DNA from: Nocardioidaceae bacterium SCSIO 66511
GTDB lineage: Bacteria > Actinomycetota > Actinomycetes > Propionibacteriales > Nocardioidaceae
Length of the DNA stretch: 64,000 nucleotides
Direction of reading: 5' to 3'
NCBI GenBank assembly: GCA_023100825.1
Contig: CP095846.1
Span: 1,178,001 to 1,242,000, forward strand
The notes below the pieces were generated by a model that was not told where the DNA came from, did no database searches, and worked only from the letters and a program-made list of their open reading frames with translations. Positions 1-64,000 of the stretch are shown here, piece after piece. How positions within the stretch are numbered: position 1 is the first letter of the stretch; every line of letters starts with the position of its first letter. The translations under genes were made by a program, and so were the position numbers.

Positions 1-123
1 GGACTCGCCCGACGAACCGTCGGTGAACTCGCCGCCGATGAACAGTCCGTACGAGCTCTTGATGTCGACGACCGAGCGCGACTGCGGCGCCGGGGCGTAC
101 TCGAAGATCGGTGTGTCAGCCAT
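1..123 (-). CDS. Aldehyde dehydrogenase family protein, N-terminal fragment (cut by window edge)
   Basis: Only the first 41 residues are visible, starting at an ATG on the minus strand; the rest lies outside the window. The segment YGLFIGGEFTDGSSGES is the usual N-terminal strand of NAD-dependent aldehyde dehydrogenases. The gene follows deoC on the same strand after a 19-nt gap, so the two are probably co-transcribed. Since DeoC releases acetaldehyde from deoxyribose 5-phosphate, a downstream aldehyde dehydrogenase that oxidises it would make sense; that substrate is inference. The catalytic Cys and Glu lie beyond the window and cannot be checked. Confidence 0.75.
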   Translation of the reverse strand, partial: MADTPIFEYAPAPQSRSVVDIKSSYGLFIGGEFTDGSSGES

Positions 124-142
124 CAGGGGTTTCTCACTGTCC

Positions 143-1096
143 TCAGTCGAGCGTGACGTAATCGGGGCCGGAGTAGCGGCCGGTGAGCATCCGCTGACGT
201 TGCAGCAGCAGGTCGTTGAGCAGACTCGACGCGCCGAACCGGAACCAGTCCGGCGTGAGCCAGTCGGGGCCGGCGATCTCGTTGACGACCACGAGGTACT
301 TGATGGCGTCCTTGGTCGTACGAATGCCGCCCGCCGGTTTGACGCCGATCTGGCGACCGGTCGCTGCCCGGAAGTCGCGTACGGCCTCGAGCATCACCAA
401 CGTCACCGGCAGCGTCGCGGCCGGCTGCACCTTGCCGGTGCTGGTCTTGATGAAGTCGGCCCCGGCCATCATCGCGAGCCATGACGCCCGGCGGACGTTG
501 TCGTACGTCTGCAGCTCTCCGGTCTCGAAGATCACCTTCAGATGCGCGCTCGTGCCGTCAGCGCGCTCGCAGGCCGCCTTGACCGCGACGATGTCGTCGT
601 ACACGCGCTGGTAGTCGCCGGCGAGGAAGGCGCCGCGGTCGATCACCATGTCGATCTCGTCGGCGCCGTTCTCGACCGCCAGCCGCGTGTCGGCCAACCG
701 GATGTCGAGTGCAGCGCGTCCGGACGGGAATGCCGTCGCAACGCTGGCAACCGACACGCCGGAGTCGCCGAGGGTCTGCTTGGCGACGGGTACGAGGTCG
801 GGATAGACGCACACCGCGGCGGCGCGCGGACAGGTCGAGTCGGTCGGGTCGGGACGCATCGCCTTGTTGGAAAGGGCGCGCACCTTGCCGGGCGTATCCG
901 CTCCCTCGAGGGTGGTCAGATCGACCATCGAGATCGCCAGGTCGATCGCGTACTCCTTCGACGTCGTCTTGATCGACCGTCGCGAGAGATCGGCGGCGCG
1001 TTCCTCGGCGCCGACCTGGTCGACGCCTGGAAGGCCGGCCAGGAACCGGTGGAGGGATCGCGCCGATGCGGTCGCCTCGTCAATCGTGGTGGTCAC
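143..1096 (-). CDS. deoC: Deoxyribose-phosphate aldolase
   Basis: A 317-residue class I aldolase that splits 2-deoxyribose 5-phosphate into glyceraldehyde 3-phosphate and acetaldehyde, the last step of deoxynucleoside catabolism in the cytoplasm. The Schiff-base lysine is K217 in DFIKTSTGK, and the second catalytic lysine is K253 in GVKPAGGIRT. The acidic partner sits in EIDMVID near residue 150. The N-terminal extension of about 60 residues relative to the E. coli enzyme is common in longer actinobacterial versions. The GTG start at 1096 is supported by a TAGACT box 6 nt upstream. It leads a pair with the aldehyde dehydrogenase, and a phosphosugar mutase and a nucleoside phosphorylase lie nearby, so the neighbourhood is nucleoside salvage. 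Confidence 0.95.
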   Translation of the reverse strand: MTTTIDEATASARSLHRFLAGLPGVDQVGAEERAADLSRRSIKTTSKEYAIDLAISMVDLTTLEGADTPGKVRALSNKAMRPDPTDSTCPRAAAVCVYPDLVPVAKQTLGDSGVSVASVATAFPSGRAALDIRLADTRLAVENGADEIDMVIDRGAFLAGDYQRVYDDIVAVKAACERADGTSAHLKVIFETGELQTYDNVRRASWLAMMAGADFIKTSTGKVQPAATLPVTLVMLEAVRDFRAATGRQIGVKPAGGIRTTKDAIKYLVVVNEIAGPDWLTPDWFRFGASSLLNDLLLQRQRMLTGRYSGPDYVTLD

Positions 1097-1102
1097 CCGC
1101 CA

Positions 1103-1108
1103 AGTCTA
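1103..1108 (-). promoter_or_regulatory. Candidate -10 box of deoC (leaderless)
   Basis: TAGACT on the minus strand ends 6 nt before the deoC GTG, so transcription would begin at or next to the start codon. No Shine-Dalgarno sequence is present. Confidence 0.5.
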
Positions 1109-1167
1109 GGCCCGGCCTGCAGTGGCTCGCGTCCGGATGCTGGACGTACGACCGTTTGGCCGCTGGG

Positions 1168-1173
1168 GATAAT
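1168..1173 (+). promoter_or_regulatory. Candidate -10 box of the PH-domain gene
   Basis: GATAAT lies 6 nt before the ATG at 1180. The spacing favours a leaderless transcript and helps choose this ATG over the longer open frame upstream. Confidence 0.45.
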
Positions 1174-1179
1174 GGACGG

Positions 1180-1794
1180 ATGCAAAGCGAGCTGGTCGAG
1201 CGATTCAAGCCCACCGCCGGTCGATGGTGGGGTGTCATCGGCCTCGCGATGGTCGCGTTCGTCGTCGTGGCGGTCGTCTCGAGCGGAGTCGACGCACCCA
1301 CCCTGGCGGTGGCTGCGGGCGCGGCGCTGCTGGGTTGGGCGACGTACGCCGCGTTGGTACGCCCGACGGTTCATGCGTACGAAGACCACCTGCTGTTGCG
1401 CAACGCCCTGACCGACGTACGGCTGCCGTGGCGCAAGATCAGTGACGTCGACGTACGCCAGACGCTGTGCGTGTACACCGGAGCGGATAAGCACCACGGA
1501 ATCGCGGTCGGCAAGAGCGCGCGCTATCTGATGCGCGGTGAGAAGCGGCAGCAGTCGCTGATGTCGACGCCGCAGGAGGAGAAGTTCGCCGCGAAGCCGA
1601 CGATGACCGGGTCGGACGTGACGGGCATGCACTACGCCGACTACGTCCAAGTGCGCATCGAGTCGCTCGCAAAACAGCAGGCGAAGCCGGGCGGTTTGAG
1701 CGACGTGAAGCGTCAATGGGCATGGCCGACGGTCGGTGTCGGCATCGCGATCGGCCTGGCCCTCATCGTGTCGATCGTGGTCTCGAGTCTCTGA
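1180..1794 (+). CDS. PH-domain membrane protein (bPH/CFP-6-like)
   Basis: A 204-residue membrane protein of unknown role. Two N-terminal helices (about residues 17-34 and 40-58) are followed by a small beta-rich cytoplasmic domain beginning VHAYEDHLLLRN, with the LPWRKISDVDVRQ strand typical of bacterial PH-like domains of the mycobacterial CFP-6 type. A third helix ends the chain (about 183-204). The open frame extends 38 codons upstream, but the ATG at 1180 is preferred because it follows the -10-like GATAAT and because the upstream part overlaps the deoC promoter. It converges on the phosphosugar mutase gene with a gap of 3 nt. The family assignment comes from topology and motif pattern only. 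Confidence 0.75.
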   Translation: MQSELVERFKPTAGRWWGVIGLAMVAFVVVAVVSSGVDAPTLAVAAGAALLGWATYAALVRPTVHAYEDHLLLRNALTDVRLPWRKISDVDVRQTLCVYTGADKHHGIAVGKSARYLMRGEKRQQSLMSTPQEEKFAAKPTMTGSDVTGMHYADYVQVRIESLAKQQAKPGGLSDVKRQWAWPTVGVGIAIGLALIVSIVVSSL

Positions 1795-1797
1795 CCG

Positions 1798-3453
1798 TCA
1801 GATCTCGAGCAGCCCGGCCAAGTCGGCGCGGATCGCGTCCAGTCGGCCCGCCGCAGCGATGCGTGCCGCGGCGACGCCTTCGGCAGCGTCGGTCTCCGGC
1901 TGTACGACGGCCTCCAGATAGCACTTGAGCTTGGGCTCGGTGCCCGACGGACGTACGACGACCCGCGCATCATCGGCCAGGGCGAATCGCAGCCCCTCGG
2001 TCGGCGGCAACGCGCCGCTCGGCCGGGCGAGGTCGTCGACCCGGACGACGTCGAGTCCGCCGAGCGCTGCCGGGGGATCCGTGCGGAGGCGCTGCATCGC
2101 GTCGGTGATCAGCGCCAGGTCGGATACGCGTACGGACAGCTGATCGGTTGCGTGAACGCCATGGCGCGCGGCGATCTCGTCGAGCCGATCCAGCAGCGTC
2201 CGTCCGTCGGCGCGCAGCTCAGCCACCAGCTCGAGTACGCGTACGAGAGCCGAAATGCCGTCCTTGTCGCGAGCGATATCAGGGGCAACGGCATACCCGA
2301 GCGCCTCCTCGTAGCCGAAGGTGAGCCCGGGTACGCGCCCGATCCATTTGAAGCCGGTGAGCGTTTCGGCATACGGCTGGTCGTAGGAGTCGGCGAGCCG
2401 GTGCAGCAGTGTCGACGACACGATCGTGGTGGCGTACGTGCCGACCTCACCGCGACGCAGAGCCGCGTCGGCGAGCAGCGCTCCGGTCTCGTCACCGCTG
2501 AGCATCCGCCATCCGTGTAGGTCGGGCACGCCGACTGCGCACCGGTCGGCATCCGGGTCGTTCGCGATCACCACGTCGGCATCGACGCTGCGCGCCAGGT
2601 CGAGGGCGAGGTCCATCGCGCCCGGTTCCTCGGGGTTGGGGAATGCGACCGTCGGGAACTCTGGGTCGGGGTCGGCTTGCGGCGCCACCGTGTGCAGCGG
2701 CGCGAACCCGGCGGCCTCGACAACTGAGCGCACGACCGAATCGCCGACGCCGTGCATGGAGGTGTGCACGCAGGTCAGCGTGCGCGGACCGTCGCCGACC
2801 AGCGCCGCGACCGCGCTGACGTACGCATCGCGTACCTCGTCGCCGAGCACCGTGTAGCCGCGGTCGCGTGCCAACTCGTCGACTCGCCCGACGGCTGCGA
2901 TCGCAGCGGCTATCTTGGTGTCCGCAGGCGGCACGATCTGACTGCCGTCGCCGAGGTAGACCTTGTACCCGTTGTCCTGCGGGGGATTGTGCGAGGCGGT
3001 CACCATCACCCCCGCATCGCAGTCGAGGTGGCGGATGGCGAATGCGAGCACAGGTGTCGGCAACGTTTCGGGCAGGAGGTACGCGCGTACGCCTGCGGCC
3101 TGCATGATCTCCGCGGTGTCGCGGGCGAAGACGTCGGAGTTGTGCCGCGCGTCGAAGCCGATGACGACGCTGGGATCACCGGCAGAGGTGCGATTGAGAT
3201 ACGTGGCGAGACCGGCTGCGGCCTGCGAGACGACCACCCGGTTCATCCGGTGCGGCCCGGCACCGAGGGCGCCGCGCAGCCCGGCCGTGCCGAATTCGAG
3301 CGGCCCCGCGAAACGGGCGGCGAGGTCGGCCAGCGCCTCCGGGTCGGTACGCGCGGACTCGAGCAGCGCGCTCAGCTCGTCACGGGTCGCGGGATCGGGA
3401 TCCTGCGCGATCCACGCTGCTGCGGCATCGGAGAGGTCTTCGTACGACGGCAT
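1798..3453 (-). CDS. pmmB: Phosphomannomutase/phosphoglucomutase family enzyme
   Basis: A 551-residue alpha-D-phosphohexomutase. The active-site serine is S154 in VTASHNPPQDNGYKVY, the metal loop is DPDADR at 299-304, the sugar-binding loop is GDETGA, and the phosphate-binding RPSGTEPKLK lies near the C-terminus. The long insertion-bearing form resembles the PGM2/phosphopentomutase-like branch. With deoC and a purine nucleoside phosphorylase next door, converting ribose or deoxyribose 1-phosphate to the 5-phosphate is a plausible job alongside hexose phosphates; sequence alone does not settle it. The symbol follows the mycobacterial neighbour order pmmB-deoD-lpdA. The ATG at 3453 follows a leaderless-type -10 box, so the longer open frame (to 3969) is rejected. 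Confidence 0.92.
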   Translation of the reverse strand: MPSYEDLSDAAAAWIAQDPDPATRDELSALLESARTDPEALADLAARFAGPLEFGTAGLRGALGAGPHRMNRVVVSQAAAGLATYLNRTSAGDPSVVIGFDARHNSDVFARDTAEIMQAAGVRAYLLPETLPTPVLAFAIRHLDCDAGVMVTASHNPPQDNGYKVYLGDGSQIVPPADTKIAAAIAAVGRVDELARDRGYTVLGDEVRDAYVSAVAALVGDGPRTLTCVHTSMHGVGDSVVRSVVEAAGFAPLHTVAPQADPDPEFPTVAFPNPEEPGAMDLALDLARSVDADVVIANDPDADRCAVGVPDLHGWRMLSGDETGALLADAALRRGEVGTYATTIVSSTLLHRLADSYDQPYAETLTGFKWIGRVPGLTFGYEEALGYAVAPDIARDKDGISALVRVLELVAELRADGRTLLDRLDEIAARHGVHATDQLSVRVSDLALITDAMQRLRTDPPAALGGLDVVRVDDLARPSGALPPTEGLRFALADDARVVVRPSGTEPKLKCYLEAVVQPETDAAEGVAAARIAAAGRLDAIRADLAGLLEI

Positions 3454-3460
3454 GGTCGAA

Positions 3461-3466
3461 ACCCTA
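3461..3466 (-). promoter_or_regulatory. Candidate -10 box of pmmB
   Basis: TAGGGT on the minus strand, 7 nt before the ATG at 3453, within the 41-bp gap after the PNP gene. The mutase can therefore be transcribed separately from its upstream neighbour. Confidence 0.5.
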
Positions 3467-3494
3467 TCGACCCGCGCCGCGAGAACGCGGAAAC

Positions 3495-4310
3495 TCAGAT
3501 GCGGGGGAGTACGTCGGCCAGCAGGGCTCCCATGCGCTCGGCAGCGGCGTTGCCCGCTTCGAGTACCTCCGCGTGGTCGAGCGGTGCGCTGCCGACACCG
3601 GCGGCGAGGTTGGTCACCAAAGAGATGCCGAGCACCTCCATACCTGCCTCGCGTGCGGCGATCGCCTCGAGCGTCGTCGACATGCCGACCAGGGTCGCGC
3701 CGAGACGGCCGGCCATGACCACCTCGGCCGGTGTCTCGTAGTGCGGTCCGGGGAACTGCGCGTATACGCCCTCGGCGAGGGACGGCTCGACCTCGCGGCA
3801 CAGATCGCGCAGCCGGGCGGCGTACAGGTCGGTGAGGTCGACGAAGTTCGCGCCGACGAGCGGTGAGGTCGCCGTCAGGTTGATGTGATCGCTGATCAAT
3901 ACAGGTGTGCCCGGTGTCCAGGCCGGGTCGAGACCGCCACAGCCGTTGGTGAGTACGACAGCCCGACATCCTGCGGCGGCGGCCGTACGTACGCCGTGGA
4001 CGACGGGCGCGACGCCGCGGCCTTCGTAGAGGTGGGTGCGTCCGAGGAACACCAGGAGACGGCGGTCGCCGAGCCGGATCGAACGCACCGTGCCCCCGTG
4101 GCCCTCGACCGCGGGAGCGGCGAACCCGGGAAGGTCGCCGGTGGGTATCTCGTACTCGGCCTCGCCGAGCGCGTCGGCGGCGGGCAGCCAGCCGGATCCC
4201 ATCACGAGGGCGATGTCGTGTTCGGAGTCGGTCAGCTCGCGCAAGCGGTCAGCGGCCGCGCGGGCAGTCGCATACGGGTCGCTGTCGGTGGACGGTGTCG
4301 GAGCAGTCAC
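3495..4310 (-). CDS. punA: Purine nucleoside phosphorylase (trimeric type)
   Basis: A 271-residue cytoplasmic enzyme that phosphorolyses (deoxy)inosine and (deoxy)guanosine to base plus pentose 1-phosphate. Trimeric-family signatures are present: the phosphate loop [40 protein letters not shown], the [12 protein letters not shown] segment, and the purine-binding TNLAAG asparagine. The mycobacterial orthologue is called deoD. The GTG at 4310 was chosen because a TAGGCT box precedes it by 8 nt; the longer frame runs back over the end of lpdA. Its products would feed the neighbouring mutase and DeoC. Confidence 0.93.
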
Positions 4311-4318
4311 GGGCGGAA

Positions 4319-4324
4319 AGCCTA
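4319..4324 (-). promoter_or_regulatory. Candidate -10 box of the PNP gene
   Basis: TAGGCT on the minus strand, 8 nt before the GTG at 4310 and inside the 77-bp gap after lpdA. No ribosome-binding site is visible. Confidence 0.45.
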
Positions 4325-4387
4325 GAGGAAGGAGGTTGGGGCGCGCCGCTCGACGCCCCCCACCAACGTCAGCGACGGCGGATGCAA

Positions 4388-5773
4388 CTAGCGGTGCAGG
4401 CGGCGGGCGGCCTCGGCGATCGAGCCGCTGATCGACGGGTACACGGTGAACGACTGCGCCACCTGGTCGACCGTGAGCCGGCATGAGACAGCCATCGAAA
4501 CTGCCTGGATCAACTCGCTCGCCTGTCGTCCGACGACGACCCCGCCGACAACGATGCCGGTGCCCGGCAGGCTGAACAGCTTCACGAAACCGTCGCGTAC
4601 GCCTTGCATCTTGGCTCGTGGGTTGCCGCTGAGCTGGATCGTCTGGGTGCGGGCGGCCACGACTCCTTCGTCGATGTCGCGCTGGCTGAACCCCACCGTC
4701 GCGATCTCCGGCGAGGTGAAGACGTTGCTCGCGACCTCGCGGAGGTCGAGCGGCGAAACGGCGTCGCCGAGCGCATGGGACATCGCGATCCGGCCTTGCA
4801 TGGCGGCAACCGACGCGAGCATGAGTACGCCGGTGCAGTCGCCGGCCGCGTAGATCCCGCGGCCGGTCGTACGCGATACCTTGTCGACGGTGATGAACCC
4901 GCCGTCATCGACCGCGACGCCGGCGGACTCCAGCCCGATGTCGGCGGAGTTGGGGATCGAGCCGATCGCGATCAGGCAGTGCGAGCCCTCGACCGTACGA
5001 CCGTCGGTCAGCGTCACTCGTACGCCGTCGTCGACCCGCTCGACCGACTGCATCCGCGAGCGCGACATGACCTCCATGCCGCGCCGGGTGAAGACCTCTT
5101 CGAGTACGTGTGCGGCGTCGGCATCCTCACCGGGCAACACTCGGTCGCGGCTCGACACCAACACGACCTCGCTGCCGAGTGCCTTGTATGCGCCCGCGAA
5201 CTCCGCACCGGTCACACCGGAGCCGACCACGATCAGGCGCTCCGGCAGGGTGTCGAGGTCGTAGATCTGCTCCCAGGTGAGGATTCGCTCTCCGTCGGGC
5301 ATCGCGGTCGGCGACACCCGTGGGTGTGCTCCGGTCGACAGCAGCACGACATCGGCGGCGAGTGTCTCGGTGCCGCCGTCGGCGAGTTCGGCGACGACCT
5401 TGTCGGGGCCGTCGAGGCGGCCGGTGCCGTTGAGCACACGTACCGAATCACGCTCGAGTCGGCGCTCGATGTCGACCGACTGCGCCTGCGCCAGTGCCTT
5501 CACCCGGGTGTTGACCCGGGCGAGGTCGACCGTCACAGGTCCGTCGTCGGAGGCGTCGGATCCCAGCTGGACGCCGAGCTCACACGCCCCCTCGACCTCG
5601 GTCATCAGCTCCGAGGTCGCGATCAGGGTCTTGCTCGGTACGCAGTCGGTGAGAACCGTGGATCCGCCGATGCCGTCGCGGTCGACGATCGTGACGTCTG
5701 CACCCAGCTGCGCGGCCACCAGAGCCGATTCGTACCCGCCGGGACCGCCGCCGATGATCACCACATGAGTCAC
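4388..5773 (-). CDS. lpdA: LpdA-type NAD(P)H:quinone reductase flavoprotein
   Basis: A 461-residue member of the flavoprotein disulfide reductase family. The FAD motif is GGGPGGYES, the NAD(P) motif is [12 protein letters not shown], and the second FAD segment is [12 protein letters not shown]. The redox-disulfide motif is altered: GGSTVLTDC has Thr39 where the first cysteine of GGTCLNVGC should be, and only Cys44 remains. The C-terminal His-Glu pair of lipoamide dehydrogenases is replaced by TVYPSISGS. The mycobacterial LpdA (Rv3303c) has the same losses and acts as a quinone reductase, not a lipoamide dehydrogenase, and it also sits beside pmmB and deoD. The GTG at 5773 was chosen because the nucleotide fold begins at once and a GACAAT box lies 6 nt upstream. 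Confidence 0.93.
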
Positions 5774-5779
5774 CCCGTC

Positions 5780-5785
5780 ATTGTC
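5780..5785 (-). promoter_or_regulatory. Candidate -10 box of lpdA
   Basis: GACAAT on the minus strand, 6 nt before the GTG at 5773. Confidence 0.4.
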
Positions 5786-5826
5786 GCATCGCGGGCGGAC
5801 TCGCCCGGCGGGCACCGGTGCTCGCC

Positions 5827-5906
5827 GAACTACAGTCGCGTAGTTCAGCCGAAACGCTTCCCAAGATGACTACTTCATGCACACAATCAATCGCACGGGG
5901 TAGTCA
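5827..5906. promoter_or_regulatory. Two dyads with shared ACTAC/GTAGT arms between lpdA and the amidase gene
   Basis: GAACTACAGTCGCGTAGTTC (5827-5846) is a perfect 7-6-7 dyad. Downstream, TGACTAC (5867-5873) and GTAGTCA (5900-5906) form a second, widely spaced pair with the same core arms. Both lie in the 175-bp divergent region, so an unknown regulator could control one or both genes. No known operator was matched. Confidence 0.4.
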
Positions 5907-5948
5907 CATCAGCAACATCCGCCACATCGTGGCACGGAGGGATTCTCG

Positions 5949-7517
5949 ATGAGCCGTCTCGGGACGGTCCTGGTCGGGGTGCTCGCTACAACCGCAGCGA
6001 TGCTCCCGGCCACCACCGCCAACGCAAGCCAGGCAGCACCGGAACCGAGCGCCGGAGCCGGCGTCGATGCACTCGACGTACCGGGTACGGACACACAGCG
6101 CAGTGGACCGGGCGAACGTGAGGTCGCCCGACTTGCGCCGACCGCAACCGATCCGTACCGCATGGTCGCCGTCACCTGGTCGGCCGATCCGCGGGTCGGT
6201 CACGTACACGTTGACCTTCGTACGCGCGCGGACGGTCGGTGGAGCGGCTGGCGCACGCTCGAGACCGACCACGACGGGCAGAGCGGCGGCGACACCGCCG
6301 GTACGGTCCCGCTGTGGGTCGGCGATGCCGACGGAGTGGCCGTACGGGTCAGCTCCGACGGTCGTGCACCGGAAGACGTACAGGCGATCACCATCGACCC
6401 GGGCGATACGTCGGCCGCGAAGCGGGCGTCGTTGCCGAGCGCGGGCGGACCGATCGGCAAACCGCGTTTTCCGGCGCGACCGCCGATCGTCAAACGCAAG
6501 AGCTGGGGCGCAGATCCGAAGCTCGGTGACAAGTGCTTCGCGCCGATCTACGGCAAGACGACGAAGGCGGCGATCGTTCATCACACGGTCGGAACCAACG
6601 ACTACACCCGTGCCGACAGCGCCGCGATCGTACGCGGGATCCAGGCGTACCACACGCAGGGCCGGGGCTGGTGCGACATCGGCTACAACTTCCTGGTCGA
6701 CCGGTTCGGACGCATCTTCGAAGGGCGCAAGGGCGGAGTGAAGAAGCCGGTACGCGGCGCTCACGCCGGTGACTTCAACACCGACACGATGGGTGTGTCG
6801 ATGATGGGCAACTTCGACACCGCGCGACTGTCGCAGCGACTGAAGAACGCCGTGACCAGGCTCGTCGGTTGGCGCCTGGGTACGAACTACGTCGCGCCCC
6901 GCGGGCGTACGACCCTGGTGGGCAAGCGACTCAACCGGATCTCCGGTCACCGCGACGTCATGTCGACCGCGTGCCCGGGCAAGCACGGGTACGCATGGCT
7001 GCCGACGCTACGTAAGCGGACCGGCAAGTACCTGTCCCGGTTCAAGTCCGAGATCCGCGACAACCTGCCGCGGAAGCGGACCGGTGCCGTCTTCGTCGGG
7101 GAGGCCCGCCTCGATGGCGGGCGGCAGACCATCTTCAACCGCGGGCGCGGCTACTACACCGCAGACGCCGGCGCGTACTTCGTCCCGCGTAGCCCGCTAC
7201 TGCGTGGCTACCGCGCACGCGGCGGTCCGGGCGGCGACCTCGGGTTCCCCGTGACGGGCTACCGCAAGACCAAGGTCGACGGCGTACGCCGAGTCACCAC
7301 TGAGCACGGGCGACTCTTCCAGAACCGCAACGACAAGGTCTTCGCCTTGACCGGGCGCATCGAGCGTGCGTACGTACGGCGCGGCGGCGTCGGCGGGAAA
7401 CTCGGCACACCGCGGTCGGACACGGTGTCGACGAAGCGTGGCTCGAAGGCGCGTTTCGCCAACGGCACCATGCAGTACGACCGAAAGACGAAGAAGCTCA
7501 CAGTCGAGGTCTGGTAG
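5949..7517 (+). CDS. Secreted peptidoglycan-recognition/amidase protein with LGFP repeats
   Basis: A 522-residue secreted protein predicted to cut the N-acetylmuramoyl-L-alanine bond of peptidoglycan. Residues 1 to about 27 form a signal peptide ending ANA-SQ. The amidase_2/PGRP domain spans roughly residues 170-360: the first zinc ligand is in IVHHTVGTNDYT near residue 211, the catalytic region is CDIGYNFLVDRFGRIFEGR, and the remaining zinc ligands are in SGHRDVMSTACPG (about 332-341). The C-terminal 110 residues carry LGFP-type repeats (GDLGFPVTG, GGKLGTPRSD), which in other actinobacterial proteins anchor to the envelope. A SpoIID/LytB gene follows after 7 nt, so the two probably form an operon for wall turnover. 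Confidence 0.92.
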   Translation: MSRLGTVLVGVLATTAAMLPATTANASQAAPEPSAGAGVDALDVPGTDTQRSGPGEREVARLAPTATDPYRMVAVTWSADPRVGHVHVDLRTRADGRWSGWRTLETDHDGQSGGDTAGTVPLWVGDADGVAVRVSSDGRAPEDVQAITIDPGDTSAAKRASLPSAGGPIGKPRFPARPPIVKRKSWGADPKLGDKCFAPIYGKTTKAAIVHHTVGTNDYTRADSAAIVRGIQAYHTQGRGWCDIGYNFLVDRFGRIFEGRKGGVKKPVRGAHAGDFNTDTMGVSMMGNFDTARLSQRLKNAVTRLVGWRLGTNYVAPRGRTTLVGKRLNRISGHRDVMSTACPGKHGYAWLPTLRKRTGKYLSRFKSEIRDNLPRKRTGAVFVGEARLDGGRQTIFNRGRGYYTADAGAYFVPRSPLLRGYRARGGPGGDLGFPVTGYRKTKVDGVRRVTTEHGRLFQNRNDKVFALTGRIERAYVRRGGVGGKLGTPRSDTVSTKRGSKARFANGTMQYDRKTKKLTVEVW

Positions 7518-7524
7518 CGGATCC

Positions 7525-8766
7525 ATGCGTAGACATCTCAGCGTTGCCGCCGGATTCCTGCTGCTTCCGGTCCTGCTTCCCGCAGCCGCACATGCAAACG
7601 AAGACGATCCGGACTGGGCAGTGGCCGCCGACCCGCCGTCGGCCGTCCACGACGCGAACCGTGCAGCGGTCGTCATCGAAGGTCGCGGGTACGGGCACGG
7701 CATCGGCATGTCGCAGTACGGTGCGCAAGGCGCAGCTCGCAAAGGCCTTTCGTACAAGCAGATCGTTCGGTTCTACTACCCGAAGACGAAGCTCGCGATC
7801 AACCGCGGCTTCCTGCGGGTGCTGCTCACCGACGACTACACCGACACGGTGATCGTACGAAAGGCCGCCGGGCTCACGGTGCGGGATCTCGGGGACCGTA
7901 AGAAGTTCAAACTGCCTACCAGCAAGGCGATCAGCCAATGGCGGATCGTTCCTGCGGCGGGCCGGCCGGCGCGGTCAGCAGTGCAGTACCGCGACAAGCG
8001 CGGATGGCATCGCTGGCGCGTTCCAGGACGCGTACTGCTGCGTGGCGACGGCGAGTTCCGCAGGCCCGGGCCGCTTGCGGTGATCATGCCCGACGGTTCG
8101 GCGCAGGCATTCCGCGGCGCGATTCGGTCGGCGTCGCCGAGCCCCTCGAGCAAGACTCGCGACACCGTCAACGTGCTGCGCATACAGAACTACCTGAAAG
8201 GGGTCATCCCGGTCGAGATGCCGGCTTCCTGGTCGCAGCCGGCATTGCGCGCACAGGCGGTCGCCGCCAGGTCGTACGCCTTACATCTCAAGCGGCGTGA
8301 CGCCCGTGCGCACTACGACATCTGCGACACGACGAGCTGTCAGGTCTACGAGGGCTACGGCGTCGAGACCACGGCGACCAACAACGCCGTACGCGCGTCA
8401 TCGGGTCAGACGGTCGAGTACAACGGCGAGCCCGCGCTCACGATGTTCTCCTCGTCGACCGGCGGATGGACGGCGTCAGGCGGAGTGCCGTACCTGCGCG
8501 CACATCGCGACAAGTACGACCGCTGGTCCGGAAACCCCATGCGGAGCTGGACTGCACGGATTGCGCGGTCGACGTTCGAGCGGGCGTACCCGTCCATCGG
8601 CAGGCTCAAGTCGGTTCGGGTGATCGAGCGCAACGGGCACGGAGCCTGGAACGGCCGCGCCGTGAAGGTGGCGTTGCGAGGTACGTCCAGGACCGTGCGC
8701 CTCAGCGGAACCGACCTGCGTTCGCTGCTCGGACTGCGGTCCGACTGGTTCCGCATCAAACGGTGA
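7525..8766 (+). CDS. SpoIID/LytB domain-containing secreted protein
   Basis: A 413-residue exported protein with a signal peptide (about 1-23, ending AHA-NE). The start GRGYGHGIGMSQYGAQGAAR and the core NYLKGVIPVEMP followed by LRAQAVAARSYAL are diagnostic of SpoIID/LytB domains. SpoIID in Bacillus is a lytic transglycosylase acting on denuded glycan. The chemistry fits the amidase encoded 7 nt upstream: one enzyme removes stem peptides and the other could cut the bare strand. A long insertion (about residues 100-210) splits the domain. The ATG at 7525 gives the first complete signal peptide; the longer frame runs through the amidase gene. It converges on the SNF2 gene. Confidence 0.88.
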   Translation: MRRHLSVAAGFLLLPVLLPAAAHANEDDPDWAVAADPPSAVHDANRAAVVIEGRGYGHGIGMSQYGAQGAARKGLSYKQIVRFYYPKTKLAINRGFLRVLLTDDYTDTVIVRKAAGLTVRDLGDRKKFKLPTSKAISQWRIVPAAGRPARSAVQYRDKRGWHRWRVPGRVLLRGDGEFRRPGPLAVIMPDGSAQAFRGAIRSASPSPSSKTRDTVNVLRIQNYLKGVIPVEMPASWSQPALRAQAVAARSYALHLKRRDARAHYDICDTTSCQVYEGYGVETTATNNAVRASSGQTVEYNGEPALTMFSSSTGGWTASGGVPYLRAHRDKYDRWSGNPMRSWTARIARSTFERAYPSIGRLKSVRVIERNGHGAWNGRAVKVALRGTSRTVRLSGTDLRSLLGLRSDWFRIKR

Positions 8767-8784
8767 GCACGGCCCGAGGCTCTG

Positions 8785-10908
8785 TCACTCCGGGGAGGCC
8801 AAGGCGTCGGTGAGCAGGGAGATCAGCGCCTCGAGGTGCAGATCGTCCGACGAGTCGATCTCGTGATCGGAACCGTCGAGCGCTCTCGACGCGAGCCCGG
8901 CCTTGCTGTCCACCAGCTCGGCTATGCGGTTGTCGATCGTCTGGGCCGCGATGATCCGCCACGCGGTGACGGGCTCGGTCTGCCCGATGCGGTGGACGCG
9001 GTCGATCGCCTGGGTCTGCTCGGCATCGGTCCACGAGAGCTCCGCCAATACGACGTTGGACGCGGCCTGCAGGTTGAGGCCGACCCCGGCGGCGGTCAGT
9101 GAGCACACGGCAACGGCGACGTCAGGGTCATCGGCGAATCCTTCGACGCTGCGCTGGCGAGCCGCTCGGCTCTGGCTGCCCCGGATCGACACGTGCTGGA
9201 TGCCGCGCTCGGTGAACAGCTCCTCGGCCCGGTCCATCACGTCGACGTGCTTGGCGAACAGCACGACCTTGCCGACGCTGCGGGCGAGCTGGGCGGCGTA
9301 GTCGGCGGCCGAGTCGGCCTTCGCTTGTCCGATGCGGCGCATCATCGAGAACACGTTCTCATCCGACTCGGCGGCGGCAGCGGCCTTGCGTTCCCGAGTG
9401 GCGACCAGGCGTACGAGCTCGTGGTCGATGCCCTCGGAGGGTAGAGCGGTGTCGTGAGTCTCGAGCGCCTTCTCGTACCTGGCGACGAGTCGTTGGGCGA
9501 GGCGGCGTTCGGTCGCGCGGATCGAGCGGCCTGCCTCGTTGTCGAGCTCGACCGGGATGTCGGCGATCCGGCGAGACGGGATGTCGGCGGCGACTTCGAT
9601 CTTACGGCGTCGCACGATTCCGAGGTCGATCACGCTGGCGCGCGCTGCACGGTAGAAGCCGCGGTCGGCGGGCGTGAGACCGGTGTCGTCCAGTGCGTCC
9701 ATCAGGGCTGCGCGGGGTTTGTCGTTGTCGATCCAGCCGAGGAACTGCCAGATGGCCTTGAAGTCCTCGACGTCGTTGATCAGCGGCGTACCCGTCAGCG
9801 CCATCAGTAGCGGTCGAGCGACCCTGGATCTGATCCGCTCGGACAGCTCGAGTACGTGTTGGGAACGTTGGGAGCTCTTGTTCTTGATGAAGTGCGCCTC
9901 GTCGACGACCATCCCGCGGAAACCGAGGTCTCCGAGCCAGCCGACGTGGCGGTCGAGCACTTCGTAGTTGATGACGACGATGTCGGCGAAGCCGTCGATG
10001 GACTCGCCGCTGCCGTGGATCGCGGTCGCCGGCCGTTTCGGCGTCCACATACCGGCCTCATGCACCCAGTTGGTCTTGACCACGTTGGGCACCACGACGA
10101 GCAACGGGTACGCGTCGGCGGCCCGGGCAGCGAGCAACGCCTGAGCTGTCTTGCCGAGACCCGGCTCATCGGCCAGTAGGAAGGTGCGGTGTCCGTCGGC
10201 GACGGCGGCAACGACTTGCGCCTGGTGGCGCATCAGCTCCCGGCCGCCCGGTGCCTGCAAGGACGTCGGCTCCGGTAGCTCCATGCATGCCGGTGCACCG
10301 TCGCTCGCGGTCTCGAATGCCTTGAACAGCGGACCGAGCAGCTCCCAGCTGTCGAGGCGGTGCGGACCGCGTCTGGTCTGCTCGACGGCGCTGAAGTCCG
10401 GTGTCAGGAACGGGTTTGCGAGCTTGCGCGCGACGACCGCCTGCGGAACCACACGCCGAGGGGGCGCGGCGGTCGGGGACGTGGCCTCGGCGGCGGGGGT
10501 GTCGTCGGTCGTCGGCTCCATACCGGCATCGCGGAGCATCTCGCGGGCGACGTTGCGAGCTTCGTCCGAGACGGTGGCGCTGTCGCCGACCAGCTGCAGG
10601 AGGGTGGCTTCCTTCGCGGCCGCCCGGGCGAGGTTCGCGGCGATGTCCTCGAGCCGGTCGAGCTGCGCTGCGCGGCGGTCCTTGCCCATCGTCTCGTCGG
10701 CCTTGATCCGCGCGCGTGCCTGACGCATCGCCAGCGCGATCGCCTGAACCTTCGTACGCAGACCCGGTGTCACATGCGACTGCTGAACTGCGCGGTCGAC
10801 TTCGCGAACGGCTCGCGCCAGCACGGTGGCGATGCCCTGATCCCGCGATCGATCGCGACGGGGCCCGCGGCGGCGGGTGTCCGACCGTTGTTGCTGTCGT
10901 CGAGCCAC
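8785..10908 (-). CDS. SNF2-family DEAD/DEAH-box helicase
   Basis: A 707-residue ATP-driven double-stranded DNA translocase. Helicase motifs in order: Walker A LADEPGLGKTAQALLAA, Walker B DEAH, motif III LTGTPL, and motif VI QAIDRVHRIGQTEPVTAWRI. The QxxxRxHRxGQ form is typical of the SNF2 family. The region before the ATPase core (first ~200 residues) is basic and Ala/Arg-rich with a possible coiled coil around residues 30-110; I do not recognise a named domain there. The GTG at 10908 is preferred because GAGAGGAG precedes it at a 6-nt spacing. Bacterial members of this type act in RNA polymerase recycling or DNA repair; which applies here is open. Confidence 0.9.
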   Translation of the reverse strand: MARRQQQRSDTRRRGPRRDRSRDQGIATVLARAVREVDRAVQQSHVTPGLRTKVQAIALAMRQARARIKADETMGKDRRAAQLDRLEDIAANLARAAAKEATLLQLVGDSATVSDEARNVAREMLRDAGMEPTTDDTPAAEATSPTAAPPRRVVPQAVVARKLANPFLTPDFSAVEQTRRGPHRLDSWELLGPLFKAFETASDGAPACMELPEPTSLQAPGGRELMRHQAQVVAAVADGHRTFLLADEPGLGKTAQALLAARAADAYPLLVVVPNVVKTNWVHEAGMWTPKRPATAIHGSGESIDGFADIVVINYEVLDRHVGWLGDLGFRGMVVDEAHFIKNKSSQRSQHVLELSERIRSRVARPLLMALTGTPLINDVEDFKAIWQFLGWIDNDKPRAALMDALDDTGLTPADRGFYRAARASVIDLGIVRRRKIEVAADIPSRRIADIPVELDNEAGRSIRATERRLAQRLVARYEKALETHDTALPSEGIDHELVRLVATRERKAAAAAESDENVFSMMRRIGQAKADSAADYAAQLARSVGKVVLFAKHVDVMDRAEELFTERGIQHVSIRGSQSRAARQRSVEGFADDPDVAVAVCSLTAAGVGLNLQAASNVVLAELSWTDAEQTQAIDRVHRIGQTEPVTAWRIIAAQTIDNRIAELVDSKAGLASRALDGSDHEIDSSDDLHLEALISLLTDALASPE

Positions 10909-11242
10909 GACGAACTCCTCTCGTACTGCTGAATGCGACGCAGACCTGACGGGTCGACGTCGCAGGTCGCGAGGCCGCGACACGTTGCGACCTCGGGCCG
11001 GCCGGCGCAGAGTCTGCGGCGGGTCCAACCGGCACCCAGCGGCAGCCAGCAGATCTATGCACGATGGGTGCACAACCGATGGCAACAGACGTCCGGACGA
11101 TATCGCCGGCACCTGATCGGTGGATCTGCCGTGCCACAGGCGCCTTGCAGCTCGCTACATCGTAGCGCGGTGCGACGAGTCGCGGCAGAGGCCCATGCCG
11201 AGTGTCTGCGTTGCGACCGTACGGCGGCCTCGTACGCGGGTC
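10909..11242. other. Intergenic region between pyc and the SNF2 gene
   Basis: This 334-bp stretch follows the pyc stop and precedes the SNF2 start, both genes being on the minus strand. It should hold the pyc terminator and the SNF2 promoter. I see one weak 7-bp inverted repeat (AGGTCGC at 10964-10970 with GCGACCT at 10987-10993), no tRNA and no convincing open frame. The ribosome-binding site GAGAGGAG of the SNF2 gene occupies its left end. Confidence 0.5.
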
Positions 11243-14200
11243 TCAGCGCAGGGTGAGGAGGAGGTCGCCGCCCTCTGCCTGGCGGCTCGAGCCGATCGCG
11301 AGCCGCTCGACGATGCCGGAGGTCGGCGTCGTGATCGTCGCCTCCATCTTCATCGCCTCGATGGTGGCGACTGCCTGGCCGGCTTCGACCTCGTCGCCCG
11401 CAACCACCGTCGGGGTGACGACGCCGGCGAACGGAACTCCCACCTGCTTGGGATCGGACGCATCCGCCTTCTCGGCTGCCGTGTCGTCGACCGCGACCGA
11501 ACGGTCCCGTACCGTCACGGGCCGGAGCTGGCCGTTGAGCGTGCACATGACCGTACGAAGACCGCGTTCGTCGGCATCGCTGACGGCCTGTAGTCCCAGG
11601 ATGAGCGTCTTGCCCTCCTCGATCTCGACCTCGGAGTCGTGTTCCGGATCGAGGCCGTACCAGAAGTCCGCACTCGGCACGACCGAAAGGTCGCCGTACT
11701 CGTCTCGCGCACGTTCGAAGTCGTCCGTCGGACCGGGGAACAGCAGCCGGTTGAGGGTGCCCCGGCGGTCGGACTTCAACCCGTCGCGCTCGTCTGCGCT
11801 GAGCTCGGCCGCCGGCGCCTTGTGCGTACGCCCGGCAAGTGCGCGCGTCCGGAACGGCTCGGGCCAGCCGCCCGGCGGATCGCCGAGATCGCCGGACAGG
11901 AACCCGATCACCGAATCGGGTACGTCGAACTTGCCGGGATCGGCGGCGAAGTCGTCGGGGTCCGCCCCGACCGCGACGAGGTGCAGGGCGAGGTCGCCGA
12001 CCACCTTGCTCGACGGGGTCACCTTGACGACGTTGCCGAGGATGTCGTTCGCGGCGGCGTACATGTCCTCGATCTGCTCGAACTTCTCGCCGAGTCCGAG
12101 GGCGATCGCCTGCTGACGCAGGTTCGACAGCTGTCCGCCGGGGATCTCATGGGTGTACACGCGTCCCGTCGGAGCGGGTAGCCCGGCCTCGAAGGGGGCG
12201 TACAGGCGACGGGTGGCCTCCCAGTACGGCTCCAGGTCGTTGACGGCGTCGAGGTCGAGGCCGGTCTCACGCGAGCCGTGGTCGGTGCCCGCGACGAGCG
12301 CCGAAAGCGGCGGCTGCGACGTCGTGCCGGAGACGGCGGCGTTCGTGGCGTCGACCGCATCGACTCCGGCGTCGATCGCCGCCAGCAGGGTGGCGAGCTG
12401 GCCACCGGCCGTGTCATGGGTGTGTAGATGGACCGGCAGGTCGAAGCGGTCGCGCAGCGCGCCGACGAGAGTTCGCGCGGCCGGGGCGCGCAGCAGGCCC
12501 GCCATGTCCTTGATGGCCAGGATGTGCGCACCGGCATCGACGATGCGCTCGGCAAGGTCGAGATAGTAGTCGAGCGTGTACAACGACTCGTTCGGATCGC
12601 TCAAGTCACCGGTGTAGCAGAGCGCAACCTCGGCGACCGTCGTCTCAGTGGCGCGTACAGCCTCGATCGCGGGCCGCATCTGTTCGACGTCGTTGAGTGC
12701 GTCGAAGATCCGGAACACGTCGATGCCGGTTTCGGCCGCCTCGGTGACGAACGCGTCCGTGACCTCGGTCGGGTACGGCGTGTAGCCGACCGTGTTGCGG
12801 CCGCGCAGCAGCATCTGCAGGCAGATGTTGGGTACGGCTGCGCGCAGGGCGGCGAGGCGCTCCCAAGGGTCCTCGTGCAGGAACCGCAGCGCCACGTCGT
12901 ACGTCGCGCCGCCCCACGCCTCGAGCGACCAGAGCTGCGGGGTGGTCCGCGCGACGTACGGTGCGACACCGAGCAGGTCGGAGGTGCGTACGCGGGTCGC
13001 GAGCAGCGACTGGTGCGCGTCGCGGAAGGTCGTGTCGGTGACGGCGATGTCGTTCTGCGCGCGGAGTCGCCGGGCGAACTCCGCCGGTCCGACGTCACGT
13101 AGCAGCTGGCGCGTACCCGCCCGCGGCTCTGCGGAGAGGTCGCAGTCGGGCAGCTTGCCGGTCGGGTCGATGCTGACCGGGCGTACGCCGTTGGGCCGGT
13201 TGACGGTCGTATCGGCGAGGTAGCGCAGTAGTCGCGTGCCGCGGTCGGCGGAGCGTACCTGCGTCAGGAGCTGCGGATTCTCATCGATGAAGGCGGTCGT
13301 CAGGCGACCGGCCTTGAAGTCGGGGTTGCCGAGTAGCGCGAGTAGGAAGGAGATGTTCGTTGCGACTCCGCGGATGCGGAACTCCGCGACCGCACGCTCG
13401 GCGCGTTCGACGGCCGCCGGGAAGTCGCGACCGCGGCACGTCAGCTTGGTGAGCATCGAATCGAAGTGGGCGCTCACTTCGGCGCCGGTGTAGGTCGTAC
13501 CGCCGTCCAGGCGTACGCCTGCGCCGCCGGGGGAGCGGTACGTCGTGATGCGGCCGGTGTCGGGCCGGAAGTCGTTGGCGGGGTCCTCGGTAGTGATGCG
13601 GCACTGGAGCGCGGCGCCGCGGGTGCGGATCTTGTCTTGGGTCAGGTCGAGATCCGCGAGCGTCTCGCCGGCGGCGATCCGCAACTGTGCCTGGACGAGG
13701 TCGACGTCGGTGATCTCCTCGGTGACCGTGTGCTCGACCTGGATTCGCGGGTTCATCTCGATGAAGACGTACGAGCCGTCGGGCGAGACGAGGAACTCCA
13801 CGGTTCCTGCGCAGGTGTAGTTGATCGCCTTCGCGAATCGCACGGCATCGGCACAGATGCGATCTCGCAACTCGGGATCGAGGTTCGGTGCCGGCGCGAT
13901 CTCCACGACCTTCTGGTGCCGTCGCTGCACGGAGCAGTCGCGCTCGTACAGATGCACGGTCTCACCGGTGGCGTCGGCGAGGATCTGCACCTCGATGTGT
14001 CGCGGGTCGACGACTGCTTGCTCGATGAAAACCGTCGGGTCGCCGAACGCGCCCTCGGCCTCGCGCATCGCGGCCTCGATCGCCGGGCGAAGCTCGGGGG
14101 CCGTCTCGACTCGGCGCATCCCGCGCCCGCCGCCTCCGGCGACCGCCTTCACGAACAGCGGGTACGAAAGGGAATCTGAGGCCTCGACCAGCTCGTCGAC

Positions 14201-14620
14201 ATCGGTACTCGGGGGCACCGAGCCGAGGGTCGGAACGCCCGCCTCCTTTGCGGCGGCGATCGCTCGCGCCTTGTTTCCCGTCAGCCGTAGTACGTCGACG
14301 CTCGGGCCGATGAAGGTGATACCGGCGTCGGCGCATGCCTTGGCGAGAGCGGGGTTCTCGCTCAGGAAGCCGTAGCCCGGGTACACGGCGTCGGCTCCGG
14401 CGGCAACGGCGGTCGCCACGATCCCTTCGGGATCGAGGTACGCGCGTACCGCATGGCCGCGTTCGCCGATCTCGTACGCCTCGTCGGCCTTGAGCCGGTG
14501 CTCGGAGCCGCGGTCTTCGTACGGGAAGACCGCGACAGTGCGTGCGTCGAGCTCATAGGCCGCGCGGAACGCGCGGATCGCGATCTCACCGCGGTTTGCG
14601 ACCAGGACCTTGGAGAACAT
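11243..14620 (-). CDS. pyc: Pyruvate carboxylase
   Basis: A 1125-residue, single-chain biotin enzyme that carboxylates pyruvate to oxaloacetate (anaplerosis). Domains in order: biotin carboxylase, about 1-450 (ANRGEIAIR, the ATP-grasp glycine-rich AGGGGRGMR, and FIEMNPRIQVEHTVTE); carboxyltransferase TIM barrel, about 530-800 (TDTTFRDAHQSLLATR with metal ligands, and the HLHTHDTAG histidines); central allosteric/PC domain; and C-terminal biotinyl domain with the biotin lysine in EAMKMEATI. Length matches full-size alpha4 pyruvate carboxylases. The ATG at 14620 lies 6 nt after a TAGCCT box. It is separated from the upstream minus-strand membrane-protein operon by a palindromic element and probably has its own promoter. 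BirA at 37763 would biotinylate it. Confidence 0.97.
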   Translation of the reverse strand: MFSKVLVANRGEIAIRAFRAAYELDARTVAVFPYEDRGSEHRLKADEAYEIGERGHAVRAYLDPEGIVATAVAAGADAVYPGYGFLSENPALAKACADAGITFIGPSVDVLRLTGNKARAIAAAKEAGVPTLGSVPPSTDVDELVEASDSLSYPLFVKAVAGGGGRGMRRVETAPELRPAIEAAMREAEGAFGDPTVFIEQAVVDPRHIEVQILADATGETVHLYERDCSVQRRHQKVVEIAPAPNLDPELRDRICADAVRFAKAINYTCAGTVEFLVSPDGSYVFIEMNPRIQVEHTVTEEITDVDLVQAQLRIAAGETLADLDLTQDKIRTRGAALQCRITTEDPANDFRPDTGRITTYRSPGGAGVRLDGGTTYTGAEVSAHFDSMLTKLTCRGRDFPAAVERAERAVAEFRIRGVATNISFLLALLGNPDFKAGRLTTAFIDENPQLLTQVRSADRGTRLLRYLADTTVNRPNGVRPVSIDPTGKLPDCDLSAEPRAGTRQLLRDVGPAEFARRLRAQNDIAVTDTTFRDAHQSLLATRVRTSDLLGVAPYVARTTPQLWSLEAWGGATYDVALRFLHEDPWERLAALRAAVPNICLQMLLRGRNTVGYTPYPTEVTDAFVTEAAETGIDVFRIFDALNDVEQMRPAIEAVRATETTVAEVALCYTGDLSDPNESLYTLDYYLDLAERIVDAGAHILAIKDMAGLLRAPAARTLVGALRDRFDLPVHLHTHDTAGGQLATLLAAIDAGVDAVDATNAAVSGTTSQPPLSALVAGTDHGSRETGLDLDAVNDLEPYWEATRRLYAPFEAGLPAPTGRVYTHEIPGGQLSNLRQQAIALGLGEKFEQIEDMYAAANDILGNVVKVTPSSKVVGDLALHLVAVGADPDDFAADPGKFDVPDSVIGFLSGDLGDPPGGWPEPFRTRALAGRTHKAPAAELSADERDGLKSDRRGTLNRLLFPGPTDDFERARDEYGDLSVVPSADFWYGLDPEHDSEVEIEEGKTLILGLQAVSDADERGLRTVMCTLNGQLRPVTVRDRSVAVDDTAAEKADASDPKQVGVPFAGVVTPTVVAGDEVEAGQAVATIEAMKMEATITTPTSGIVERLAIGSSRQAEGGDLLLTLR

Positions 14621-14626
14621 GCGCCG

Positions 14627-14632
14627 AGGCTA
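14627..14632 (-). promoter_or_regulatory. Candidate -10 box of pyc
   Basis: TAGCCT on the minus strand, 6 nt upstream of the pyc ATG; no ribosome-binding site is seen. Confidence 0.45.
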
Positions 14633-14684
14633 TCTGGCGGGTCCGATCCGCGGGATGTTCGGTCTCGCTTCCTGGGACCGCCTC

Positions 14685-14747
14685 GCTGACTCGTCGATCC
14701 CGCAGATCGAGACTGACGAGTCAGCAGTGCAGGAGCGACGAGTCAGC
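14685..14747. repeat. CGCTGACTCGTC palindromic element at the end of the 14743 gene
   Basis: GCTGACTCGTC (14685-14695) is followed by two inverted copies, GACGAGTCAGC at 14715-14725 and 14737-14747. The last copy contains the TGA stop of the 14743 gene. The arms can form two alternative 11-bp hairpins downstream of that gene, so it may act as a terminator. The same sequence recurs near 51455-51493. Confidence 0.6.
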
Positions 14748-15984
14748 GGGCGGCGCGGCGTCCTTTCAGTCGCCCGATCAGGTCGAGTTCAAGGGAGCCA
14801 TACCCGGTACTCGTCCACGGTTCGATCTCCAGAGCGAAGTAGTGCCGCGGCCGGCCGTCGTACGGGAAGTCGAGCACATCGTCGGGCATGTGACCCGCGC
14901 CGATCGCATCGGCGCAGGCGGCGCAGGCGGGTACGTCCACCCCGGCGGCCACACCGCGCCAGCTGACCGTACGCACGGCGTCACCGTGCAGCGGGTTCAG
15001 GTAGCACCGTGGTGTCGGCTCCCAGTCGCGACCGGCGATCGCTGCGTCGAGTGCCGACTCGCCGCGAGCCGTGAGCACGATGACTCCGACAGTGTCGGCA
15101 GAGGAATGCGGACCGTCGAGCAGCCTTCGCGCGATTGTGTGGTGCTCGACGGCTTGTTGCCAGGAGTCGTGTGTCTGCAGGGATGTCGTCGACTCGATGC
15201 GCTGCCCGAGTGCGGTGAGCTCGCGGCGCGCCCGCTTCTCCCGGCGCCGACGCTCGGCCACTGGAATACCCGGCAGCGACGGCAACCACCCGGGCAGTCG
15301 GGAAGGGCTCCCGGACCGGCGTGCACGGCGCAGCAGCCACCCGACGCCGACGGCCGCGAGAGCGAGCACCACGATGATTCCGATACCCAACGTGATGCCG
15401 GCGGCGCCGCTGTCCTCAGTCGTGCTCGACGGCTGACCGGACGGCTCGGCCGCCGGAGTCGACGTCTTCGGCGGCGCGGTCTGCTCACCCGACGCGTTGC
15501 TACCCTGCTCGCGACTGCCGTTCTGCCCGGCGTCACGGTCGGGCTTGTTGAGTCGCTTGTACACCTTGCGCGCTTTGCCCCCGGCAGTCAGGCGCGCGGT
15601 GTCGACGACCTGCTGCGCGATGTCCTTCGGGCTACGCAGCCTGGCCGACTCCGTTGCGTAGAAGGGGGTCTGAACCTTGCCGAAGGAGTACCCAACGACC
15701 CGAAGACCGCTGCCGCTTCCGTCGACGCCGATGTACGTGCCGCGGGTTGCGACGTCCTTGCGTATCGATGCGAACAGCGCCTCGATGTCGCCCTTGAACC
15801 GGGGATGGTTGCCGGGGACCTTGATCAACGCGACTTTGACCGGCGGGCGATGACCGGCGACCGCCTTCTCGAGGCGTCGCTCGACCCGCGAGTTGAACTT
15901 GTCGCGCAGGCCAGGGGAGATCCAGACCCCGTCCTGGTTCAGCTGGTGTTTGATCCGCTTCAGGGTCTTGTCGTTGATCCTCAA
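14743..15984 (-). CDS. Paralogous membrane protein 4: N-terminal sensor-like domain, one helix, Cx5H/CxxC domain
   Basis: A 413-residue protein that I cannot assign to a named family. Residues about 1-150 form an alpha/beta domain opening DGVWISPGLR. A Gly/Ser/Pro/Thr-rich linker leads to one transmembrane helix (about 193-216) followed by RRARR, so by the positive-inside rule the C-terminus is cytoplasmic. The C-terminal domain carries CYLNPLHG (near 325), VPACAAC (near 352) and EPWTSTGYGSLELDLIGRL. It is homologous to the 16190, 17302 and 17934 genes. The TTG at 15984 is preferred because it aligns with the start of the 16190 protein (both read LKRI...DGVW.SP) and GAGG precedes it. There is no signal peptide, although the N-terminal domain seems to lie outside. 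Confidence 0.8.
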   Translation of the reverse strand: MRINDKTLKRIKHQLNQDGVWISPGLRDKFNSRVERRLEKAVAGHRPPVKVALIKVPGNHPRFKGDIEALFASIRKDVATRGTYIGVDGSGSGLRVVGYSFGKVQTPFYATESARLRSPKDIAQQVVDTARLTAGGKARKVYKRLNKPDRDAGQNGSREQGSNASGEQTAPPKTSTPAAEPSGQPSSTTEDSGAAGITLGIGIIVVLALAAVGVGWLLRRARRSGSPSRLPGWLPSLPGIPVAERRRREKRARRELTALGQRIESTTSLQTHDSWQQAVEHHTIARRLLDGPHSSADTVGVIVLTARGESALDAAIAGRDWEPTPRCYLNPLHGDAVRTVSWRGVAAGVDVPACAACADAIGAGHMPDDVLDFPYDGRPRHYFALEIEPWTSTGYGSLELDLIGRLKGRRAAR

Positions 15985-16189
15985 CCGCGCCTCACCGAGG
16001 CTCGGTTGACGAGGCGGCGTACGGGCCGCTGAGCGGTGACGGTGTCACCGAAGGTGTGTTCTGCCGACATCGGACGGTGGCTCAATCCTTGCTCACACGC
16101 GTGGCGTGCCACCGAGCTGGCTACACCGGGGTTTGGGTCGAGTGCCGTGATCGTATCGGATGAGATCACAGCGAGTGATCGTCCCTCCG

Positions 16190-17305
16190 TTATCGTTCGC
16201 GAAGTCGGCCGATGAGGTCCGCGTCGAGCGCTCCGTACCCGGTGCCGCTCCAGGGCTCCAAGTCGAGCGAGAAGTAGTGCCGGGGAGTGCCGTCGTCGAC
16301 GAAGTCGAGAATGTCGGTAGGCGTTGCCCCGGTGCTGAGTGCGTCAGCACAGGCCGCACAACACGGCACGTCGACGCCGTCGTCTCCGCCCCATACCGCC
16401 GAACGGACGGCCGCTCCGTGCATCGGGTTGAAGTAGCACGTTCGCGCGGGCGACCACTCACTGCCGGCGAGCGCCGCGTCGAGTGCGTCGTTGCCACGTT
16501 CGACGAGCACGATCACGCCGACCACATCGGCCGGTGCGGTCGAGCCGTCGAACGTACGCCGGGCGAGTTCGTAATGATCGAGCGTCGCCTGCCAGGCGTC
16601 GCTCGCGTCGGTCATGGTCGCCGCGTCGATGCGTTCGCCGAGGCGAAGGAGTCCGTCCTTCGCCTGTTTGGCGCGTTGGAGCCTCTCCGCTTCACGCACC
16701 GTTGACATGACGTTCGTCGGAAGGGCGAAGCCCTCCTTCTCGCGGCGCAGACGCCTTCGAACGCGTACGAAGAGGACGATGCCGACCACGACGACGAGTG
16801 CGGCGATCACGAACCCGATGACAACGCCGGTGCTCAGCTCTGAGTCGTCTGACTGCGGCTGAGTGCCGACGGCTCCGGACTCCTCCAGCCGGTTGTACAC
16901 CTCGAGGGCGTTGCCGTCGTCGATCAGACCGATGGCGTCGACGACCTGGTCGGCCAGATCGTCGGGATGCCTGGCTTCGGCCGCCTGTGCGGCGTAGAAG
17001 TCATCGTCGCCGCCGACCACCGTCACGGCCGGCTTCTCGTAGTTCTCCATCCCGATGAACGTGCCCTGCAGGCCTGTGTCGTCGCCGACGATGGTGAACA
17101 ACGATTCGACGTCGCCGTGGAACATCGGGTCGTCGTACGGTACGTCGACCATGGCGACGTACACGTCTTCCTTCGCCTCGTCGACGGCCTTCACGATCCG
17201 CTGCTCGTCTGCCTTGGAGATGTCGGACCGCAGATCGGGTGACACCCAGACACCGTCGTCCTGCAGCGCCTTCTCGATGCGCTTCAGCGGCACCTCGTCG
17301 CTCAT
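16190..17305 (-). CDS. Paralogous membrane protein 3: sensor-like domain, one helix, Cx5H/CxxC domain
   Basis: A 371-residue protein of unknown function. The N-terminal domain (about 1-150) opens DGVWVSPDLR and is rich in Asp/Glu. One helix (about 157-180) is followed by RVRRRLRREK, putting the C-terminal half in the cytoplasm. A helical segment (about 200-250) precedes the conserved domain with CYFNPMHG near 288, VPCCAAC near 316 and RHYFSLDLEPWSGTGYG. The Cys/His spacing looks like a metal site, which is inference. The ATG overlaps the stop of the 17302 gene by 4 nt (ATGA), fixing the start and implying translational coupling. Like the 14743 protein, it lacks a signal peptide. A 205-bp gap separates the two. 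Confidence 0.82.
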   Translation of the reverse strand: MSDEVPLKRIEKALQDDGVWVSPDLRSDISKADEQRIVKAVDEAKEDVYVAMVDVPYDDPMFHGDVESLFTIVGDDTGLQGTFIGMENYEKPAVTVVGGDDDFYAAQAAEARHPDDLADQVVDAIGLIDDGNALEVYNRLEESGAVGTQPQSDDSELSTGVVIGFVIAALVVVVGIVLFVRVRRRLRREKEGFALPTNVMSTVREAERLQRAKQAKDGLLRLGERIDAATMTDASDAWQATLDHYELARRTFDGSTAPADVVGVIVLVERGNDALDAALAGSEWSPARTCYFNPMHGAAVRSAVWGGDDGVDVPCCAACADALSTGATPTDILDFVDDGTPRHYFSLDLEPWSGTGYGALDADLIGRLRER

Positions 17306-17937
17306 GCCGGCCTCCGGGAGGGGAATGCAATCAAGACGGTGAGCAACACGATGAGGTAGCCGCCTCCCGCGAACAACACCCCGGCGGCGATTCCGCCGCC
17401 CGGCCCACCCCAGTGGTCGGACGCTTCGACCGGCGGCTCTTCGGGCGACTGTGCGACCGCAGCGGCGTACCTCTTCAGCGCGATGTGGTCACGGCCGAGC
17501 AGTGTGTCGCGGTCGATGTAGTCGAATCCGACGCCGCGGCTCGTCTCGCTCGCCTGCAGGCGTTCGTCGACCACGGCGTACAGGCCGTCATCGCCGATGT
17601 GGTCGGCGATGATGTCGACGGCGTTGTAGTTCTGGTAGTAGCCGGCGCTTGTCGTGTTCGTCAGGTACGCGAGGTAGAACGGCTGGTCGGCCGACTCGAC
17701 GGCCTTCTGGATGCGGTCGACCTGGCGGTCGGTGAGCCGGTCGCGGAGTTCGGGCGCCACGTAGAAGGAGTCCTGCTCGAGCCCGTCGATTGCGGACGCG
17801 AGCCGGTCGCCGGGGTCGATGTCCGCCGCGGACGCCTGCTCGACCGGTTTGTTCGACAGGACGAACGCCGCGATCGCGGCCACGACGAGTGCGGCGATCG
17901 CGGAGAGTCCCCACGCGGGTTGCCAGCTCAGCTTCAT
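17302..17937 (-). CDS. Paralogous membrane protein 2: sensor-like domain between two helices, no cytoplasmic domain
   Basis: A 211-residue member of the same family, reduced to the extracytoplasmic part. An N-terminal helix (about 9-27, signal-anchor-like) is followed by the domain that opens DSFYVAPELRDRL and continues with LYAVVDERLQ. A Gly-rich stretch and a second helix (about 183-205) end in a short basic tail FPSRRPA. The Cx5H/CxxC domain of its neighbours is missing, and the stop codon is intact, so this looks like a natural short form, not a truncation. It overlaps both neighbours by ATGA (17934-17937 and 17302-17305), placing it firmly inside the operon. A role as partner or modulator of the longer paralogues is a guess. 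Confidence 0.82.
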   Translation of the reverse strand: MKLSWQPAWGLSAIAALVVAAIAAFVLSNKPVEQASAADIDPGDRLASAIDGLEQDSFYVAPELRDRLTDRQVDRIQKAVESADQPFYLAYLTNTTSAGYYQNYNAVDIIADHIGDDGLYAVVDERLQASETSRGVGFDYIDRDTLLGRDHIALKRYAAAVAQSPEEPPVEASDHWGGPGGGIAAGVLFAGGGYLIVLLTVLIAFPSRRPA

Positions 17938-19220
17938 CGGATGGACTCCAAGACGAGGTCACCGAGGTCGTCGGCGATACTGCCGAATCCCGTTCGGGCC
18001 CACACGTCGTCACGTTCGTAGTACGGCCGCTCGCGGCGTCCGCTCGCTACGACCAGTACGTCCGGCGTACCTCCGGACTTTTGTCGGCGCGCACATTCGG
18101 CGCATACCGGTACGCGTAGCCGGGCGTCGCCGAACTGCCATCCGACCTCCGCCGTGCTCTCGCCGTGGATCGGGTTGAAGTAGCAGCACCGGTACGCCCC
18201 TGGCGGCTGGGACTCGGTTGCGCGTACGACGTCACGACGTCCGGAGCGCGCGAGCACGAGCGCACCGACGACATCGGCGAGGTCGTCGCTGTCGTGGACG
18301 TGCTCGGCCGCGTCGCGCGCCAGCATCGCCTGCTGCGCGTGCTCGGGATGGGGAAGTTCGGCAGGGGCGCGTGCAAGGTCTTGAGCGAGCTCGGTCAGCT
18401 CGCGTCCGGCCTGGGCGCGTACGTCGTCGATGCTGATCGCGGCGGCTGGTTCTGCCGTCGGCTTCGCGGGTTTGGGATCGACGCGCCGTCGTGGCCACGC
18501 GCTTCTCAGCGTCTGCTGCCCGATGAGCAGGACGAACACCCCGATCGCGGTCGCCGCCATCCAGACGAAACCCGTGCGCGAACCCGGCGCCGGAGTGACG
18601 ACCTCCGTCGTGGAAACGTACGCGTGCGGGAGCTTCGCGAGCTCGTCGACCTCGTCTTCCGACATCGTGGCGTATGTATCGGGATCGGCTTCCGAGCGCG
18701 GGTCGTCGGCCGAACGCAGGGCGATCTCCGCGGCAAGCGGCGGCGAGGGGGCGCGGATCCTATCGCCGTGGAGGTCGGCAAGGCGATCGCTCACGAGACG
18801 GGTGTTGCCCGCCGACATCAGGTATACCGACGTGCTGTCGACGTCGACACCCCAGGCTTCGACCTCGAGCGTTCCGTCGCGAGCCTGCACGACGTAGAGT
18901 CCCGGTCGGTCGAGCCGGTTGTGCAGGACCTGGATCAGCTGCCCCGACGGATCATCGGTCTTCTCCTCGATTTCCTGCGGCGCGTTCACCAGCGCGACAT
19001 ACGTGTCGAATGGCAGATCCGCCGCCAGATCGGAGAGACGCTGCTTCATAGCCGCAGTGTCGCCGGCGCCCATCGTCTCGTGCACGAGGATCGGATCGTC
19101 CTCGAGCGATCGGACCAGGTCGGCGACGGTTTTGGCAGAGTCGTCGGCGCCTGCCGGCGCGGGCACTGCGACACAAGCGATCGCACACAACGCGGCGACT
19201 GCGCGAACCAGCGAACGCAG
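17934..19220 (-). CDS. Paralogous membrane protein 1: signal peptide, sensor-like domain, one helix, Cx5H/CxxC domain
   Basis: About 428 residues, the first gene of the paralogous operon. With a CTG start at 19220 the protein begins RSLVRAVAALCAIACVAVPA, a good signal peptide; the nearest standard start, TTG at 19190, would remove its basic region. The extracytoplasmic domain (about 30-210) is the longest of the family. A helix near 217-240 is followed by WPRRR. The cytoplasmic domain carries CCYFNPIHG near 345, VPVCAECARR near 370 and WARTGFGSIADDL. The start lies 4 nt after the stop of the acyl-CoA carboxylase alpha gene, so the operon probably begins with that enzyme. Function unknown. Confidence 0.8.
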   Translation of the reverse strand: MRSLVRAVAALCAIACVAVPAPAGADDSAKTVADLVRSLEDDPILVHETMGAGDTAAMKQRLSDLAADLPFDTYVALVNAPQEIEEKTDDPSGQLIQVLHNRLDRPGLYVVQARDGTLEVEAWGVDVDSTSVYLMSAGNTRLVSDRLADLHGDRIRAPSPPLAAEIALRSADDPRSEADPDTYATMSEDEVDELAKLPHAYVSTTEVVTPAPGSRTGFVWMAATAIGVFVLLIGQQTLRSAWPRRRVDPKPAKPTAEPAAAISIDDVRAQAGRELTELAQDLARAPAELPHPEHAQQAMLARDAAEHVHDSDDLADVVGALVLARSGRRDVVRATESQPPGAYRCCYFNPIHGESTAEVGWQFGDARLRVPVCAECARRQKSGGTPDVLVVASGRRERPYYERDDVWARTGFGSIADDLGDLVLESIR

Positions 19221-19233
19221 GGCGCTAGTCCTT
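19218..19233 (-). promoter_or_regulatory. Ribosome-binding site and unusual CTG start of the 17934-19220 gene
   Basis: On the minus strand AAGGA (19233-19229) lies 9 nt before CTG (19220-19218); it overlaps the last codons of the carboxylase alpha gene. No ATG, GTG or TTG lies in frame between the upstream stop and the TTG at 19190. The signal-peptide logic and spacing point to CTG. Confidence 0.5.
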
Positions 19234-21000
19234 GATCTCGCAGATCACGCTGCCGGCCGTGACGGATGCACCGGCGTCGGCATCGAGACCGGTGATCGTA
19301 CCGGCCTTGTGCGCGTTCAGCGGCTGCTCCATCTTCATCGCCTCCAGGACGACCACGAGCTCGCCTTCGGCGACCTGCTGACCTTCCTCCACGGCGACCT
19401 TAACGATCGTGCCTTGCATAGGTGACGTGAGCGCGTCACCGCTGGCCGCGGCGCCGGCCTTGCGTGCACCACTGCGCTTGGGCTTCTTGGCGGCACCGCC
19501 ACCCGACGCAACCGAACCGAGCCCTCCGGGGAGCACGACCTCGAGCCGCCTGCCGCCGACCTCGACGGTGACCCTCTCCCGCTCTTCGGGCTCGCCGGTG
19601 GCGGGTGCTCCGTCGTACGGCGGGATCTGGTTGTCGAACTCGCTCTCGATCCAGCTGGTGTAGACACCGAACGATGAGTCGTCGCCGATGTACGCGGGGT
19701 CATCGACGACGGTGCGGTGGAACGGTACGACGGTCGGCATGCCGTCGACGACGAACTCGTCGAGCGCTCTGCGAGACCGGGCCAGGGCCTCTTCACGGCT
19801 CCGGCCCGTCACGATCAGCTTGGCCACCAGGGAGTCGAACGAACCGGGTACCGTCTCGCCCGCGACATAGCCGGCGTCGACGCGTACGCCCGGGCCCGAC
19901 GGCGGCTGCCACGCGGTGAGGGTGCCCGGCGCGGGCAGGAAGCCGCGGCCGGCGTCCTCGGCGTTGATCCGGTACTCGATCGAGTGTCCGACGATCGCCG
20001 GGTCCTCGTATCCGAGCTCTTCGCCGGCAGCGACGCGGAACATCTCCCGCACCAGGTCGAGGCCGGTCACCTCTTCGCTGACCGGATGCTCCACCTGCAG
20101 ACGGGTGTTGACCTCGAGGAACGAGATCGTGCCGTCCTGGCCGACCAGGAACTCGCACGTACCTGCACCGACGTACCCCGCCTCGCGCAGAATCGCCTTA
20201 CTCGACTCGTAGAGCGTGCTCAGCTGCTCGTCGGTGAGGAACGGTGCAGGTGCCTCCTCGACGAGCTTCTGATGCCGACGCTGCAGGGAGCAGTCACGCG
20301 TCGAGACCACGACCACGTTGCCGTGCTTATCGGCGAGGCATTGGGTCTCGACGTGGCGAGGACGGTCGAGGTAGCGCTCGACGAAGCACTCCCCGCGTCC
20401 GAAGGCCGACACCGCCTCGCGTACGGCCGACTCGTACAGGTCGGCGACCTCCTCGCGCTTACGGGCGACCTTCAAGCCGCGACCACCGCCCCCGAACGCT
20501 GCCTTGATGGCGATCGGGAGACCGTGCTCATCGGCGAACGCCACGACCTCGTCGGCGTCGTTCACCGGATCCTTGGTGCCGGGTACGAGCGGTGCACCGA
20601 CCTTCTGGGCGATGTGGCGGGCCTGCACCTTGTCGCCGAGTGCGGTGATGGCCTCGGGCGGCGGGCCGATCCAGGTCAGCCCGGCGTCGCCCACGGCCTG
20701 GGCGAAGTCGGCGTTCTCGGCCAGGAAGCCGTAGCCGGGGTGCACACTGTCGGCGCCGCTGCGCTGTGCGATCGCGACGATCTTCTCGATCGACAGGTAC
20801 GAGTCTCCTGGCGTAGCGCCGTCGAGGGAGTACGCCTCATCGGCCATCCGTACGAACAGCGCATCGCGGTCGGGCTCGGCGTACACCGCGACGCTGGCGA
20901 TGCCGGCGTCCTTGCATGCACGGATGACGCGCACTGCGATCTCACCGCGATTCGCGACCAGGACCTTGGTCAGCGGGCGATCACCTTGGTGCTTGCTCAC
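19225..21000 (-). CDS. Acyl-CoA carboxylase alpha subunit (biotin carboxylase + biotin carrier)
   Basis: A 591-residue fusion of biotin carboxylase (about 10-460) and biotin carrier domain (about 520-591), the AccA3/PccA type used by actinobacterial acetyl- and propionyl-CoA carboxylases. Visible motifs are ANRGEIAVR, the ATP-grasp loop [26 protein letters not shown], and the biotinylated lysine in [10 protein letters not shown] Lys/Ala-rich linker ([12 protein letters not shown]) joins the domains. The GTG at 21000 has GGAG 7 nt upstream; a TAGACT box at 21040-21045 is the likely -10. Its carboxyltransferase partner is most likely the AccD/AccE pair at 35697-37707. The four paralogous membrane-protein genes follow without a gap, an unexpected operon arrangement. 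Confidence 0.95.
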
Positions 21001-21109
21001 GACGCGACTCCATATCGATTCGACAAAGGCGGCCAGCCGAGTCTAAGGCCCTTTCGTCGCGCCGGGATGTGAGCCTGCTCTCGCCACCAAGGAGCCGGGT
21101 ACGGCCGCG

Positions 21110-22432
21110 TCAACTCGCCGGAATCACCGATGGCGCGATGTTCTGGTTGCGACGGAACACGTTGCCGGGGTCGTACATGTCCTTGACCGCGACGAGTCGC
21201 TCGAGCTGTGCCGAGGAGTACGCGCGTCGCAGGGCGCTGTCGTCGTCCTCGCTGAGCGCGTTGACATAGGCGCCGCTTGCGTACGGTTCGAGCGATGCGG
21301 CGAACGCCCGAGCAGCGGCGATCTGCTGCTCGTCCTCGGCGGGGTCGGTCCACCGGGCGGAGGTGACCAGTTCGAACGCCGTGTCGCGGTGGCCGAATGC
21401 CGTCGCTTCGGCAGGTACGTCACCGATCGCACCGCCGTACGCCTGGATCGACGCGGAGGCGCAGAACCCGTCGGCACCTGCGGCGTCGAGAAGCGCATCG
21501 AGTGCGTCGTCGCTCAGCTCGCGGAAGTAGTGGCCTTTCCAATAGCGGCGTAGTGCGTGGCCGCCGACCGAGTCGTCACGGGCCTGCAGCTCGAGGTACG
21601 TCTGGTGCTCGATCCGCTCGGCGCTCGGTGCGCCGAGCGTCCGCAGGTCTGACGCCAGCCGTTCGCCCGTTGCCGGGTCGCCGACCCAGACGTACCCGAC
21701 GCAGATCGTCTCAGGAGAGATCGCGACCTTGAAGGTCGCCGCCCGTGGCGCTTTCGCGCTCAGATCGCGCCAACCGCGCAGCGCGTTACGTGCTTGTGCG
21801 AGGGGGAAGTCCAGCTCAACGCTCAGCGCTCGAGTGCCGATCTCGTGCAGGTCGAACTCGAAGTCGGTCACGACGCCGAAGTTGCCGCCTCCACCGCGCA
21901 GCGCCCAGAACAGATCGGGATGGTTGTCGGCGTTTGCCGCGACCACGTCGCCCGTTGCCGTCACGACCTCGAACTCGCGCACGTTGTCGCAGGCGAGCCC
22001 GTACGTACGAGCGAGCCAACCCATCCCGCCGCCCAGGGTGAGTCCGCCGACCCCGGTGTGCGAGACGTTGCCGGCTGTTGTCGCGAGTCCGTACGGCTGG
22101 GTCGCCCGGTCGAGCGCGCCGAGCAGCGCGCCTCCGCGTACTCGCGCGATCCGGCGCTCCGGGTCGACGCGTACGTCAGCGAGCGAAGTCAGGTCGATCA
22201 CCAGACCTCCATCGGGGATGGCATGTCCGACGATGCCGTGTCCGCCGCAGCGGATGCCGATCTCGAGGTCGTTCTCCTGCGCGGTTCGTACCGCATGGGC
22301 CACGTCGCGCACGCTGGCGCATTGGACGATGACCGCCGGCCGGTTGTCGACCATCGCGTTCCAGATCGCGCGCGCGTTGTCGTACTCGTCATCGCCTGGT
22401 CGCAGCATGCCGCCGTCGAGACCCTTCAACAT
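21110..22432 (-). CDS. FAD-linked oxidoreductase, berberine-bridge-enzyme-like
   Basis: A 440-residue oxidase with an N-terminal FAD_binding_4 domain (about 30-200) and a C-terminal BBE segment ending in MYDPGNVFRRNQNIAP. H65 in RCGGHG is the expected covalent FAD histidine. The position that carries the second, cysteine, flavin link in bicovalent members (CPTVGVGG) reads VSHTGVGG here, so attachment should be through histidine only. GWLARTYGLACDN and LFWALRGGGGNFGVV are further family motifs. The substrate cannot be deduced; relatives oxidise sugars, alkaloids and polyketides. The ATG at 22432 has AGGAGG upstream. It is divergent from the iron-regulated lipoprotein gene and stands alone. Confidence 0.88.
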   Translation of the reverse strand: MLKGLDGGMLRPGDDEYDNARAIWNAMVDNRPAVIVQCASVRDVAHAVRTAQENDLEIGIRCGGHGIVGHAIPDGGLVIDLTSLADVRVDPERRIARVRGGALLGALDRATQPYGLATTAGNVSHTGVGGLTLGGGMGWLARTYGLACDNVREFEVVTATGDVVAANADNHPDLFWALRGGGGNFGVVTDFEFDLHEIGTRALSVELDFPLAQARNALRGWRDLSAKAPRAATFKVAISPETICVGYVWVGDPATGERLASDLRTLGAPSAERIEHQTYLELQARDDSVGGHALRRYWKGHYFRELSDDALDALLDAAGADGFCASASIQAYGGAIGDVPAEATAFGHRDTAFELVTSARWTDPAEDEQQIAAARAFAASLEPYASGAYVNALSEDDDSALRRAYSSAQLERLVAVKDMYDPGNVFRRNQNIAPSVIPAS

Positions 22433-22449
22433 CGTTCCTCCTATTAACC

Positions 22450-22464
22450 GTTCTGTATCAGAAC
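22450..22464. promoter_or_regulatory. Dyad GTTCTG-TAT-CAGAAC upstream of the FAD oxidoreductase
   Basis: A perfect 6-3-6 palindrome 18 nt before the oxidoreductase start, where a repressor would block its promoter or mRNA start. No matching regulator gene is adjacent. Confidence 0.4.
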
Positions 22465-22559
22465 TGTAATGGCGGGGGCTCGGCCATGCCTACTGTTCGG
22501 CGTAGTGCCAAGTCGAACTGGCGGGGCGTGTGCGCACGACTCGCGTACCGCCACCTAGT

Positions 22560-22578
22560 ATTGGGCAGGCTTACCTAA
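22560..22578 (+). promoter_or_regulatory. Candidate DtxR/IdeR iron box
   Basis: ATTGGGCAGGCTTACCTAA matches 14 of 19 positions of the DtxR/IdeR consensus TTAGGTTAGGCTAACCTAA, with a near-perfect right half. It lies 17 nt before the ATG of a siderophore-binding lipoprotein gene, the expected target class, so repression by iron is likely. Confidence 0.65.
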
Positions 22579-22595
22579 CTAACGAGAGTTGGCTG

Positions 22596-23627
22596 ATGTC
22601 TGCGACCACCCGTCTGCGCCGTGCGGCGCTCATCGCCGGTCTGGCCGGCGCCCTTCTGCTCACCGCATGCGGGGGCTCCGATGACTCCGAGGACTCGGCG
22701 TCGGGCTCCGCAGACTCCGGCGCGTTCCCGATCACCATCGAGCACGCGCTCGGCACCACCACGATCGAGGAGAAGCCGACCCGCGTCGTCACCTGGGGCT
22801 TCGGCAGTACGGATGCCGCACTGGCCCTCGGCGTCGTACCGGTGGCGATCCCGCAACAGACCTATGGGGGCGACTCTGACGGCGTACTGCCGTGGATCAA
22901 GGAGAAGCTCGCGGACATGGGGGAGGACACGCCGACGATGCTCACCAACCAGCAGGGTTCGGACGAGGTCCCGTTCGAGGAGATCGCCGCTGCTGACCCG
23001 GACATCATCCTGGCCAACTACTCGGGCCTCACCCAGCAGGACTACGACACGCTCAGCGACCTCGCGCCGACCGTTGCGTACCCGGATGAGCCGTGGGCGA
23101 CACCGTGGCGTGAGGTGGTGCGTACGGTCGGCAAGGCGCTGGGGATGGAATCGAAGGCCGATGAGGTGATCGCCGATGCCGATGAAGTCGTCGCGAAAAA
23201 GGCGGCGGAGCATCCCGAGCTGAAGGGCAAGACCATCGCGGCGGTCTGGGACACCGGCGACGCGTTCTACGTCTACAAGCAGGCCGACCCGCGAGTGGAG
23301 TTCCTCACCGACCTCGGCCTCGAGAGCGCGCCGAGCGTCGACGAGCTCAGCACCGACGAGTCGACGTTCTACTACACCCTGAGCTTCGAGGAGCTGGACA
23401 AGCTGACGAGCGACATCCTCCTTTCGTACGCGGACTCCGAGCAGTCTGCCCAGGCATTCCTCGACGCTCCGTACGCACAAGGGATGGACCAGGTGACCAA
23501 GGGCCACGTCGCCTCGATGGTGGGGCCGGAACCGGTCGCCGCGGTCTCACCACCGACGGTGCTGTCGCTCACGTGGGGCATCGACGACTACCTCGTGCAG
23601 CTCTCCAAGGCAGCCAAGAGTCAGTAA
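22596..23627 (+). CDS. Iron-siderophore ABC transporter substrate-binding lipoprotein
   Basis: A 343-residue lipoprotein of the FecB/FhuD (type III) binding-protein fold that delivers ferric siderophores to an ABC importer. The signal peptide ends in the lipobox LLTAC, with C25 as the lipid-modified residue. Two lobes (roughly residues 50-180 and 205-343) are joined by a long helix (SKADEVIADADEVVAKKAAEHPELKGK region). TRVVTWGFGSTDAALALGV is the typical first strand-helix of the family. The ATG at 22596 is chosen because it starts the signal peptide and lies just downstream of an iron box. No permease or ATPase gene is nearby, so it must use components encoded elsewhere. Confidence 0.9.
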   Translation: MSATTRLRRAALIAGLAGALLLTACGGSDDSEDSASGSADSGAFPITIEHALGTTTIEEKPTRVVTWGFGSTDAALALGVVPVAIPQQTYGGDSDGVLPWIKEKLADMGEDTPTMLTNQQGSDEVPFEEIAAADPDIILANYSGLTQQDYDTLSDLAPTVAYPDEPWATPWREVVRTVGKALGMESKADEVIADADEVVAKKAAEHPELKGKTIAAVWDTGDAFYVYKQADPRVEFLTDLGLESAPSVDELSTDESTFYYTLSFEELDKLTSDILLSYADSEQSAQAFLDAPYAQGMDQVTKGHVASMVGPEPVAAVSPPTVLSLTWGIDDYLVQLSKAAKSQ

Positions 23628-23643
23628 CGCACCACCGTCGCAC

Positions 23644-23649
23644 TAGGGT
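23644..23649 (+). promoter_or_regulatory. Candidate -10 box of the HTH/kinase operon
   Basis: TAGGGT, 8 nt before the ATG at 23658, again with no ribosome-binding site. Confidence 0.5.
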
Positions 23650-23657
23650 GTGTTGCC

Positions 23658-24128
23658 ATGACCGCGGAGAATGCGGAGTCCAACCGCCGCGCACAAGCCG
23701 AGATGTACGGCGAACCTCTCGGCGACCTGATCGGCCGCTGCGCCACGACGCTCGGGCTGACCCAGGCGAGGGTCGCCAAGCTGCTGGGCATCTCCGCGCC
23801 CATGCTCTCCCAGCTGATCAACGCCCACCGGATCAAGATCGGCAATCCGACCGCCGTGCACCGGCTGCAGGCGATGTACGTACTGGCGCAGCGAGTTGCG
23901 GCCGGTGAGCTCGCCGCCGCCGATGCGGTGCGCGAGCTGGAGTCCGATCGCTCCGTCGAGGGCGTCGTCACCCAGACGTCGAGCGTCACCGATGCCGGCG
24001 CAGCTATCCGTTCGGTTTTCCGTGCAGCCGGAACCAGCGACGAGTTCGCTTCGGCGGCGGCGGTCCTGCGGCCGACGCATCCGGCCATCGCCTCGCTGCT
24101 CGATACGTACGGCGGCTCGCATGGGTGA
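23658..24128 (+). CDS. HTH DNA-binding protein paired with a protein kinase
   Basis: A 156-residue protein with an XRE-like helix-turn-helix near residues 28-62 (LGLTQARVAKLLGISAPMLSQLINAHR). The rest is helical and Ala-rich, without a recognised domain. The last 8 nt overlap the start of a Ser/Thr kinase gene, so the two are translated together. The kinase may phosphorylate this protein, which would make the pair a signal-to-transcription unit; that is inference from gene order. A leaderless-type -10 box supports the ATG. Confidence 0.82.
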   Translation: MTAENAESNRRAQAEMYGEPLGDLIGRCATTLGLTQARVAKLLGISAPMLSQLINAHRIKIGNPTAVHRLQAMYVLAQRVAAGELAAADAVRELESDRSVEGVVTQTSSVTDAGAAIRSVFRAAGTSDEFASAAAVLRPTHPAIASLLDTYGGSHG

Positions 24129-25230
24129 GGTGTTCGCCGGTCGCTACGAGTTCGTGGAGCCGATCGGGCACGGCGGCATGGGAACGGTCTGGATCGTGTG
24201 GGACATCCGCGACCGGACCCACCGCGCGGCAAAGCTTCTGCGCCAGGCCGACGCGGGTTCGCTGATCCGCTTCGTACGTGAGCAGTCGGTGCGTATCGAC
24301 CACGATCATCTCGTCACCCCACGCGGCTGGTCCGGCGAGGACGACCGCGTGCTGTTCACCATGGACCTCGTACGCGGGGGCTCGGTGCACACGTTGCTCG
24401 GTGATCACGGTGCGCTGCCCTCGGCCTGGGCCGCGACGTTGTTCGACCAGCTGTTGTTGGCGCTTGACGCAGTACACGGTGCCGGGCTCGTTCACCGCGA
24501 CATCAAGCCCGCGAACCTGCTTCTGGAGCCGACCGGCAGATCGCATCCGCAGCTCCGGCTCGGCGACTTCGGGGTTGCCGTCGCGTTGAACGAGCCGAGG
24601 CTCACCCAGGCCGCGACGGTCCTGGGCACGCCGGGCTATCGGGCTCCGGAGCAGATGGCCGGAGCAGATCCGCATCCCGCGCAGGACATCTGGGCCGCCG
24701 GGGTCGTGCTCGCCGAGATGCTGAGCGGTCGTCGGCCGCCCGTCGACGCCGAGGCCGTCCCGCGTACGCCGCCGGCCGGGGTCGACCCGACCTTGTGGAA
24801 GCTCGCGTGCGTACTGGCCGATCCCGATCCGCAGCGGCGTCCTCCGTCGGCGGCAGAGGTACGCGGCGTACTCGCGACAACGGGGTTCGTCGCAGCCGAC
24901 GGAGTTGCTCCGGATGCCGCCGATGCCGACATCGAGGTACTCGAGCACATCGAGGTGCCGGCCGAGAACCGTTCCGGGCCGACGCCCGACGCACTGCCAG
25001 TACGGGAGGGGGCCGGGTCAGTGCGATCGACTCCGGACCTCGTCGGGTCGAGTCAGTCGCCCGTGCCGCCGCGGCCCGAGGCACAGGCTGCGCGGCCAGA
25101 GACGGCGTCGAGTGCGCCGGCGGATGAGGCCGAAGCCGAATCGGGTTCCAAGGCGGCGATGCTGGGTTGGTTGGCGATTCTGGTCGGAGTCGCCCTGGTC
25201 GTCGCGGCCGGCTGGATCGTCATCCGCTGA
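24121..25230 (+). CDS. Membrane-anchored Ser/Thr protein kinase (Hanks type)
   Basis: A 369-residue kinase. The glycine loop is GHGGMGTVW (17-25), the ATP lysine is K38 in RAAKLL, the catalytic loop is HRDIKPANLLL (D127), the Mg loop is DFG (149-151), and GTPGYRAPEQMAG is the activation/APE segment, so all catalytic residues are present. After the kinase domain (about 265) comes a Pro/Ala/Glu-rich linker and a single C-terminal helix (about 346-369) with almost nothing outside. It therefore has no extracellular sensor such as PASTA repeats and must sense from within or through a partner. The ATG overlaps the HTH gene by 8 nt. Its stop codon forms part of a repeated intergenic element. Confidence 0.92.
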   Translation: MGEVFAGRYEFVEPIGHGGMGTVWIVWDIRDRTHRAAKLLRQADAGSLIRFVREQSVRIDHDHLVTPRGWSGEDDRVLFTMDLVRGGSVHTLLGDHGALPSAWAATLFDQLLLALDAVHGAGLVHRDIKPANLLLEPTGRSHPQLRLGDFGVAVALNEPRLTQAATVLGTPGYRAPEQMAGADPHPAQDIWAAGVVLAEMLSGRRPPVDAEAVPRTPPAGVDPTLWKLACVLADPDPQRRPPSAAEVRGVLATTGFVAADGVAPDAADADIEVLEHIEVPAENRSGPTPDALPVREGAGSVRSTPDLVGSSQSPVPPRPEAQAARPETASSAPADEAEAESGSKAAMLGWLAILVGVALVVAAGWIVIR

Positions 25231-25357
25231 CCCGCGACAACCTCCACGCCGAGACGCGAGAACCATCACGCCGAGACGCGGGTTCCGATGAGCGGAACCC
25301 GCGTCTCGGCAGGGCATTACTCACGTGTCAGCGGGGTGTGACTCACGTGTCAGCGGG
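25225..25357. repeat. Compound palindromic element between convergent kinase and VWA genes, with terminator hairpin
   Basis: The perfect 17-bp stem formed by 25270-25286 and 25294-25310 (loop 7 nt) is a strong bidirectional terminator candidate. It is flanked by a direct repeat of CGCCGAGACGCG (25247-25258, 25269-25280) and by two copies of ACTCACGTGTCAGCGGG (25319-25335, 25341-25357). Both flanking genes end inside the element: the kinase as CGCTGACCCGCGAC and the VWA gene as CGCTGACACGTGAG on the other strand. Confidence 0.7.
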
Positions 25358-27311
25358 TGCGTGGTCGACGGGCGAGGGCGACAGCGGTGACTCCGCCGGC
25401 GATCACGACCAGGCCGACGCCGCCGAGCAGTAGCGCGAGCATCGGGAGGTCCGACCCGGAGTCCGAGCTGGAGTTCGACGCGAGGTCGGCGTCGTTGCCG
25501 TCGCCGCTCGAACCGGCGACCTCGTCACCACGGTCGTCGCTGTCTCCGCCGTCGAGGGCCTCCGTTACGGAGGTGTACGTACTGTCGGCGCTCGGTGTGC
25601 TCAGCCCATCCGATTCCTCGTACTCGGGTGCTCCTTCACCGGCTTCGCCGAAGCGCTTGACGGTGAGGTCGTACGGCACCAGTACGCCGTCCTTCATCAG
25701 ACTGAGGTTGACCTCGACGTACTGGTAGCCCGGCAGGATCGACCCGGCGAGCTCGGTCTCGTTCGCGTCACGGTTGAGATAACGGACGGTCGGTGTCATG
25801 GCGCCGGTACGCCAGTGGGCATCGTCGGCGTACTCCATGTTGCCGAAGGCCGTTTCGGTCCAGCTCGCCGGCTCATCGCCCGACATGGTGACTGCCGACT
25901 TGGACCGCGTGGATCCGTAGATCTGCGCTCCGAGACCACTCCACGCCCCGCTGTTCTGCAATGCCACCTCGGGCAGCTCGGCGTCGATCTGCACCTGGAG
26001 CCGCTGTCCCCAGTCGAGAGGTACTGCGAAGACCTGAGTCTCGCCCGTCTGGATGTCGAGGGAGTACGTGCCGTCGTCGAGCACGGGTGCGTTGGCGAGG
26101 CTGGTGCCCGCGACGGTGTCGTCTTCGGCCTTGCCCGGAGACATCGGCGACCAGCGAGAGCCCTCATCGGCCGGGGGAAGGTCGTCATTGCCGCTGTCGG
26201 CCAACGGCGGCTCCTCGTACCCGAAGATCTCGATCGGCGTGTGTGCGATCTCTCCCGTGGTGTTCTCGATCGCCACTGTGTAGTAGCGCGCGTTCATGCA
26301 CTCGTCGTTATCGCGGTTCCATTCGGTATTGGCGCTGGTGGCGAGCAGCGGCCGGTCGGCGCCGATGCTGTTGGCGTAGGAGTTGTCCGAGCCGCACAAC
26401 GTGTCGGAGCTCTGTGCGTAGACCATCGCGGTGAACCCGCTGCCCAGGCTGTCCGTGCTCGATCGCGCTGTCACGCCGACGTGGAAGGTCGACTTCGGGT
26501 CGCGTCGCTCGAACCGGTAGTACCTGATCTCGTCGTCGCGTGGCAGTTTGTCGAGATACTGCGTGCTGGTGTCGAGCGTCGGTGCGTTGCCCGGGCGGTC
26601 GGATCCCTTGACCGGCTCGCCGGTCAGGTCGAACGGGCGGAATGCTCGGGTGGAGACGGTGTCGATGCTGCGGGTCAGCGACTCGGCGTCGTCGGCGTCG
26701 TAGTACGTACCGTTGCCCGCGTCTGCGATGCAGGTGAGCTTCCTGCGGGTCTTCGCATCGACGTCGAGACCGACGACATCGATGCGAAGGTCGATGCCCT
26801 CCTTGCTGAGCGACTTGGCGACCTTGCACGGGTTCGGTTTGCAGGTGGGCTCGCCGTCGGAGACGAGGACGATCGTACGTTTGCCTTCGGAGCCGAGGTC
26901 TTTGGCTGCTTCCTCGAGCGCGTATCCAATGGGGGTCTCGCCGAGCGGCTGGTAGTCGTCGACGGCCGCATGCAGGTCGTCGCGATTACCGGTGTCCGGC
27001 GAGACGACCTCCTGCGAGTCGGTGCACGCGCCTTGCCCGCTGTCGATCTTGGCGCCGTACACGCGCAGGCCGACCTGCGCGGACTCGGGCAGATCGTCGA
27101 TCACGCTGTCGAGTGACTGTTTGGCGGCTTTGATCTTCGTACCGTCCTGGGCGCGTTCCTTCATCGATCCGGACGCGTCGAGTACGAGCTGCATGCGGTA
27201 GTCGCCACTGTCGTCGGCGGCGTCATCGGCCTGCGACGGAACTGTGCTCAGCGTGATGCCGAGCATGCTCGTTGCGGCCACGATCGCGATACCGGGTGCG
27301 GTCCAGCGCAT
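25350..27311 (-). CDS. Secreted, membrane-anchored von Willebrand factor A domain protein
   Basis: A 653-residue protein with a signal peptide (about 1-28), a VWA domain (about 38-220) and a C-terminal helix plus RRPRTR tail (about 620-653). The metal-ion site is D45-A-S47-G-S49, and TPIGYALEEAA and VLVSDGEPTCKPNPC carry the other two MIDAS loops, so metal-dependent protein binding is likely. Cysteines in the VWA domain (TDSQ/CKPNPCK region) suggest disulfides outside the cell. The middle part (about 230-560) is beta-rich and unrecognised; an acidic Asp/Ser-rich stalk precedes the membrane helix. The ATG at 27311 is chosen because AAGGGGG lies 9 nt upstream and the signal peptide starts there. 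Confidence 0.86.
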   Translation of the reverse strand: MRWTAPGIAIVAATSMLGITLSTVPSQADDAADDSGDYRMQLVLDASGSMKERAQDGTKIKAAKQSLDSVIDDLPESAQVGLRVYGAKIDSGQGACTDSQEVVSPDTGNRDDLHAAVDDYQPLGETPIGYALEEAAKDLGSEGKRTIVLVSDGEPTCKPNPCKVAKSLSKEGIDLRIDVVGLDVDAKTRRKLTCIADAGNGTYYDADDAESLTRSIDTVSTRAFRPFDLTGEPVKGSDRPGNAPTLDTSTQYLDKLPRDDEIRYYRFERRDPKSTFHVGVTARSSTDSLGSGFTAMVYAQSSDTLCGSDNSYANSIGADRPLLATSANTEWNRDNDECMNARYYTVAIENTTGEIAHTPIEIFGYEEPPLADSGNDDLPPADEGSRWSPMSPGKAEDDTVAGTSLANAPVLDDGTYSLDIQTGETQVFAVPLDWGQRLQVQIDAELPEVALQNSGAWSGLGAQIYGSTRSKSAVTMSGDEPASWTETAFGNMEYADDAHWRTGAMTPTVRYLNRDANETELAGSILPGYQYVEVNLSLMKDGVLVPYDLTVKRFGEAGEGAPEYEESDGLSTPSADSTYTSVTEALDGGDSDDRGDEVAGSSGDGNDADLASNSSSDSGSDLPMLALLLGGVGLVVIAGGVTAVALARRPRTR

Positions 27312-27333
27312 CGGATGTATCCCCCTTCGGGTT

Positions 27334-27349
27334 GTTTGCGATCGCAAAC
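27334..27349. promoter_or_regulatory. Perfect 16-bp palindrome upstream of the VWA gene
   Basis: GTTTGCGATCGCAAAC lies 22 nt before the VWA start codon. Its perfect symmetry and central CG resemble LacI-type operators, but no regulator is encoded beside it. Confidence 0.45.
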
Positions 27350-27399
27350 GTACGGGAGGGCGTGCGTACCTGTCAAACCATCTTCTGACTCACGATCTG

Positions 27400-27419
27400 A
27401 CGTTAATGACTGTTAACAT
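27400..27419. promoter_or_regulatory. Shared acyl-CoA dehydrogenase operator, site 1
   Basis: ACGTTAA-TGACTG-TTAACAT is a 7-6-7 dyad with one arm mismatch. Its right arm includes TAACAT (27414-27419), which is also the likely -10 box, 6 nt before the ATG at 27426. The same dyad precedes the second acyl-CoA dehydrogenase at 53840. Confidence 0.6.
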
Positions 27420-27425
27420 CGCGGC

Positions 27426-28598
27426 ATGTCGAATGCCTTCAGCCTCGCCCGCGAACACGAGGAGTTCCGCCAGGTCGTACGCGACTTCGCGAACGCCGAG
27501 ATCGCCCCGCACATCGCCGCCTGGGACAAGGAGCACCACTTCCCGGTCGACGTGGTGCACAAGATGGGTGACCTCGGGTTGTTCGGCCTGACCGCCCCCG
27601 AGGAGTTCGGCGGAGCGGGCGGCGACTTCACCAGCCTGTGCGTGGCGATCGAGGAGCTCGGACGCGTCGACCAGGCGATGGGCATCACGTTGGAGGCCGG
27701 CGTCGGGCTCGGCATCAACCCGATCCTGACGTTCGGCTCGGATGAGCAGAAGAAGCGGTGGCTGCCGGACCTCGTCGCCGGTCGTACGCTCGCGGGTTTC
27801 GGCCTCACCGAACCGGGCTCCGGGTCCGACGCCGGTGCGACGAAGACGAAGGCGGCGCTGGTCGACGGACACTGGATCGTCAACGGAGCAAAGCAGTTCA
27901 TCACCAACTCCGGCTCACCGATCACCTCGGTCGTCACTGTCACGGCGCGTACCGGAGACCGCGCCGACGGGCGCCCGGAGATCTCTACGATCCTGCTGCC
28001 CTCGGGCACGCCGGGATTCACCGCGGAGCCTGCGTACGACAAGCTCGGCTGGCACTGCTCCGACACGCACCCGCTGACGTTCGCCGACGCGCGCGTACCC
28101 GAAGACCATCTGCTCGGCGAGCGTGGCCGTGGGTTCGCGCAGTTCCTCGCGACGCTCGACGACGGCCGGGTGGCGATCGCGGCGCTCGCCGTCGGGTGCA
28201 TCCAGGCCTGCCTCGACCTGTGCGTCGAGTATGCGGGGGAGCGCACGACGTTCGGTGTGCCCATCGGTGCGAAGCAGGGGGTCGCCTTCCAGCTCTCCGA
28301 CCTTGCCGTGATGGCCGAGGCGGCGCGTGGGCTCACGTACAAAGCGGCCGCGATGAAGGACGCCGGCGCGCCGATGAAGGAGTTCAAGCAGGCGGCCGCG
28401 ATCGCGAAGCTCTACGCGACCGAGTCGGCCGTGACGGCAACCCGCATCGGCACCCAGGTCTTCGGTGGCTACGGCTTCATGGAGGAGTACCCGATCACTC
28501 GGTTCTATCGTGACGCGAAGATCCTGGAGATCGGCGAGGGTACGTCCGAAGTGCAACGGATGCTGATCGCCCGCAACCTCGGTCTGCCCGTCGAGTAA
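27426..28598 (+). CDS. Acyl-CoA dehydrogenase
   Basis: A 390-residue FAD enzyme that oxidises acyl-CoA to 2-enoyl-CoA and passes electrons to ETF. The three-domain order is complete: helical N-terminal domain (1 to about 120), beta domain with FGLTEPGSGSDAGATKTKA and WIVNGAKQFITNSG, and C-terminal helical bundle with RTTFGVPIG, QVFGGYGFMEEYPITRFYRDAKI and EGTSEVQR, whose Glu is at the position of the catalytic base in MCAD. Substrate length is not clear from sequence. The ATG follows a TAACAT -10 box by 6 nt, inside a dyad shared with the 53892 gene, suggesting joint control of both dehydrogenases. Confidence 0.94.
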   Translation: MSNAFSLAREHEEFRQVVRDFANAEIAPHIAAWDKEHHFPVDVVHKMGDLGLFGLTAPEEFGGAGGDFTSLCVAIEELGRVDQAMGITLEAGVGLGINPILTFGSDEQKKRWLPDLVAGRTLAGFGLTEPGSGSDAGATKTKAALVDGHWIVNGAKQFITNSGSPITSVVTVTARTGDRADGRPEISTILLPSGTPGFTAEPAYDKLGWHCSDTHPLTFADARVPEDHLLGERGRGFAQFLATLDDGRVAIAALAVGCIQACLDLCVEYAGERTTFGVPIGAKQGVAFQLSDLAVMAEAARGLTYKAAAMKDAGAPMKEFKQAAAIAKLYATESAVTATRIGTQVFGGYGFMEEYPITRFYRDAKILEIGEGTSEVQRMLIARNLGLPVE

Positions 28599-28616
28599 CC
28601 CATTCGGGCGGTGCAG

Positions 28617-28649
28617 CGTTGTGGCCCGCGCAGGGGACGGGCCACAACG
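28617..28649. terminator. Bidirectional terminator hairpin
   Basis: CGTTGTGGCCCG (28617-28628) and CGGGCCACAACG (28638-28649) form a perfect 12-bp stem with a 9-nt loop between the convergent acyl-CoA dehydrogenase and permease genes. There is no U-tract, as is common in high-GC actinobacteria. Confidence 0.7.
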
Positions 28650-28668
28650 CCGAACGTGAACGACGCGA

Positions 28669-29988
28669 CTACGCCCGTACGTTCTCGCGCACCGCTCGCT
28701 GGAAGACGTACGTCAGGACGATCGCGACCACGATGCCGATGACCGGCGGAATCCCGATCTCCAGCTCGCCGGAGCCCCATGCGAGGAAGCTCGCCACCGC
28801 GTACGCCGCGATGTTCGGCCAATGCACGACGGGAGGCGTGCCGGTCATACCACCGCGCCAACGCCGCCAGAAGTCGGCGATGATCACTCCGCCCAGCGGT
28901 GGGATGAACGTGCCCAGCAGGCCGAGGTACTCGACGAGATGGTTCTGTACGCCGGTGAGGGCGAGCACCGTGCCGATGATCGAGCCACCGACGATGAACG
29001 GTGTCTTGCGCGGCTTCTCGAACATCTCGGCACCGGCGACGCCGAATGCGTACGCGGTGTCGGCGTTGCTCTTCCAGAGGTTGCCGAACAGCAGCACCAG
29101 GCCCCAGCCGACCAGGCCGAGCTCGTACAGCACCAGCACGAAGTCACCCTCGCCGAACGTGATCGCGCCGATGGCGCCGAAGAAGATCATCAGTCCGTTG
29201 CCGACCAGGAAGCCGATCACGCACGCCCACAACGCTTGCATGCCGGTGCGCCCGAACCGGGTCCAGTTGGGGGCCTGCGTACCGGCCGAGACGAACGTAC
29301 CCACGACGGTGGTGATCGCGACGGCAAACGTCATCGACGTCGACGGCTCGACCGCGGTCAGCCCGTCGAAGCCCCCGACCTCGTCGAGCGAGCGAAACAC
29401 CACCCACACCGCGAGCGCCAGGATCAACGGCGTCGACACCAGCGAAACCCAGTACATGCCGCGATATCCGTAGCAGGCGGTCACGCACATCAGGGCGCTC
29501 GCCGCGATCATCACCGAGGCTTTGGCACCGTACGACTCCCAGCCCGCCGCTTCGGCCGTCAGGTCGCCGATGGTGCCGACGATGACGCCGTACCAGCCGA
29601 TCTGGGTGCCACCGAGCAGCAGTGATGCGAGCTTCGAGCCGCGGTCGCCGAAGCTGTAGCGGGCCATCACGACGGTCGTCAGACCCGTCCTCGCACCTAC
29701 GTACCCCATCGCGGCCACGTACGCGCCGAGGACGATCGATCCGGCGAGAATGACGAGCGTCAGATCCCAGAAGGAGAAGGCCGTACCGAGCTCGGCGCCC
29801 GCGAGCATCGTCGGTGTGAAGATGGTGAACCCGAGCAGGACGACGGCCAGCGAGAAGAACGACTTGCGAGCGCCGGCCGGAACCGGTGTGAGCGGGTAGT
29901 CCGGGTCGATCGACTCGGCTACGTCGGCCTCGTCGGGAGCCGTACCGAGTGCGGGCCGGCGGGTCCGATCGTCGGAGCCGCCGCTCAT
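28669..29988 (-). CDS. codB: Cytosine/purine permease, NCS1 family
   Basis: A 439-residue inner-membrane symporter with about 12 helices. Residues 1-40 are a polar cytoplasmic tail; helix 1 (FSLAVVLLGFTIFTPTMLAG) and the pore motifs of NCS1 transporters (QIGWYGV, TQAPNWTRFGR, PPLGGVIIADF) follow. The partner gene is a cytosine deaminase whose stop overlaps this ATG by 4 nt, so cytosine is the likely substrate; hydroxymethylpyrimidine or other bases remain possible. The ATG at 29988 is supported by GGGGAGGAGG directly upstream. Confidence 0.88.
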   Translation of the reverse strand: MSGGSDDRTRRPALGTAPDEADVAESIDPDYPLTPVPAGARKSFFSLAVVLLGFTIFTPTMLAGAELGTAFSFWDLTLVILAGSIVLGAYVAAMGYVGARTGLTTVVMARYSFGDRGSKLASLLLGGTQIGWYGVIVGTIGDLTAEAAGWESYGAKASVMIAASALMCVTACYGYRGMYWVSLVSTPLILALAVWVVFRSLDEVGGFDGLTAVEPSTSMTFAVAITTVVGTFVSAGTQAPNWTRFGRTGMQALWACVIGFLVGNGLMIFFGAIGAITFGEGDFVLVLYELGLVGWGLVLLFGNLWKSNADTAYAFGVAGAEMFEKPRKTPFIVGGSIIGTVLALTGVQNHLVEYLGLLGTFIPPLGGVIIADFWRRWRGGMTGTPPVVHWPNIAAYAVASFLAWGSGELEIGIPPVIGIVVAIVLTYVFQRAVRENVRA

Positions 29989-30440
29989 GCCTCCTCCCCG
30001 ATGTCCTCGAGCCACAGGTCCGGGCGCTCGTCGAGCATCTTGCGCATCAACTCGATGCAGGCGGGGTCATCAACGACGTCGACGACGACGCCTCGACTGC
30101 GCAGCCACTCCTCGGATGCCTCGAACGCGCGGTTCTCGCCCACCACGATTCGTGGAATGTCATACAGCACAGCCGTTCCGGCGCACATGAAGCACGGCGA
30201 CAGCGTGGTGTACAGCGTCGACTCGCGATAAACGCGGGCAGGCAACCGGCCGGCCCGCTCGATGCAGTCGGTCTCTCCGTGGCGGATCGCGCTGTCCAGC
30301 TGGAAGCGTCGATTGCGCCCGACGGCGAGTACTTCTCCCTTGTGTACAAGGGCTGCACCGATCGGTACGCCACCCTCTTCCCAGCCGATCTTCGCTTGTT
30401 CGATCGCGAGATCGAGGAACTGCCGGTCTGAGTCGAGCAT
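29985..30440 (-). CDS. Cytosine deaminase, yeast (CDA-fold) type
   Basis: A 151-residue zinc enzyme converting cytosine to uracil. The zinc and proton-shuttle residues are in HGETDCIERAG (H, E) and SPCFMCAGT (two C), the same layout as yeast Fcy1 (HGE, SPCxxC), and unlike the large amidohydrolase CodA of E. coli. VPIGAALVHKGEVLAVGRN is the conserved N-terminal sheet. It is first in an operon with the NCS1 permease (ATGA overlap). Divergently encoded, 131 bp away, is a PucR regulator that could control both. The ATG at 30440 has GAGGAG upstream. Confidence 0.9.
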   Translation of the reverse strand: MLDSDRQFLDLAIEQAKIGWEEGGVPIGAALVHKGEVLAVGRNRRFQLDSAIRHGETDCIERAGRLPARVYRESTLYTTLSPCFMCAGTAVLYDIPRIVVGENRAFEASEEWLRSRGVVVDVVDDPACIELMRKMLDERPDLWLEDIGEEA

Positions 30441-30571
30441 GGTGGGTCTCCTCGGGTGATGCCCCCGTGTGGCCGTGGTCACACCACACCCGACCATGTG
30501 GCGCCGGGGGCGACAAGGGACAACCTGACAGCCATGCGCGATGATCTGGATGACACTTCGTAAGGACTCCC

Positions 30572-32119
30572 ATGCTTCCGACCTTGCGCGACGTACTCGC
30601 GATGCCGTCTTTCACCGAGGCCGATGCCGAGGTGCTCACGGGCGACCCGAATGCTCTGGCGGTGCGGTGGGTGCACTCGTCCGAGGTGTACGAGATGGGC
30701 GGGCTGCTCTCGGGCGGCGAGGTGCTGCTCACGACCGGGCTCGGCTTACACGGTCGCACTGCCGAGCAGCTGACGTCGTACGTCGACCTGCTCGCCGATG
30801 CCGGTTGCGTGGCCGTCGCGCTCGAGATCGGCCGATCCTTCTTCGAGGCGCCGGCCGAGATGGTCGCGGCGGCTGAGCGCAGGGGGATCGCGTTCGTGAC
30901 CCTCGGCGCGATCGTGCCGTTCGAGCGGATGGTGGAGGACTTCCACAGTCTGCTCCTGCACCGGCGGGGTACGTCGCCGCGCGGCTCCGAGCCCGTCTGG
31001 CAGGAGCTCCTTGGCCTCGTCGTCGCCGGCCAGGGCATGACGTCGCTGCTCAATGCGGTCGCGCGCCTGGCCGGGTGCGCCGTCGAGCTGGTCGATCTCG
31101 ACGGCATGGTTGTCGAACGTAGCCGCGGTCTCGCGGGGGCGACCTCGGGTGAGTCGACTGTCGTGGACGTACGCGGGCCGACCGGAGCGCTCGGCCGGCT
31201 CGTCCTGTCCGGTCGGCCGACGGCTCGGCGTACGACCGTCGCCGCGCGCGCCGCTGTTGCAGTCGCCCTCGAACTGGCGCGTCACCCCGACCACGGTCAT
31301 CGTCCGTCGCTCGCGCAAGCGGTGATCACCGACCTCGCCGGCGGGGTGGTCGTCTCGCACGCAGATGTGCTCGAGCGGATGACCATGGCCGGATGGGTCG
31401 GCGGCGGGGATGAGCACGCGATCGTGGCGGCGGTCGACGTCGACCAGCGGACGCCCGTGCGCGAGCTCGTTCCGGTCGTCGAAGCGGCGGTCGTTGAGTC
31501 GCTCGGCAGTTGTCTGGTCGGCTCGGTCGGCCACCACGTGATCGTGGTGGCTCGCGGTTGGCGGCAGGCGCTGCCCGCGCGCGTACGATCGGTTTTCGCC
31601 GACGCCTACGACTCGATGTGCGCGAACGCGCCCGATGCTGCCCTCCGGGTGCTGGGCATCGCGGCGCCGATCGATGACCTCGCCGACCTGCCCGGCGCCC
31701 TCGAGGCGGCGCGCGACGTCGTACAGATCGCTCGGCGGTTCGGCACGCGTACTGGTGTGCTGCTCGCGCGCGATGTCGGCGCACAGCGGTTGTTGGCCTC
31801 GCTCGACGCGTCTGTCATGTCGTCATTCGTCGCCGAGCAGCTCGGCGCCTTGATCGCCTTCGACGCGGCGCACTCGGCAGATCTCGTGCGTACGCTCGAT
31901 GCGTACCTCGCCGGCGGCGGCAGCAAGACGCGTACCGCGCTCGCGCTCGGGATCCGCCGGCAGTCGTTGTACGCGCGGCTGGAGCGCATTGCGAAGCTGC
32001 TCGGCGCCGACCTCGACGACCCCGCGCAGACGGTCTCGCTCGGCCTCGCGCTGACGGCCTGGCGGATGCGTACCGGTCTCGACCCGCAGGCCGCGTTCGA
32101 CCGCCCCACCCCCCGCTGA
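30572..32119 (+). CDS. PucR-family transcriptional regulator
   Basis: A 515-residue regulator. The N-terminal PucR domain (about 1-125, opening LPTLRDVLAMPSF) is followed by a GGDEF-like fold of the CdaR type (about 240-370) and a C-terminal helix-turn-helix (about 445-500; KTRTALALGIRRQSLYARLERI). PucR proteins sense purine-pathway or related metabolites and usually control an adjacent catabolic operon; here the cytosine permease/deaminase pair is divergent, so it is the likely target. AAGGAC precedes the ATG at 30572. The gene ends in a repeated palindromic element. Confidence 0.9.
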   Translation: MLPTLRDVLAMPSFTEADAEVLTGDPNALAVRWVHSSEVYEMGGLLSGGEVLLTTGLGLHGRTAEQLTSYVDLLADAGCVAVALEIGRSFFEAPAEMVAAAERRGIAFVTLGAIVPFERMVEDFHSLLLHRRGTSPRGSEPVWQELLGLVVAGQGMTSLLNAVARLAGCAVELVDLDGMVVERSRGLAGATSGESTVVDVRGPTGALGRLVLSGRPTARRTTVAARAAVAVALELARHPDHGHRPSLAQAVITDLAGGVVVSHADVLERMTMAGWVGGGDEHAIVAAVDVDQRTPVRELVPVVEAAVVESLGSCLVGSVGHHVIVVARGWRQALPARVRSVFADAYDSMCANAPDAALRVLGIAAPIDDLADLPGALEAARDVVQIARRFGTRTGVLLARDVGAQRLLASLDASVMSSFVAEQLGALIAFDAAHSADLVRTLDAYLAGGGSKTRTALALGIRRQSLYARLERIAKLLGADLDDPAQTVSLGLALTAWRMRTGLDPQAAFDRPTPR

Positions 32120-32200
32120 CACGCGAGAAGTTCCGTGCCCAGACGCGAGTTCTACCTATTGGAAGTCGCGTGTCAGCGTGGTGGTTCTCGCGTGTCAGCG
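32114..32200. repeat. CGCTGACACGCGAGAA inverted element between convergent pucR-like and acetyltransferase genes
   Basis: CGCTGACACGCGAGAA (32114-32129) and its exact 16-bp inverse (32185-32200) bracket the gap; a third inverted partial copy, CGCGTGTCAGCG, is at 32167-32178. The TGA in each outer arm is the stop codon of the flanking gene (32117-32119 and 32197-32195). It can fold into a long hairpin and may terminate both transcripts. Confidence 0.7.
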
Positions 32201-32788
32201 TTGGGTGCGCCATTCGGATTCGAGCAGGCCGAGCTGTACCTCGTCATGGAACTCCCCATCGTGGAAGATCGCCTCACGACGGCGACCCTCCTCGACGAAC
32301 CCGGCCTTCGCGTACGTCGCGAGTGCGCGGTCGTTGAAGGCGTACGTCTGGAGACCGATGCGGTGGAGGCCCATCTCGCTGAACCCGTAGCGCACCATCA
32401 AGCGGACGGCCTCGGTGCCGTAGCCCTGGCCCAGGTGCTCCGGCCCGAGCACGATCGCGAACGTGCCCGCACGGTTCTTGGGGTCCGCGCCGAAGATCGT
32501 GACATGGCCGAGCAGCGTTCCCTCATCGCGGCGTACGACGCAGAAGCCCGCCTGGCCGGGAACGTCGTTCGCGCTCCAGCGCCGGAACGTGTCGAGCTCG
32601 GAACCTTCCGGCCGCGGACGGACATCGTGCTGTTGCAGAACGGAGATCGCGGGCTCGGCCCACCAGGTCTCGAGATGGCGCAGATCCTCCTCGCGCAGGG
32701 GACGAAGGCGAACCCGCTCGCCCTCGAGGAGCCTGCGTGCGTACGAGGTTGCGTCGTCGACGGATGTCCAGCCAGTCATGTGCACCAT
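32195..32788 (-). CDS. GNAT-family N-acetyltransferase, RimJ/RimL-like
   Basis: A 197-residue acetyl-CoA-dependent transferase. The first strand reads RVRLRPLREEDLRHLETWW, the acetyl-CoA pyrophosphate loop is LGQGYGTEAVRL, and HRIGLQTYAFNDRALATYAKAGFVEEGRRREA is the RimJ/RimL-type C-terminal half. Substrate unknown; such enzymes modify ribosomal protein N-termini, antibiotics or small amines. The start is either the ATG at 32788 or a second ATG 9 nt further in. It follows maf after 9 nt on the same strand. Confidence 0.85.
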   Translation of the reverse strand: MVHMTGWTSVDDATSYARRLLEGERVRLRPLREEDLRHLETWWAEPAISVLQQHDVRPRPEGSELDTFRRWSANDVPGQAGFCVVRRDEGTLLGHVTIFGADPKNRAGTFAIVLGPEHLGQGYGTEAVRLMVRYGFSEMGLHRIGLQTYAFNDRALATYAKAGFVEEGRRREAIFHDGEFHDEVQLGLLESEWRTQR

Positions 32789-32797
32789 GCTGCCGCA

Positions 32798-33397
32798 TCA
32801 CCGAGGTGAGTGGTTCCAGAGCTGCTGCCACTCGATGCCGAGCTCGGCCAGCATGTGCCGCAGTGTCGGCAGCGACAGACCGACCACGTTGTGCGGATCG
32901 CCTTCCACGCCCTCGATGAACGGCCCGCCGAGCCCGTCGATGGTGAACGACCCTGCAACGTTGAGTGGCTCGCCCGTCGCGACGTACGCGTCGATCAGTG
33001 CCTCGTCGAAGTCGCCGAAGTGGACGGTCGTCGCCGCGTCGCGGACGATCTCGCGGCCGTCGCCGATGACACAGTGGCCGGTGTGCAGTACGCCGGACCC
33101 GCCGCGCATGCGGCGAAGCCGTGCCCGTGCGTCAGCGGCGTCGCGCGGCTTGCCGTGCACCTCGCCGTCGAGATCGAGCACGGAGTCGCACCCGACGACG
33201 ATGGCTTCGGGACCGACCCGCGCCGCGACTACCCGAGCCTTGTGCATGGCGAGTACCGACGCCAGCCGGGTCGGGTCGGACTCGGTGGCGGTGGACTCGT
33301 CGAAGTCCGATACCACCACCTCGGGCTCGACACCGGCCGAGCGCAGCGTTGCGAGGCGGGCGGGCGACTGGGAGGCGAGTACGAGACGGATCGGCAT
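32798..33397 (-). CDS. maf: Maf family nucleoside triphosphate pyrophosphatase
   Basis: A 199-residue enzyme that hydrolyses non-canonical or modified nucleoside triphosphates to monophosphates, a house-cleaning role. Family motifs: ASQSPARLATLRSAG with the phosphate-binding Ser/Arg, GCDSVLDLDGEVHGKP with the catalytic Asp, and GSFTIDGLGGPFIEGVEGD near the end. Length matches the family. In several actinobacteria maf lies near acyl-CoA carboxylase genes; here AccD/AccE are 2.3 kb away, separated by the TetR/MFS pair. Confidence 0.93.
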   Translation of the reverse strand: MPIRLVLASQSPARLATLRSAGVEPEVVVSDFDESTATESDPTRLASVLAMHKARVVAARVGPEAIVVGCDSVLDLDGEVHGKPRDAADARARLRRMRGGSGVLHTGHCVIGDGREIVRDAATTVHFGDFDEALIDAYVATGEPLNVAGSFTIDGLGGPFIEGVEGDPHNVVGLSLPTLRHMLAELGIEWQQLWNHSPR

Positions 33398-33411
33398 GCA
33401 GTCAGTGTGTC

Positions 33412-34038
33412 CTACAGCGGTAGCCCGTCATCGAGCAGAGCGAGCGCGTCGTCGAGCCGGTCGAGCATCGCCTTGGTCAGCATTGCTGGTGGCTGGTCAA
33501 TGTCGGCATCCGCGCCGCCGTACACCGCGGCGAGAACGGCGCCGAGTACCGAACCAGTGAACACCTGTACGTGAAGGTCGTCGCGATCGTGACCGGTCCG
33601 TTCGGCGACGGCGTCCGATAGGAGCGCCATCGTGTCGACGAGGCGTTCCAGAAGTCGAGCACGAAGCTCGGGCACGGTGAAGATCAGTTGGTGGCGCATC
33701 GACTCCAGCTCGGACTCATCGGCCGGGAGCTGGCCGTTGACATCTCGAATCGCGGCACGTACCGCCTCTATCGGGGTCAGTTCGGCGGGCTGGTCGAGGA
33801 AGGACGCCATCAGTAGGGGATCGATCCGGTCGTAAAGCACCGGGTCTTCCTTGGTGGGGAAGTAGCGGAAGTAGGTGCTCGGTGAGACCTCTGCCGCGTC
33901 GGCGACCTGCTCGACGGTCGTCTCGGCGTACCCCTGCTCGGTGAAGAGGCGCAGCGCCGCACGCTGGATGGCATCGCGCGTACGCGCCTTCTTGCGTTCG
34001 CGAAGTCCGAGGTGGCGGTCGGCCTGCGGTGACGTCAT
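33412..34038 (-). CDS. TetR-family transcriptional regulator
   Basis: A 208-residue repressor-type protein. The N-terminal helix-turn-helix (about 14-60) reads RDAIQRAALRLFTEQGYAETTVEQVADAA followed by VSPSTYFRYFPTKED; the C-terminal ligand domain is unclassified. Its ATG overlaps the stop of the upstream MFS exporter gene by 4 nt, so it very likely controls that exporter and is made together with it. Confidence 0.93.
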   Translation of the reverse strand: MTSPQADRHLGLRERKKARTRDAIQRAALRLFTEQGYAETTVEQVADAAEVSPSTYFRYFPTKEDPVLYDRIDPLLMASFLDQPAELTPIEAVRAAIRDVNGQLPADESELESMRHQLIFTVPELRARLLERLVDTMALLSDAVAERTGHDRDDLHVQVFTGSVLGAVLAAVYGGADADIDQPPAMLTKAMLDRLDDALALLDDGLPL

Positions 34039-35552
34039 GCGTCAATTGTCGCCTGCTTCGGTTCGTCGTGGTCGTCGGCGTGTGCGGGCAGCAGTGTCAC
34101 GGTGAGCACAGCGCCGACCACTCCGACGGCAACGCAGATCCACAACATGCTTGTCATCCCGTCGACGAACGCGCCGCGGACTGATTCGAGCAGCGCCTCC
34201 GAGCCGGATGCCTCAGCGACGCGTACGCCGGCCTCGGCAGAGTCTTTGGTCGCCTGCGCGGCGGTCGATGGCAGCCCGGCGACGTCTACGTTCGATCGGT
34301 ACGCGGCGTTGAGCACGGAACCGAGGATGGCGACGCCGAAGGTCCCGGCCACCTGGCGCATCGCCTGAGTGATGGCCGAACCGACGCCGCTCTTGTGCTC
34401 TTCGAGGGCACCGAGCGCGATGTCCATGGAGGGCGCCATCGATGCGCCGAAGCCGATACCGAGCGTCGTGAGCCACACCGCGGTGAAGCCGAACCCGCTG
34501 TCGACCTGGGTCGCGGTTCCAGCGGCCAGCGCTACGGCAGTGATACCGAAGCCGGACCCGACCACCACCTTGGCACCGAGGCTCGGCCGCAGCCGGTCGG
34601 CGAGCTGAACGCCGACGAGCAGCCCGCCGATCATCGGCAACAGGCGCAACCCGGTCTCCATCGCCGTCGTGTCGTCGACCGCCGAGAAATACTGCGGGAG
34701 CACGAACATCGCGCCCATCATCGTGAAGGTCGCCAGTGTCGCGAGCGCGGAGCCCCACAGGAAGCCGCGGGAGCGGAACAGGCTGAGCTCGATGAGTGGG
34801 TTCGCCGCGCGGAGCTGCCACCAGGCGAAGACCGCCAGCCCGAGTAGACCGGCAGCTACCCAGGCCAGCGCACTCGCCGAGGTCCAGCCCTGCTCGCCGA
34901 TCTCGACCAGTCCGTACGTGAGCGCGACGAGTCCGACGCTGGACAACACGACGCCGATCGGGTCGAGCCGCTTGGTGGGATCACCCGGAATCTTCGGCAG
35001 CCAGATCGCCAACGCCACAAGGCCGATCAGGACCAGCGGAACGTTGATCAGGAAGATCGAGCCCCACCAGAAGTGCTCTAGAAGCCAACCGCCGACCACC
35101 GGTCCGAGCGGGATTCCGAGTGACAGGGCCGTCGCCCAGACGGCGATTGCGCGCGAGCGCTCGCGACCGCTGAACATCCGGGTGAGCATCGACGACGACA
35201 GCGGAACCATGAGCGCGGCGCCGATCCCGAGGAACGCGCGGCCGGCGATCAGCTGGGCAGCGTTGTCGGCGTACGCGCAGACGATCGACGCCACGCCGAA
35301 CACGGCCAGCCCGGCGAGGAGCCACTGACGAGGGCCGAGTTTGTCGCCGATGAGGCCGGCCGGAATGAGCGCCGCCGCGAGTACGAGCGTGTACGCGTTG
35401 GAGAACCACTGCAGCTGGGTGGTCGACGCGTCGAGGTCCACTGCGAGCGTGGGAAGCGCGACGTTCATGACGGTGAGGTCGAGGCCGAACGTCAGCAGTG
35501 CGACCGCGAGCGCACCCAGTGCCCACCAGCGTCGCGGATACGGATTCTGCAT
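34035..35552 (-). CDS. MFS drug exporter, DHA2 (EmrB/QacA) family, 14 helices
   Basis: A 505-residue drug:H+ antiporter. Helix 1 carries the DHA2 motif LDLTVMNVALPTLAVDLDAS, helices 2-4 carry GDKLGPRQW and GRAFLGIGAALMVPLS, and motif C is GIPLGPVVGGWL; LINVPL follows as usual. The ATG at 35552 has AAAGGGGG 5 nt upstream. It is first in an operon with a TetR regulator. A TTGCGT/TACTCT pair 17 bp apart, upstream on the minus strand near 35580-35610, is a possible promoter. Substrates cannot be inferred. Confidence 0.9.
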   Translation of the reverse strand: MQNPYPRRWWALGALAVALLTFGLDLTVMNVALPTLAVDLDASTTQLQWFSNAYTLVLAAALIPAGLIGDKLGPRQWLLAGLAVFGVASIVCAYADNAAQLIAGRAFLGIGAALMVPLSSSMLTRMFSGRERSRAIAVWATALSLGIPLGPVVGGWLLEHFWWGSIFLINVPLVLIGLVALAIWLPKIPGDPTKRLDPIGVVLSSVGLVALTYGLVEIGEQGWTSASALAWVAAGLLGLAVFAWWQLRAANPLIELSLFRSRGFLWGSALATLATFTMMGAMFVLPQYFSAVDDTTAMETGLRLLPMIGGLLVGVQLADRLRPSLGAKVVVGSGFGITAVALAAGTATQVDSGFGFTAVWLTTLGIGFGASMAPSMDIALGALEEHKSGVGSAITQAMRQVAGTFGVAILGSVLNAAYRSNVDVAGLPSTAAQATKDSAEAGVRVAEASGSEALLESVRGAFVDGMTSMLWICVAVGVVGAVLTVTLLPAHADDHDEPKQATIDA

Positions 35553-35613
35553 GTTACCCCCTTTAGAGACTTGCTATGAAATGAGAGTAACTGTCAGAAT
35601 ATTGCGACGCAAG

Positions 35614-35677
35614 CCGCCGAGGTACGGAGTCCGGCCAGTGGACGAGGGGCTATTGGCCGGACGCCGTACCTCGGCGG
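35614..35677. terminator. Very stable 23-bp hairpin downstream of accE
   Basis: CCGCCGAGGTACGG (35614-35627) pairs with CCGTACCTCGGCGG (35664-35677), and GTCCGGCCA (35629-35637) pairs with TGGCCGGAC (35654-35662), with one mismatch between the two stem parts and a 16-nt loop. It follows accE on the minus strand and lies before the MFS promoter, so it is probably the accDE terminator. Confidence 0.7.
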
Positions 35678-35696
35678 TAAGTGTCTCCGTGTGGGG

Positions 35697-36062
35697 TCAG
35701 CGGGGGAACGCCGAGCGACGCCAGCCGTTCGGGCCAGGCGTCAGCACCGGGCGTACGGCATAGGCGGGATCGCCCCAGCGTGAGCGCACCTTCGGTGCGG
35801 AGTCGGGTTCGCCTGCCCCGGTCGTACGCGACGCGACCACGGCGACCAGCGCGGCCAGCTCCTCGGCCGACGGATCGCCCTTCACGACCCGCAGCACCGG
35901 CGCAGCGGCGTCGGATTGTTCGCTCGCGTGCTCACTCACAGCGTTGGATTGTTCGCTCGGGTGCTCGCTCACAGCGTTGGATTGTTCGCTCGGGTGCTCG
36001 CTCACAGCGTTGGATTGTTCGCTCGGGTGCTCACTCGTTCCTCGCTCCGCTCCCTCGCTCAC
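35697..36062 (-). CDS. accE: Acyl-CoA carboxylase epsilon subunit with an N-terminal 11-residue repeat array
   Basis: About 121 residues. The C-terminal half, LRVVKGDPSAEELAALVAVV followed by a WGDPAYAVRP and GWRRSAFPR ending, is the epsilon subunit that stabilises actinobacterial acyl-CoA carboxylases, and it directly follows the carboxyltransferase gene as usual. The N-terminal half is unusual: four copies of an 11-residue unit (VSEHPSEQSNA-like), encoded by 33-bp DNA repeats. Each of the three downstream units starts with an in-frame GTG-AGC, so the true start is uncertain; the GTG at 36062 gives the longest form. The array is polar and probably disordered. Confidence 0.82.
   Translation of the reverse strand: MSEGAERGTSEHPSEQSNAVSEHPSEQSNAVSEHPSEQSNAVSEHASEQSDAAAPVLRVVKGDPSAEELAALVAVVASRTTGAGEPDSAPKVRSRWGDPAYAVRPVLTPGPNGWRRSAFPR
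35907..36038 (-). repeat. 33-bp tandem repeat, four units, inside accE
   Basis: Units at 35907-35939, 35940-35972, 35973-36005 and 36006-36038. The two middle units are identical; the outer two differ at a few positions. The unit length is divisible by three, so copy-number change would keep the frame. Confidence 0.85.
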
Positions 36063-36087
36063 AGTCGCTCCGCTCCCTCGCTCACAG
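36042..36087 (-). repeat. 23-bp direct duplication at the accD-accE junction
   Basis: CTGTGAGCGAGGGAGCGGAG plus CGA occurs twice back to back (36087-36065 and 36064-36042 on the minus strand). The first copy holds the accD stop and an overlapping GTG that soon runs into a stop; the second supplies the GTG of accE. Because 23 is not a multiple of three, the duplication moved accE out of overlap with accD. Confidence 0.75.
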
Positions 36088-37707
36088 TGGGATGTTCCCG
36101 TGCTTCTTCGGCGGCAGCGTCTCCCGTTTCGTACGCAGCAGTCGCAGCGCGCGGACGATCTCGACCCGCGTCTCATGCGGTGCGATCACCGCGTCGACAT
36201 AGCCGCGCTCCGCGGCGATGTACGGGTTGGCGAGAGTGTCTTCGTACTCCTCGATCAGCTCGGCACGTCGAGCATCCGGATCGCTCGCCTCGCCGAGCTC
36301 GTTGCGGTACAGGATGTTCACCGCGCCCTGCGCACCCATCACGGCGATCTGCGCGGTCGGCCACGCGAGGTTCATATCGGCGCCGAGATGCTTGGAGCCC
36401 ATCACGTCGTACGCACCGCCGTACGCCTTGCGGGTGATCACCGTGATCAGCGGAACCGTCGCCTCGGCGTACGCATAGATCAGCTTCGCGCCGCGCCGGA
36501 TGATGCCGTTCCACTCCTGGTCGGTGCCGGGAAGGAAACCCGGTACGTCGACGAACGTCAGCACCGGGATGTTGAAAGCGTCGCAGGTGCGTACGAACCG
36601 TGCCGCCTTCTCCGAGGCGTCGATGTCGAGCGTGCCCGCGAGCTGCATCGGTTGATTCGCGACGACGCCGACGCTGCGGCCCTCGACCCGGCCGAACCCG
36701 ATCACCAGGTTGGGCGCGAACAACGGCTGCACCTCGAGGAACTCGCCGTCGTCGACGACAGCCTCGATCGCGGTGTGGATGTCGTACGGCTGGTTCGGCG
36801 AGTCCGGTACGAGGGTGTCCAGGGTCCGGTCGTCGTCGGTGAACGTGAGCTCCGGGACGTCGTCGTACGCGGGCGCATCCTCGAGGTTGTTCTGCGGGAG
36901 GAAGCTCAGCAGCGCCTTGACGTACTCGATCGCATCTTCCTCGTCGGAGCCCATGTAGTGGGCGTTGCCGCTCTTGGTGTTGTGCGTACGCGCGCCGCCG
37001 AGCTCCTCCATCGTGACGTCTTCGCCCGTGACGGTCTTGATCACGTCCGGGCCGGTGATGAACATGTTGGACGTCTTGTCGACCATCACGGTGAAGTCGG
37101 TGACCGCAGGCGAGTACACATGGCCGCCCGCGCAGGCTCCCATGATCAGCGAGATCTGCGGGATCACCCCGGAGGCATGCACGTTACGGCGGAAGATCTC
37201 GCCGTACAGGCCGAGCGATACGACGCCCTCCTGGATACGGGCGCCCGCGCCCTCGTTGATGCCGACGATCGGGCAGCCGGTCTTCATGGCGAGGTCCATC
37301 ACCTTGGTGATCTTCTCGCCGTACACCTCGCCGAGGCTGCCGCCGAAGACGGTGAAGTCCTGTGCGAACACGCAGACCTGACGGCCGTCGACGGTGCCGT
37401 AGCCGGTGACGACACCGTCGCCGTACGGGCGCCTATCGGCCAGCCCGAACGCCGTGCTCCGGTGCCGGGCCAGCTCGTCGATCTCGACGAACGACCCGTC
37501 GTCGAGCAGCAGCTCGACGCGTTCGCGCGCCGTCAGCTTGCCGCGAGAGTGCTGCTTCTCGATCGCTCGCTGAGAACCAGCGTGTACGGCTTCGTCGAGC
37601 CGGCGGTCGAGGTCGGTGAGCTTCCCGGCGGTCGTACGGACATCCACCGAGTCGGGTGGCGCCTCGAACTGGTCGGCCGGTGACTGCTGCGCGATGGGTT
37701 CGGTCAC
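36082..37707 (-). CDS. Acyl-CoA carboxylase carboxyltransferase (beta) subunit, AccD5/PccB-like
   Basis: A 541-residue carboxyltransferase of the propionyl-/acetyl-CoA carboxylase class. Two crotonase-fold halves are visible: [17 protein letters not shown] with the oxyanion-hole [13 protein letters not shown] and [14 protein letters not shown] in the first, and [36 protein letters not shown] and [13 protein letters not shown] in the second. It would receive CO2 from the biotinylated alpha chain encoded at 19225 and be stabilised by AccE encoded next. The GTG at 37707 is preferred because a TAACCT box ends 7 nt upstream. It is divergent from birA, an apt pairing. Confidence 0.95.
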
Positions 37708-37714
37708 GACCCAC

Positions 37715-37720
37715 AGGTTA
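37715..37720 (-). promoter_or_regulatory. Candidate -10 box of the accD-accE operon
   Basis: TAACCT on the minus strand, 7 nt before the GTG at 37707. It sits within GTTAACCT, which resembles one half of the dyads before the two acyl-CoA dehydrogenases, but no matching second arm is present. Confidence 0.45.
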
Positions 37721-37762
37721 ACGGCGATCGAAGGATTCGCACCCATGTGGGAGGCTCATCAC

Positions 37763-38599
37763 ATGGGTGCGAGGAGCTACGACGATCTGGACCGTCCGCC
37801 GCTCGACGCGAATACGCTCACCCCTCGGCTGGTACGACCGGGCACCTGGTGGCGCTCGATCACTGTGCTTGCGAGCACCGAGAGCACGAATGCCGACCTC
37901 GCTGCGCGTGCCCGCCAGGATGCGCCGGAGGGCACCGCGATCGTGGCCGACCATCAAGACGCCGGCCGCGGTCGGCTGGGCCGGGCTTGGGCGTTTCCGG
38001 AGCGTTCGGGAATCGCGCTCTCGATGTTGGTACGCCCCGACACCGTCCCCGCGGAGCGCTGGCCGTGGCTGCCGTTGCTCAGCGGGATCGCCGTACATGA
38101 GGCGGTGAGCGAGGCAACGGGGGTCGCCACCGAGCTCAAATGGCCCAACGACGTACTCGTCGACGGGCGGAAGCTGGCCGGCATCCTGGTCGAGCGGGTA
38201 GAGACGCCGACGGGCCCGGCCGCGATTGTCGGTGTCGGTCTGAATGTCTCACTGTCCGCGGCCGAACTCCCCGTCGACACGGCCACGTCGCTTGCGATCG
38301 AGGGGGCGACGACCACCGACCGTTCGGTGCTCGTACGGGCGCTGATGCGGGCGTTCGAGCCGGTTTATCGAGCGTGGGCGGCCGCCGAAGGCGATTCCTC
38401 CGAGGGCATGCTCGACTCGTACGTACGTCGCTGCGCGACCGTCGGGCAGGAGGTCGACGTGCAGCTGCCCGACGGCTCCAGGCTGTCCGGCGCCGCGGAG
38501 GCCGTCGACTCGGCGGGCAGGCTGATCGTGGCCGACGCCCGCGGAGAGCGGCATGCGCTGAACGCCGGCGACGTCGTGCACGTACGCCCGCAACCCTGA
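37763..38599 (+). CDS. birA: Biotin-[acetyl-CoA-carboxylase] ligase
   Basis: A 278-residue biotin protein ligase that makes biotinyl-AMP and attaches biotin to carrier lysines. Motifs: STESTNADL, the biotinyl-AMP loop DAGRGRLGRAW, and KWPNDVLVDGRKLAGILVE; the small C-terminal beta domain follows (VQLPDGSRLSGAAEAVD). There is no N-terminal helix-turn-helix, so this is the monofunctional class II form without repressor activity. The ATG at 37763 has GGGAGG 8 nt upstream. In this window its substrates would be pyruvate carboxylase and the acyl-CoA carboxylase alpha subunit. Confidence 0.94.
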   Translation: MGARSYDDLDRPPLDANTLTPRLVRPGTWWRSITVLASTESTNADLAARARQDAPEGTAIVADHQDAGRGRLGRAWAFPERSGIALSMLVRPDTVPAERWPWLPLLSGIAVHEAVSEATGVATELKWPNDVLVDGRKLAGILVERVETPTGPAAIVGVGLNVSLSAAELPVDTATSLAIEGATTTDRSVLVRALMRAFEPVYRAWAAAEGDSSEGMLDSYVRRCATVGQEVDVQLPDGSRLSGAAEAVDSAGRLIVADARGERHALNAGDVVHVRPQP

Positions 38600-38699
38600 C
38601 CGGCGGGGGCGGGATTCGGGCCTGGCCTGCGCACGTGGCGCAGCGGAACGTGAAAAGATCGGGCCGTCGGATGCGTACCGGGACGTGGAGGCTGGAGCA

Positions 38700-39245
38700 A
38701 TGGCGCTGTCGAAGAAGCTGATGGTCGAAGGTGAGCACGAGGTGCTGACCTTGCGTACGCACGTCAAGTCGATGATCGTCTCGATCGTGCTGTTCATCGT
38801 GCTCGCGGCAGTTGGCGGCTTCCTGGTGGCGATCGTTCCCGACGGCGACTCGCAGCAGTGGGTGCGCATCGCGGTCGGCGCGATCGTGCTGATCCTGATC
38901 ATCTGGTGGTGCGTGATCCCGTTCGTACGCTGGTTCACCTCGACGTACCACATCACCAACCGCCGGCTCGTCTATCAGCACGGCTTCATCGCCCGCAAGG
39001 GTCGTGACGTACCGCTGACCCGGATCAACCACGTGACGTTCGACCGCGGTGTCGTGGATCGCATCTTCCGATGCGGCACACTGACCGTGTACGACGCCAG
39101 CGAGCAGGCAGGCATGACGTTGAAGGACGTACCCCGGGTAGAAGACGTGCACCGCACGTTGAACGAGCTCGTGTTCTCCGCCCATGAGGGTCACCACGAC
39201 GAGGACAACCGGCCAGGGGGATCGGATGACCGACCCGCCGGCTGA
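38700..39245 (+). CDS. PH-domain (bPH_2) membrane protein
   Basis: A 181-residue protein: two closely spaced helices (about 26-48 and 60-80) followed by a cytoplasmic bacterial PH-like domain with the signature TSTYHITNRRLVYQHGFIAR, VPLTRINHVTFDRG and GTLTVYDASEQ. An acidic, His-rich tail ends the chain. Function unknown; such proteins occur as membrane-stress or secretion-related factors. Its 3' end overlaps the start of an adenylate cyclase gene by 20 nt, so both are probably co-expressed. GGAGG precedes the ATG at 38700. Confidence 0.85.
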   Translation: MALSKKLMVEGEHEVLTLRTHVKSMIVSIVLFIVLAAVGGFLVAIVPDGDSQQWVRIAVGAIVLILIIWWCVIPFVRWFTSTYHITNRRLVYQHGFIARKGRDVPLTRINHVTFDRGVVDRIFRCGTLTVYDASEQAGMTLKDVPRVEDVHRTLNELVFSAHEGHHDEDNRPGGSDDRPAG

Positions 39246-40239
39246 CGACTCGGCCAACCCGTCGAAGGATGACATCGAGGCATCGATCCTCGGCGGAGAG
39301 CCGCATCTGACCAGTCTCGACATCGCATCGCGCGCGGACGTCGACGTCAACGAAGCACGCCGGTTGTGGCGCGCGCTCGGGTTCCCGTACGTCGACGACA
39401 ACAATGCGGCGTTCGTCGACGCAGACCTCACAGCCGTACGTCTGGTCAAGGGCGCCGTCGACAGCGGACTCGTCAACCTCGACACGGTCGTGCGACTCAC
39501 CAGGGCGCTCGGCAGCACGATGTCACGGCTGGCGGACTGGCAGGTGTCGACGCTGCTCGACGAGCTCGGCGAGCAGCCGTACGGCGCACAGCTGTCGGAG
39601 AAGAGCGTTCGCGCGGCCGTCGACATCGCCGACCAGGTCGGGCCGGCGTTCGAGCAGCTGCTCGTGTACGCCTGGCGGCGACATCTTGCCGCGGCCGTCG
39701 TACGCGCGGAGTCGCCCGGGTCCGACGACGATGAGACGAGGGCGCTCGCGACGATCGGCTTCGCCGACCTGGTCAGCTTCACCCAGCTGTCGAACGGCCT
39801 CGACGACAAGAGTCTCGCCGGTCTCGTCGAACGCTTCGAAAGCGACTGCACCGACATCGTGACCGCGGGCGGCGGCCGTGCGGTCAAGACGCTCGGAGAT
39901 GCCGTGCTCTTCATGGTCGACGAGGCACCCACCGCCGTCGAGATCGCGCTGCAGCTCGTCGAGCAGATCGGCCGCAGCAAGGACATGCCCGATCTGCGGG
40001 TCGGTCTTGCGACGGGTTCGGTGATCACCAGGCTCGGCGACGTCTTCGGGCCGCCGGTCAACCTCGCCTCGCGTCTCACGACGGTCGCCCGACGCAATCG
40101 GGTCATCGTCGACCATGCGACTGCGGGCCCGCTCGGCGACGACTACGAGACTCGGGTGCTCCCGGCGCGTCCGATGCACGGGTTCGGCAACGTCGAGCCG
40201 GTCACCGTACGCCGTCGGTGGTCGTACCGCGGGGGCTGA
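39226..40239 (+). CDS. Class III adenylate cyclase with Rv1264-like N-terminal regulatory domain
   Basis: A 337-residue soluble cyclase making cAMP from ATP. The C-terminal catalytic domain (about 170-330) has both metal aspartates (FADLVSF and KTLGDAV), the adenine-specifying lysine (VKTLGD) and aspartate (GDVFG), and the transition-state Asn and Arg in VNLASR, so a homodimer should be active. The N-terminal 160 residues (HLTSLDIASRADVDVNEARRLWRALGFP...) resemble the autoinhibitory, pH-sensing domain of mycobacterial Rv1264. pH control here is inference from that likeness. The ATG at 39226 has GGGGGA upstream and lies inside the preceding PH-domain gene. Confidence 0.9.
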   Translation: MTDPPADDSANPSKDDIEASILGGEPHLTSLDIASRADVDVNEARRLWRALGFPYVDDNNAAFVDADLTAVRLVKGAVDSGLVNLDTVVRLTRALGSTMSRLADWQVSTLLDELGEQPYGAQLSEKSVRAAVDIADQVGPAFEQLLVYAWRRHLAAAVVRAESPGSDDDETRALATIGFADLVSFTQLSNGLDDKSLAGLVERFESDCTDIVTAGGGRAVKTLGDAVLFMVDEAPTAVEIALQLVEQIGRSKDMPDLRVGLATGSVITRLGDVFGPPVNLASRLTTVARRNRVIVDHATAGPLGDDYETRVLPARPMHGFGNVEPVTVRRRWSYRGG

Positions 40240-40244
40240 GCGCC

Positions 40245-40712
40245 TCAGGCGACCGGCTCGGGCTCCTTGGCGAACACATGGGTGCGGTAGGCCCAGAACC
40301 GGAAGGCCGTGCCCAGGACGAGACCGAAGCCGTTGGCGGCGATGTTGTCGGCCATCGGCGAGGTGAACCCGAGCAGGTAGTGCGATGCGCCGAGGCAGGC
40401 AACGGAGATGCCCATACCGACGAGGTTGAAGAACACGAACAGCGCGACCTCGCGGTGCTGGTTGTCGATCGAGCGGCCGCGCCAGGTCCAGTGCCGGTTG
40501 CCGAGGTAGGTCACCACCATGGCGACGGCGACCGAGATGATCTTGGCCGTGAGCGGTTTGTGCTCGAGTAGGCCGGGATCGCCGGCGTACCGCAGCAGGT
40601 TGAACACGCCGATATCGGTGATGAAGCCGGCCAGGCCGACGAGGCCGAAGACGACGATCTCGGAGCGGAGCCCGGTCGGCTTCGGCGGAGCAATGGTGGA
40701 GGTCCCCGACAC
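40245..40712 (-). CDS. GtrA-family membrane protein
   Basis: A 155-residue protein with four helices (FGLVGLAGFITDIGVFNLL; AKIISVAVAMVVTYLGNRHWTW; the VALFVFFNLVGMGISVACL helix; and a last one ending FRFWAYRTHVF), the standard GtrA pattern. GtrA proteins are thought to flip or help transfer polyprenyl-linked sugars for wall and surface glycans. The GTG at 40712 is chosen over a much longer frame because a TAGGGT box ends 7 nt upstream. It converges on the cyclase gene with 5 nt between stops. Confidence 0.88.
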   Translation of the reverse strand: MSGTSTIAPPKPTGLRSEIVVFGLVGLAGFITDIGVFNLLRYAGDPGLLEHKPLTAKIISVAVAMVVTYLGNRHWTWRGRSIDNQHREVALFVFFNLVGMGISVACLGASHYLLGFTSPMADNIAANGFGLVLGTAFRFWAYRTHVFAKEPEPVA

Positions 40713-40719
40713 GTCATCG

Positions 40720-40725
40720 ACCCTA
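40720..40725 (-). promoter_or_regulatory. Candidate -10 box of gtrA-like gene
   Basis: TAGGGT on the minus strand, 7 nt before the GTG at 40712. Confidence 0.5.
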
Positions 40726-40738
40726 CCGGACACGCCAC

Positions 40739-40806
40739 GCCCGCTGGGCGTGACGTACGAGTGCGAAACGCCCGCGTGTCCCCGCTCGTACGTCGGGCTC
40801 ACGGGG
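40739..40806 (+). repeat. 68-nt element upstream of purK (copy 1)
   Basis: Aligns without gaps to 42016-42083 upstream of purE, 57 of 68 positions identical. The most conserved parts are GCCCGCTGG at the left, the GCGAAACGCC-GCGTGTC centre, and GCTCACGGGG at the right end. In this copy GACGTACGAG and CTCGTACGTC form a 10-bp inverted repeat that is not preserved in copy 2. It ends 14 nt before the purK -10 box. Confidence 0.75.
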
Positions 40807-40820
40807 TGAGCTCGGTCGTC

Positions 40821-40826
40821 TAGGGT
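40821..40826 (+). promoter_or_regulatory. Candidate -10 box of purK
   Basis: TAGGGT, 7 nt before the ATG at 40834; supports that ATG over the GTG 9 nt upstream. Confidence 0.5.
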
Positions 40827-40833
40827 GGCGGCG

Positions 40834-41997
40834 ATGAGCGAACTCAGCAGCCCGATCGACGCGCCGACCCTTGCAGTCATCGGCGGCGGCCAGCTCGCCC
40901 GGATGATGGAGCAGGCCGCGGTGGGTCTCGGTGTGCCGATCCGGCTGCTCGCCGAGGGGCCCGAAGTGAGCGCCGCCCAAGTCGCCCGGGATCCGTACGT
41001 CGGCGACTACCGCGACCTGGAGACGCTTCGCGAGGTCGTCGCCGGCTGTGCCGTGGTGACCTTCGACCACGAGCACGTACCCCCCGACCATCTGCGCACA
41101 CTCGACGCCGAGGGCCACGCGTGCCGGCCCGGCCCGCATGCCTTGCTGTACGCACAGGACAAGTACGAGATGCGCGCTCGTCTGTCCGAGCTCGATGCGC
41201 CGTGTCCGAGGTGGGCACTCGTCGACGATGTCGCGGCGGTGGAGAAGTTCGCGGCCGCCCGCGACGGGTTCCCGGTCGTACTGAAGACGACGCGCGGTGG
41301 GTACGACGGCAAGGGCGTCTGGGTCGTTGACCGCCCGGACGACGCCGTCGAGGCATTCGCGTCCGGAGCGCGGATCCTCGCCGAGGAGCGGGTCGACTTC
41401 AGACGCGAGCTGTCTGCGTTGGTCGCGCGTTCGCCTTCGGGGCAGATCGCCGCGTACCCGATCGTCGAGTCACGTCAACGCGACGGAATCTGCCACGAGG
41501 TCATCGCGCCCGCACCCGAGATCGACCACGATCTGGCCGTCGACGCGCAGCAGCTGGCGATCCGGATCGCCAGCGAACTCGACGTCGTCGGCATCCTGGC
41601 GGTCGAGCTGTTCGAGACGGCCGACGGCGAGGTGCTCGTCAACGAGCTCGCGATGCGTCCGCACAACACGGGGCACTGGAGCATCGACGGTGCGATCACC
41701 AGCCAGTTCGAGAACCACCTGCGGGCGGTGCTCGACCTGCCGCTCGGCGACCCGGCTCCGCGCGCGCCATGGACGGTCATGGTCAACGTGCTCGGCGGCG
41801 CGGTCGGCCGGTTGTACGACGGCTATCCCCATGTGCTGGCGCGTGACCCGCGGGTGCGCGTACATCTGTACGGCAAGTCCGTACGCCCCGGCCGCAAGGT
41901 CGGCCATGTGACGACGTACGGCGATGATCTCGACGAGGTGCTCGCCAGGGCGAGGCATGCGGCCGGTTGGTTCGCGGGAGAGGTGGACGACGAATGA
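40834..41997 (+). CDS. purK: N5-carboxyaminoimidazole ribonucleotide synthase
   Basis: A 387-residue ATP-grasp enzyme that carboxylates aminoimidazole ribonucleotide with bicarbonate in purine synthesis. It opens with [60 protein letters not shown] and [18 protein letters not shown] are PurK motifs in order. The product is handed to PurE, encoded 97 nt downstream. Between them lies the second copy of the element found before purK. Confidence 0.95.
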
Positions 41998-42015
41998 ACG
42001 CTCGGCAGGCAACAG

Positions 42016-42083
42016 GCCCGCTGGCCATGACGTTCGGGCGCGAAACGCCGGCGTGTCGCCGCGCGTACGCCCCGCTCACGGGG
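42016..42083 (+). repeat. 68-nt element upstream of purE (copy 2)
   Basis: The partner of 40739-40806. It occupies most of the purK-purE gap and ends 11 nt before the purE ATG, so unlike copy 1 it could lie within an mRNA leader. Confidence 0.75.
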
Positions 42084-42094
42084 GTGGTGGGTCT

Positions 42095-42592
42095 ATGAGC
42101 ACGCGCGTCGGAATCGTGATGGGGTCGGACTCCGACTGGCCGACGATGAACGCAGCCGCCGATGCCCTGGCGGACTTCGAGGTCGCGTATGAGGCGGACG
42201 TCGTGTCGGCACATCGCATGCCCGACGAGATGCTCGCGTACGGCCGGGATGCGCACACCCGGGGCATCGAGGTCATCATCGCGGGTGCGGGAGGGGCAGC
42301 TCACCTGCCCGGCATGTTGGCCGCGGTCACCCCGTTGCCGGTGATCGGCGTGCCGGTCGCACTGAAGTACCTCGACGGTATGGACTCCCTGCTGTCGATC
42401 GTGCAGATGCCGGCCGGCGTACCGGTTGCGACCGTTGCGATCGGTAACGCGCGCAACGCCGGGCTGCTCGCCGTGCGTATTCTGGCCGCCGGCGATCCGG
42501 ACTTGCGTGAGCGCATGATGGCGTTCCAGGCAGACCTCGCCGACGCCGCACGGGCAAAAGGTGCAAAGGTGCGCTCGAATAACCCCGAGTAG
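42095..42592 (+). CDS. purE: N5-carboxyaminoimidazole ribonucleotide mutase
   Basis: A 165-residue class I PurE that moves the carboxylate of N5-CAIR to carbon 4. GSDSDW binds the phosphate, SAHRMPD carries the catalytic histidine region, and [14 protein letters not shown] is the second signature. Length fits an octameric class I enzyme. GGTGGTGGG lies upstream of the ATG at 42095; a longer frame reaching back into purK is rejected because the fold starts at [11 protein letters not shown]. Works directly after PurK. Confidence 0.95.
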
Positions 42593-42636
42593 TCGGTTAG
42601 TAACGCTCCGAACAATTCTCGCTCTCGGTGACCTCT

Positions 42637-42687
42637 CGAACTAATTTGCGGAGAGTTATCAGTCCATTACTCTCCGGGATTAGTTCG
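42637..42687 (+). terminator. Two-part hairpin downstream of purE
   Basis: CGAACTAAT (42637-42645) pairs with ATTAGTTCG (42679-42687), and CGGAGAG (42649-42655) pairs with CTCTCCG (42670-42676), loop 14 nt. It may terminate purKE or be part of the leader of the giant gene; no U-tract follows. The surrounding 237-bp gap is clearly more AT-rich than the rest of the window. Confidence 0.5.
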
Positions 42688-42791
42688 CATCCAGTGAACA
42701 TGTTGAAACAAAAATCGGTCAGTTTAGGTGCCCGATTTGATCCCGGGTCGACTTTCGACATTTTGCTCCGAAAGCTGGTTGCGCCGGGCGA

Positions 42792-42818
42792 CGATGCTCC
42801 CGTCGTCACCCAGCATCG
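42792..42818 (+). promoter_or_regulatory. Hairpin abutting the ribosome-binding site of the giant gene
   Basis: CGATGCT (42792-42798) pairs with AGCATCG (42812-42818); the last G is the first base of the GGAGG site (42818-42822) that serves the GTG at 42830. An inner alternative pairing (GACGA with TCGTC) competes with it, so translation might be sensitive to leader folding. Confidence 0.35.
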
Positions 42819-42829
42819 GAGGCTGTCCC

Positions 42830-45800
42830 GTGAGCTACACCCCCTCCAGCGACCGTACGTCAGGTCGCTTTCTCTATGCCCTCATCGCGTTCGTACTGAC
42901 CATCGGACTGACGGCGCTCGCGCCCGCACCGGCGAGTGGGTCGGTCGCTGCGGCAAGTTCCGCGTCACCGGCGGCGTCGAACACGAAATCCGTCGCGAAG
43001 TGTGCGAAGAAGAACGCATATCTCGCCCAGTACTACCGCGGTCGGAAACCGAAGGGAAAACCGGTCGCAGCGCGCTGTGAGAAGCGAGTGAATGCGACGT
43101 ACGCGAAGGGCAAGCGACCGAAGGGTGTCAACGTCGGGCCGAACAACTTCGCGGTGAAGTGGACGACGATCGAGTCGGGTAAAGCGCGCAGGCTCGACTT
43201 CAGAGCCGTCGCCGACAACTGGGTGACCATCCGGGTCGACGGCAAGAAGGTCGTCGGCACGCATAAGGCCGGCAAGTACATCAGCAAGGTGCGCTCGCTG
43301 CGCAAGGGCAAGCACACGGTGCAGTTCCGCTACACGAAGAAGGCGGGTGCCGGATACATCAAGGGCGAGTACGTCAAGGCGCCCGACCGGACGACGCCGC
43401 GCCGGCCGAGGGCGCTCGAGGCGAAGGCCGGCGATGCATCGGTCGCGCTGAGGTGGAAGGGCAGCAACGAGGTAGACCTTCGCGGGTACCGAGTCTTCCG
43501 CAACGGCAAGTCATTGGGCGAGGTCGGATCGACCTCGTTCACAGACACGGGATTGAAGAACGCGAAGCGTTATCGCTACGTCGTACGCTCGGTCGACTAC
43601 CGCGGCAACACCTCGGCGCCGAGCAACACGGCCGGCGCGACGCCGAAGGACCGGACCGCCCCGGCCCGGCCGACACTGCTCGAGCCCAAGGCCGGCGACG
43701 GCGAGGTCGACTTGGAGTGGAAGCCCAATACGGAGTCCGACCTGGACCAATACCTCGTCTACCGCGATGGCGACAAGGTCGTCGATGTGTCGGCCGACAG
43801 CACCACCCACACTGACACCGGGCTCGTGAACGGGCAGACGTACGCGTACCAGATCGCCGCCGTCGACAAGGCCGGGAACAAGTCGGCGAGGTCGGCGACG
43901 AAGTCGGCCACACCGCAGGAACCGGCTGCGCCGCCGGCTCCGACCGGATTTACGGTCACCGAGCAGGGCGACTCGCTGGTGCTCGACTGGGACGACGTGA
44001 CGGGCGACGGCATCGTCTACGACGTGTATCGCTCGCAGCAGCAGCCCGTCGACCTCACCGAGACCTACCGGAGCGGCTTGAGCGAGTCGACGTACACCGA
44101 CACCGAAACCGTGAACGGCACGACCTACTTCTACCGGGTGGTCGCGGTCGACCGACGTGACAAGCGCTCCGAACCGTCGGAGGTGCGAAGCGGCATCGCT
44201 GGCGACCAGGAGTCGCCGGTCGCTCCCACCGACCTCGCGGCGAGCGGAGGCGACGAACGCATCGACCTCAGTTGGAGCGCGAGCGCATCCGACGACGTCA
44301 ATGGCTACCGGATCTATCGCTCCACGAGCGCCGATGTCGTCATCGCCCCGGTCAACCTGGTCACCGGTGTCGGCAACGTCACCGAGTTCGCCGACGACTC
44401 GGTGGAGAACGACACGACGTACTACTACGCCGTGATTGCCATCGATCGGGCCGGCAACGCCTCGCCGTCCAGCACAGTCGCGTCCGCGACGCCGACCGAC
44501 CTGGCCTCTCCGGATACGCCGACTGCTCTGACGGCGACGGGCGCCGACGGCCTCGTCGAGCTCGCTTGGGAGGCACCCGCGGACGCTGACGTCGCCGGTT
44601 ACCGGGTGTACCGGGGCGAGACCGCGGACGTAGCCAGCGGGCCGTCGGCGACTCCGATCTCAGGTGACGCTCTCGTGCCGACACCTGCGTACACCGATAC
44701 CGAGGTCGAGAACGACAGCACGTACTACTACGTCGTGGTTGCGGTCGACGGCCACGGCAATGCGTCGGATCCGTCGGAGGCCGCGAACGCCACTCCGACG
44801 GACCTGACGCCGCCGGCAGCACCCGTCGGTCTCACGGCGACACCTGCCGACGGTGAGGTCGCACTCGACTGGGACGACAGCGGCGATGCCGACCTCGACC
44901 ACTTCGCGGTGTACCGCGCGACCGACGTCAACGACGTACTCGAAGGCGACCCGATCGCAGAGTCGGACACCTCGGATTACGCAGACTCCGATGTCGAGAA
45001 CGGCACGACGTACTACTACGCCGTGGTGGCTGTCGACGCACACGGCAACGCGTCATCGGCCTCGGAAACGGTCGAGGCAACGCCCGTCGACGAGAGCGCG
45101 CCGGATGCCCCGAGCGGTCTCTCGGCGACAGCCTCGACCAGTGCGATCGACCTGGCGTGGGACGGGAACGACGAGTCGGACCTCGCCGGCTACAACGTGT
45201 TCCGCGCGCAGGTTCCGGAGGTGCCGACGGACGGTGACCCGCTCAACGGCGAGCTGCTCACCGACGCACAGTTCAGCGACGACACCGCAGCACCGGGCAC
45301 GCAGTACTTCTACGTCGTGGTGGCCGTCGATGACGACGACAACGCGTCGGCTGCGTCCGATACGGCGAGCGCGACGATCGAGGCTCCCGAGCCGGTGCAC
45401 GAGAAGTACAGCTTCACCACCACAGCGGACGCGCAGGTGCCGGACGGTTACACGAAGAACGACGGGTCGGCGTGGACGGATGCCGCCGGACTCGGCTGGG
45501 TCACGCAGGCGAGCCTCGCAGACGACGAGCATGAGCCGCTCGACCTGACGAAGAACACCCGCGTACGCAACGCGCGGGCCGGCGTGAGCGAGTTGCAACG
45601 ACGCCTGATCCACCTGCAGTACGGGGATGTCGCGGAGCCCGACTCCACCACCACGCAGACCGCAGGTGCGTTCGAGCGATCCGTTCCGGACGGCTGGTAC
45701 AAGGCGACAGTGTCCGTCGGCGACCAGCCGGGTGGTCCGGGGTACGACAGTCAGCACACGATCAACGTCGAGGGCGAGACCGCGATCGACGGGTTCCAGG

Positions 45801-48800
45801 GGAGTGCGGCCAAGGAGTTCGCGACGGGCACGGTGACCGTAGAGGTGACCGACGGCCGGCTGACCGTCGACGCGATCGGCGGTACGAACACCAAGCTGAA
45901 CTACCTCGAGCTCGACGCCACCGATGAGCCCGACCCACAGGCGCCGGATGTGCACGAGAAGTTCAGCTTCACCACGACAGCGGACGCGCAGGTGCCGGAC
46001 GGTTACACGAAGAACGACGGGTCGGCGTGGACGGATGCCGCCGGGGTCGGCTGGGTGGAGGAGACCAGTCTCGACGATGCGGAGCACACGCCGCTCGACC
46101 TGACCAAGAACACTCGCGTACGTGATCCGCGGGCGGGTGTGAGTGAATTGCAGCGACGGGTGATCCACCTGCACTACGGCGACATCGTGCCTCCGGGTAC
46201 GAACGGCACCGCGACGCCGGGAGCCTTCGAGGTGGAACTGCCAGATGGCTGGTACTCGGTCAAGGCCAGCGTCGGAGACGAGCCGGGTGGTGCCAAGACC
46301 GGCTGCCCAGCACCGTGTTACGACAGCGTGCATCGGGTCAACGTCGAGGGTCAGACCGCGATCGGCGACTTCCAGGCGACCGCGGACCATGAGTACGAGA
46401 CCGGTACGGCGACGGTCCAGGTCACCGACGGGCGGCTCACCGTCGACTCGATCGGCGGCAACAACACCAAGCTGAACTACCTCGAGATCGACAGCACCGA
46501 TGAGCCGGCCGAAGCCGACTTCCACCAGAAGGTCAGGTTCGCCGACGAGGCGAGTGCCCCGCCCGCCGGATACCTGAAGGACTTCGGGCAGGCGTACGGC
46601 GAGCGTACGGGAGCGGACCAGGGCGAGGGTCTTTCGTACGGCTGGCTCGGGCTCGACTCGGATGATCCGGTCAGCCTGGTCGGCAACGGACGCAACAGGC
46701 TTACGGAGGCGAATCCGCCGAGCGGGGTTCCGGAGCTGCGTGCCGGGTTCATGCACATGCAGTTGCCGGAGAACGCCGCAAGCGGTGTCGACATCCCTGG
46801 TTACTGGGAGATGGCGGTGCCCGACGGCACCTACGACGTCGAAGTCTCGGTCGGCGATCCCGGTACCGCGATCGACAGCGAGCACTGGCTCAACCTCGAA
46901 GGACAGAACGCGATTGCGGCATTTGTACCGACCGGCGGTGCCGGATCGGCGACGCATCACACGACCGCGCAGCGTACGGTCACCGTCTCCGACGGCGAGC
47001 TGACCGTCTCGCCGCAGGGCGGTACGAACACGAAGATCAACTGGGTGACGATCGACAGCGTTGCGGGTTCGACCGATCGTCCGTCGGTTCGTGCGACGAC
47101 GCCGAAGAACCTCGCGACCGATGTCGACCCGAAGTCGACGAGTGTGGTGAGCGATCTCGATCTCGTCGACAGCGGGGTGGACCCGAGTTCGCTCGACGGC
47201 GGATCAGTCCTGCTCACGAAGGTGTCCGATGGTACGGCGGTGGACGGCACTGCGGTCACCAGCGGCGGTGCTGACACGGTCAGCTTCGCGCCGAGTGATG
47301 CTCTCGAGTCGAACACGCTCTACCGCTTCGACGTCACCGACGGGGTCGAGGACGTCGACGGCATCGCCTTCCTTCCCTACTCGATGGTCTTCGAGACCGG
47401 CGAGGTGCAAGGCGGTGGCGGCCCGATCGCCTTCGACAAGTCGGACTCGGGCGCACCGACGGGCGGGCAGTACACGTCTGTTGTCAAGGGGCCGGACGGC
47501 AAGCTCTACGCCGGCTCGATCACCGGTGAGATCTACCGCTTCAACATCGAGTCCGACGGCACGCTGTCGAACCGGCAGACGATCAACACGGTCAAGAGCT
47601 TCTCGAACAGCGCGGCGAGCGGCGATACGTACCGCAAGGGCTTCCGCACGGTGATCGGCCTCGCGTTCGATCCGGCGTCGACGGCGCAGAACCCGATCCT
47701 CTGGATCAGCGACAATGCGCCATACCTGGGTACGAGCGACGTACCCGACTCGTCCGGGCGGATTGCCAAGCTCACCGGGCCGAATCTGGAGACGTACACG
47801 GCGATGGTCGAGCACCTGCCGCGATCGGTCAAGGACCACGAGACGAACTCGCTCGCATTCGGTCCCGACGGCGCGCTGTACTTCAACCAGGGCGCGAACA
47901 ACGCGATGGGCGCGCCGGACGGTGCATGGGCGAACCGCGCGGAGCGGTTGCTGTCCGCGGCGGTGCTGCGGCTCGACCCGGCCAAGCTGCCGTCCGTCCT
48001 GCCACTCGACGCCGGCACGGGAAACGCCGGTGACTACGACCCGTTCGCCGCGAACGCGCCGCTGACTGTCTACGGGCACGGTGTGCGCAACGCGTACGAC
48101 CTGGTGTGGCACAGCAACGGCCATCTGTACGTACCGACCAACGGGTCTGCGGCCGGCGGCAACGTACCTGCCGTACCGGACGACCTGCCAGCCGTTTGCG
48201 CGCAGCGTCCGGACGGCGGCTACACGGGCCCCAAGGTCGCGGGCGTCGACAACAACCCGGCCGAGACCGACTACGTGTTCGACGTCAAGAAGGGGCAGTA
48301 CTACGGGCACCCGAACCCGTCGCGCTGCGAGTACGTACTGAACAACGGCAACCCGACATCGGGCACGGATCCGTTCGAGAACAGCAAGTATCCGGTCGGT
48401 ACGCAGGCCGATCCGAACTACGCGCTGTCCGACGTGTACGACGCCGGCTCGCATGCGAGTGCGAACGGAGTCATCGAATACCAGGGTGGAGCGTTCGGTG
48501 GAGCGCTGGACGGCAAGCTGCTCTACATCCGCTACAGCAGCGGCCAGGACATCGCCACCTTCGATGTCGCTGCGAACGGCAAGCTGTCGAACCGGACGTT
48601 CGGACGCACCGGCTTCACCGGATTCAACCAGCCGCTCGACCTCACCGAGGACGTCGCGACCGGCAACATCTACGTCACCGAGCTCAGCGGCAACAGCAGG
48701 ATCGTGCTGCTGAAGCCACAGGGCGGTGGCGGCGGGCCGGTTCCGAAGGCGACCGATCGGCTCATCTTCAGCGGGCCGACCGGCTCGACGAGTGACCCGC

Positions 48801-51430
48801 GCGACGCCGTCGTCGAGAACGACGGTTCGGAGGACCTGGTCGTCACGGGTGCTTCATTGGGCGGGGACAACGCAAACCAGTTCGCGCTGGGTTCGTCGAG
48901 CTTCCCGCAGACGGTGGAGCCTGGGGAGTCGTTGGACCTCCCGGTCACGTTCAAACCGACGAGTGTCGGCGTCAAGTCGGCGAACCTCGTACTCGCGACG
49001 AACTCTGGTCCGAAGACCGTACGACTGCGTGGCCTTGCTGCGGCGGGTCTCGGTGGCTCAGGTGAGCCGTCGCTGCAGCGGATCATGGACACGCTCGAGA
49101 TCCCGATCGACGTTGGTGACCCCGACCCGACCAATGCTTCGATGCCAAGTACACAAGGCATGATCGGCGACGAGGTCCCGGCGCAGCTGTTCAAGAAGGC
49201 GGCGTTCGATTCGCCGATCAGTGTCACGCCGATCGCCGCGTACGGGCCGCAGAACAACGACCCTGCGATCCGAGTCGGCTGGCATGAGGCGGGGAGTGCG
49301 AACGGGCTGCACGAGCAGTTCGAGGTGTCGGCCGATGATGCGCAGGGGTTGATGATCGACCCGGACGGTGAGACGACGAACATCGATCCCGGTGAGGATG
49401 CGGTCTTCGGGTTCTACTCCGAGTGGCCGTATTTCGGCGGACGTAAGGCGTACACCGAGGATGCCCTCAACACTTGGGATTCCGGCCTGCCACACCACGT
49501 TCGCGTGTATCCGTACAAGAACTCCGACGGTACGACCGAGCCCGACACGTACGTCGTAGCGACCGAGGAGGTGCCGGGCTCGCCGTTCGACAGCCAGGAC
49601 ATCGTGCTGATCGTCGGCAACGTCGAGCCGTACGTACCGGAGGCGGGCGATGCCGTACTCGAGACCGAAAACCTCGACGGTGTGCCATACGACGACCGGC
49701 TCGCGTTCAGCCGGATCCAGAACCGGGCCGACGGCAACCAGAAGACGCATGATGTCTCGACGGTGCGGATCTCCAACACCGGTTCGGAGTCCATGCAGGT
49801 GACGGATCTGAACATCGTCGGCAACTTCGAGATCACCAATGCACCGGGAGCTCCGTTCGACGTACCCGCCGGCGACCACGAGGACGTCGAGGTTAAGTTC
49901 ACCGCAACCGGCGGTGACGTCAACACGGGCTCGCTGAACATCGTGTCGAACGCCGGTACGAACGGCAACGAGTTCGTTGCACTCGCCGGCTTCTGGCAGA
50001 GCCAGAGTGAGGGCGGGCAGGAGCCGAGCGTTGCCGAGATGATGCGGGTGTTCGGGTACGGGACCAACGTCCCGAGCAACTTGAACGGCGATGGTCTGGT
50101 CGAGGCCGTCGGCGACGAGGTGCTCTCGCCCTACTGGCGAGTGGCGGACGACAGCTCGGACGTGACCGTGCGCCAGCTGTCCGCGTTCCACACCTACCCG
50201 GGCGGCGCGACCGTGAAGTGGTTCGAGAAGGACGGCGGCGGCACGCACAACCTCACCGGGCATGACACCGCGTACGCCCAGTCGATCCTGCCGCCTCGCA
50301 ACGGTGGTGGCCCTGTGCCGGCGTCGTTCGACACCTCGGAGGTGTTCGGGTTCGCGGTGGACGGCGAGTCGAGCGATCCCACGAAGAACAACCAGGCGGC
50401 CGACCAGGCGAACGGGTGCCCGGGTCCGTGCGGACACCACGTGCGGTTCTTCCCGGTCAAGGACCGCTCCGGTGACGTCGTCGCCAACTCGTACCTGATG
50501 GTGATGGACTACTCGGGTATCAACTACGACTACAACGACAACGTCTACTTGATCGAGAACATCACGCCCGAACTGCTGATCAAGCCGAAGGGGGTGTCCG
50601 CCCTGGCCGAGGACGGCAAGGTCACGCTGACCTGGTCGCCGACCGGTCAGGAGGGTGTGAGCTACCGTGTCTGGCGCAGCACCACGCCGGACGTACCGGC
50701 CGATGGCGCGCATCTCGTCAGTGGCGCCGATGCGTTGACGGAGCAGGAGTTCGTCGACGAGGACGTCGCGAACGGTACGACGTACTACTACGTGGTCCGC
50801 GCGGTGATCCCCGGGGAGTCGAACTCCGCGTCGACACCGGTGGTCTCGGCGACACCCAATCCAGTGGACGACTTCGCGGCGAAGGTGAACTTTCAGAACC
50901 AGTCTGCCCCGTTGCCCGCGGGTTACCTGAAGGACTTCGGACAGGCGTACGGGCCGCGTACCGGCGCCGACCAGGGCGAGGGCAGATCGTACGGCTGGCT
51001 CGGTGAGGTGAACGGCCAGCCTGTCGACCTGTCCGTCGGAGGTACGACCGGGCCGGGGAACGGTCGGGATCGAAACCTCGAGTCGGACCAGCGACTCGAC
51101 ACCTTCCTGCACATGCAGGGCGATGACGTACCGAACTTCAACGGCACACCCGTCGCGGGCAAGTGGGAGATCGCGGTTCCGGACGGTACGTACTCGGTCA
51201 CGGTTGCGGCAGGCGACGGCGCGAGCAACACCGATCCCGAGATTCACACGCTCAATGTCGAAGGAGAGAACGCGATCGACGGGTTCGTACCGAGCGGTGC
51301 GGCCGGCTTCGCCTCGCACCACAAGACGGCAACGGTCGAGGTGGACGTCACCGACGGGAGGCTGGCGATCGACGCGATCGGCGGCACGAACACCAAGATC
51401 GACTACGTCGACATCGCGGCCACCAACTGA
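42830..51430 (+). CDS. Giant secreted multidomain protein: PA14-like, FN3 repeats, malectin-like domains, sugar-dehydrogenase-type propeller
   Basis: A 2866-residue exported protein. In order: signal peptide (hydrophobic LYALIAFVLTIGLTALAPA, about 15-35); PA14-like domain (about 58-184); seven fibronectin type III repeats (about 185-855); two nearly identical malectin-like domains (857-1040, 1042-1224); a third, different one (1231-1412, QKVRFADEASAPPAGYLKDFG); an SbsA/Big_5-like Ig domain (1419-1523); a glucose/sorbosone-dehydrogenase-type beta-propeller (about 1532-1964, HETNSLAFGPDGALYF, YGHGVRNAYDLVW); two ASPM/Hydin-like Ig domains (near 1974-2074 and 2290-2390); an eighth FN3 (about 2588-2677); and a fourth malectin-like domain to the end. 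There is no LPXTG signal or C-terminal helix, so it is probably released or held non-covalently. Carbohydrate binding or oxidation is a family-based guess. GTG start with GGAGG 7 nt upstream. Confidence 0.88.
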   Translation: MSYTPSSDRTSGRFLYALIAFVLTIGLTALAPAPASGSVAAASSASPAASNTKSVAKCAKKNAYLAQYYRGRKPKGKPVAARCEKRVNATYAKGKRPKGVNVGPNNFAVKWTTIESGKARRLDFRAVADNWVTIRVDGKKVVGTHKAGKYISKVRSLRKGKHTVQFRYTKKAGAGYIKGEYVKAPDRTTPRRPRALEAKAGDASVALRWKGSNEVDLRGYRVFRNGKSLGEVGSTSFTDTGLKNAKRYRYVVRSVDYRGNTSAPSNTAGATPKDRTAPARPTLLEPKAGDGEVDLEWKPNTESDLDQYLVYRDGDKVVDVSADSTTHTDTGLVNGQTYAYQIAAVDKAGNKSARSATKSATPQEPAAPPAPTGFTVTEQGDSLVLDWDDVTGDGIVYDVYRSQQQPVDLTETYRSGLSESTYTDTETVNGTTYFYRVVAVDRRDKRSEPSEVRSGIAGDQESPVAPTDLAASGGDERIDLSWSASASDDVNGYRIYRSTSADVVIAPVNLVTGVGNVTEFADDSVENDTTYYYAVIAIDRAGNASPSSTVASATPTDLASPDTPTALTATGADGLVELAWEAPADADVAGYRVYRGETADVASGPSATPISGDALVPTPAYTDTEVENDSTYYYVVVAVDGHGNASDPSEAANATPTDLTPPAAPVGLTATPADGEVALDWDDSGDADLDHFAVYRATDVNDVLEGDPIAESDTSDYADSDVENGTTYYYAVVAVDAHGNASSASETVEATPVDESAPDAPSGLSATASTSAIDLAWDGNDESDLAGYNVFRAQVPEVPTDGDPLNGELLTDAQFSDDTAAPGTQYFYVVVAVDDDDNASAASDTASATIEAPEPVHEKYSFTTTADAQVPDGYTKNDGSAWTDAAGLGWVTQASLADDEHEPLDLTKNTRVRNARAGVSELQRRLIHLQYGDVAEPDSTTTQTAGAFERSVPDGWYKATVSVGDQPGGPGYDSQHTINVEGETAIDGFQGSAAKEFATGTVTVEVTDGRLTVDAIGGTNTKLNYLELDATDEPDPQAPDVHEKFSFTTTADAQVPDGYTKNDGSAWTDAAGVGWVEETSLDDAEHTPLDLTKNTRVRDPRAGVSELQRRVIHLHYGDIVPPGTNGTATPGAFEVELPDGWYSVKASVGDEPGGAKTGCPAPCYDSVHRVNVEGQTAIGDFQATADHEYETGTATVQVTDGRLTVDSIGGNNTKLNYLEIDSTDEPAEADFHQKVRFADEASAPPAGYLKDFGQAYGERTGADQGEGLSYGWLGLDSDDPVSLVGNGRNRLTEANPPSGVPELRAGFMHMQLPENAASGVDIPGYWEMAVPDGTYDVEVSVGDPGTAIDSEHWLNLEGQNAIAAFVPTGGAGSATHHTTAQRTVTVSDGELTVSPQGGTNTKINWVTIDSVAGSTDRPSVRATTPKNLATDVDPKSTSVVSDLDLVDSGVDPSSLDGGSVLLTKVSDGTAVDGTAVTSGGADTVSFAPSDALESNTLYRFDVTDGVEDVDGIAFLPYSMVFETGEVQGGGGPIAFDKSDSGAPTGGQYTSVVKGPDGKLYAGSITGEIYRFNIESDGTLSNRQTINTVKSFSNSAASGDTYRKGFRTVIGLAFDPASTAQNPILWISDNAPYLGTSDVPDSSGRIAKLTGPNLETYTAMVEHLPRSVKDHETNSLAFGPDGALYFNQGANNAMGAPDGAWANRAERLLSAAVLRLDPAKLPSVLPLDAGTGNAGDYDPFAANAPLTVYGHGVRNAYDLVWHSNGHLYVPTNGSAAGGNVPAVPDDLPAVCAQRPDGGYTGPKVAGVDNNPAETDYVFDVKKGQYYGHPNPSRCEYVLNNGNPTSGTDPFENSKYPVGTQADPNYALSDVYDAGSHASANGVIEYQGGAFGGALDGKLLYIRYSSGQDIATFDVAANGKLSNRTFGRTGFTGFNQPLDLTEDVATGNIYVTELSGNSRIVLLKPQGGGGGPVPKATDRLIFSGPTGSTSDPRDAVVENDGSEDLVVTGASLGGDNANQFALGSSSFPQTVEPGESLDLPVTFKPTSVGVKSANLVLATNSGPKTVRLRGLAAAGLGGSGEPSLQRIMDTLEIPIDVGDPDPTNASMPSTQGMIGDEVPAQLFKKAAFDSPISVTPIAAYGPQNNDPAIRVGWHEAGSANGLHEQFEVSADDAQGLMIDPDGETTNIDPGEDAVFGFYSEWPYFGGRKAYTEDALNTWDSGLPHHVRVYPYKNSDGTTEPDTYVVATEEVPGSPFDSQDIVLIVGNVEPYVPEAGDAVLETENLDGVPYDDRLAFSRIQNRADGNQKTHDVSTVRISNTGSESMQVTDLNIVGNFEITNAPGAPFDVPAGDHEDVEVKFTATGGDVNTGSLNIVSNAGTNGNEFVALAGFWQSQSEGGQEPSVAEMMRVFGYGTNVPSNLNGDGLVEAVGDEVLSPYWRVADDSSDVTVRQLSAFHTYPGGATVKWFEKDGGGTHNLTGHDTAYAQSILPPRNGGGPVPASFDTSEVFGFAVDGESSDPTKNNQAADQANGCPGPCGHHVRFFPVKDRSGDVVANSYLMVMDYSGINYDYNDNVYLIENITPELLIKPKGVSALAEDGKVTLTWSPTGQEGVSYRVWRSTTPDVPADGAHLVSGADALTEQEFVDEDVANGTTYYYVVRAVIPGESNSASTPVVSATPNPVDDFAAKVNFQNQSAPLPAGYLKDFGQAYGPRTGADQGEGRSYGWLGEVNGQPVDLSVGGTTGPGNGRDRNLESDQRLDTFLHMQGDDVPNFNGTPVAGKWEIAVPDGTYSVTVAAGDGASNTDPEIHTLNVEGENAIDGFVPSGAAGFASHHKTATVEVDVTDGRLAIDAIGGTNTKIDYVDIAATN
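45401..46510 (+). repeat. Internal 555-bp duplication in the giant gene
   Basis: The units begin at 45401 and 45956, 555 bp (185 codons) apart. Their first ~85 bp are almost identical at the DNA level, differing at only a few bases, and similarity then falls. The second unit has a small insertion holding two cysteines (CPAPC). This points to recent duplication or ongoing gene conversion of one malectin-like domain. Confidence 0.8.
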
Positions 51431-51436
51431 GCGCTC

Positions 51437-51493
51437 ACTCGTCACTCCTGCCCGGCTGACTCGTCGGAGTTGCCGGGGGAGTGACGAGTCAGC
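51437..51493. repeat. CGCTGACTCGTC palindromic element between convergent giant and small-membrane-protein genes
   Basis: ACTCGTCACTCC (51437-51448) pairs with GGAGTGACGAGT (51478-51489); alternatively GCTGACTCGTC (51455-51465) pairs with GACGAGTCAGC (51483-51493). The TCA at 51489-51491 is the stop codon of the small gene on the minus strand. Same motif as at 14685-14747; may act as terminator. Confidence 0.65.
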
Positions 51494-51758
51494 GGATGAG
51501 GAAGGGGAGCCCGACCAGAGCGGGGATCGTGCCGGCGAGCAGCCACAACGACAGCGGCGAGACCTTGTGGATGAGCCTGGCGCCGACCATCACCAGTACG
51601 CCGACGATGAGCCCCATGACCCATAGACCCCAGGCGTTGCCGGGCTTGTCGCGGTCCAGCATCAGCCACGCCGAGTACGACAGCGATGCCGCCAGGGCGA
51701 AGCCGAATGCGCCCAGCATGCCGGCCGCGATCCACTGCTGCACCTTGGTGATATGCAT
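51489..51758 (-). CDS. Small membrane protein, unknown
   Basis: An 89-residue protein with three predicted helices (about 11-32, 44-58 and 69-87) and little else. I recognise no family. It ends in LPFLIR with the stop inside a repeated element. It lies 27 nt downstream of the glutamate dehydrogenase stop on the same strand and has its own GGAG before the ATG, so it may be the last gene of that transcript. Confidence 0.6.
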   Translation of the reverse strand: MHITKVQQWIAAGMLGAFGFALAASLSYSAWLMLDRDKPGNAWGLWVMGLIVGVLVMVGARLIHKVSPLSLWLLAGTIPALVGLPFLIR

Positions 51759-51785
51759 GGCTCCAGTGTCCCTTCTCGCTGCGCC

Positions 51786-53772
<1,987 letters not shown>

Positions 53773-53778
53773 GGGAGC

Positions 53779-53784
53779 AGCGTA
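53779..53784 (-). promoter_or_regulatory. Candidate -10 box of the PPOX gene
   Basis: TACGCT on the minus strand, 6 nt before the ATG at 53772. Confidence 0.4.
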
Positions 53785-53839
53785 GATGCGCGGGTCACCC
53801 ATCCGCGCGGCGGTGTGGCGAGACCCACGGCGAGAGGGC

Positions 53840-53859
53840 ATGTTAACCGCCAGTAACAT
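53840..53859. promoter_or_regulatory. Shared acyl-CoA dehydrogenase operator, site 2
   Basis: ATGTTAA-CCGCCA-GTAACAT, a 7-6-7 dyad with one arm mismatch. TAACAT at 53854-53859 is again a plausible -10 box, here followed by a leader of about 25 nt before the GTG at 53892. The site also sits 68 nt upstream of the divergent PPOX gene. Confidence 0.6.
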
Positions 53860-53891
53860 TGAGTCCAGTCGTAGTGATGGAAGGTCCTGTC

Positions 53892-55058
53892 GTGAGTGAT
53901 CCGATGTTCGCGTTGTCCGATGAGCACCAGGCCGTGCGTGCGGCGGTACGCGCGGTGTGCGATGCCAAGGTCGCGCCCGCCGCTGCCGAGGTCGATGCAG
54001 ATGCGCGGTTTCCACAGGAGGCGTACGACGCGTTGGTGGCCTCGGACTTCCACGCGGCGCACGTGCCGGAGGAGTACGACGGGGCGGGAGCCGATGCGCT
54101 GGCGACCGCGATCGTGATCGAGGAGGTGGCGCGGGCCTGTGCCTCGTCGTCGCTGATCCCGGCGGTCAACAAGCTGGGCACGATGCCGCTGCTGCTATCG
54201 GCCTCCGCCGAGCTCAAGCGCGCGTACCTGCCGAAGGTCGCGAGCGGCGAGTCGATGTTCTCGTACTGCCTGTCCGAGCCCGAGGCGGGAAGTGACGCCG
54301 CAGGCATGAAGACCCGGGCCGTACGCGACGGCGACGAGTACATGCTGAACGGCGTGAAGCGCTGGATCACCAACGCCGGCGTCTCCGACTTCTACACCGT
54401 GATGGCAGTGACCGACCCCGATGCGGGTGCGAAGGGCATCTCGGCGTTCGTGGTCGAGAAGACCGATGAGGGAGTGACCTTCGGTGCGCCGGAGAAGAAG
54501 CTCGGCATCAAGGGGTCGCCGACTCGTGAAGTCTACCTCGACAACGTACGCATCCCGGCCGGCCGGATGATCGGTGACGAAGGCACGGGTTTCGCAACGG
54601 CCATGCGCACCCTCGATCACACACGGGTGACGATCGCCGCCCAGGCGGTCGGCATCGCGCAGGGCGCCCTCGACTACGCCTTGGGCTACGTGCAGGAGCG
54701 CGAGCAGTTCGGTAAGCCGATTGCCTCGTTCCAGGGGCTGCAGTTCATGATCGCCGACATGGGCATGAAGGTCGAGGCGGCACGGCAGCTGACGTACGCG
54801 GCCGCGGGACGTTCCGAGCGCGGTGACTCCGATCTGACGTTCTTCGGCGCATCGGCAAAGGCGTACGCCTCCGATGTGGCGATGGAGGTCACGACCGACG
54901 CCGTGCAGCTGCTGGGCGGATACGGCTTCACCGGCGACTACCCGGTCGAGCGGATGATGCGCGACGCGAAGATCACCCAGATCTACGAGGGCACCAACCA
55001 GGTGCAGCGCATCGTGATGGCGCGCCAGCTGCTCGGCGGCGTCCAGTCACAGCTCTGA
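53892..55058 (+). CDS. Acyl-CoA dehydrogenase (second)
   Basis: A 388-residue FAD enzyme of the acyl-CoA dehydrogenase family. Markers: SYCLSEPEAGSDAAGMKTRA, YMLNGVKRWITNAG, REQFGKPIASFQGLQFMIADM, QLLGGYGFTGDYPVERMMRDAKI and YEGTNQVQRIVMAR, whose Glu is the MCAD-type catalytic base. It resembles short- or branched-chain acyl-CoA dehydrogenases more than the 27426 enzyme does, but chain-length preference cannot be fixed. The GTG at 53892 has GGAAGG 7 nt upstream; an ATG at 53877 is an alternative. The promoter carries the dyad also found before the 27426 gene. Confidence 0.94.
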   Translation: MSDPMFALSDEHQAVRAAVRAVCDAKVAPAAAEVDADARFPQEAYDALVASDFHAAHVPEEYDGAGADALATAIVIEEVARACASSSLIPAVNKLGTMPLLLSASAELKRAYLPKVASGESMFSYCLSEPEAGSDAAGMKTRAVRDGDEYMLNGVKRWITNAGVSDFYTVMAVTDPDAGAKGISAFVVEKTDEGVTFGAPEKKLGIKGSPTREVYLDNVRIPAGRMIGDEGTGFATAMRTLDHTRVTIAAQAVGIAQGALDYALGYVQEREQFGKPIASFQGLQFMIADMGMKVEAARQLTYAAAGRSERGDSDLTFFGASAKAYASDVAMEVTTDAVQLLGGYGFTGDYPVERMMRDAKITQIYEGTNQVQRIVMARQLLGGVQSQL

Positions 55059-55103
55059 ATCATGTTCACCGCCGGTTATGCTGGCGGCAGGGAGGCGATC
55101 GCC

Positions 55104-55250
55104 ATGGGCCGGTACGACCAGCTCCCCGAGCCGATCGAGCTCGAGGACACCATCGCCGAGGCGGATCAGCGCGCCGTCCCCGATCCGGAGGCGGGTCGCG
55201 ACACCGACCGCGACTGGCTGGTGCGTTACGGGATCGGCGGGTTGTTCTGA
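55104..55250 (+). CDS. Small acidic protein, unknown
   Basis: A 48-residue open frame: acidic in its first two thirds (LPEPIELEDTIAEADQRA) and ending DWLVRYGIGGLF. GGAGG sits 8 nt before the ATG, a good ribosome-binding site. It lies between the acyl-CoA dehydrogenase and the YigZ gene on the same strand, 45 nt after the former. Codon choice is GC-rich at third positions, like real genes here. I recognise no family; existence is likely but not certain. Confidence 0.5.
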   Translation: MGRYDQLPEPIELEDTIAEADQRAVPDPEAGRDTDRDWLVRYGIGGLF

Positions 55251-55263
55251 CGATGGGCGCCCT

Positions 55264-55896
55264 CTGAGCACTTCGTACACCACGGTCGGCGCGGCCGACG
55301 TCGAGCTGGAGATCCAGCGGTCGCGGTTCCTGTGCCGTCTGCGCAGGGTCGAGTCCGAGACGGCGGCGCGCGACGTTGTCGACGCGGCACGCACCGAGCA
55401 CTGGCGGGCGAACCACCATTGCTCCGCCTTCGTGATCGGCTCGGACGGGTCGCCGCAACGCAGCAGCGACGACGGTGAGCCCGCGGGCACAGCCGGTCGT
55501 CCGATGCTCGAAGTGTTGACCCATACCGGCGTGAGCGACGTCGTCGCGGTCGTCACCCGCTACTTCGGGGGCACCAAGCTCGGCACCGGTGGGCTCGCGC
55601 GCGCGTACTCCGGCGCGGTGAGCGCCGCCCTCGACGAGGCGCCGAGGGTACGCCGAGAGCTCATGCAGGTCTGTGAGCTGAGCGTTTCACATGCAGCCGC
55701 CGGCCGCGTCGAGCACGACCTCCGTACGGACGGGTGGGAGGTGCTCGACGTCGCGTACGCGGCGACGGCGGTCATGTCGCTGGCGGTGCCCGACGGCGAG
55801 GTGGACGCATTGGCCGCGCGACTCGGCGCACTCGGCATCGATGGTCGTACGCTGCGCAGCACCGGGACCCGATGGCACGACGCGGCCGTCCGCTGA
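55264..55896 (+). CDS. YigZ/IMPACT family protein, start unclear
   Basis: About 210 residues: an N-terminal IMPACT (UPF0029) domain with SRFLCRLRRVESE, NHHCSAFVIG, RSSDDGEPAGTAGRPMLEVL and VTRYFGGTKLGTGGLARAYS, followed by a smaller C-terminal domain, as in E. coli YigZ. The biological role of the family is poorly known. No ATG, GTG or TTG lies at the right place: the frame has a CTG at 55264 (CTG-AGC-ACT-TCG), while an ATG at 55253 is out of frame and stops after four codons. Either CTG is used, perhaps by re-initiation after the small gene, or an indel is present. Confidence 0.85.
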   Translation: MSTSYTTVGAADVELEIQRSRFLCRLRRVESETAARDVVDAARTEHWRANHHCSAFVIGSDGSPQRSSDDGEPAGTAGRPMLEVLTHTGVSDVVAVVTRYFGGTKLGTGGLARAYSGAVSAALDEAPRVRRELMQVCELSVSHAAAGRVEHDLRTDGWEVLDVAYAATAVMSLAVPDGEVDALAARLGALGIDGRTLRSTGTRWHDAAVR

Positions 55897-56032
55897 GTGT
55901 CGTATCCGGGCACGGGCCAGCGACACGGTTTCGTCACGATTCGTCGTCGCGTACTTGCGGGCACGACGGGCCGCGGCGAGTATGACCCGCGGAGCGGGTG
56001 GCCGTCGCCCGCGCCGATCCGAGGGGGTACGT

Positions 56033-58555
56033 ATGCAACGCCGCATCACCGCTCTTGGCCGCCGGGCGGGGTTCCTCGCCGTGGCAGCCGCACTCGTCAT
56101 CACGCCACTGTCGTACGCATCCGCGAACGCTCCGGTGGCAGACGATGACCTCTGGACGCCGACCGACGCCGAGCCGACCGACACCGGCGATCTCACGCCG
56201 CGAGTCGAACCCACCGAGTACGAAGCGTTCGAGCTCGACCGCGACGCGCTCGTTACGCAGCTCGATGCGGCGCCTTCGGCCCGAAGTCGTACGAGCACGG
56301 GGCAGATCGTGTCCGTGCCCGCACCGAACGGCGATATGGTCGACTTCGAAGTCGCCGAGTCGCCGGTCCTTCAGTCGAAGCTCGCCGCGAAGCATCCCGA
56401 GATCCGTACGTACGCGGGGCACGCGGTCGACGACCCGTCGGCGACGATCCGCCTCGACGTCACTCCGGCCGGCTTCCACGCCTCCGTACGCGGGGCGCAG
56501 AACCAGGGCGCGTGGTACGTGGACCCGGCGTACAACAGGCCGGAGTCCGGTAAGGCGAGCAACCTGTACCTCAGCTATCTCGGCTCCGATCTGCCGAAGC
56601 CCGACGACGGGTTCCACGAGACCGATGTCCGAGAGGTCGCGCAGCGACTCGCACCCGGAGTCGCGAAGCGCGCCGCGGGCGAGGTCTCGATGCGTACGTA
56701 CCGCCTGGCACTGGTCAGCGACCCGTCGTACGCGCGCTACTTCGGCACCGAGAACGTGCTGGCCGAGAAGGCGACGCTGATCAACCGCGTCAACCACATC
56801 TACAACGACGACCTCGCGATCCGGCTCGTCCTCGTCAACGGCAGCGAGAAGCTGAACCTCGACACGGCGGCGAAGGCGAGCCGGCCGAACGGCCCGTGCG
56901 GTGAGTATCCCTGCTTCCACAAGGCCGACCTCGAGTCGTGTGGCGGTGGCACCCTCGATCGCAACGGCGTCGTGATCGGGCAGCTCATCGGCGCCCGAAA
57001 CTACGACATCGGGCACATCGGGCTCGGGGTCAACGGCGGTGGCATCGCCGGCCTCGGTGTTGTCGGCGGACCGGCGAAGGCGGTCGGCTGCACCGGCCTC
57101 CCGACGCCGGAGGGCGACTTCTACGCGATCGACTACGTCGCGCACGAGATGGGGCATCAGTTCGGCGGCAACCACACGTTCAACGGCGTCAACGGCGCCT
57201 GCTCGGGTGGCAACCGCAACGCAGGCACCTCCGTTGAGCCGGGCAGTGGGTCGTCGGTGATGGCCTACGCCGGTATCTGCGCCACCGATGACCTGCAGCC
57301 GCACACCGACCCGTACTTCTCCCAGCGCACCATCGAGGAGGCGAGCGCGTACGTCTCGAGCAAGCGCCGCAGGGTGAGTGAGATCCAGACCGTGTCGCTG
57401 CGTGACTTCGACGCTGCCGACGACGCGTTCAAGATCCGAACCGGCGCCGGCACGACCGCGAAGCTCAAGCATGGCAAGGGATTCACGGCCGCGAAGGTGC
57501 AGGCCGCGCTGACGAAGAAGCTCGGGGCGAAGTCGGTGGCAGTCACGGGCTGGGGCAACGGTCTTGCGGAGTTCGGCGACAAGGGCTTCTCGGTCGTCTT
57601 CAAGGGCAGCCGGGCCGGCAAGAACCAACAGGAGCTGAAGGTCATACCGGCCGGCGGCGATGTCACCGGTCTCGTCGGGGAGACCCAGCACGGCGGTCCG
57701 AACGGCAACGGCGGAGCAGTGAGCCCGACCGGCAACGACGCACCGACTGTCCAAGCGCCGGCCGACAAGCGGCTCCCGGTGGAGACGCCGTTCACGTTGA
57801 AGGCGACGGGCGACGATGACCAAGACTCGCTCACGTACTCGTGGGAGCAGAACGACCGCGGTAAGGCAGCTGGGCTCGGCCTGCTGAACCCGAATAAGAC
57901 GGCGGGTCCGATCTTCCGCATCTTCGGCCGCTTCGCGAACGTGACGCCCGCGGGCACGCTCGAGTACGAGTCGCCCGGCGAGAATCACACCAGCTCCGAT
58001 CCGACCCGTACCTTCCCGGACCTCAAGCAGGTGCTCGCCGACAACACCGCGACGGCGACGGGGAAGTGCCCGAAGGCGCCGGGACGCCGGAAGAAGGCGT
58101 GCTACTCGGAATGGCTCCCGACCTCTGCGTACGTCGGACGGGCGGGTGACCGCAAGCTGCACTTCCGCGTCACCGCGCGTGACCACTTCGCCGAGGGCGG
58201 CGGCACCGCGTACGACGATGTGACGCTGACCGTCGCGCCGAAGGTGGGCCCGTTGTTCGTGACCGAGTTCTCGGCGCCCGGGGAGGCTGTCCGGGGCACG
58301 CGTACGCAGCCGATCGGATGGCTCGTGAACAACACGAACCGCAAGGGATTCGCTCCGAAGGTTCGCATCACGCTGTCGACCGACGGCGGCAAGACCTTCG
58401 ACACGGTGCTCGCCAAGTCGACGAAGAACGACGGCACCGCCAACGTGACCTGGCCGAACGTCGACACGAAGCGTGCTCGGATCAAGGTCGAGGCGATCGG
58501 GAACTACTTCTTCGCGACCAACGGAGCCGACTTCCAGATCTCCGCCGTCGACTAG
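56033..58555 (+). CDS. Secreted reprolysin-like (metzincin) metalloprotease
   Basis: An 840-residue exported protease. The signal peptide covers about residues 1-32 (ending SANA). A propeptide-like region (about 60-210) precedes the catalytic domain (about 220-445). The zinc motif is HEMGHQFGGNH (H371, E372, H375, H381), an exact HExxHxxGxxH, and SSVMAYAGIC is the Met-turn. CGGGTLDRNGVVIG and further cysteines suggest disulfides. The C-terminal part (about 560-840) has Ig/PKD-like beta domains (APTVQAPADKRLPVETPFTLKATG; GTRTQPIGWLVNNTNRKG), probably for substrate or surface binding. GAGGGGG precedes the ATG at 56033. Confidence 0.92.
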   Translation: MQRRITALGRRAGFLAVAAALVITPLSYASANAPVADDDLWTPTDAEPTDTGDLTPRVEPTEYEAFELDRDALVTQLDAAPSARSRTSTGQIVSVPAPNGDMVDFEVAESPVLQSKLAAKHPEIRTYAGHAVDDPSATIRLDVTPAGFHASVRGAQNQGAWYVDPAYNRPESGKASNLYLSYLGSDLPKPDDGFHETDVREVAQRLAPGVAKRAAGEVSMRTYRLALVSDPSYARYFGTENVLAEKATLINRVNHIYNDDLAIRLVLVNGSEKLNLDTAAKASRPNGPCGEYPCFHKADLESCGGGTLDRNGVVIGQLIGARNYDIGHIGLGVNGGGIAGLGVVGGPAKAVGCTGLPTPEGDFYAIDYVAHEMGHQFGGNHTFNGVNGACSGGNRNAGTSVEPGSGSSVMAYAGICATDDLQPHTDPYFSQRTIEEASAYVSSKRRRVSEIQTVSLRDFDAADDAFKIRTGAGTTAKLKHGKGFTAAKVQAALTKKLGAKSVAVTGWGNGLAEFGDKGFSVVFKGSRAGKNQQELKVIPAGGDVTGLVGETQHGGPNGNGGAVSPTGNDAPTVQAPADKRLPVETPFTLKATGDDDQDSLTYSWEQNDRGKAAGLGLLNPNKTAGPIFRIFGRFANVTPAGTLEYESPGENHTSSDPTRTFPDLKQVLADNTATATGKCPKAPGRRKKACYSEWLPTSAYVGRAGDRKLHFRVTARDHFAEGGGTAYDDVTLTVAPKVGPLFVTEFSAPGEAVRGTRTQPIGWLVNNTNRKGFAPKVRITLSTDGGKTFDTVLAKSTKNDGTANVTWPNVDTKRARIKVEAIGNYFFATNGADFQISAVD

Positions 58556-58562
58556 TGGTGCG

Positions 58563-58593
58563 GTGCGGAGAGGATCGTCGATCCTCTCCGCAC
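58563..58593. terminator. Bidirectional terminator hairpin
   Basis: GTGCGGAGAGGATC (58563-58576) and GATCCTCTCCGCAC (58580-58593) form a perfect 14-bp stem with a 3-nt loop between the convergent protease and LCP genes. Confidence 0.75.
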
Positions 58594-58599
58594 TAGTGC

Positions 58600-59907
58600 C
58601 TAGAAGCCCTTGGGTAGGCCGGTCTCGGTACAGATGTCGGCGCCGATGGAGTCGGTGTCGTCGTCGGCGATCAACTCGAACAGCTTCTCCGACCGCTCGG
58701 TATCCCACTGCTCTGCTCCGGCGTCGGCGAGCGGCACGGTGCAGTTGAGTCCGTCGCCGCCCATTGCGCCGCCGAGCGACCACGCGAAGCGGGCGAGCGA
58801 GATCGGACCGACGTTCTTGCCGATCTTCAGCGAGTCGGCGGCACTGGACGAGAGGTTGAAGTAGCGCAGCGGGTTCAGGAACGTCCACGGCGACTTCGCC
58901 TTGTTGGAGATGTTGCCGAGCACCTGCCGCTGGTTCTGCACGCGTTGCAGATCGGACGTCGCGTATGCCTTGCGCACGCGGGAGAACGCGAGCGCGTCTG
59001 GGCCATCGACGTCCTGACAACCCTTCTCGAAGTGGGCGCCCGAGTCCTTGTCATCGATCTTCTGGTCGGTGCAGATCTCGATGCCGCCGAGTGCATCGAC
59101 GATGTTCGCGAAGCCCCCGAAGCCGATCTCGACGTAGTCGTCGACCCGGATGCCGGTGTTCTGCTCGATGGTCTCCACGAGCAGTTTTGCGTCACCTAGC
59201 GTGTACGCCTCGTTGATCTTGCGGACGCCGTGCCCGGGGATCTCGACGTTCGAGTCGCGCGGGATCGACACCAAGGTCGTCGGTCCGGAGCCGACATGCA
59301 TCAACAGCATCGTGTCGGTTCGCTGACCCCCCACGCTGCCGGTGTTCAGCTCCTCCTTCTCCTCGTCGCTGAGGCCGTCCCGACTATCGGAGCCGACCAG
59401 CAGGTACGTCGTACCCGGCTGATCGCCCGGGCGGTCGCCGTCGGGCTCGGCGTCGACCTTCTCGATCTTCGACCACGCCCACAGGGGCACGGCGATCATG
59501 AAGACGACCCATACGAGGACGAGGATCAAGATGATGTTGCGGATCGGGTGCTTGCGGCGCGAGCGCGGCGGTTTCGGCGGACGCTCTCGCGGCGGCCCCT
59601 GACCCTCGCCGGAGCCCGGCGGCGGGAGGTTCGGCGGAGGAAGCGGTGCGGTGCCGCCCGGCTGTTGTTGGCCGTACGGCTGTTGCTGACCGTAGGGCTG
59701 CTGGGCGCCGATCGCCTGCGTCGAGTCGGCAGTGCCGGGGGGCTGAGCCGGCGGCGGCTGAGCACCAGGCGCGTTCACGGCCTGGGTCGCGTCGGGATCA
59801 GCAGGCGGCTGCTGTGGCGGGCCGGACGGCTGCTGTGGCTTGCCGTCGTACAACCAGCTGTAGGCGTCGTCGGATGAGGAATCGTCCGAGTTGGGGCGAT
59901 CGGGCAT
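58600..59907 (-). CDS. LytR-CpsA-Psr (LCP) family glycopolymer ligase 1
   Basis: A 435-residue membrane enzyme that moves polyprenyl-linked glycopolymers onto peptidoglycan. A long Pro/Gln-rich cytoplasmic tail (about 10-120, with repeated QQPYGQQQP) is followed by a basic RSRRKH stretch, one helix (about 124-145) and the extracytoplasmic LCP domain (about 165-435): LLVGSDSRDG, GQRTDTMLLMHV, TLVSIPRDSNVEIPG, ALAFSRVRKAYATSDLQRVQNQR with the arginines that bind pyrophosphate. The ATG at 59907 has TACCGT 7 nt upstream. It is divergent from a second LCP gene and close to sugar-transferase genes. Confidence 0.92.
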   Translation of the reverse strand: MPDRPNSDDSSSDDAYSWLYDGKPQQPSGPPQQPPADPDATQAVNAPGAQPPPAQPPGTADSTQAIGAQQPYGQQQPYGQQQPGGTAPLPPPNLPPPGSGEGQGPPRERPPKPPRSRRKHPIRNIILILVLVWVVFMIAVPLWAWSKIEKVDAEPDGDRPGDQPGTTYLLVGSDSRDGLSDEEKEELNTGSVGGQRTDTMLLMHVGSGPTTLVSIPRDSNVEIPGHGVRKINEAYTLGDAKLLVETIEQNTGIRVDDYVEIGFGGFANIVDALGGIEICTDQKIDDKDSGAHFEKGCQDVDGPDALAFSRVRKAYATSDLQRVQNQRQVLGNISNKAKSPWTFLNPLRYFNLSSSAADSLKIGKNVGPISLARFAWSLGGAMGGDGLNCTVPLADAGAEQWDTERSEKLFELIADDDTDSIGADICTETGLPKGF

Positions 59908-59914
59908 GACGGCG

Positions 59915-59920
59915 ACGGTA
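59915..59920 (-). promoter_or_regulatory. Candidate -10 box of LCP gene 1
   Basis: TACCGT on the minus strand, 7 nt before the ATG at 59907. Confidence 0.4.
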
Positions 59921-60049
59921 CCGGAACGAACAAGGCATATGGCGGATGCCACGGGCAGATGTGACCAAGAGCGGCGTGCCGACCCCGGAATCGCCGCACT
60001 CTGTGCTTAACCTCTGTGCAACTCGTGTCTTCCCCACCGAGAGGAACTG

Positions 60050-61468
60050 ATGTCTCTCGACCCCACACGAGTCGGCGGCGGCGTACGTGCACGTGCCGAT
60101 ACCGACTCTGCCCGAATACGCTTCCGGCGCGCCGTCGGGCTGCTGGTGATGACGCTCGTGCTGCCCGGATCCGCGCAGCTGGTGGCGGGTAACCGCAGGA
60201 TCGGGCGCATCGCACTGTGGACGTCCGCGGTGGTCTTCGTCACGGCGATCGTGTTCGCCATTGCGACGTGGCGCAACCGCGACATCGGTCTCTCGTTGCT
60301 CACCAACACCGAGGTGCTGTACGTCGTACGCGGCGTGCTCGTCGTACTGGCGGTCGGCTGGGCCGCGTTGTTCGTCAACGCCTGGCTGCTCGGCTACCCA
60401 CCCGACCTGCGGCGCGGGCAGCGGCTCGCGATGGTCGGGGTGAGCTCGTCGCTGTGCATCGTCACCGCCGGTACGCTGCTCTCCGCCGCCCACATCGTCG
60501 CCGTACAGCGCGACTTCATCACCCACGTCTTCGGTAGCACTGCGGTCTCCGCACCCGAGAAGGGGCGCTACAACGTGCTCCTGCTCGGCGGAGACTCCGG
60601 CGCCGACCGGGTCGGGCTTCGGCCGGACTCGCTCACGGTCGCGAGCATCGACGCCGAGAGCGGGCGTACGGTGCTCGTCTCGCTGCCGCGCAACCTCGAG
60701 CACGCGCCGTTTCCCGAGGGCACCGCGCTGGACAAGCACTTCCCGCACGGGTTCAACCGCGACGGCGGCTACCTGAACAGCATCAACACCTGGGCGAGCG
60801 AACATGACGAGCTGCTCGGCGATGCCGACAACCCGGGCATCGAGGCGACCAAACAGGCGGTGGAAGCCACAACGGGCCTGAAGATCAACTACTACGCCAT
60901 GGTCAACCTGCAGGGCTTCCGCGATCTCGTCGATGCCGTCGGCGGCCTCACCCTCGACGTACCCGAGCGGCTTCCGATCGGCGGTGTCGGTGGCCCGGTC
61001 ACCGGACACATCGAGCCGGGCAAGCAGGAGCTGGACGGCTTCCACGCCCTGTGGTTCGCGCGCAGCCGCGCGACGTCCGACGACTACTCGCGGATGTCGC
61101 GACAGAAATGTGTGATGAGTGCCATGCTCGGGCAGCTCAGCCCGCAGAAGGTGCTGACGAACGTCGAGGACATCGCCGACTCCAGCAAACGGCTGCTGAG
61201 CACCGACGTACCGGCGAAGGACCTCGACACGTTCATCGACCTCGCGCTCAAGGCGAAGGGGCAGAAGATGTCGACCGTCTCGGTGGTGCCGCCGAAGATC
61301 GACACCTCGGATCCCGACTTCGACGAGATACGCAGTATGGTCGGGCAGGCGATCGACAAGGCCGAAGGCAAGTCCTCGGCGAAGAGCTCGGGCGATCGTG
61401 ACAAGGGCAAGTCCGGCGATCCGAGGTACGAGGCCAACCAGGCGAACGACCTTTCGTCGGTTTGCTGA
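60050..61468 (+). CDS. LytR-CpsA-Psr (LCP) family glycopolymer ligase 2, four-helix form
   Basis: A 472-residue LCP protein with several N-terminal helices (about 28-45, 51-70, 88-110 and 120-145), unlike the single helix of its divergent neighbour. The LCP domain (about 175-440) has NVLLLGGDSGADR, RPDSLTVASID, VLVSLPRNLEHAPFP, and LWFARSRATSDDYSRMSRQ with the arginine cluster. A Lys/Ser/Asp-rich tail ends in a cysteine. Two glycosyltransferases follow on the same strand, 22 nt and then 4-nt overlap, so it likely attaches the polymer they make. GAGGAA precedes the ATG; TAACCT near 60009-60014 may be the -10. Confidence 0.92.
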   Translation: MSLDPTRVGGGVRARADTDSARIRFRRAVGLLVMTLVLPGSAQLVAGNRRIGRIALWTSAVVFVTAIVFAIATWRNRDIGLSLLTNTEVLYVVRGVLVVLAVGWAALFVNAWLLGYPPDLRRGQRLAMVGVSSSLCIVTAGTLLSAAHIVAVQRDFITHVFGSTAVSAPEKGRYNVLLLGGDSGADRVGLRPDSLTVASIDAESGRTVLVSLPRNLEHAPFPEGTALDKHFPHGFNRDGGYLNSINTWASEHDELLGDADNPGIEATKQAVEATTGLKINYYAMVNLQGFRDLVDAVGGLTLDVPERLPIGGVGGPVTGHIEPGKQELDGFHALWFARSRATSDDYSRMSRQKCVMSAMLGQLSPQKVLTNVEDIADSSKRLLSTDVPAKDLDTFIDLALKAKGQKMSTVSVVPPKIDTSDPDFDEIRSMVGQAIDKAEGKSSAKSSGDRDKGKSGDPRYEANQANDLSSVC

Positions 61469-61490
61469 GGTCTGCGTCCGGAGGTCATGA

Positions 61491-62462
61491 GTGGTGAGCG
61501 CGCTCCCGCGCGTCGTTGCGGTCGTCGTCACCTGGAACCGCCGCGACCTCCTCGTCGAGTCGCTCGATGCGATCCGGTCGCAGTCGGCGGACGTTGCCGC
61601 GATCGTCGTCGTCGACAACGCGTCGACCGATGACACCGCCGCGACCCTTGGCTCGTACGACGACCTCGACGTCGTGACGCTGACCGAGAACACCGGCGGA
61701 GCCGGTGGGTTCGCCGCCGGGATCGAGCGTGCGCTCGACGTACACCGGCCCGACCTCGTGTGGCTGATGGACGACGACACGGTCGCGACGCCGACCGCTC
61801 TGCAGATGCTGGTCGATGCGTACGTACGTGCAGAGCCGACGCCCGCCGTGCTGGCGAGCCGCGTCGTGTGGACCGACGGCCGCGACCATCCGATGAACAC
61901 CCCGCGTCGCAAACCGCGCGCCAGCGAGTCCGAGGTACGCGAAGCGGCCGCGGTCGACGCCATGCCGGTGCGCTCGGCGTCGTTCGTGTCGATTCTGTGC
62001 GAGGCCGCGACGATCCGTGAGCGTGGACTGCCGATCGCCGACTACTTCCTCTGGAACGACGACTTCGAGTACTCCACCCGGCTGCTGCGCGGACGCAGCG
62101 GTCTCTATTGCCCGGCGAGTGTTGTGGTGCACAAGACGAAGGCGTTCGGCTCGACCGACGCCGATCCCGGGCCGCGGTTCTACTACGAGGTACGGAACAA
62201 GACCTGGTTGTTCACCCGCAGTAGCGGGTTGGCGCCCGCGGAGAAGGCGATCTACGGGGCCTCGACCCTGCGACGCTGGGCACGCACGATCGCCGGGTCG
62301 CGCGACCGCTCGACACTGTGGAGGGGGCTCGGCAGGGGGTTGCGCGACGGGATACGCTCCGGTCCGCGAAGCAACGCGGTCGTGCTCCGAGACGTCTACC
62401 AGACGGACGACCCGCAAGGTAACGCCCGAAAGCCTACTGAGGGAGACCCTCCAACCTCATGA
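61491..62462 (+). CDS. GT2 glycosyltransferase, GlfT1-like
   Basis: A 323-residue cytoplasmic GT-A fold transferase. VVVTWNRRDLLVESLDAI and VVDNASTDDT are the nucleotide-sugar half; WLMDDDT is the metal-binding DxD; WNDDFEYSTRLLR is the acceptor/catalytic region seen in rhamnosyl- and galactofuranosyl-transferases of the GlfT1 type. With glf (UDP-galactofuranose supply) 1.1 kb downstream, galactofuranose is a reasonable donor; it is inference. GGAGG lies 6 nt before the GTG at 61491. The stop overlaps the next ATG by 4 nt. Confidence 0.9.
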   Translation: MVSALPRVVAVVVTWNRRDLLVESLDAIRSQSADVAAIVVVDNASTDDTAATLGSYDDLDVVTLTENTGGAGGFAAGIERALDVHRPDLVWLMDDDTVATPTALQMLVDAYVRAEPTPAVLASRVVWTDGRDHPMNTPRRKPRASESEVREAAAVDAMPVRSASFVSILCEAATIRERGLPIADYFLWNDDFEYSTRLLRGRSGLYCPASVVVHKTKAFGSTDADPGPRFYYEVRNKTWLFTRSSGLAPAEKAIYGASTLRRWARTIAGSRDRSTLWRGLGRGLRDGIRSGPRSNAVVLRDVYQTDDPQGNARKPTEGDPPTS

Positions 62463-63337
62463 GTCCGGTGCCCTTCTCGCTGCTGCTCCCCGTGTACGGC
62501 GGCGACGACCCGAGGTTCCTGCGTACCGCCTTCAAGAGCGCGGTGGACGAGCAGACCAGGCCGCCCAACGACGTCGTGCTGATCCAGGACGGTCCGGTCA
62601 GCTCCCAGCTCGCCGCCGAGATCGCACGCATCGTCGCCGACAGCCCGGTGCCGGTGAAGCACATACCGCTCGTCGAGAACGTCGGGCTCGGGCCGGCCCT
62701 CGACCGCGGCATCGACGCGTGCGGCCACGGAGTGGTGGCACGGATGGACGCCGACGACATCTGCGTACCTCATCGGTTCGCGACCCAGCTGCCGTTGATC
62801 GAGGGCGGCGCCGACATCGTCGGTTCGGGGCTGATGGAGTTCATCGACGACGTCGACCATGTCGTCGAGACGCGGGTACCGCCGGTGGGCGAGGAAGAGA
62901 TCCGCAACACCGCGCGCTTCCGCGATCCGTTCAACCATCCGACGGTGGTGTACCGCCGCGACGCTGTCGTCGCGGCCGGCGGCTACCAGGACATGCCGCT
63001 GATGGAGGACTACCTGCTGTTCGCCCGGATGCTCGCGAACGGCGCGATGCCCGTCAACATCGTCGAGCCGCTCGTCTACTACCGTGTCGGGGCCGGCGCG
63101 TATGCTCGACGTGGCGGGCTCGGGCAGTTGCGGGCGGAGTTGGAGCTACAGCGCAGGTTCCGTTCCGAACACATCACCAGCCGCACGGAGTACGTCCGAA
63201 ACGTGGTCGTACGCGGCGGCTATCGGCTCGTGCCGGAGCGGGTACGCCGCGCGGCGTACCGGCGAATCATCGCCCGCGGCGGCGGGCGACAAACAGGGGA
63301 GACCGCGGCACGCCCGGACGATTCGGCTCCGGCGTGA
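62459..63337 (+). CDS. GT2 glycosyltransferase (second)
   Basis: A 292-residue GT-A transferase. LLLPVYGGDDPRFLRTAFKSAV opens the fold, VLIQDGPVS carries the nucleotide-binding acidic residue, ARMDADDICVPHR is the DxD region, and MEDYLLFARML holds the likely catalytic Asp. The Arg-rich C-terminus (about 225-275) may lie on the membrane surface. Donor sugar unknown. Coupled to the preceding transferase by ATGA. A 258-bp gap with no clear gene separates it from glf. Confidence 0.9.
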   Translation: MSPVPFSLLLPVYGGDDPRFLRTAFKSAVDEQTRPPNDVVLIQDGPVSSQLAAEIARIVADSPVPVKHIPLVENVGLGPALDRGIDACGHGVVARMDADDICVPHRFATQLPLIEGGADIVGSGLMEFIDDVDHVVETRVPPVGEEEIRNTARFRDPFNHPTVVYRRDAVVAAGGYQDMPLMEDYLLFARMLANGAMPVNIVEPLVYYRVGAGAYARRGGLGQLRAELELQRRFRSEHITSRTEYVRNVVVRGGYRLVPERVRRAAYRRIIARGGGRQTGETAARPDDSAPA

Positions 63338-63517
63338 CGGAATCAGAGGTCGCACCAACAGGGGCGTGGATCAGTGCGCGGGTCATCCGCGCCCGACGGA
63401 CAAGGCCGAGAAGGGAGGCGCACCGGGTGAAGGAGTGTGCGTCGACCGCCGAGAACGACGTCCGTCGGGATGCCGGGGGCCCGCGCGCCCACGTACCCTG
63501 TTGGCGCGACCTCTTAG

Positions 63518-64000
<483 letters not shown>

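Follow-up and report, generated by a model that had tools for sequence, protein, structure and literature searches.

Why should two near-copies of one 68-nt sequence stand on either side of a single purine gene? In the window analysed here (the whole stretch of DNA, 64,000 nucleotides long), one copy lies ahead of purK and the other fills the gap between purK and purE, and a sequence-only reading of the locus had offered two explanations: a shared cis-regulatory site for purine genes or a dispersed repeat that happened to land twice. In this paper, we argue for the second, with one addition. The two stretches belong to a dispersed REP-like family of extragenic palindromes, and at a probability of about 0.55, this family would act as bidirectional hairpins at transcript ends.

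Two copies around purK

The locus is laid out as follows.

40245..40713, minus strand: gene for a GtrA-like membrane protein, divergent from purK (Pfam GtrA_DPMS_TM, E 9.6e-23)
40739..40806, minus strand (family orientation): copy 1 of the palindromic element, in the spacer that separates purK from the divergent GtrA-like gene; hairpin intact; 57/68 to copy 2; R1 82.5 bits
40821..40826, plus strand: TAGGGT, probable purK -10 box, from the sequence and the congener alignment
40834..41997, plus strand: purK (Pfam ATP-grasp, preATP-grasp, and PurK_C)
42016..42083, minus strand: copy 2 of the palindromic element, filling the purK-purE gap; decayed hairpin; R1 81.4 bits
42095..42592, plus strand: purE (Pfam AIRC, E 2.4e-65)

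The two copies are identical at 57 of 68 positions without a gap, and the likeness ends sharply at both borders. Elsewhere in the window, on either strand, the next-best ungapped placement of either copy reaches 39/68, which confirms the pairing; the 42/68 at which the element matches its own reverse complement is set apart from that maximum. The coordinates likewise bear out the reported positions, with copy 1 ending 14 bp before the TAGGGT box and copy 2 lying 18 bp past the purK stop and 11 bp ahead of the purE ATG. Apparently, purK is leaderless, its ATG falling 7 nt past the -10 box; a sigma-70 consensus search gave no match at this TAGGGT. For the GtrA-like gene, a GTG start at 40713 is likely, as sequence conservation in the congener reaches about there. 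Beyond purE, the window holds a single open frame of ~2,870 aa (42830-51430) in which repeated fibronectin-III-like and carbohydrate-binding-like segments can be made out by eye.

As RNA, copy 1 folds at -43.9 kcal/mol (z -5.0) and copy 2 at -33 kcal/mol (z -0.14), the latter no better than shuffled sequence, so that the hairpin reported for copy 1 and its loss from copy 2 are both real. In the congener, the orthologue of copy 2 is intact in the same purK-purE gap (z -5.3): copy 2 is a decayed member of the family after purK, and its orthologue still folds. The sequence-only reading had taken the lost hairpin as an argument against one conserved fold. That argument came from one decayed copy, and it is overturned by the compensatory change seen over 79 copies (below). 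At the congener site of copy 1, the element is absent, and the spacer is similar in length and unrelated in sequence; the purK -10 box TAGGGT is kept there and copy 1 is not. A known RNA family was rejected as an identity for the element, Rfam giving no match above gathering score in the window.

A family dispersed through the genome

The element is an imperfect palindrome of ~67 bp, with a consensus of roughly CCCGTGAGCnnGACGTTCGnGYGGCGACACGCCGGCGTGTCGCnCnCGAACGTCnnGCYCACGGGG. Exact matches to its core, GCGAAACGCCnGCGTGTC, number four in the 4.6-Mb genome, and the near matches sit inside the same longer palindrome. A covariance model built from nine copies and used to scan the genome found at least 24 distinct places, three or four of which (L077, L078, L082, and partly L080) fall in a subfamily whose ends are the same and whose inner part is different. 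Besides the purK pair, then, there are at least 22 further copies, mostly beside genes unrelated to purines; the neighbours include genes for proline-tRNA ligase (prolyl-tRNA synthetase), RibF, gluconokinase, the dihydroorotate dehydrogenase electron-transfer subunit, PhoH2, an acetate/monocarboxylate symporter, SecDF, glutamine synthetase, IF-2, an amidase, and a Band 7 protein. The earlier reading had held that many copies unrelated to purine genes would speak for a repeat family, and its second explanation is supported by exactly such copies. Nor do copies concentrate before purine genes: the purK/purE neighbourhoods of 64 named relatives contain none (best E 0.05), and among eight further purK loci from element-bearing genomes, a convincing copy is found only in the congener, in the purK-purE gap, the other seven being without one. 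The purK pair is not special, ranking 10th among the 276 copy pairs of the genome. Local duplication as its origin was rejected, neighbouring copies being only slightly, and not significantly, more alike than distant ones.

How far does the family reach? The congener (G001) carries ~72 places and another genome (G010) at least 50, with fewer in other genomes, all of these figures being lower bounds. A survey of Nocardioidaceae gave matches in at least 42 of 197 genomes and 12 of 26 genera; as far as sampled, the family is one of the Propionibacteriales, chiefly the Nocardioidaceae. In other genera, the outer stem differs genus by genus and the central GCGACACGCCGGCGTGTCGC is retained, as it is beside a quite different outer stem in a genome from another family of the order (G037). 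Two palindromes of that genome (L169 and L175) combine the same 20-bp centre with another outer stem (CCCAAACTGTGGGGTTCTGG), a sign that core and arms may be exchanged separately. In a 198-genome phylum sample, no genome but this one had the exact central 18-mer, and the proposal that the central CGACACGCCGGCGTGTCG core might be a site widespread among actinobacteria was rejected, exact matches among those 198 genomes being confined to this one. Literature searches (not exhaustive) returned no description of this palindrome family. In contig C1 of G001, matches at 29918 and 4905674 and at 36108 and 4911864 share a constant offset of 4,875,756, the first 40 kb seemingly recurring at the contig end; the likely cause is a circular assembly left untrimmed or an extension made by the tool.

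Copies at the ends of genes

Placement was scored at 84 sites (24 in this genome and 60 in the congener), with genes from a simple codon-usage caller and with orthologous pairs included, so that not all sites are independent. Convergent gaps hold 44 of the 84, tandem gaps 35, and divergent gaps 5; none lies inside a gene. The background rate of convergence is 10% (18 of 177 neighbouring gene pairs; Fisher p 4e-13 against 44/84). A stop codon adjoins 79 of the 84 copies, at a median of 8 bp. Of the 123 distances from a copy to a neighbouring stop codon, 121 are no more than 30 bp (again, median 8); about nine copies supply the stop codon themselves, through the TGA at element position 5-7 or its mirror. 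Divergent spacers add up to three times the length of convergent ones, yet the element nearly avoids them. Copy 2 occupies a typical gene-end site. Copy 1 is among the five divergent exceptions and is probably a stray copy within a divergent promoter spacer, without a purine function. At the 35 tandem sites of this genome and G001, the element points one way relative to the upstream gene in 25 cases and the other way in 10 (p 0.017, uncorrected for shared ancestry), and both strands fold equally.

Of 22 comparable sites, about 14 have an element in the corresponding gap of the congener. At two others (L061 and L063), the congener gap is occupied by an unrelated long palindrome; at L080 and L082, the inner part is that of a different subfamily; and at some sites, there is nothing similar. 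Among convergent gaps without the element, 13 of 15 contain strong hairpins (z below -3), compared with 4 of 36 divergent gaps. These gap data would fit a hairpin role at gene ends that several palindrome families could fill. Four other palindromes of the window, with CGCTGA...TCAGCG ends, also lie in gene-end gaps (14684-14748, 51432-51494, 25224-25359, and 32111-32200); two have GACGAGTCAGCG ends and two have CRCGTGTCAGCG ends plus an extra half repeat, and they appear to represent additional families of this type.

Paired changes in the palindrome

The covariance analysis suggested with the original reading brings out strong covariation. Across 79 aligned copies and 30 pairs, 83.5% of cells are paired, and both sides have changed in 21 pairs and 221 cells, as against 122 in shuffles; covariation is 0.225 compared with 0.116 when shuffled and 0.03-0.06 when slid, kinship among the copies making it easier to exceed the shuffles. 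The mean minimum free energy is about -48 kcal/mol, with z below -3 in 79 of 84 copies. Conserved symmetric blocks (TGRGC, ACGT, and GCGACACGCC) are separated by pairs that covary freely. One orthologous site (L065) reads GGGACGTAC/GTACGTCCC in this genome, with GTGACGTTC/GAACGTCAC as its congener counterpart; two more (L069 and L079) show several paired changes.

Is it RNA or DNA that is held to this shape? Folding at tandem sites is no stronger for the sense strand than for the antisense strand, and G-U is not favoured over A-C (43 v 38); with fold energy and G-U use alike on both strands, a constraint on sense-strand RNA was rejected, and nothing shows that an RNA rather than a DNA palindrome is constrained. 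Arm-templated repair can produce compensation in long palindromes without selection, and two pairs of orthologous copies (L064 v L179 and L076 v L260) match better when inverted in place, which suggests that arms may exchange at the level of DNA. Downstream of the elements in tandem cases, there is no U-tract (14% T), and a search for terminator-like signals at the window copies gave no match; on both counts, a canonical intrinsic terminator was rejected.

Discussion

In the reading we prefer, the copies would form long hairpins that work in both directions, ending or protecting transcripts at gene 3' ends. Their sequence would spread from one gene end to another by recombination or some mobiliser. 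Copy 2 would then be the end element after purK, decayed in this genome. The missing U-tract, the equal folding of sense and antisense strands, and the five divergent sites all count against such hairpins, as does a fold lost from copy 2 in an operon that apparently works. Hairpin terminators without a U-tract have been proposed for actinobacteria, and these resemble the element in being strong G+C-rich hairpins right after a stop codon with no T run; they differ in that many of the hairpins here are copies of one family, and termination here is putative. A more specific proposal is that of a lineage-specific, copyable terminator cassette: one family spreading between the gene ends of Nocardioidaceae, which would provide an end hairpin for both directions and, at times, the TGA stop, and would replace or be replaced by other palindromes at a given site with no RAYT-type transposase involved. 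This we advance tentatively and rate well below even odds.

The closest known kind is the REP class, and we file the element there as a REP-like family. REPs are extragenic palindromes of 21-65 bases, often between convergent genes (PMC1525189); the element, at ~67 bp, lies marginally above that range and comes in many copies with covarying pairs, extragenic, by a stop codon in 79/84 cases and convergent in 44/84. With the REP or palindromic units (BIME) of Enterobacteria and Pseudomonas, it shares short extragenic palindromes, many copies, convergent gaps, and species-specific variants; unlike them, it is a longer, almost symmetric 67 bp, hugs stop codons, belongs to another lineage, and has no RAYT in the two most closely examined genomes. 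REPIN/RAYT systems also consist of dispersed palindromes that persist over species, but the copies here are not paired REPs in the E. coli sense, and the Y1 transposase (PF01797) was found neither in this genome nor in the congener. On that absence, a REPIN/RAYT system as tested and a RAYT or IS200-like mobiliser were both rejected; among the other carrier genomes, PF01797 occurs only in G010 and G004. The uptake-signal sequences of Neisseria and Pasteurellaceae offer another parallel, one repeat being reused as the hairpin of many gene-end terminators (PMC1852404), but the element has no T-tail, far fewer copies, a much longer palindrome, and no known uptake function.

Could the family simply be looking after itself? 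The palindrome might be a selfish repeat, or one copied passively (MITE- or REPIN-like), that does nothing for the host and lies at 3' ends only because insertions elsewhere were removed or because its mobiliser targets gene ends. We regard this as possible, although distinctly less probable than transcript-end hairpins. Copy number differs between the congeners (about 24 v 72), several sites, copy 1 included, are empty or different in the congener, one pair of copies is near-identical (97%), and a compact G+C-rich genome leaves little other neutral space. What such a repeat does not lead one to expect is that most sites are common to the congener at clearly diverged flanks with the palindrome kept, or that divergent spacers are nearly avoided despite their greater total. 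Nor did the comparison show a clean empty site, a Y1/RAYT transposase in either genome, or a target-site duplication, matching flanks being no commoner than between pairs of different copies; a MITE was rejected on this last point.

We give still less credence to a site acting as DNA, in which a nucleoid, topology, or recombination protein would recognise the symmetric duplex at points where supercoils build up under converging transcription. In E. coli, gyrase, IHF, and Pol I are bound by REPs (PMC1525189), and conserved symmetric blocks split by freely covarying pairs, the lack of strand preference, and two orthologues apparently inverted in place would all suit such a site. Recognition by a protein, however, would not require complementarity to persist at the non-conserved pairs, there is no candidate protein, and equivalent gaps are filled by unrelated hairpins.

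Last, a shared purine site is scarcely credible: both copies flank purK and the congener retains copy 2, but copies dispersed by other genes and missing from purK/purE in 64 relatives make that reading fail, a purine operator was rejected on the genome-wide distribution, and the congener lacks copy 1 although it keeps the purK -10 box.

The purine switch, then, is removed as a false lead. In its place is a large palindrome family that marks gene 3' ends in an actinobacterial lineage whose transcript ends are poorly understood. Its copies are natural variants, with broken and intact orthologues of one site, for testing how transcripts end in high-G+C bacteria, and the same copies suit the testing of how hairpins spread without a known transposase.
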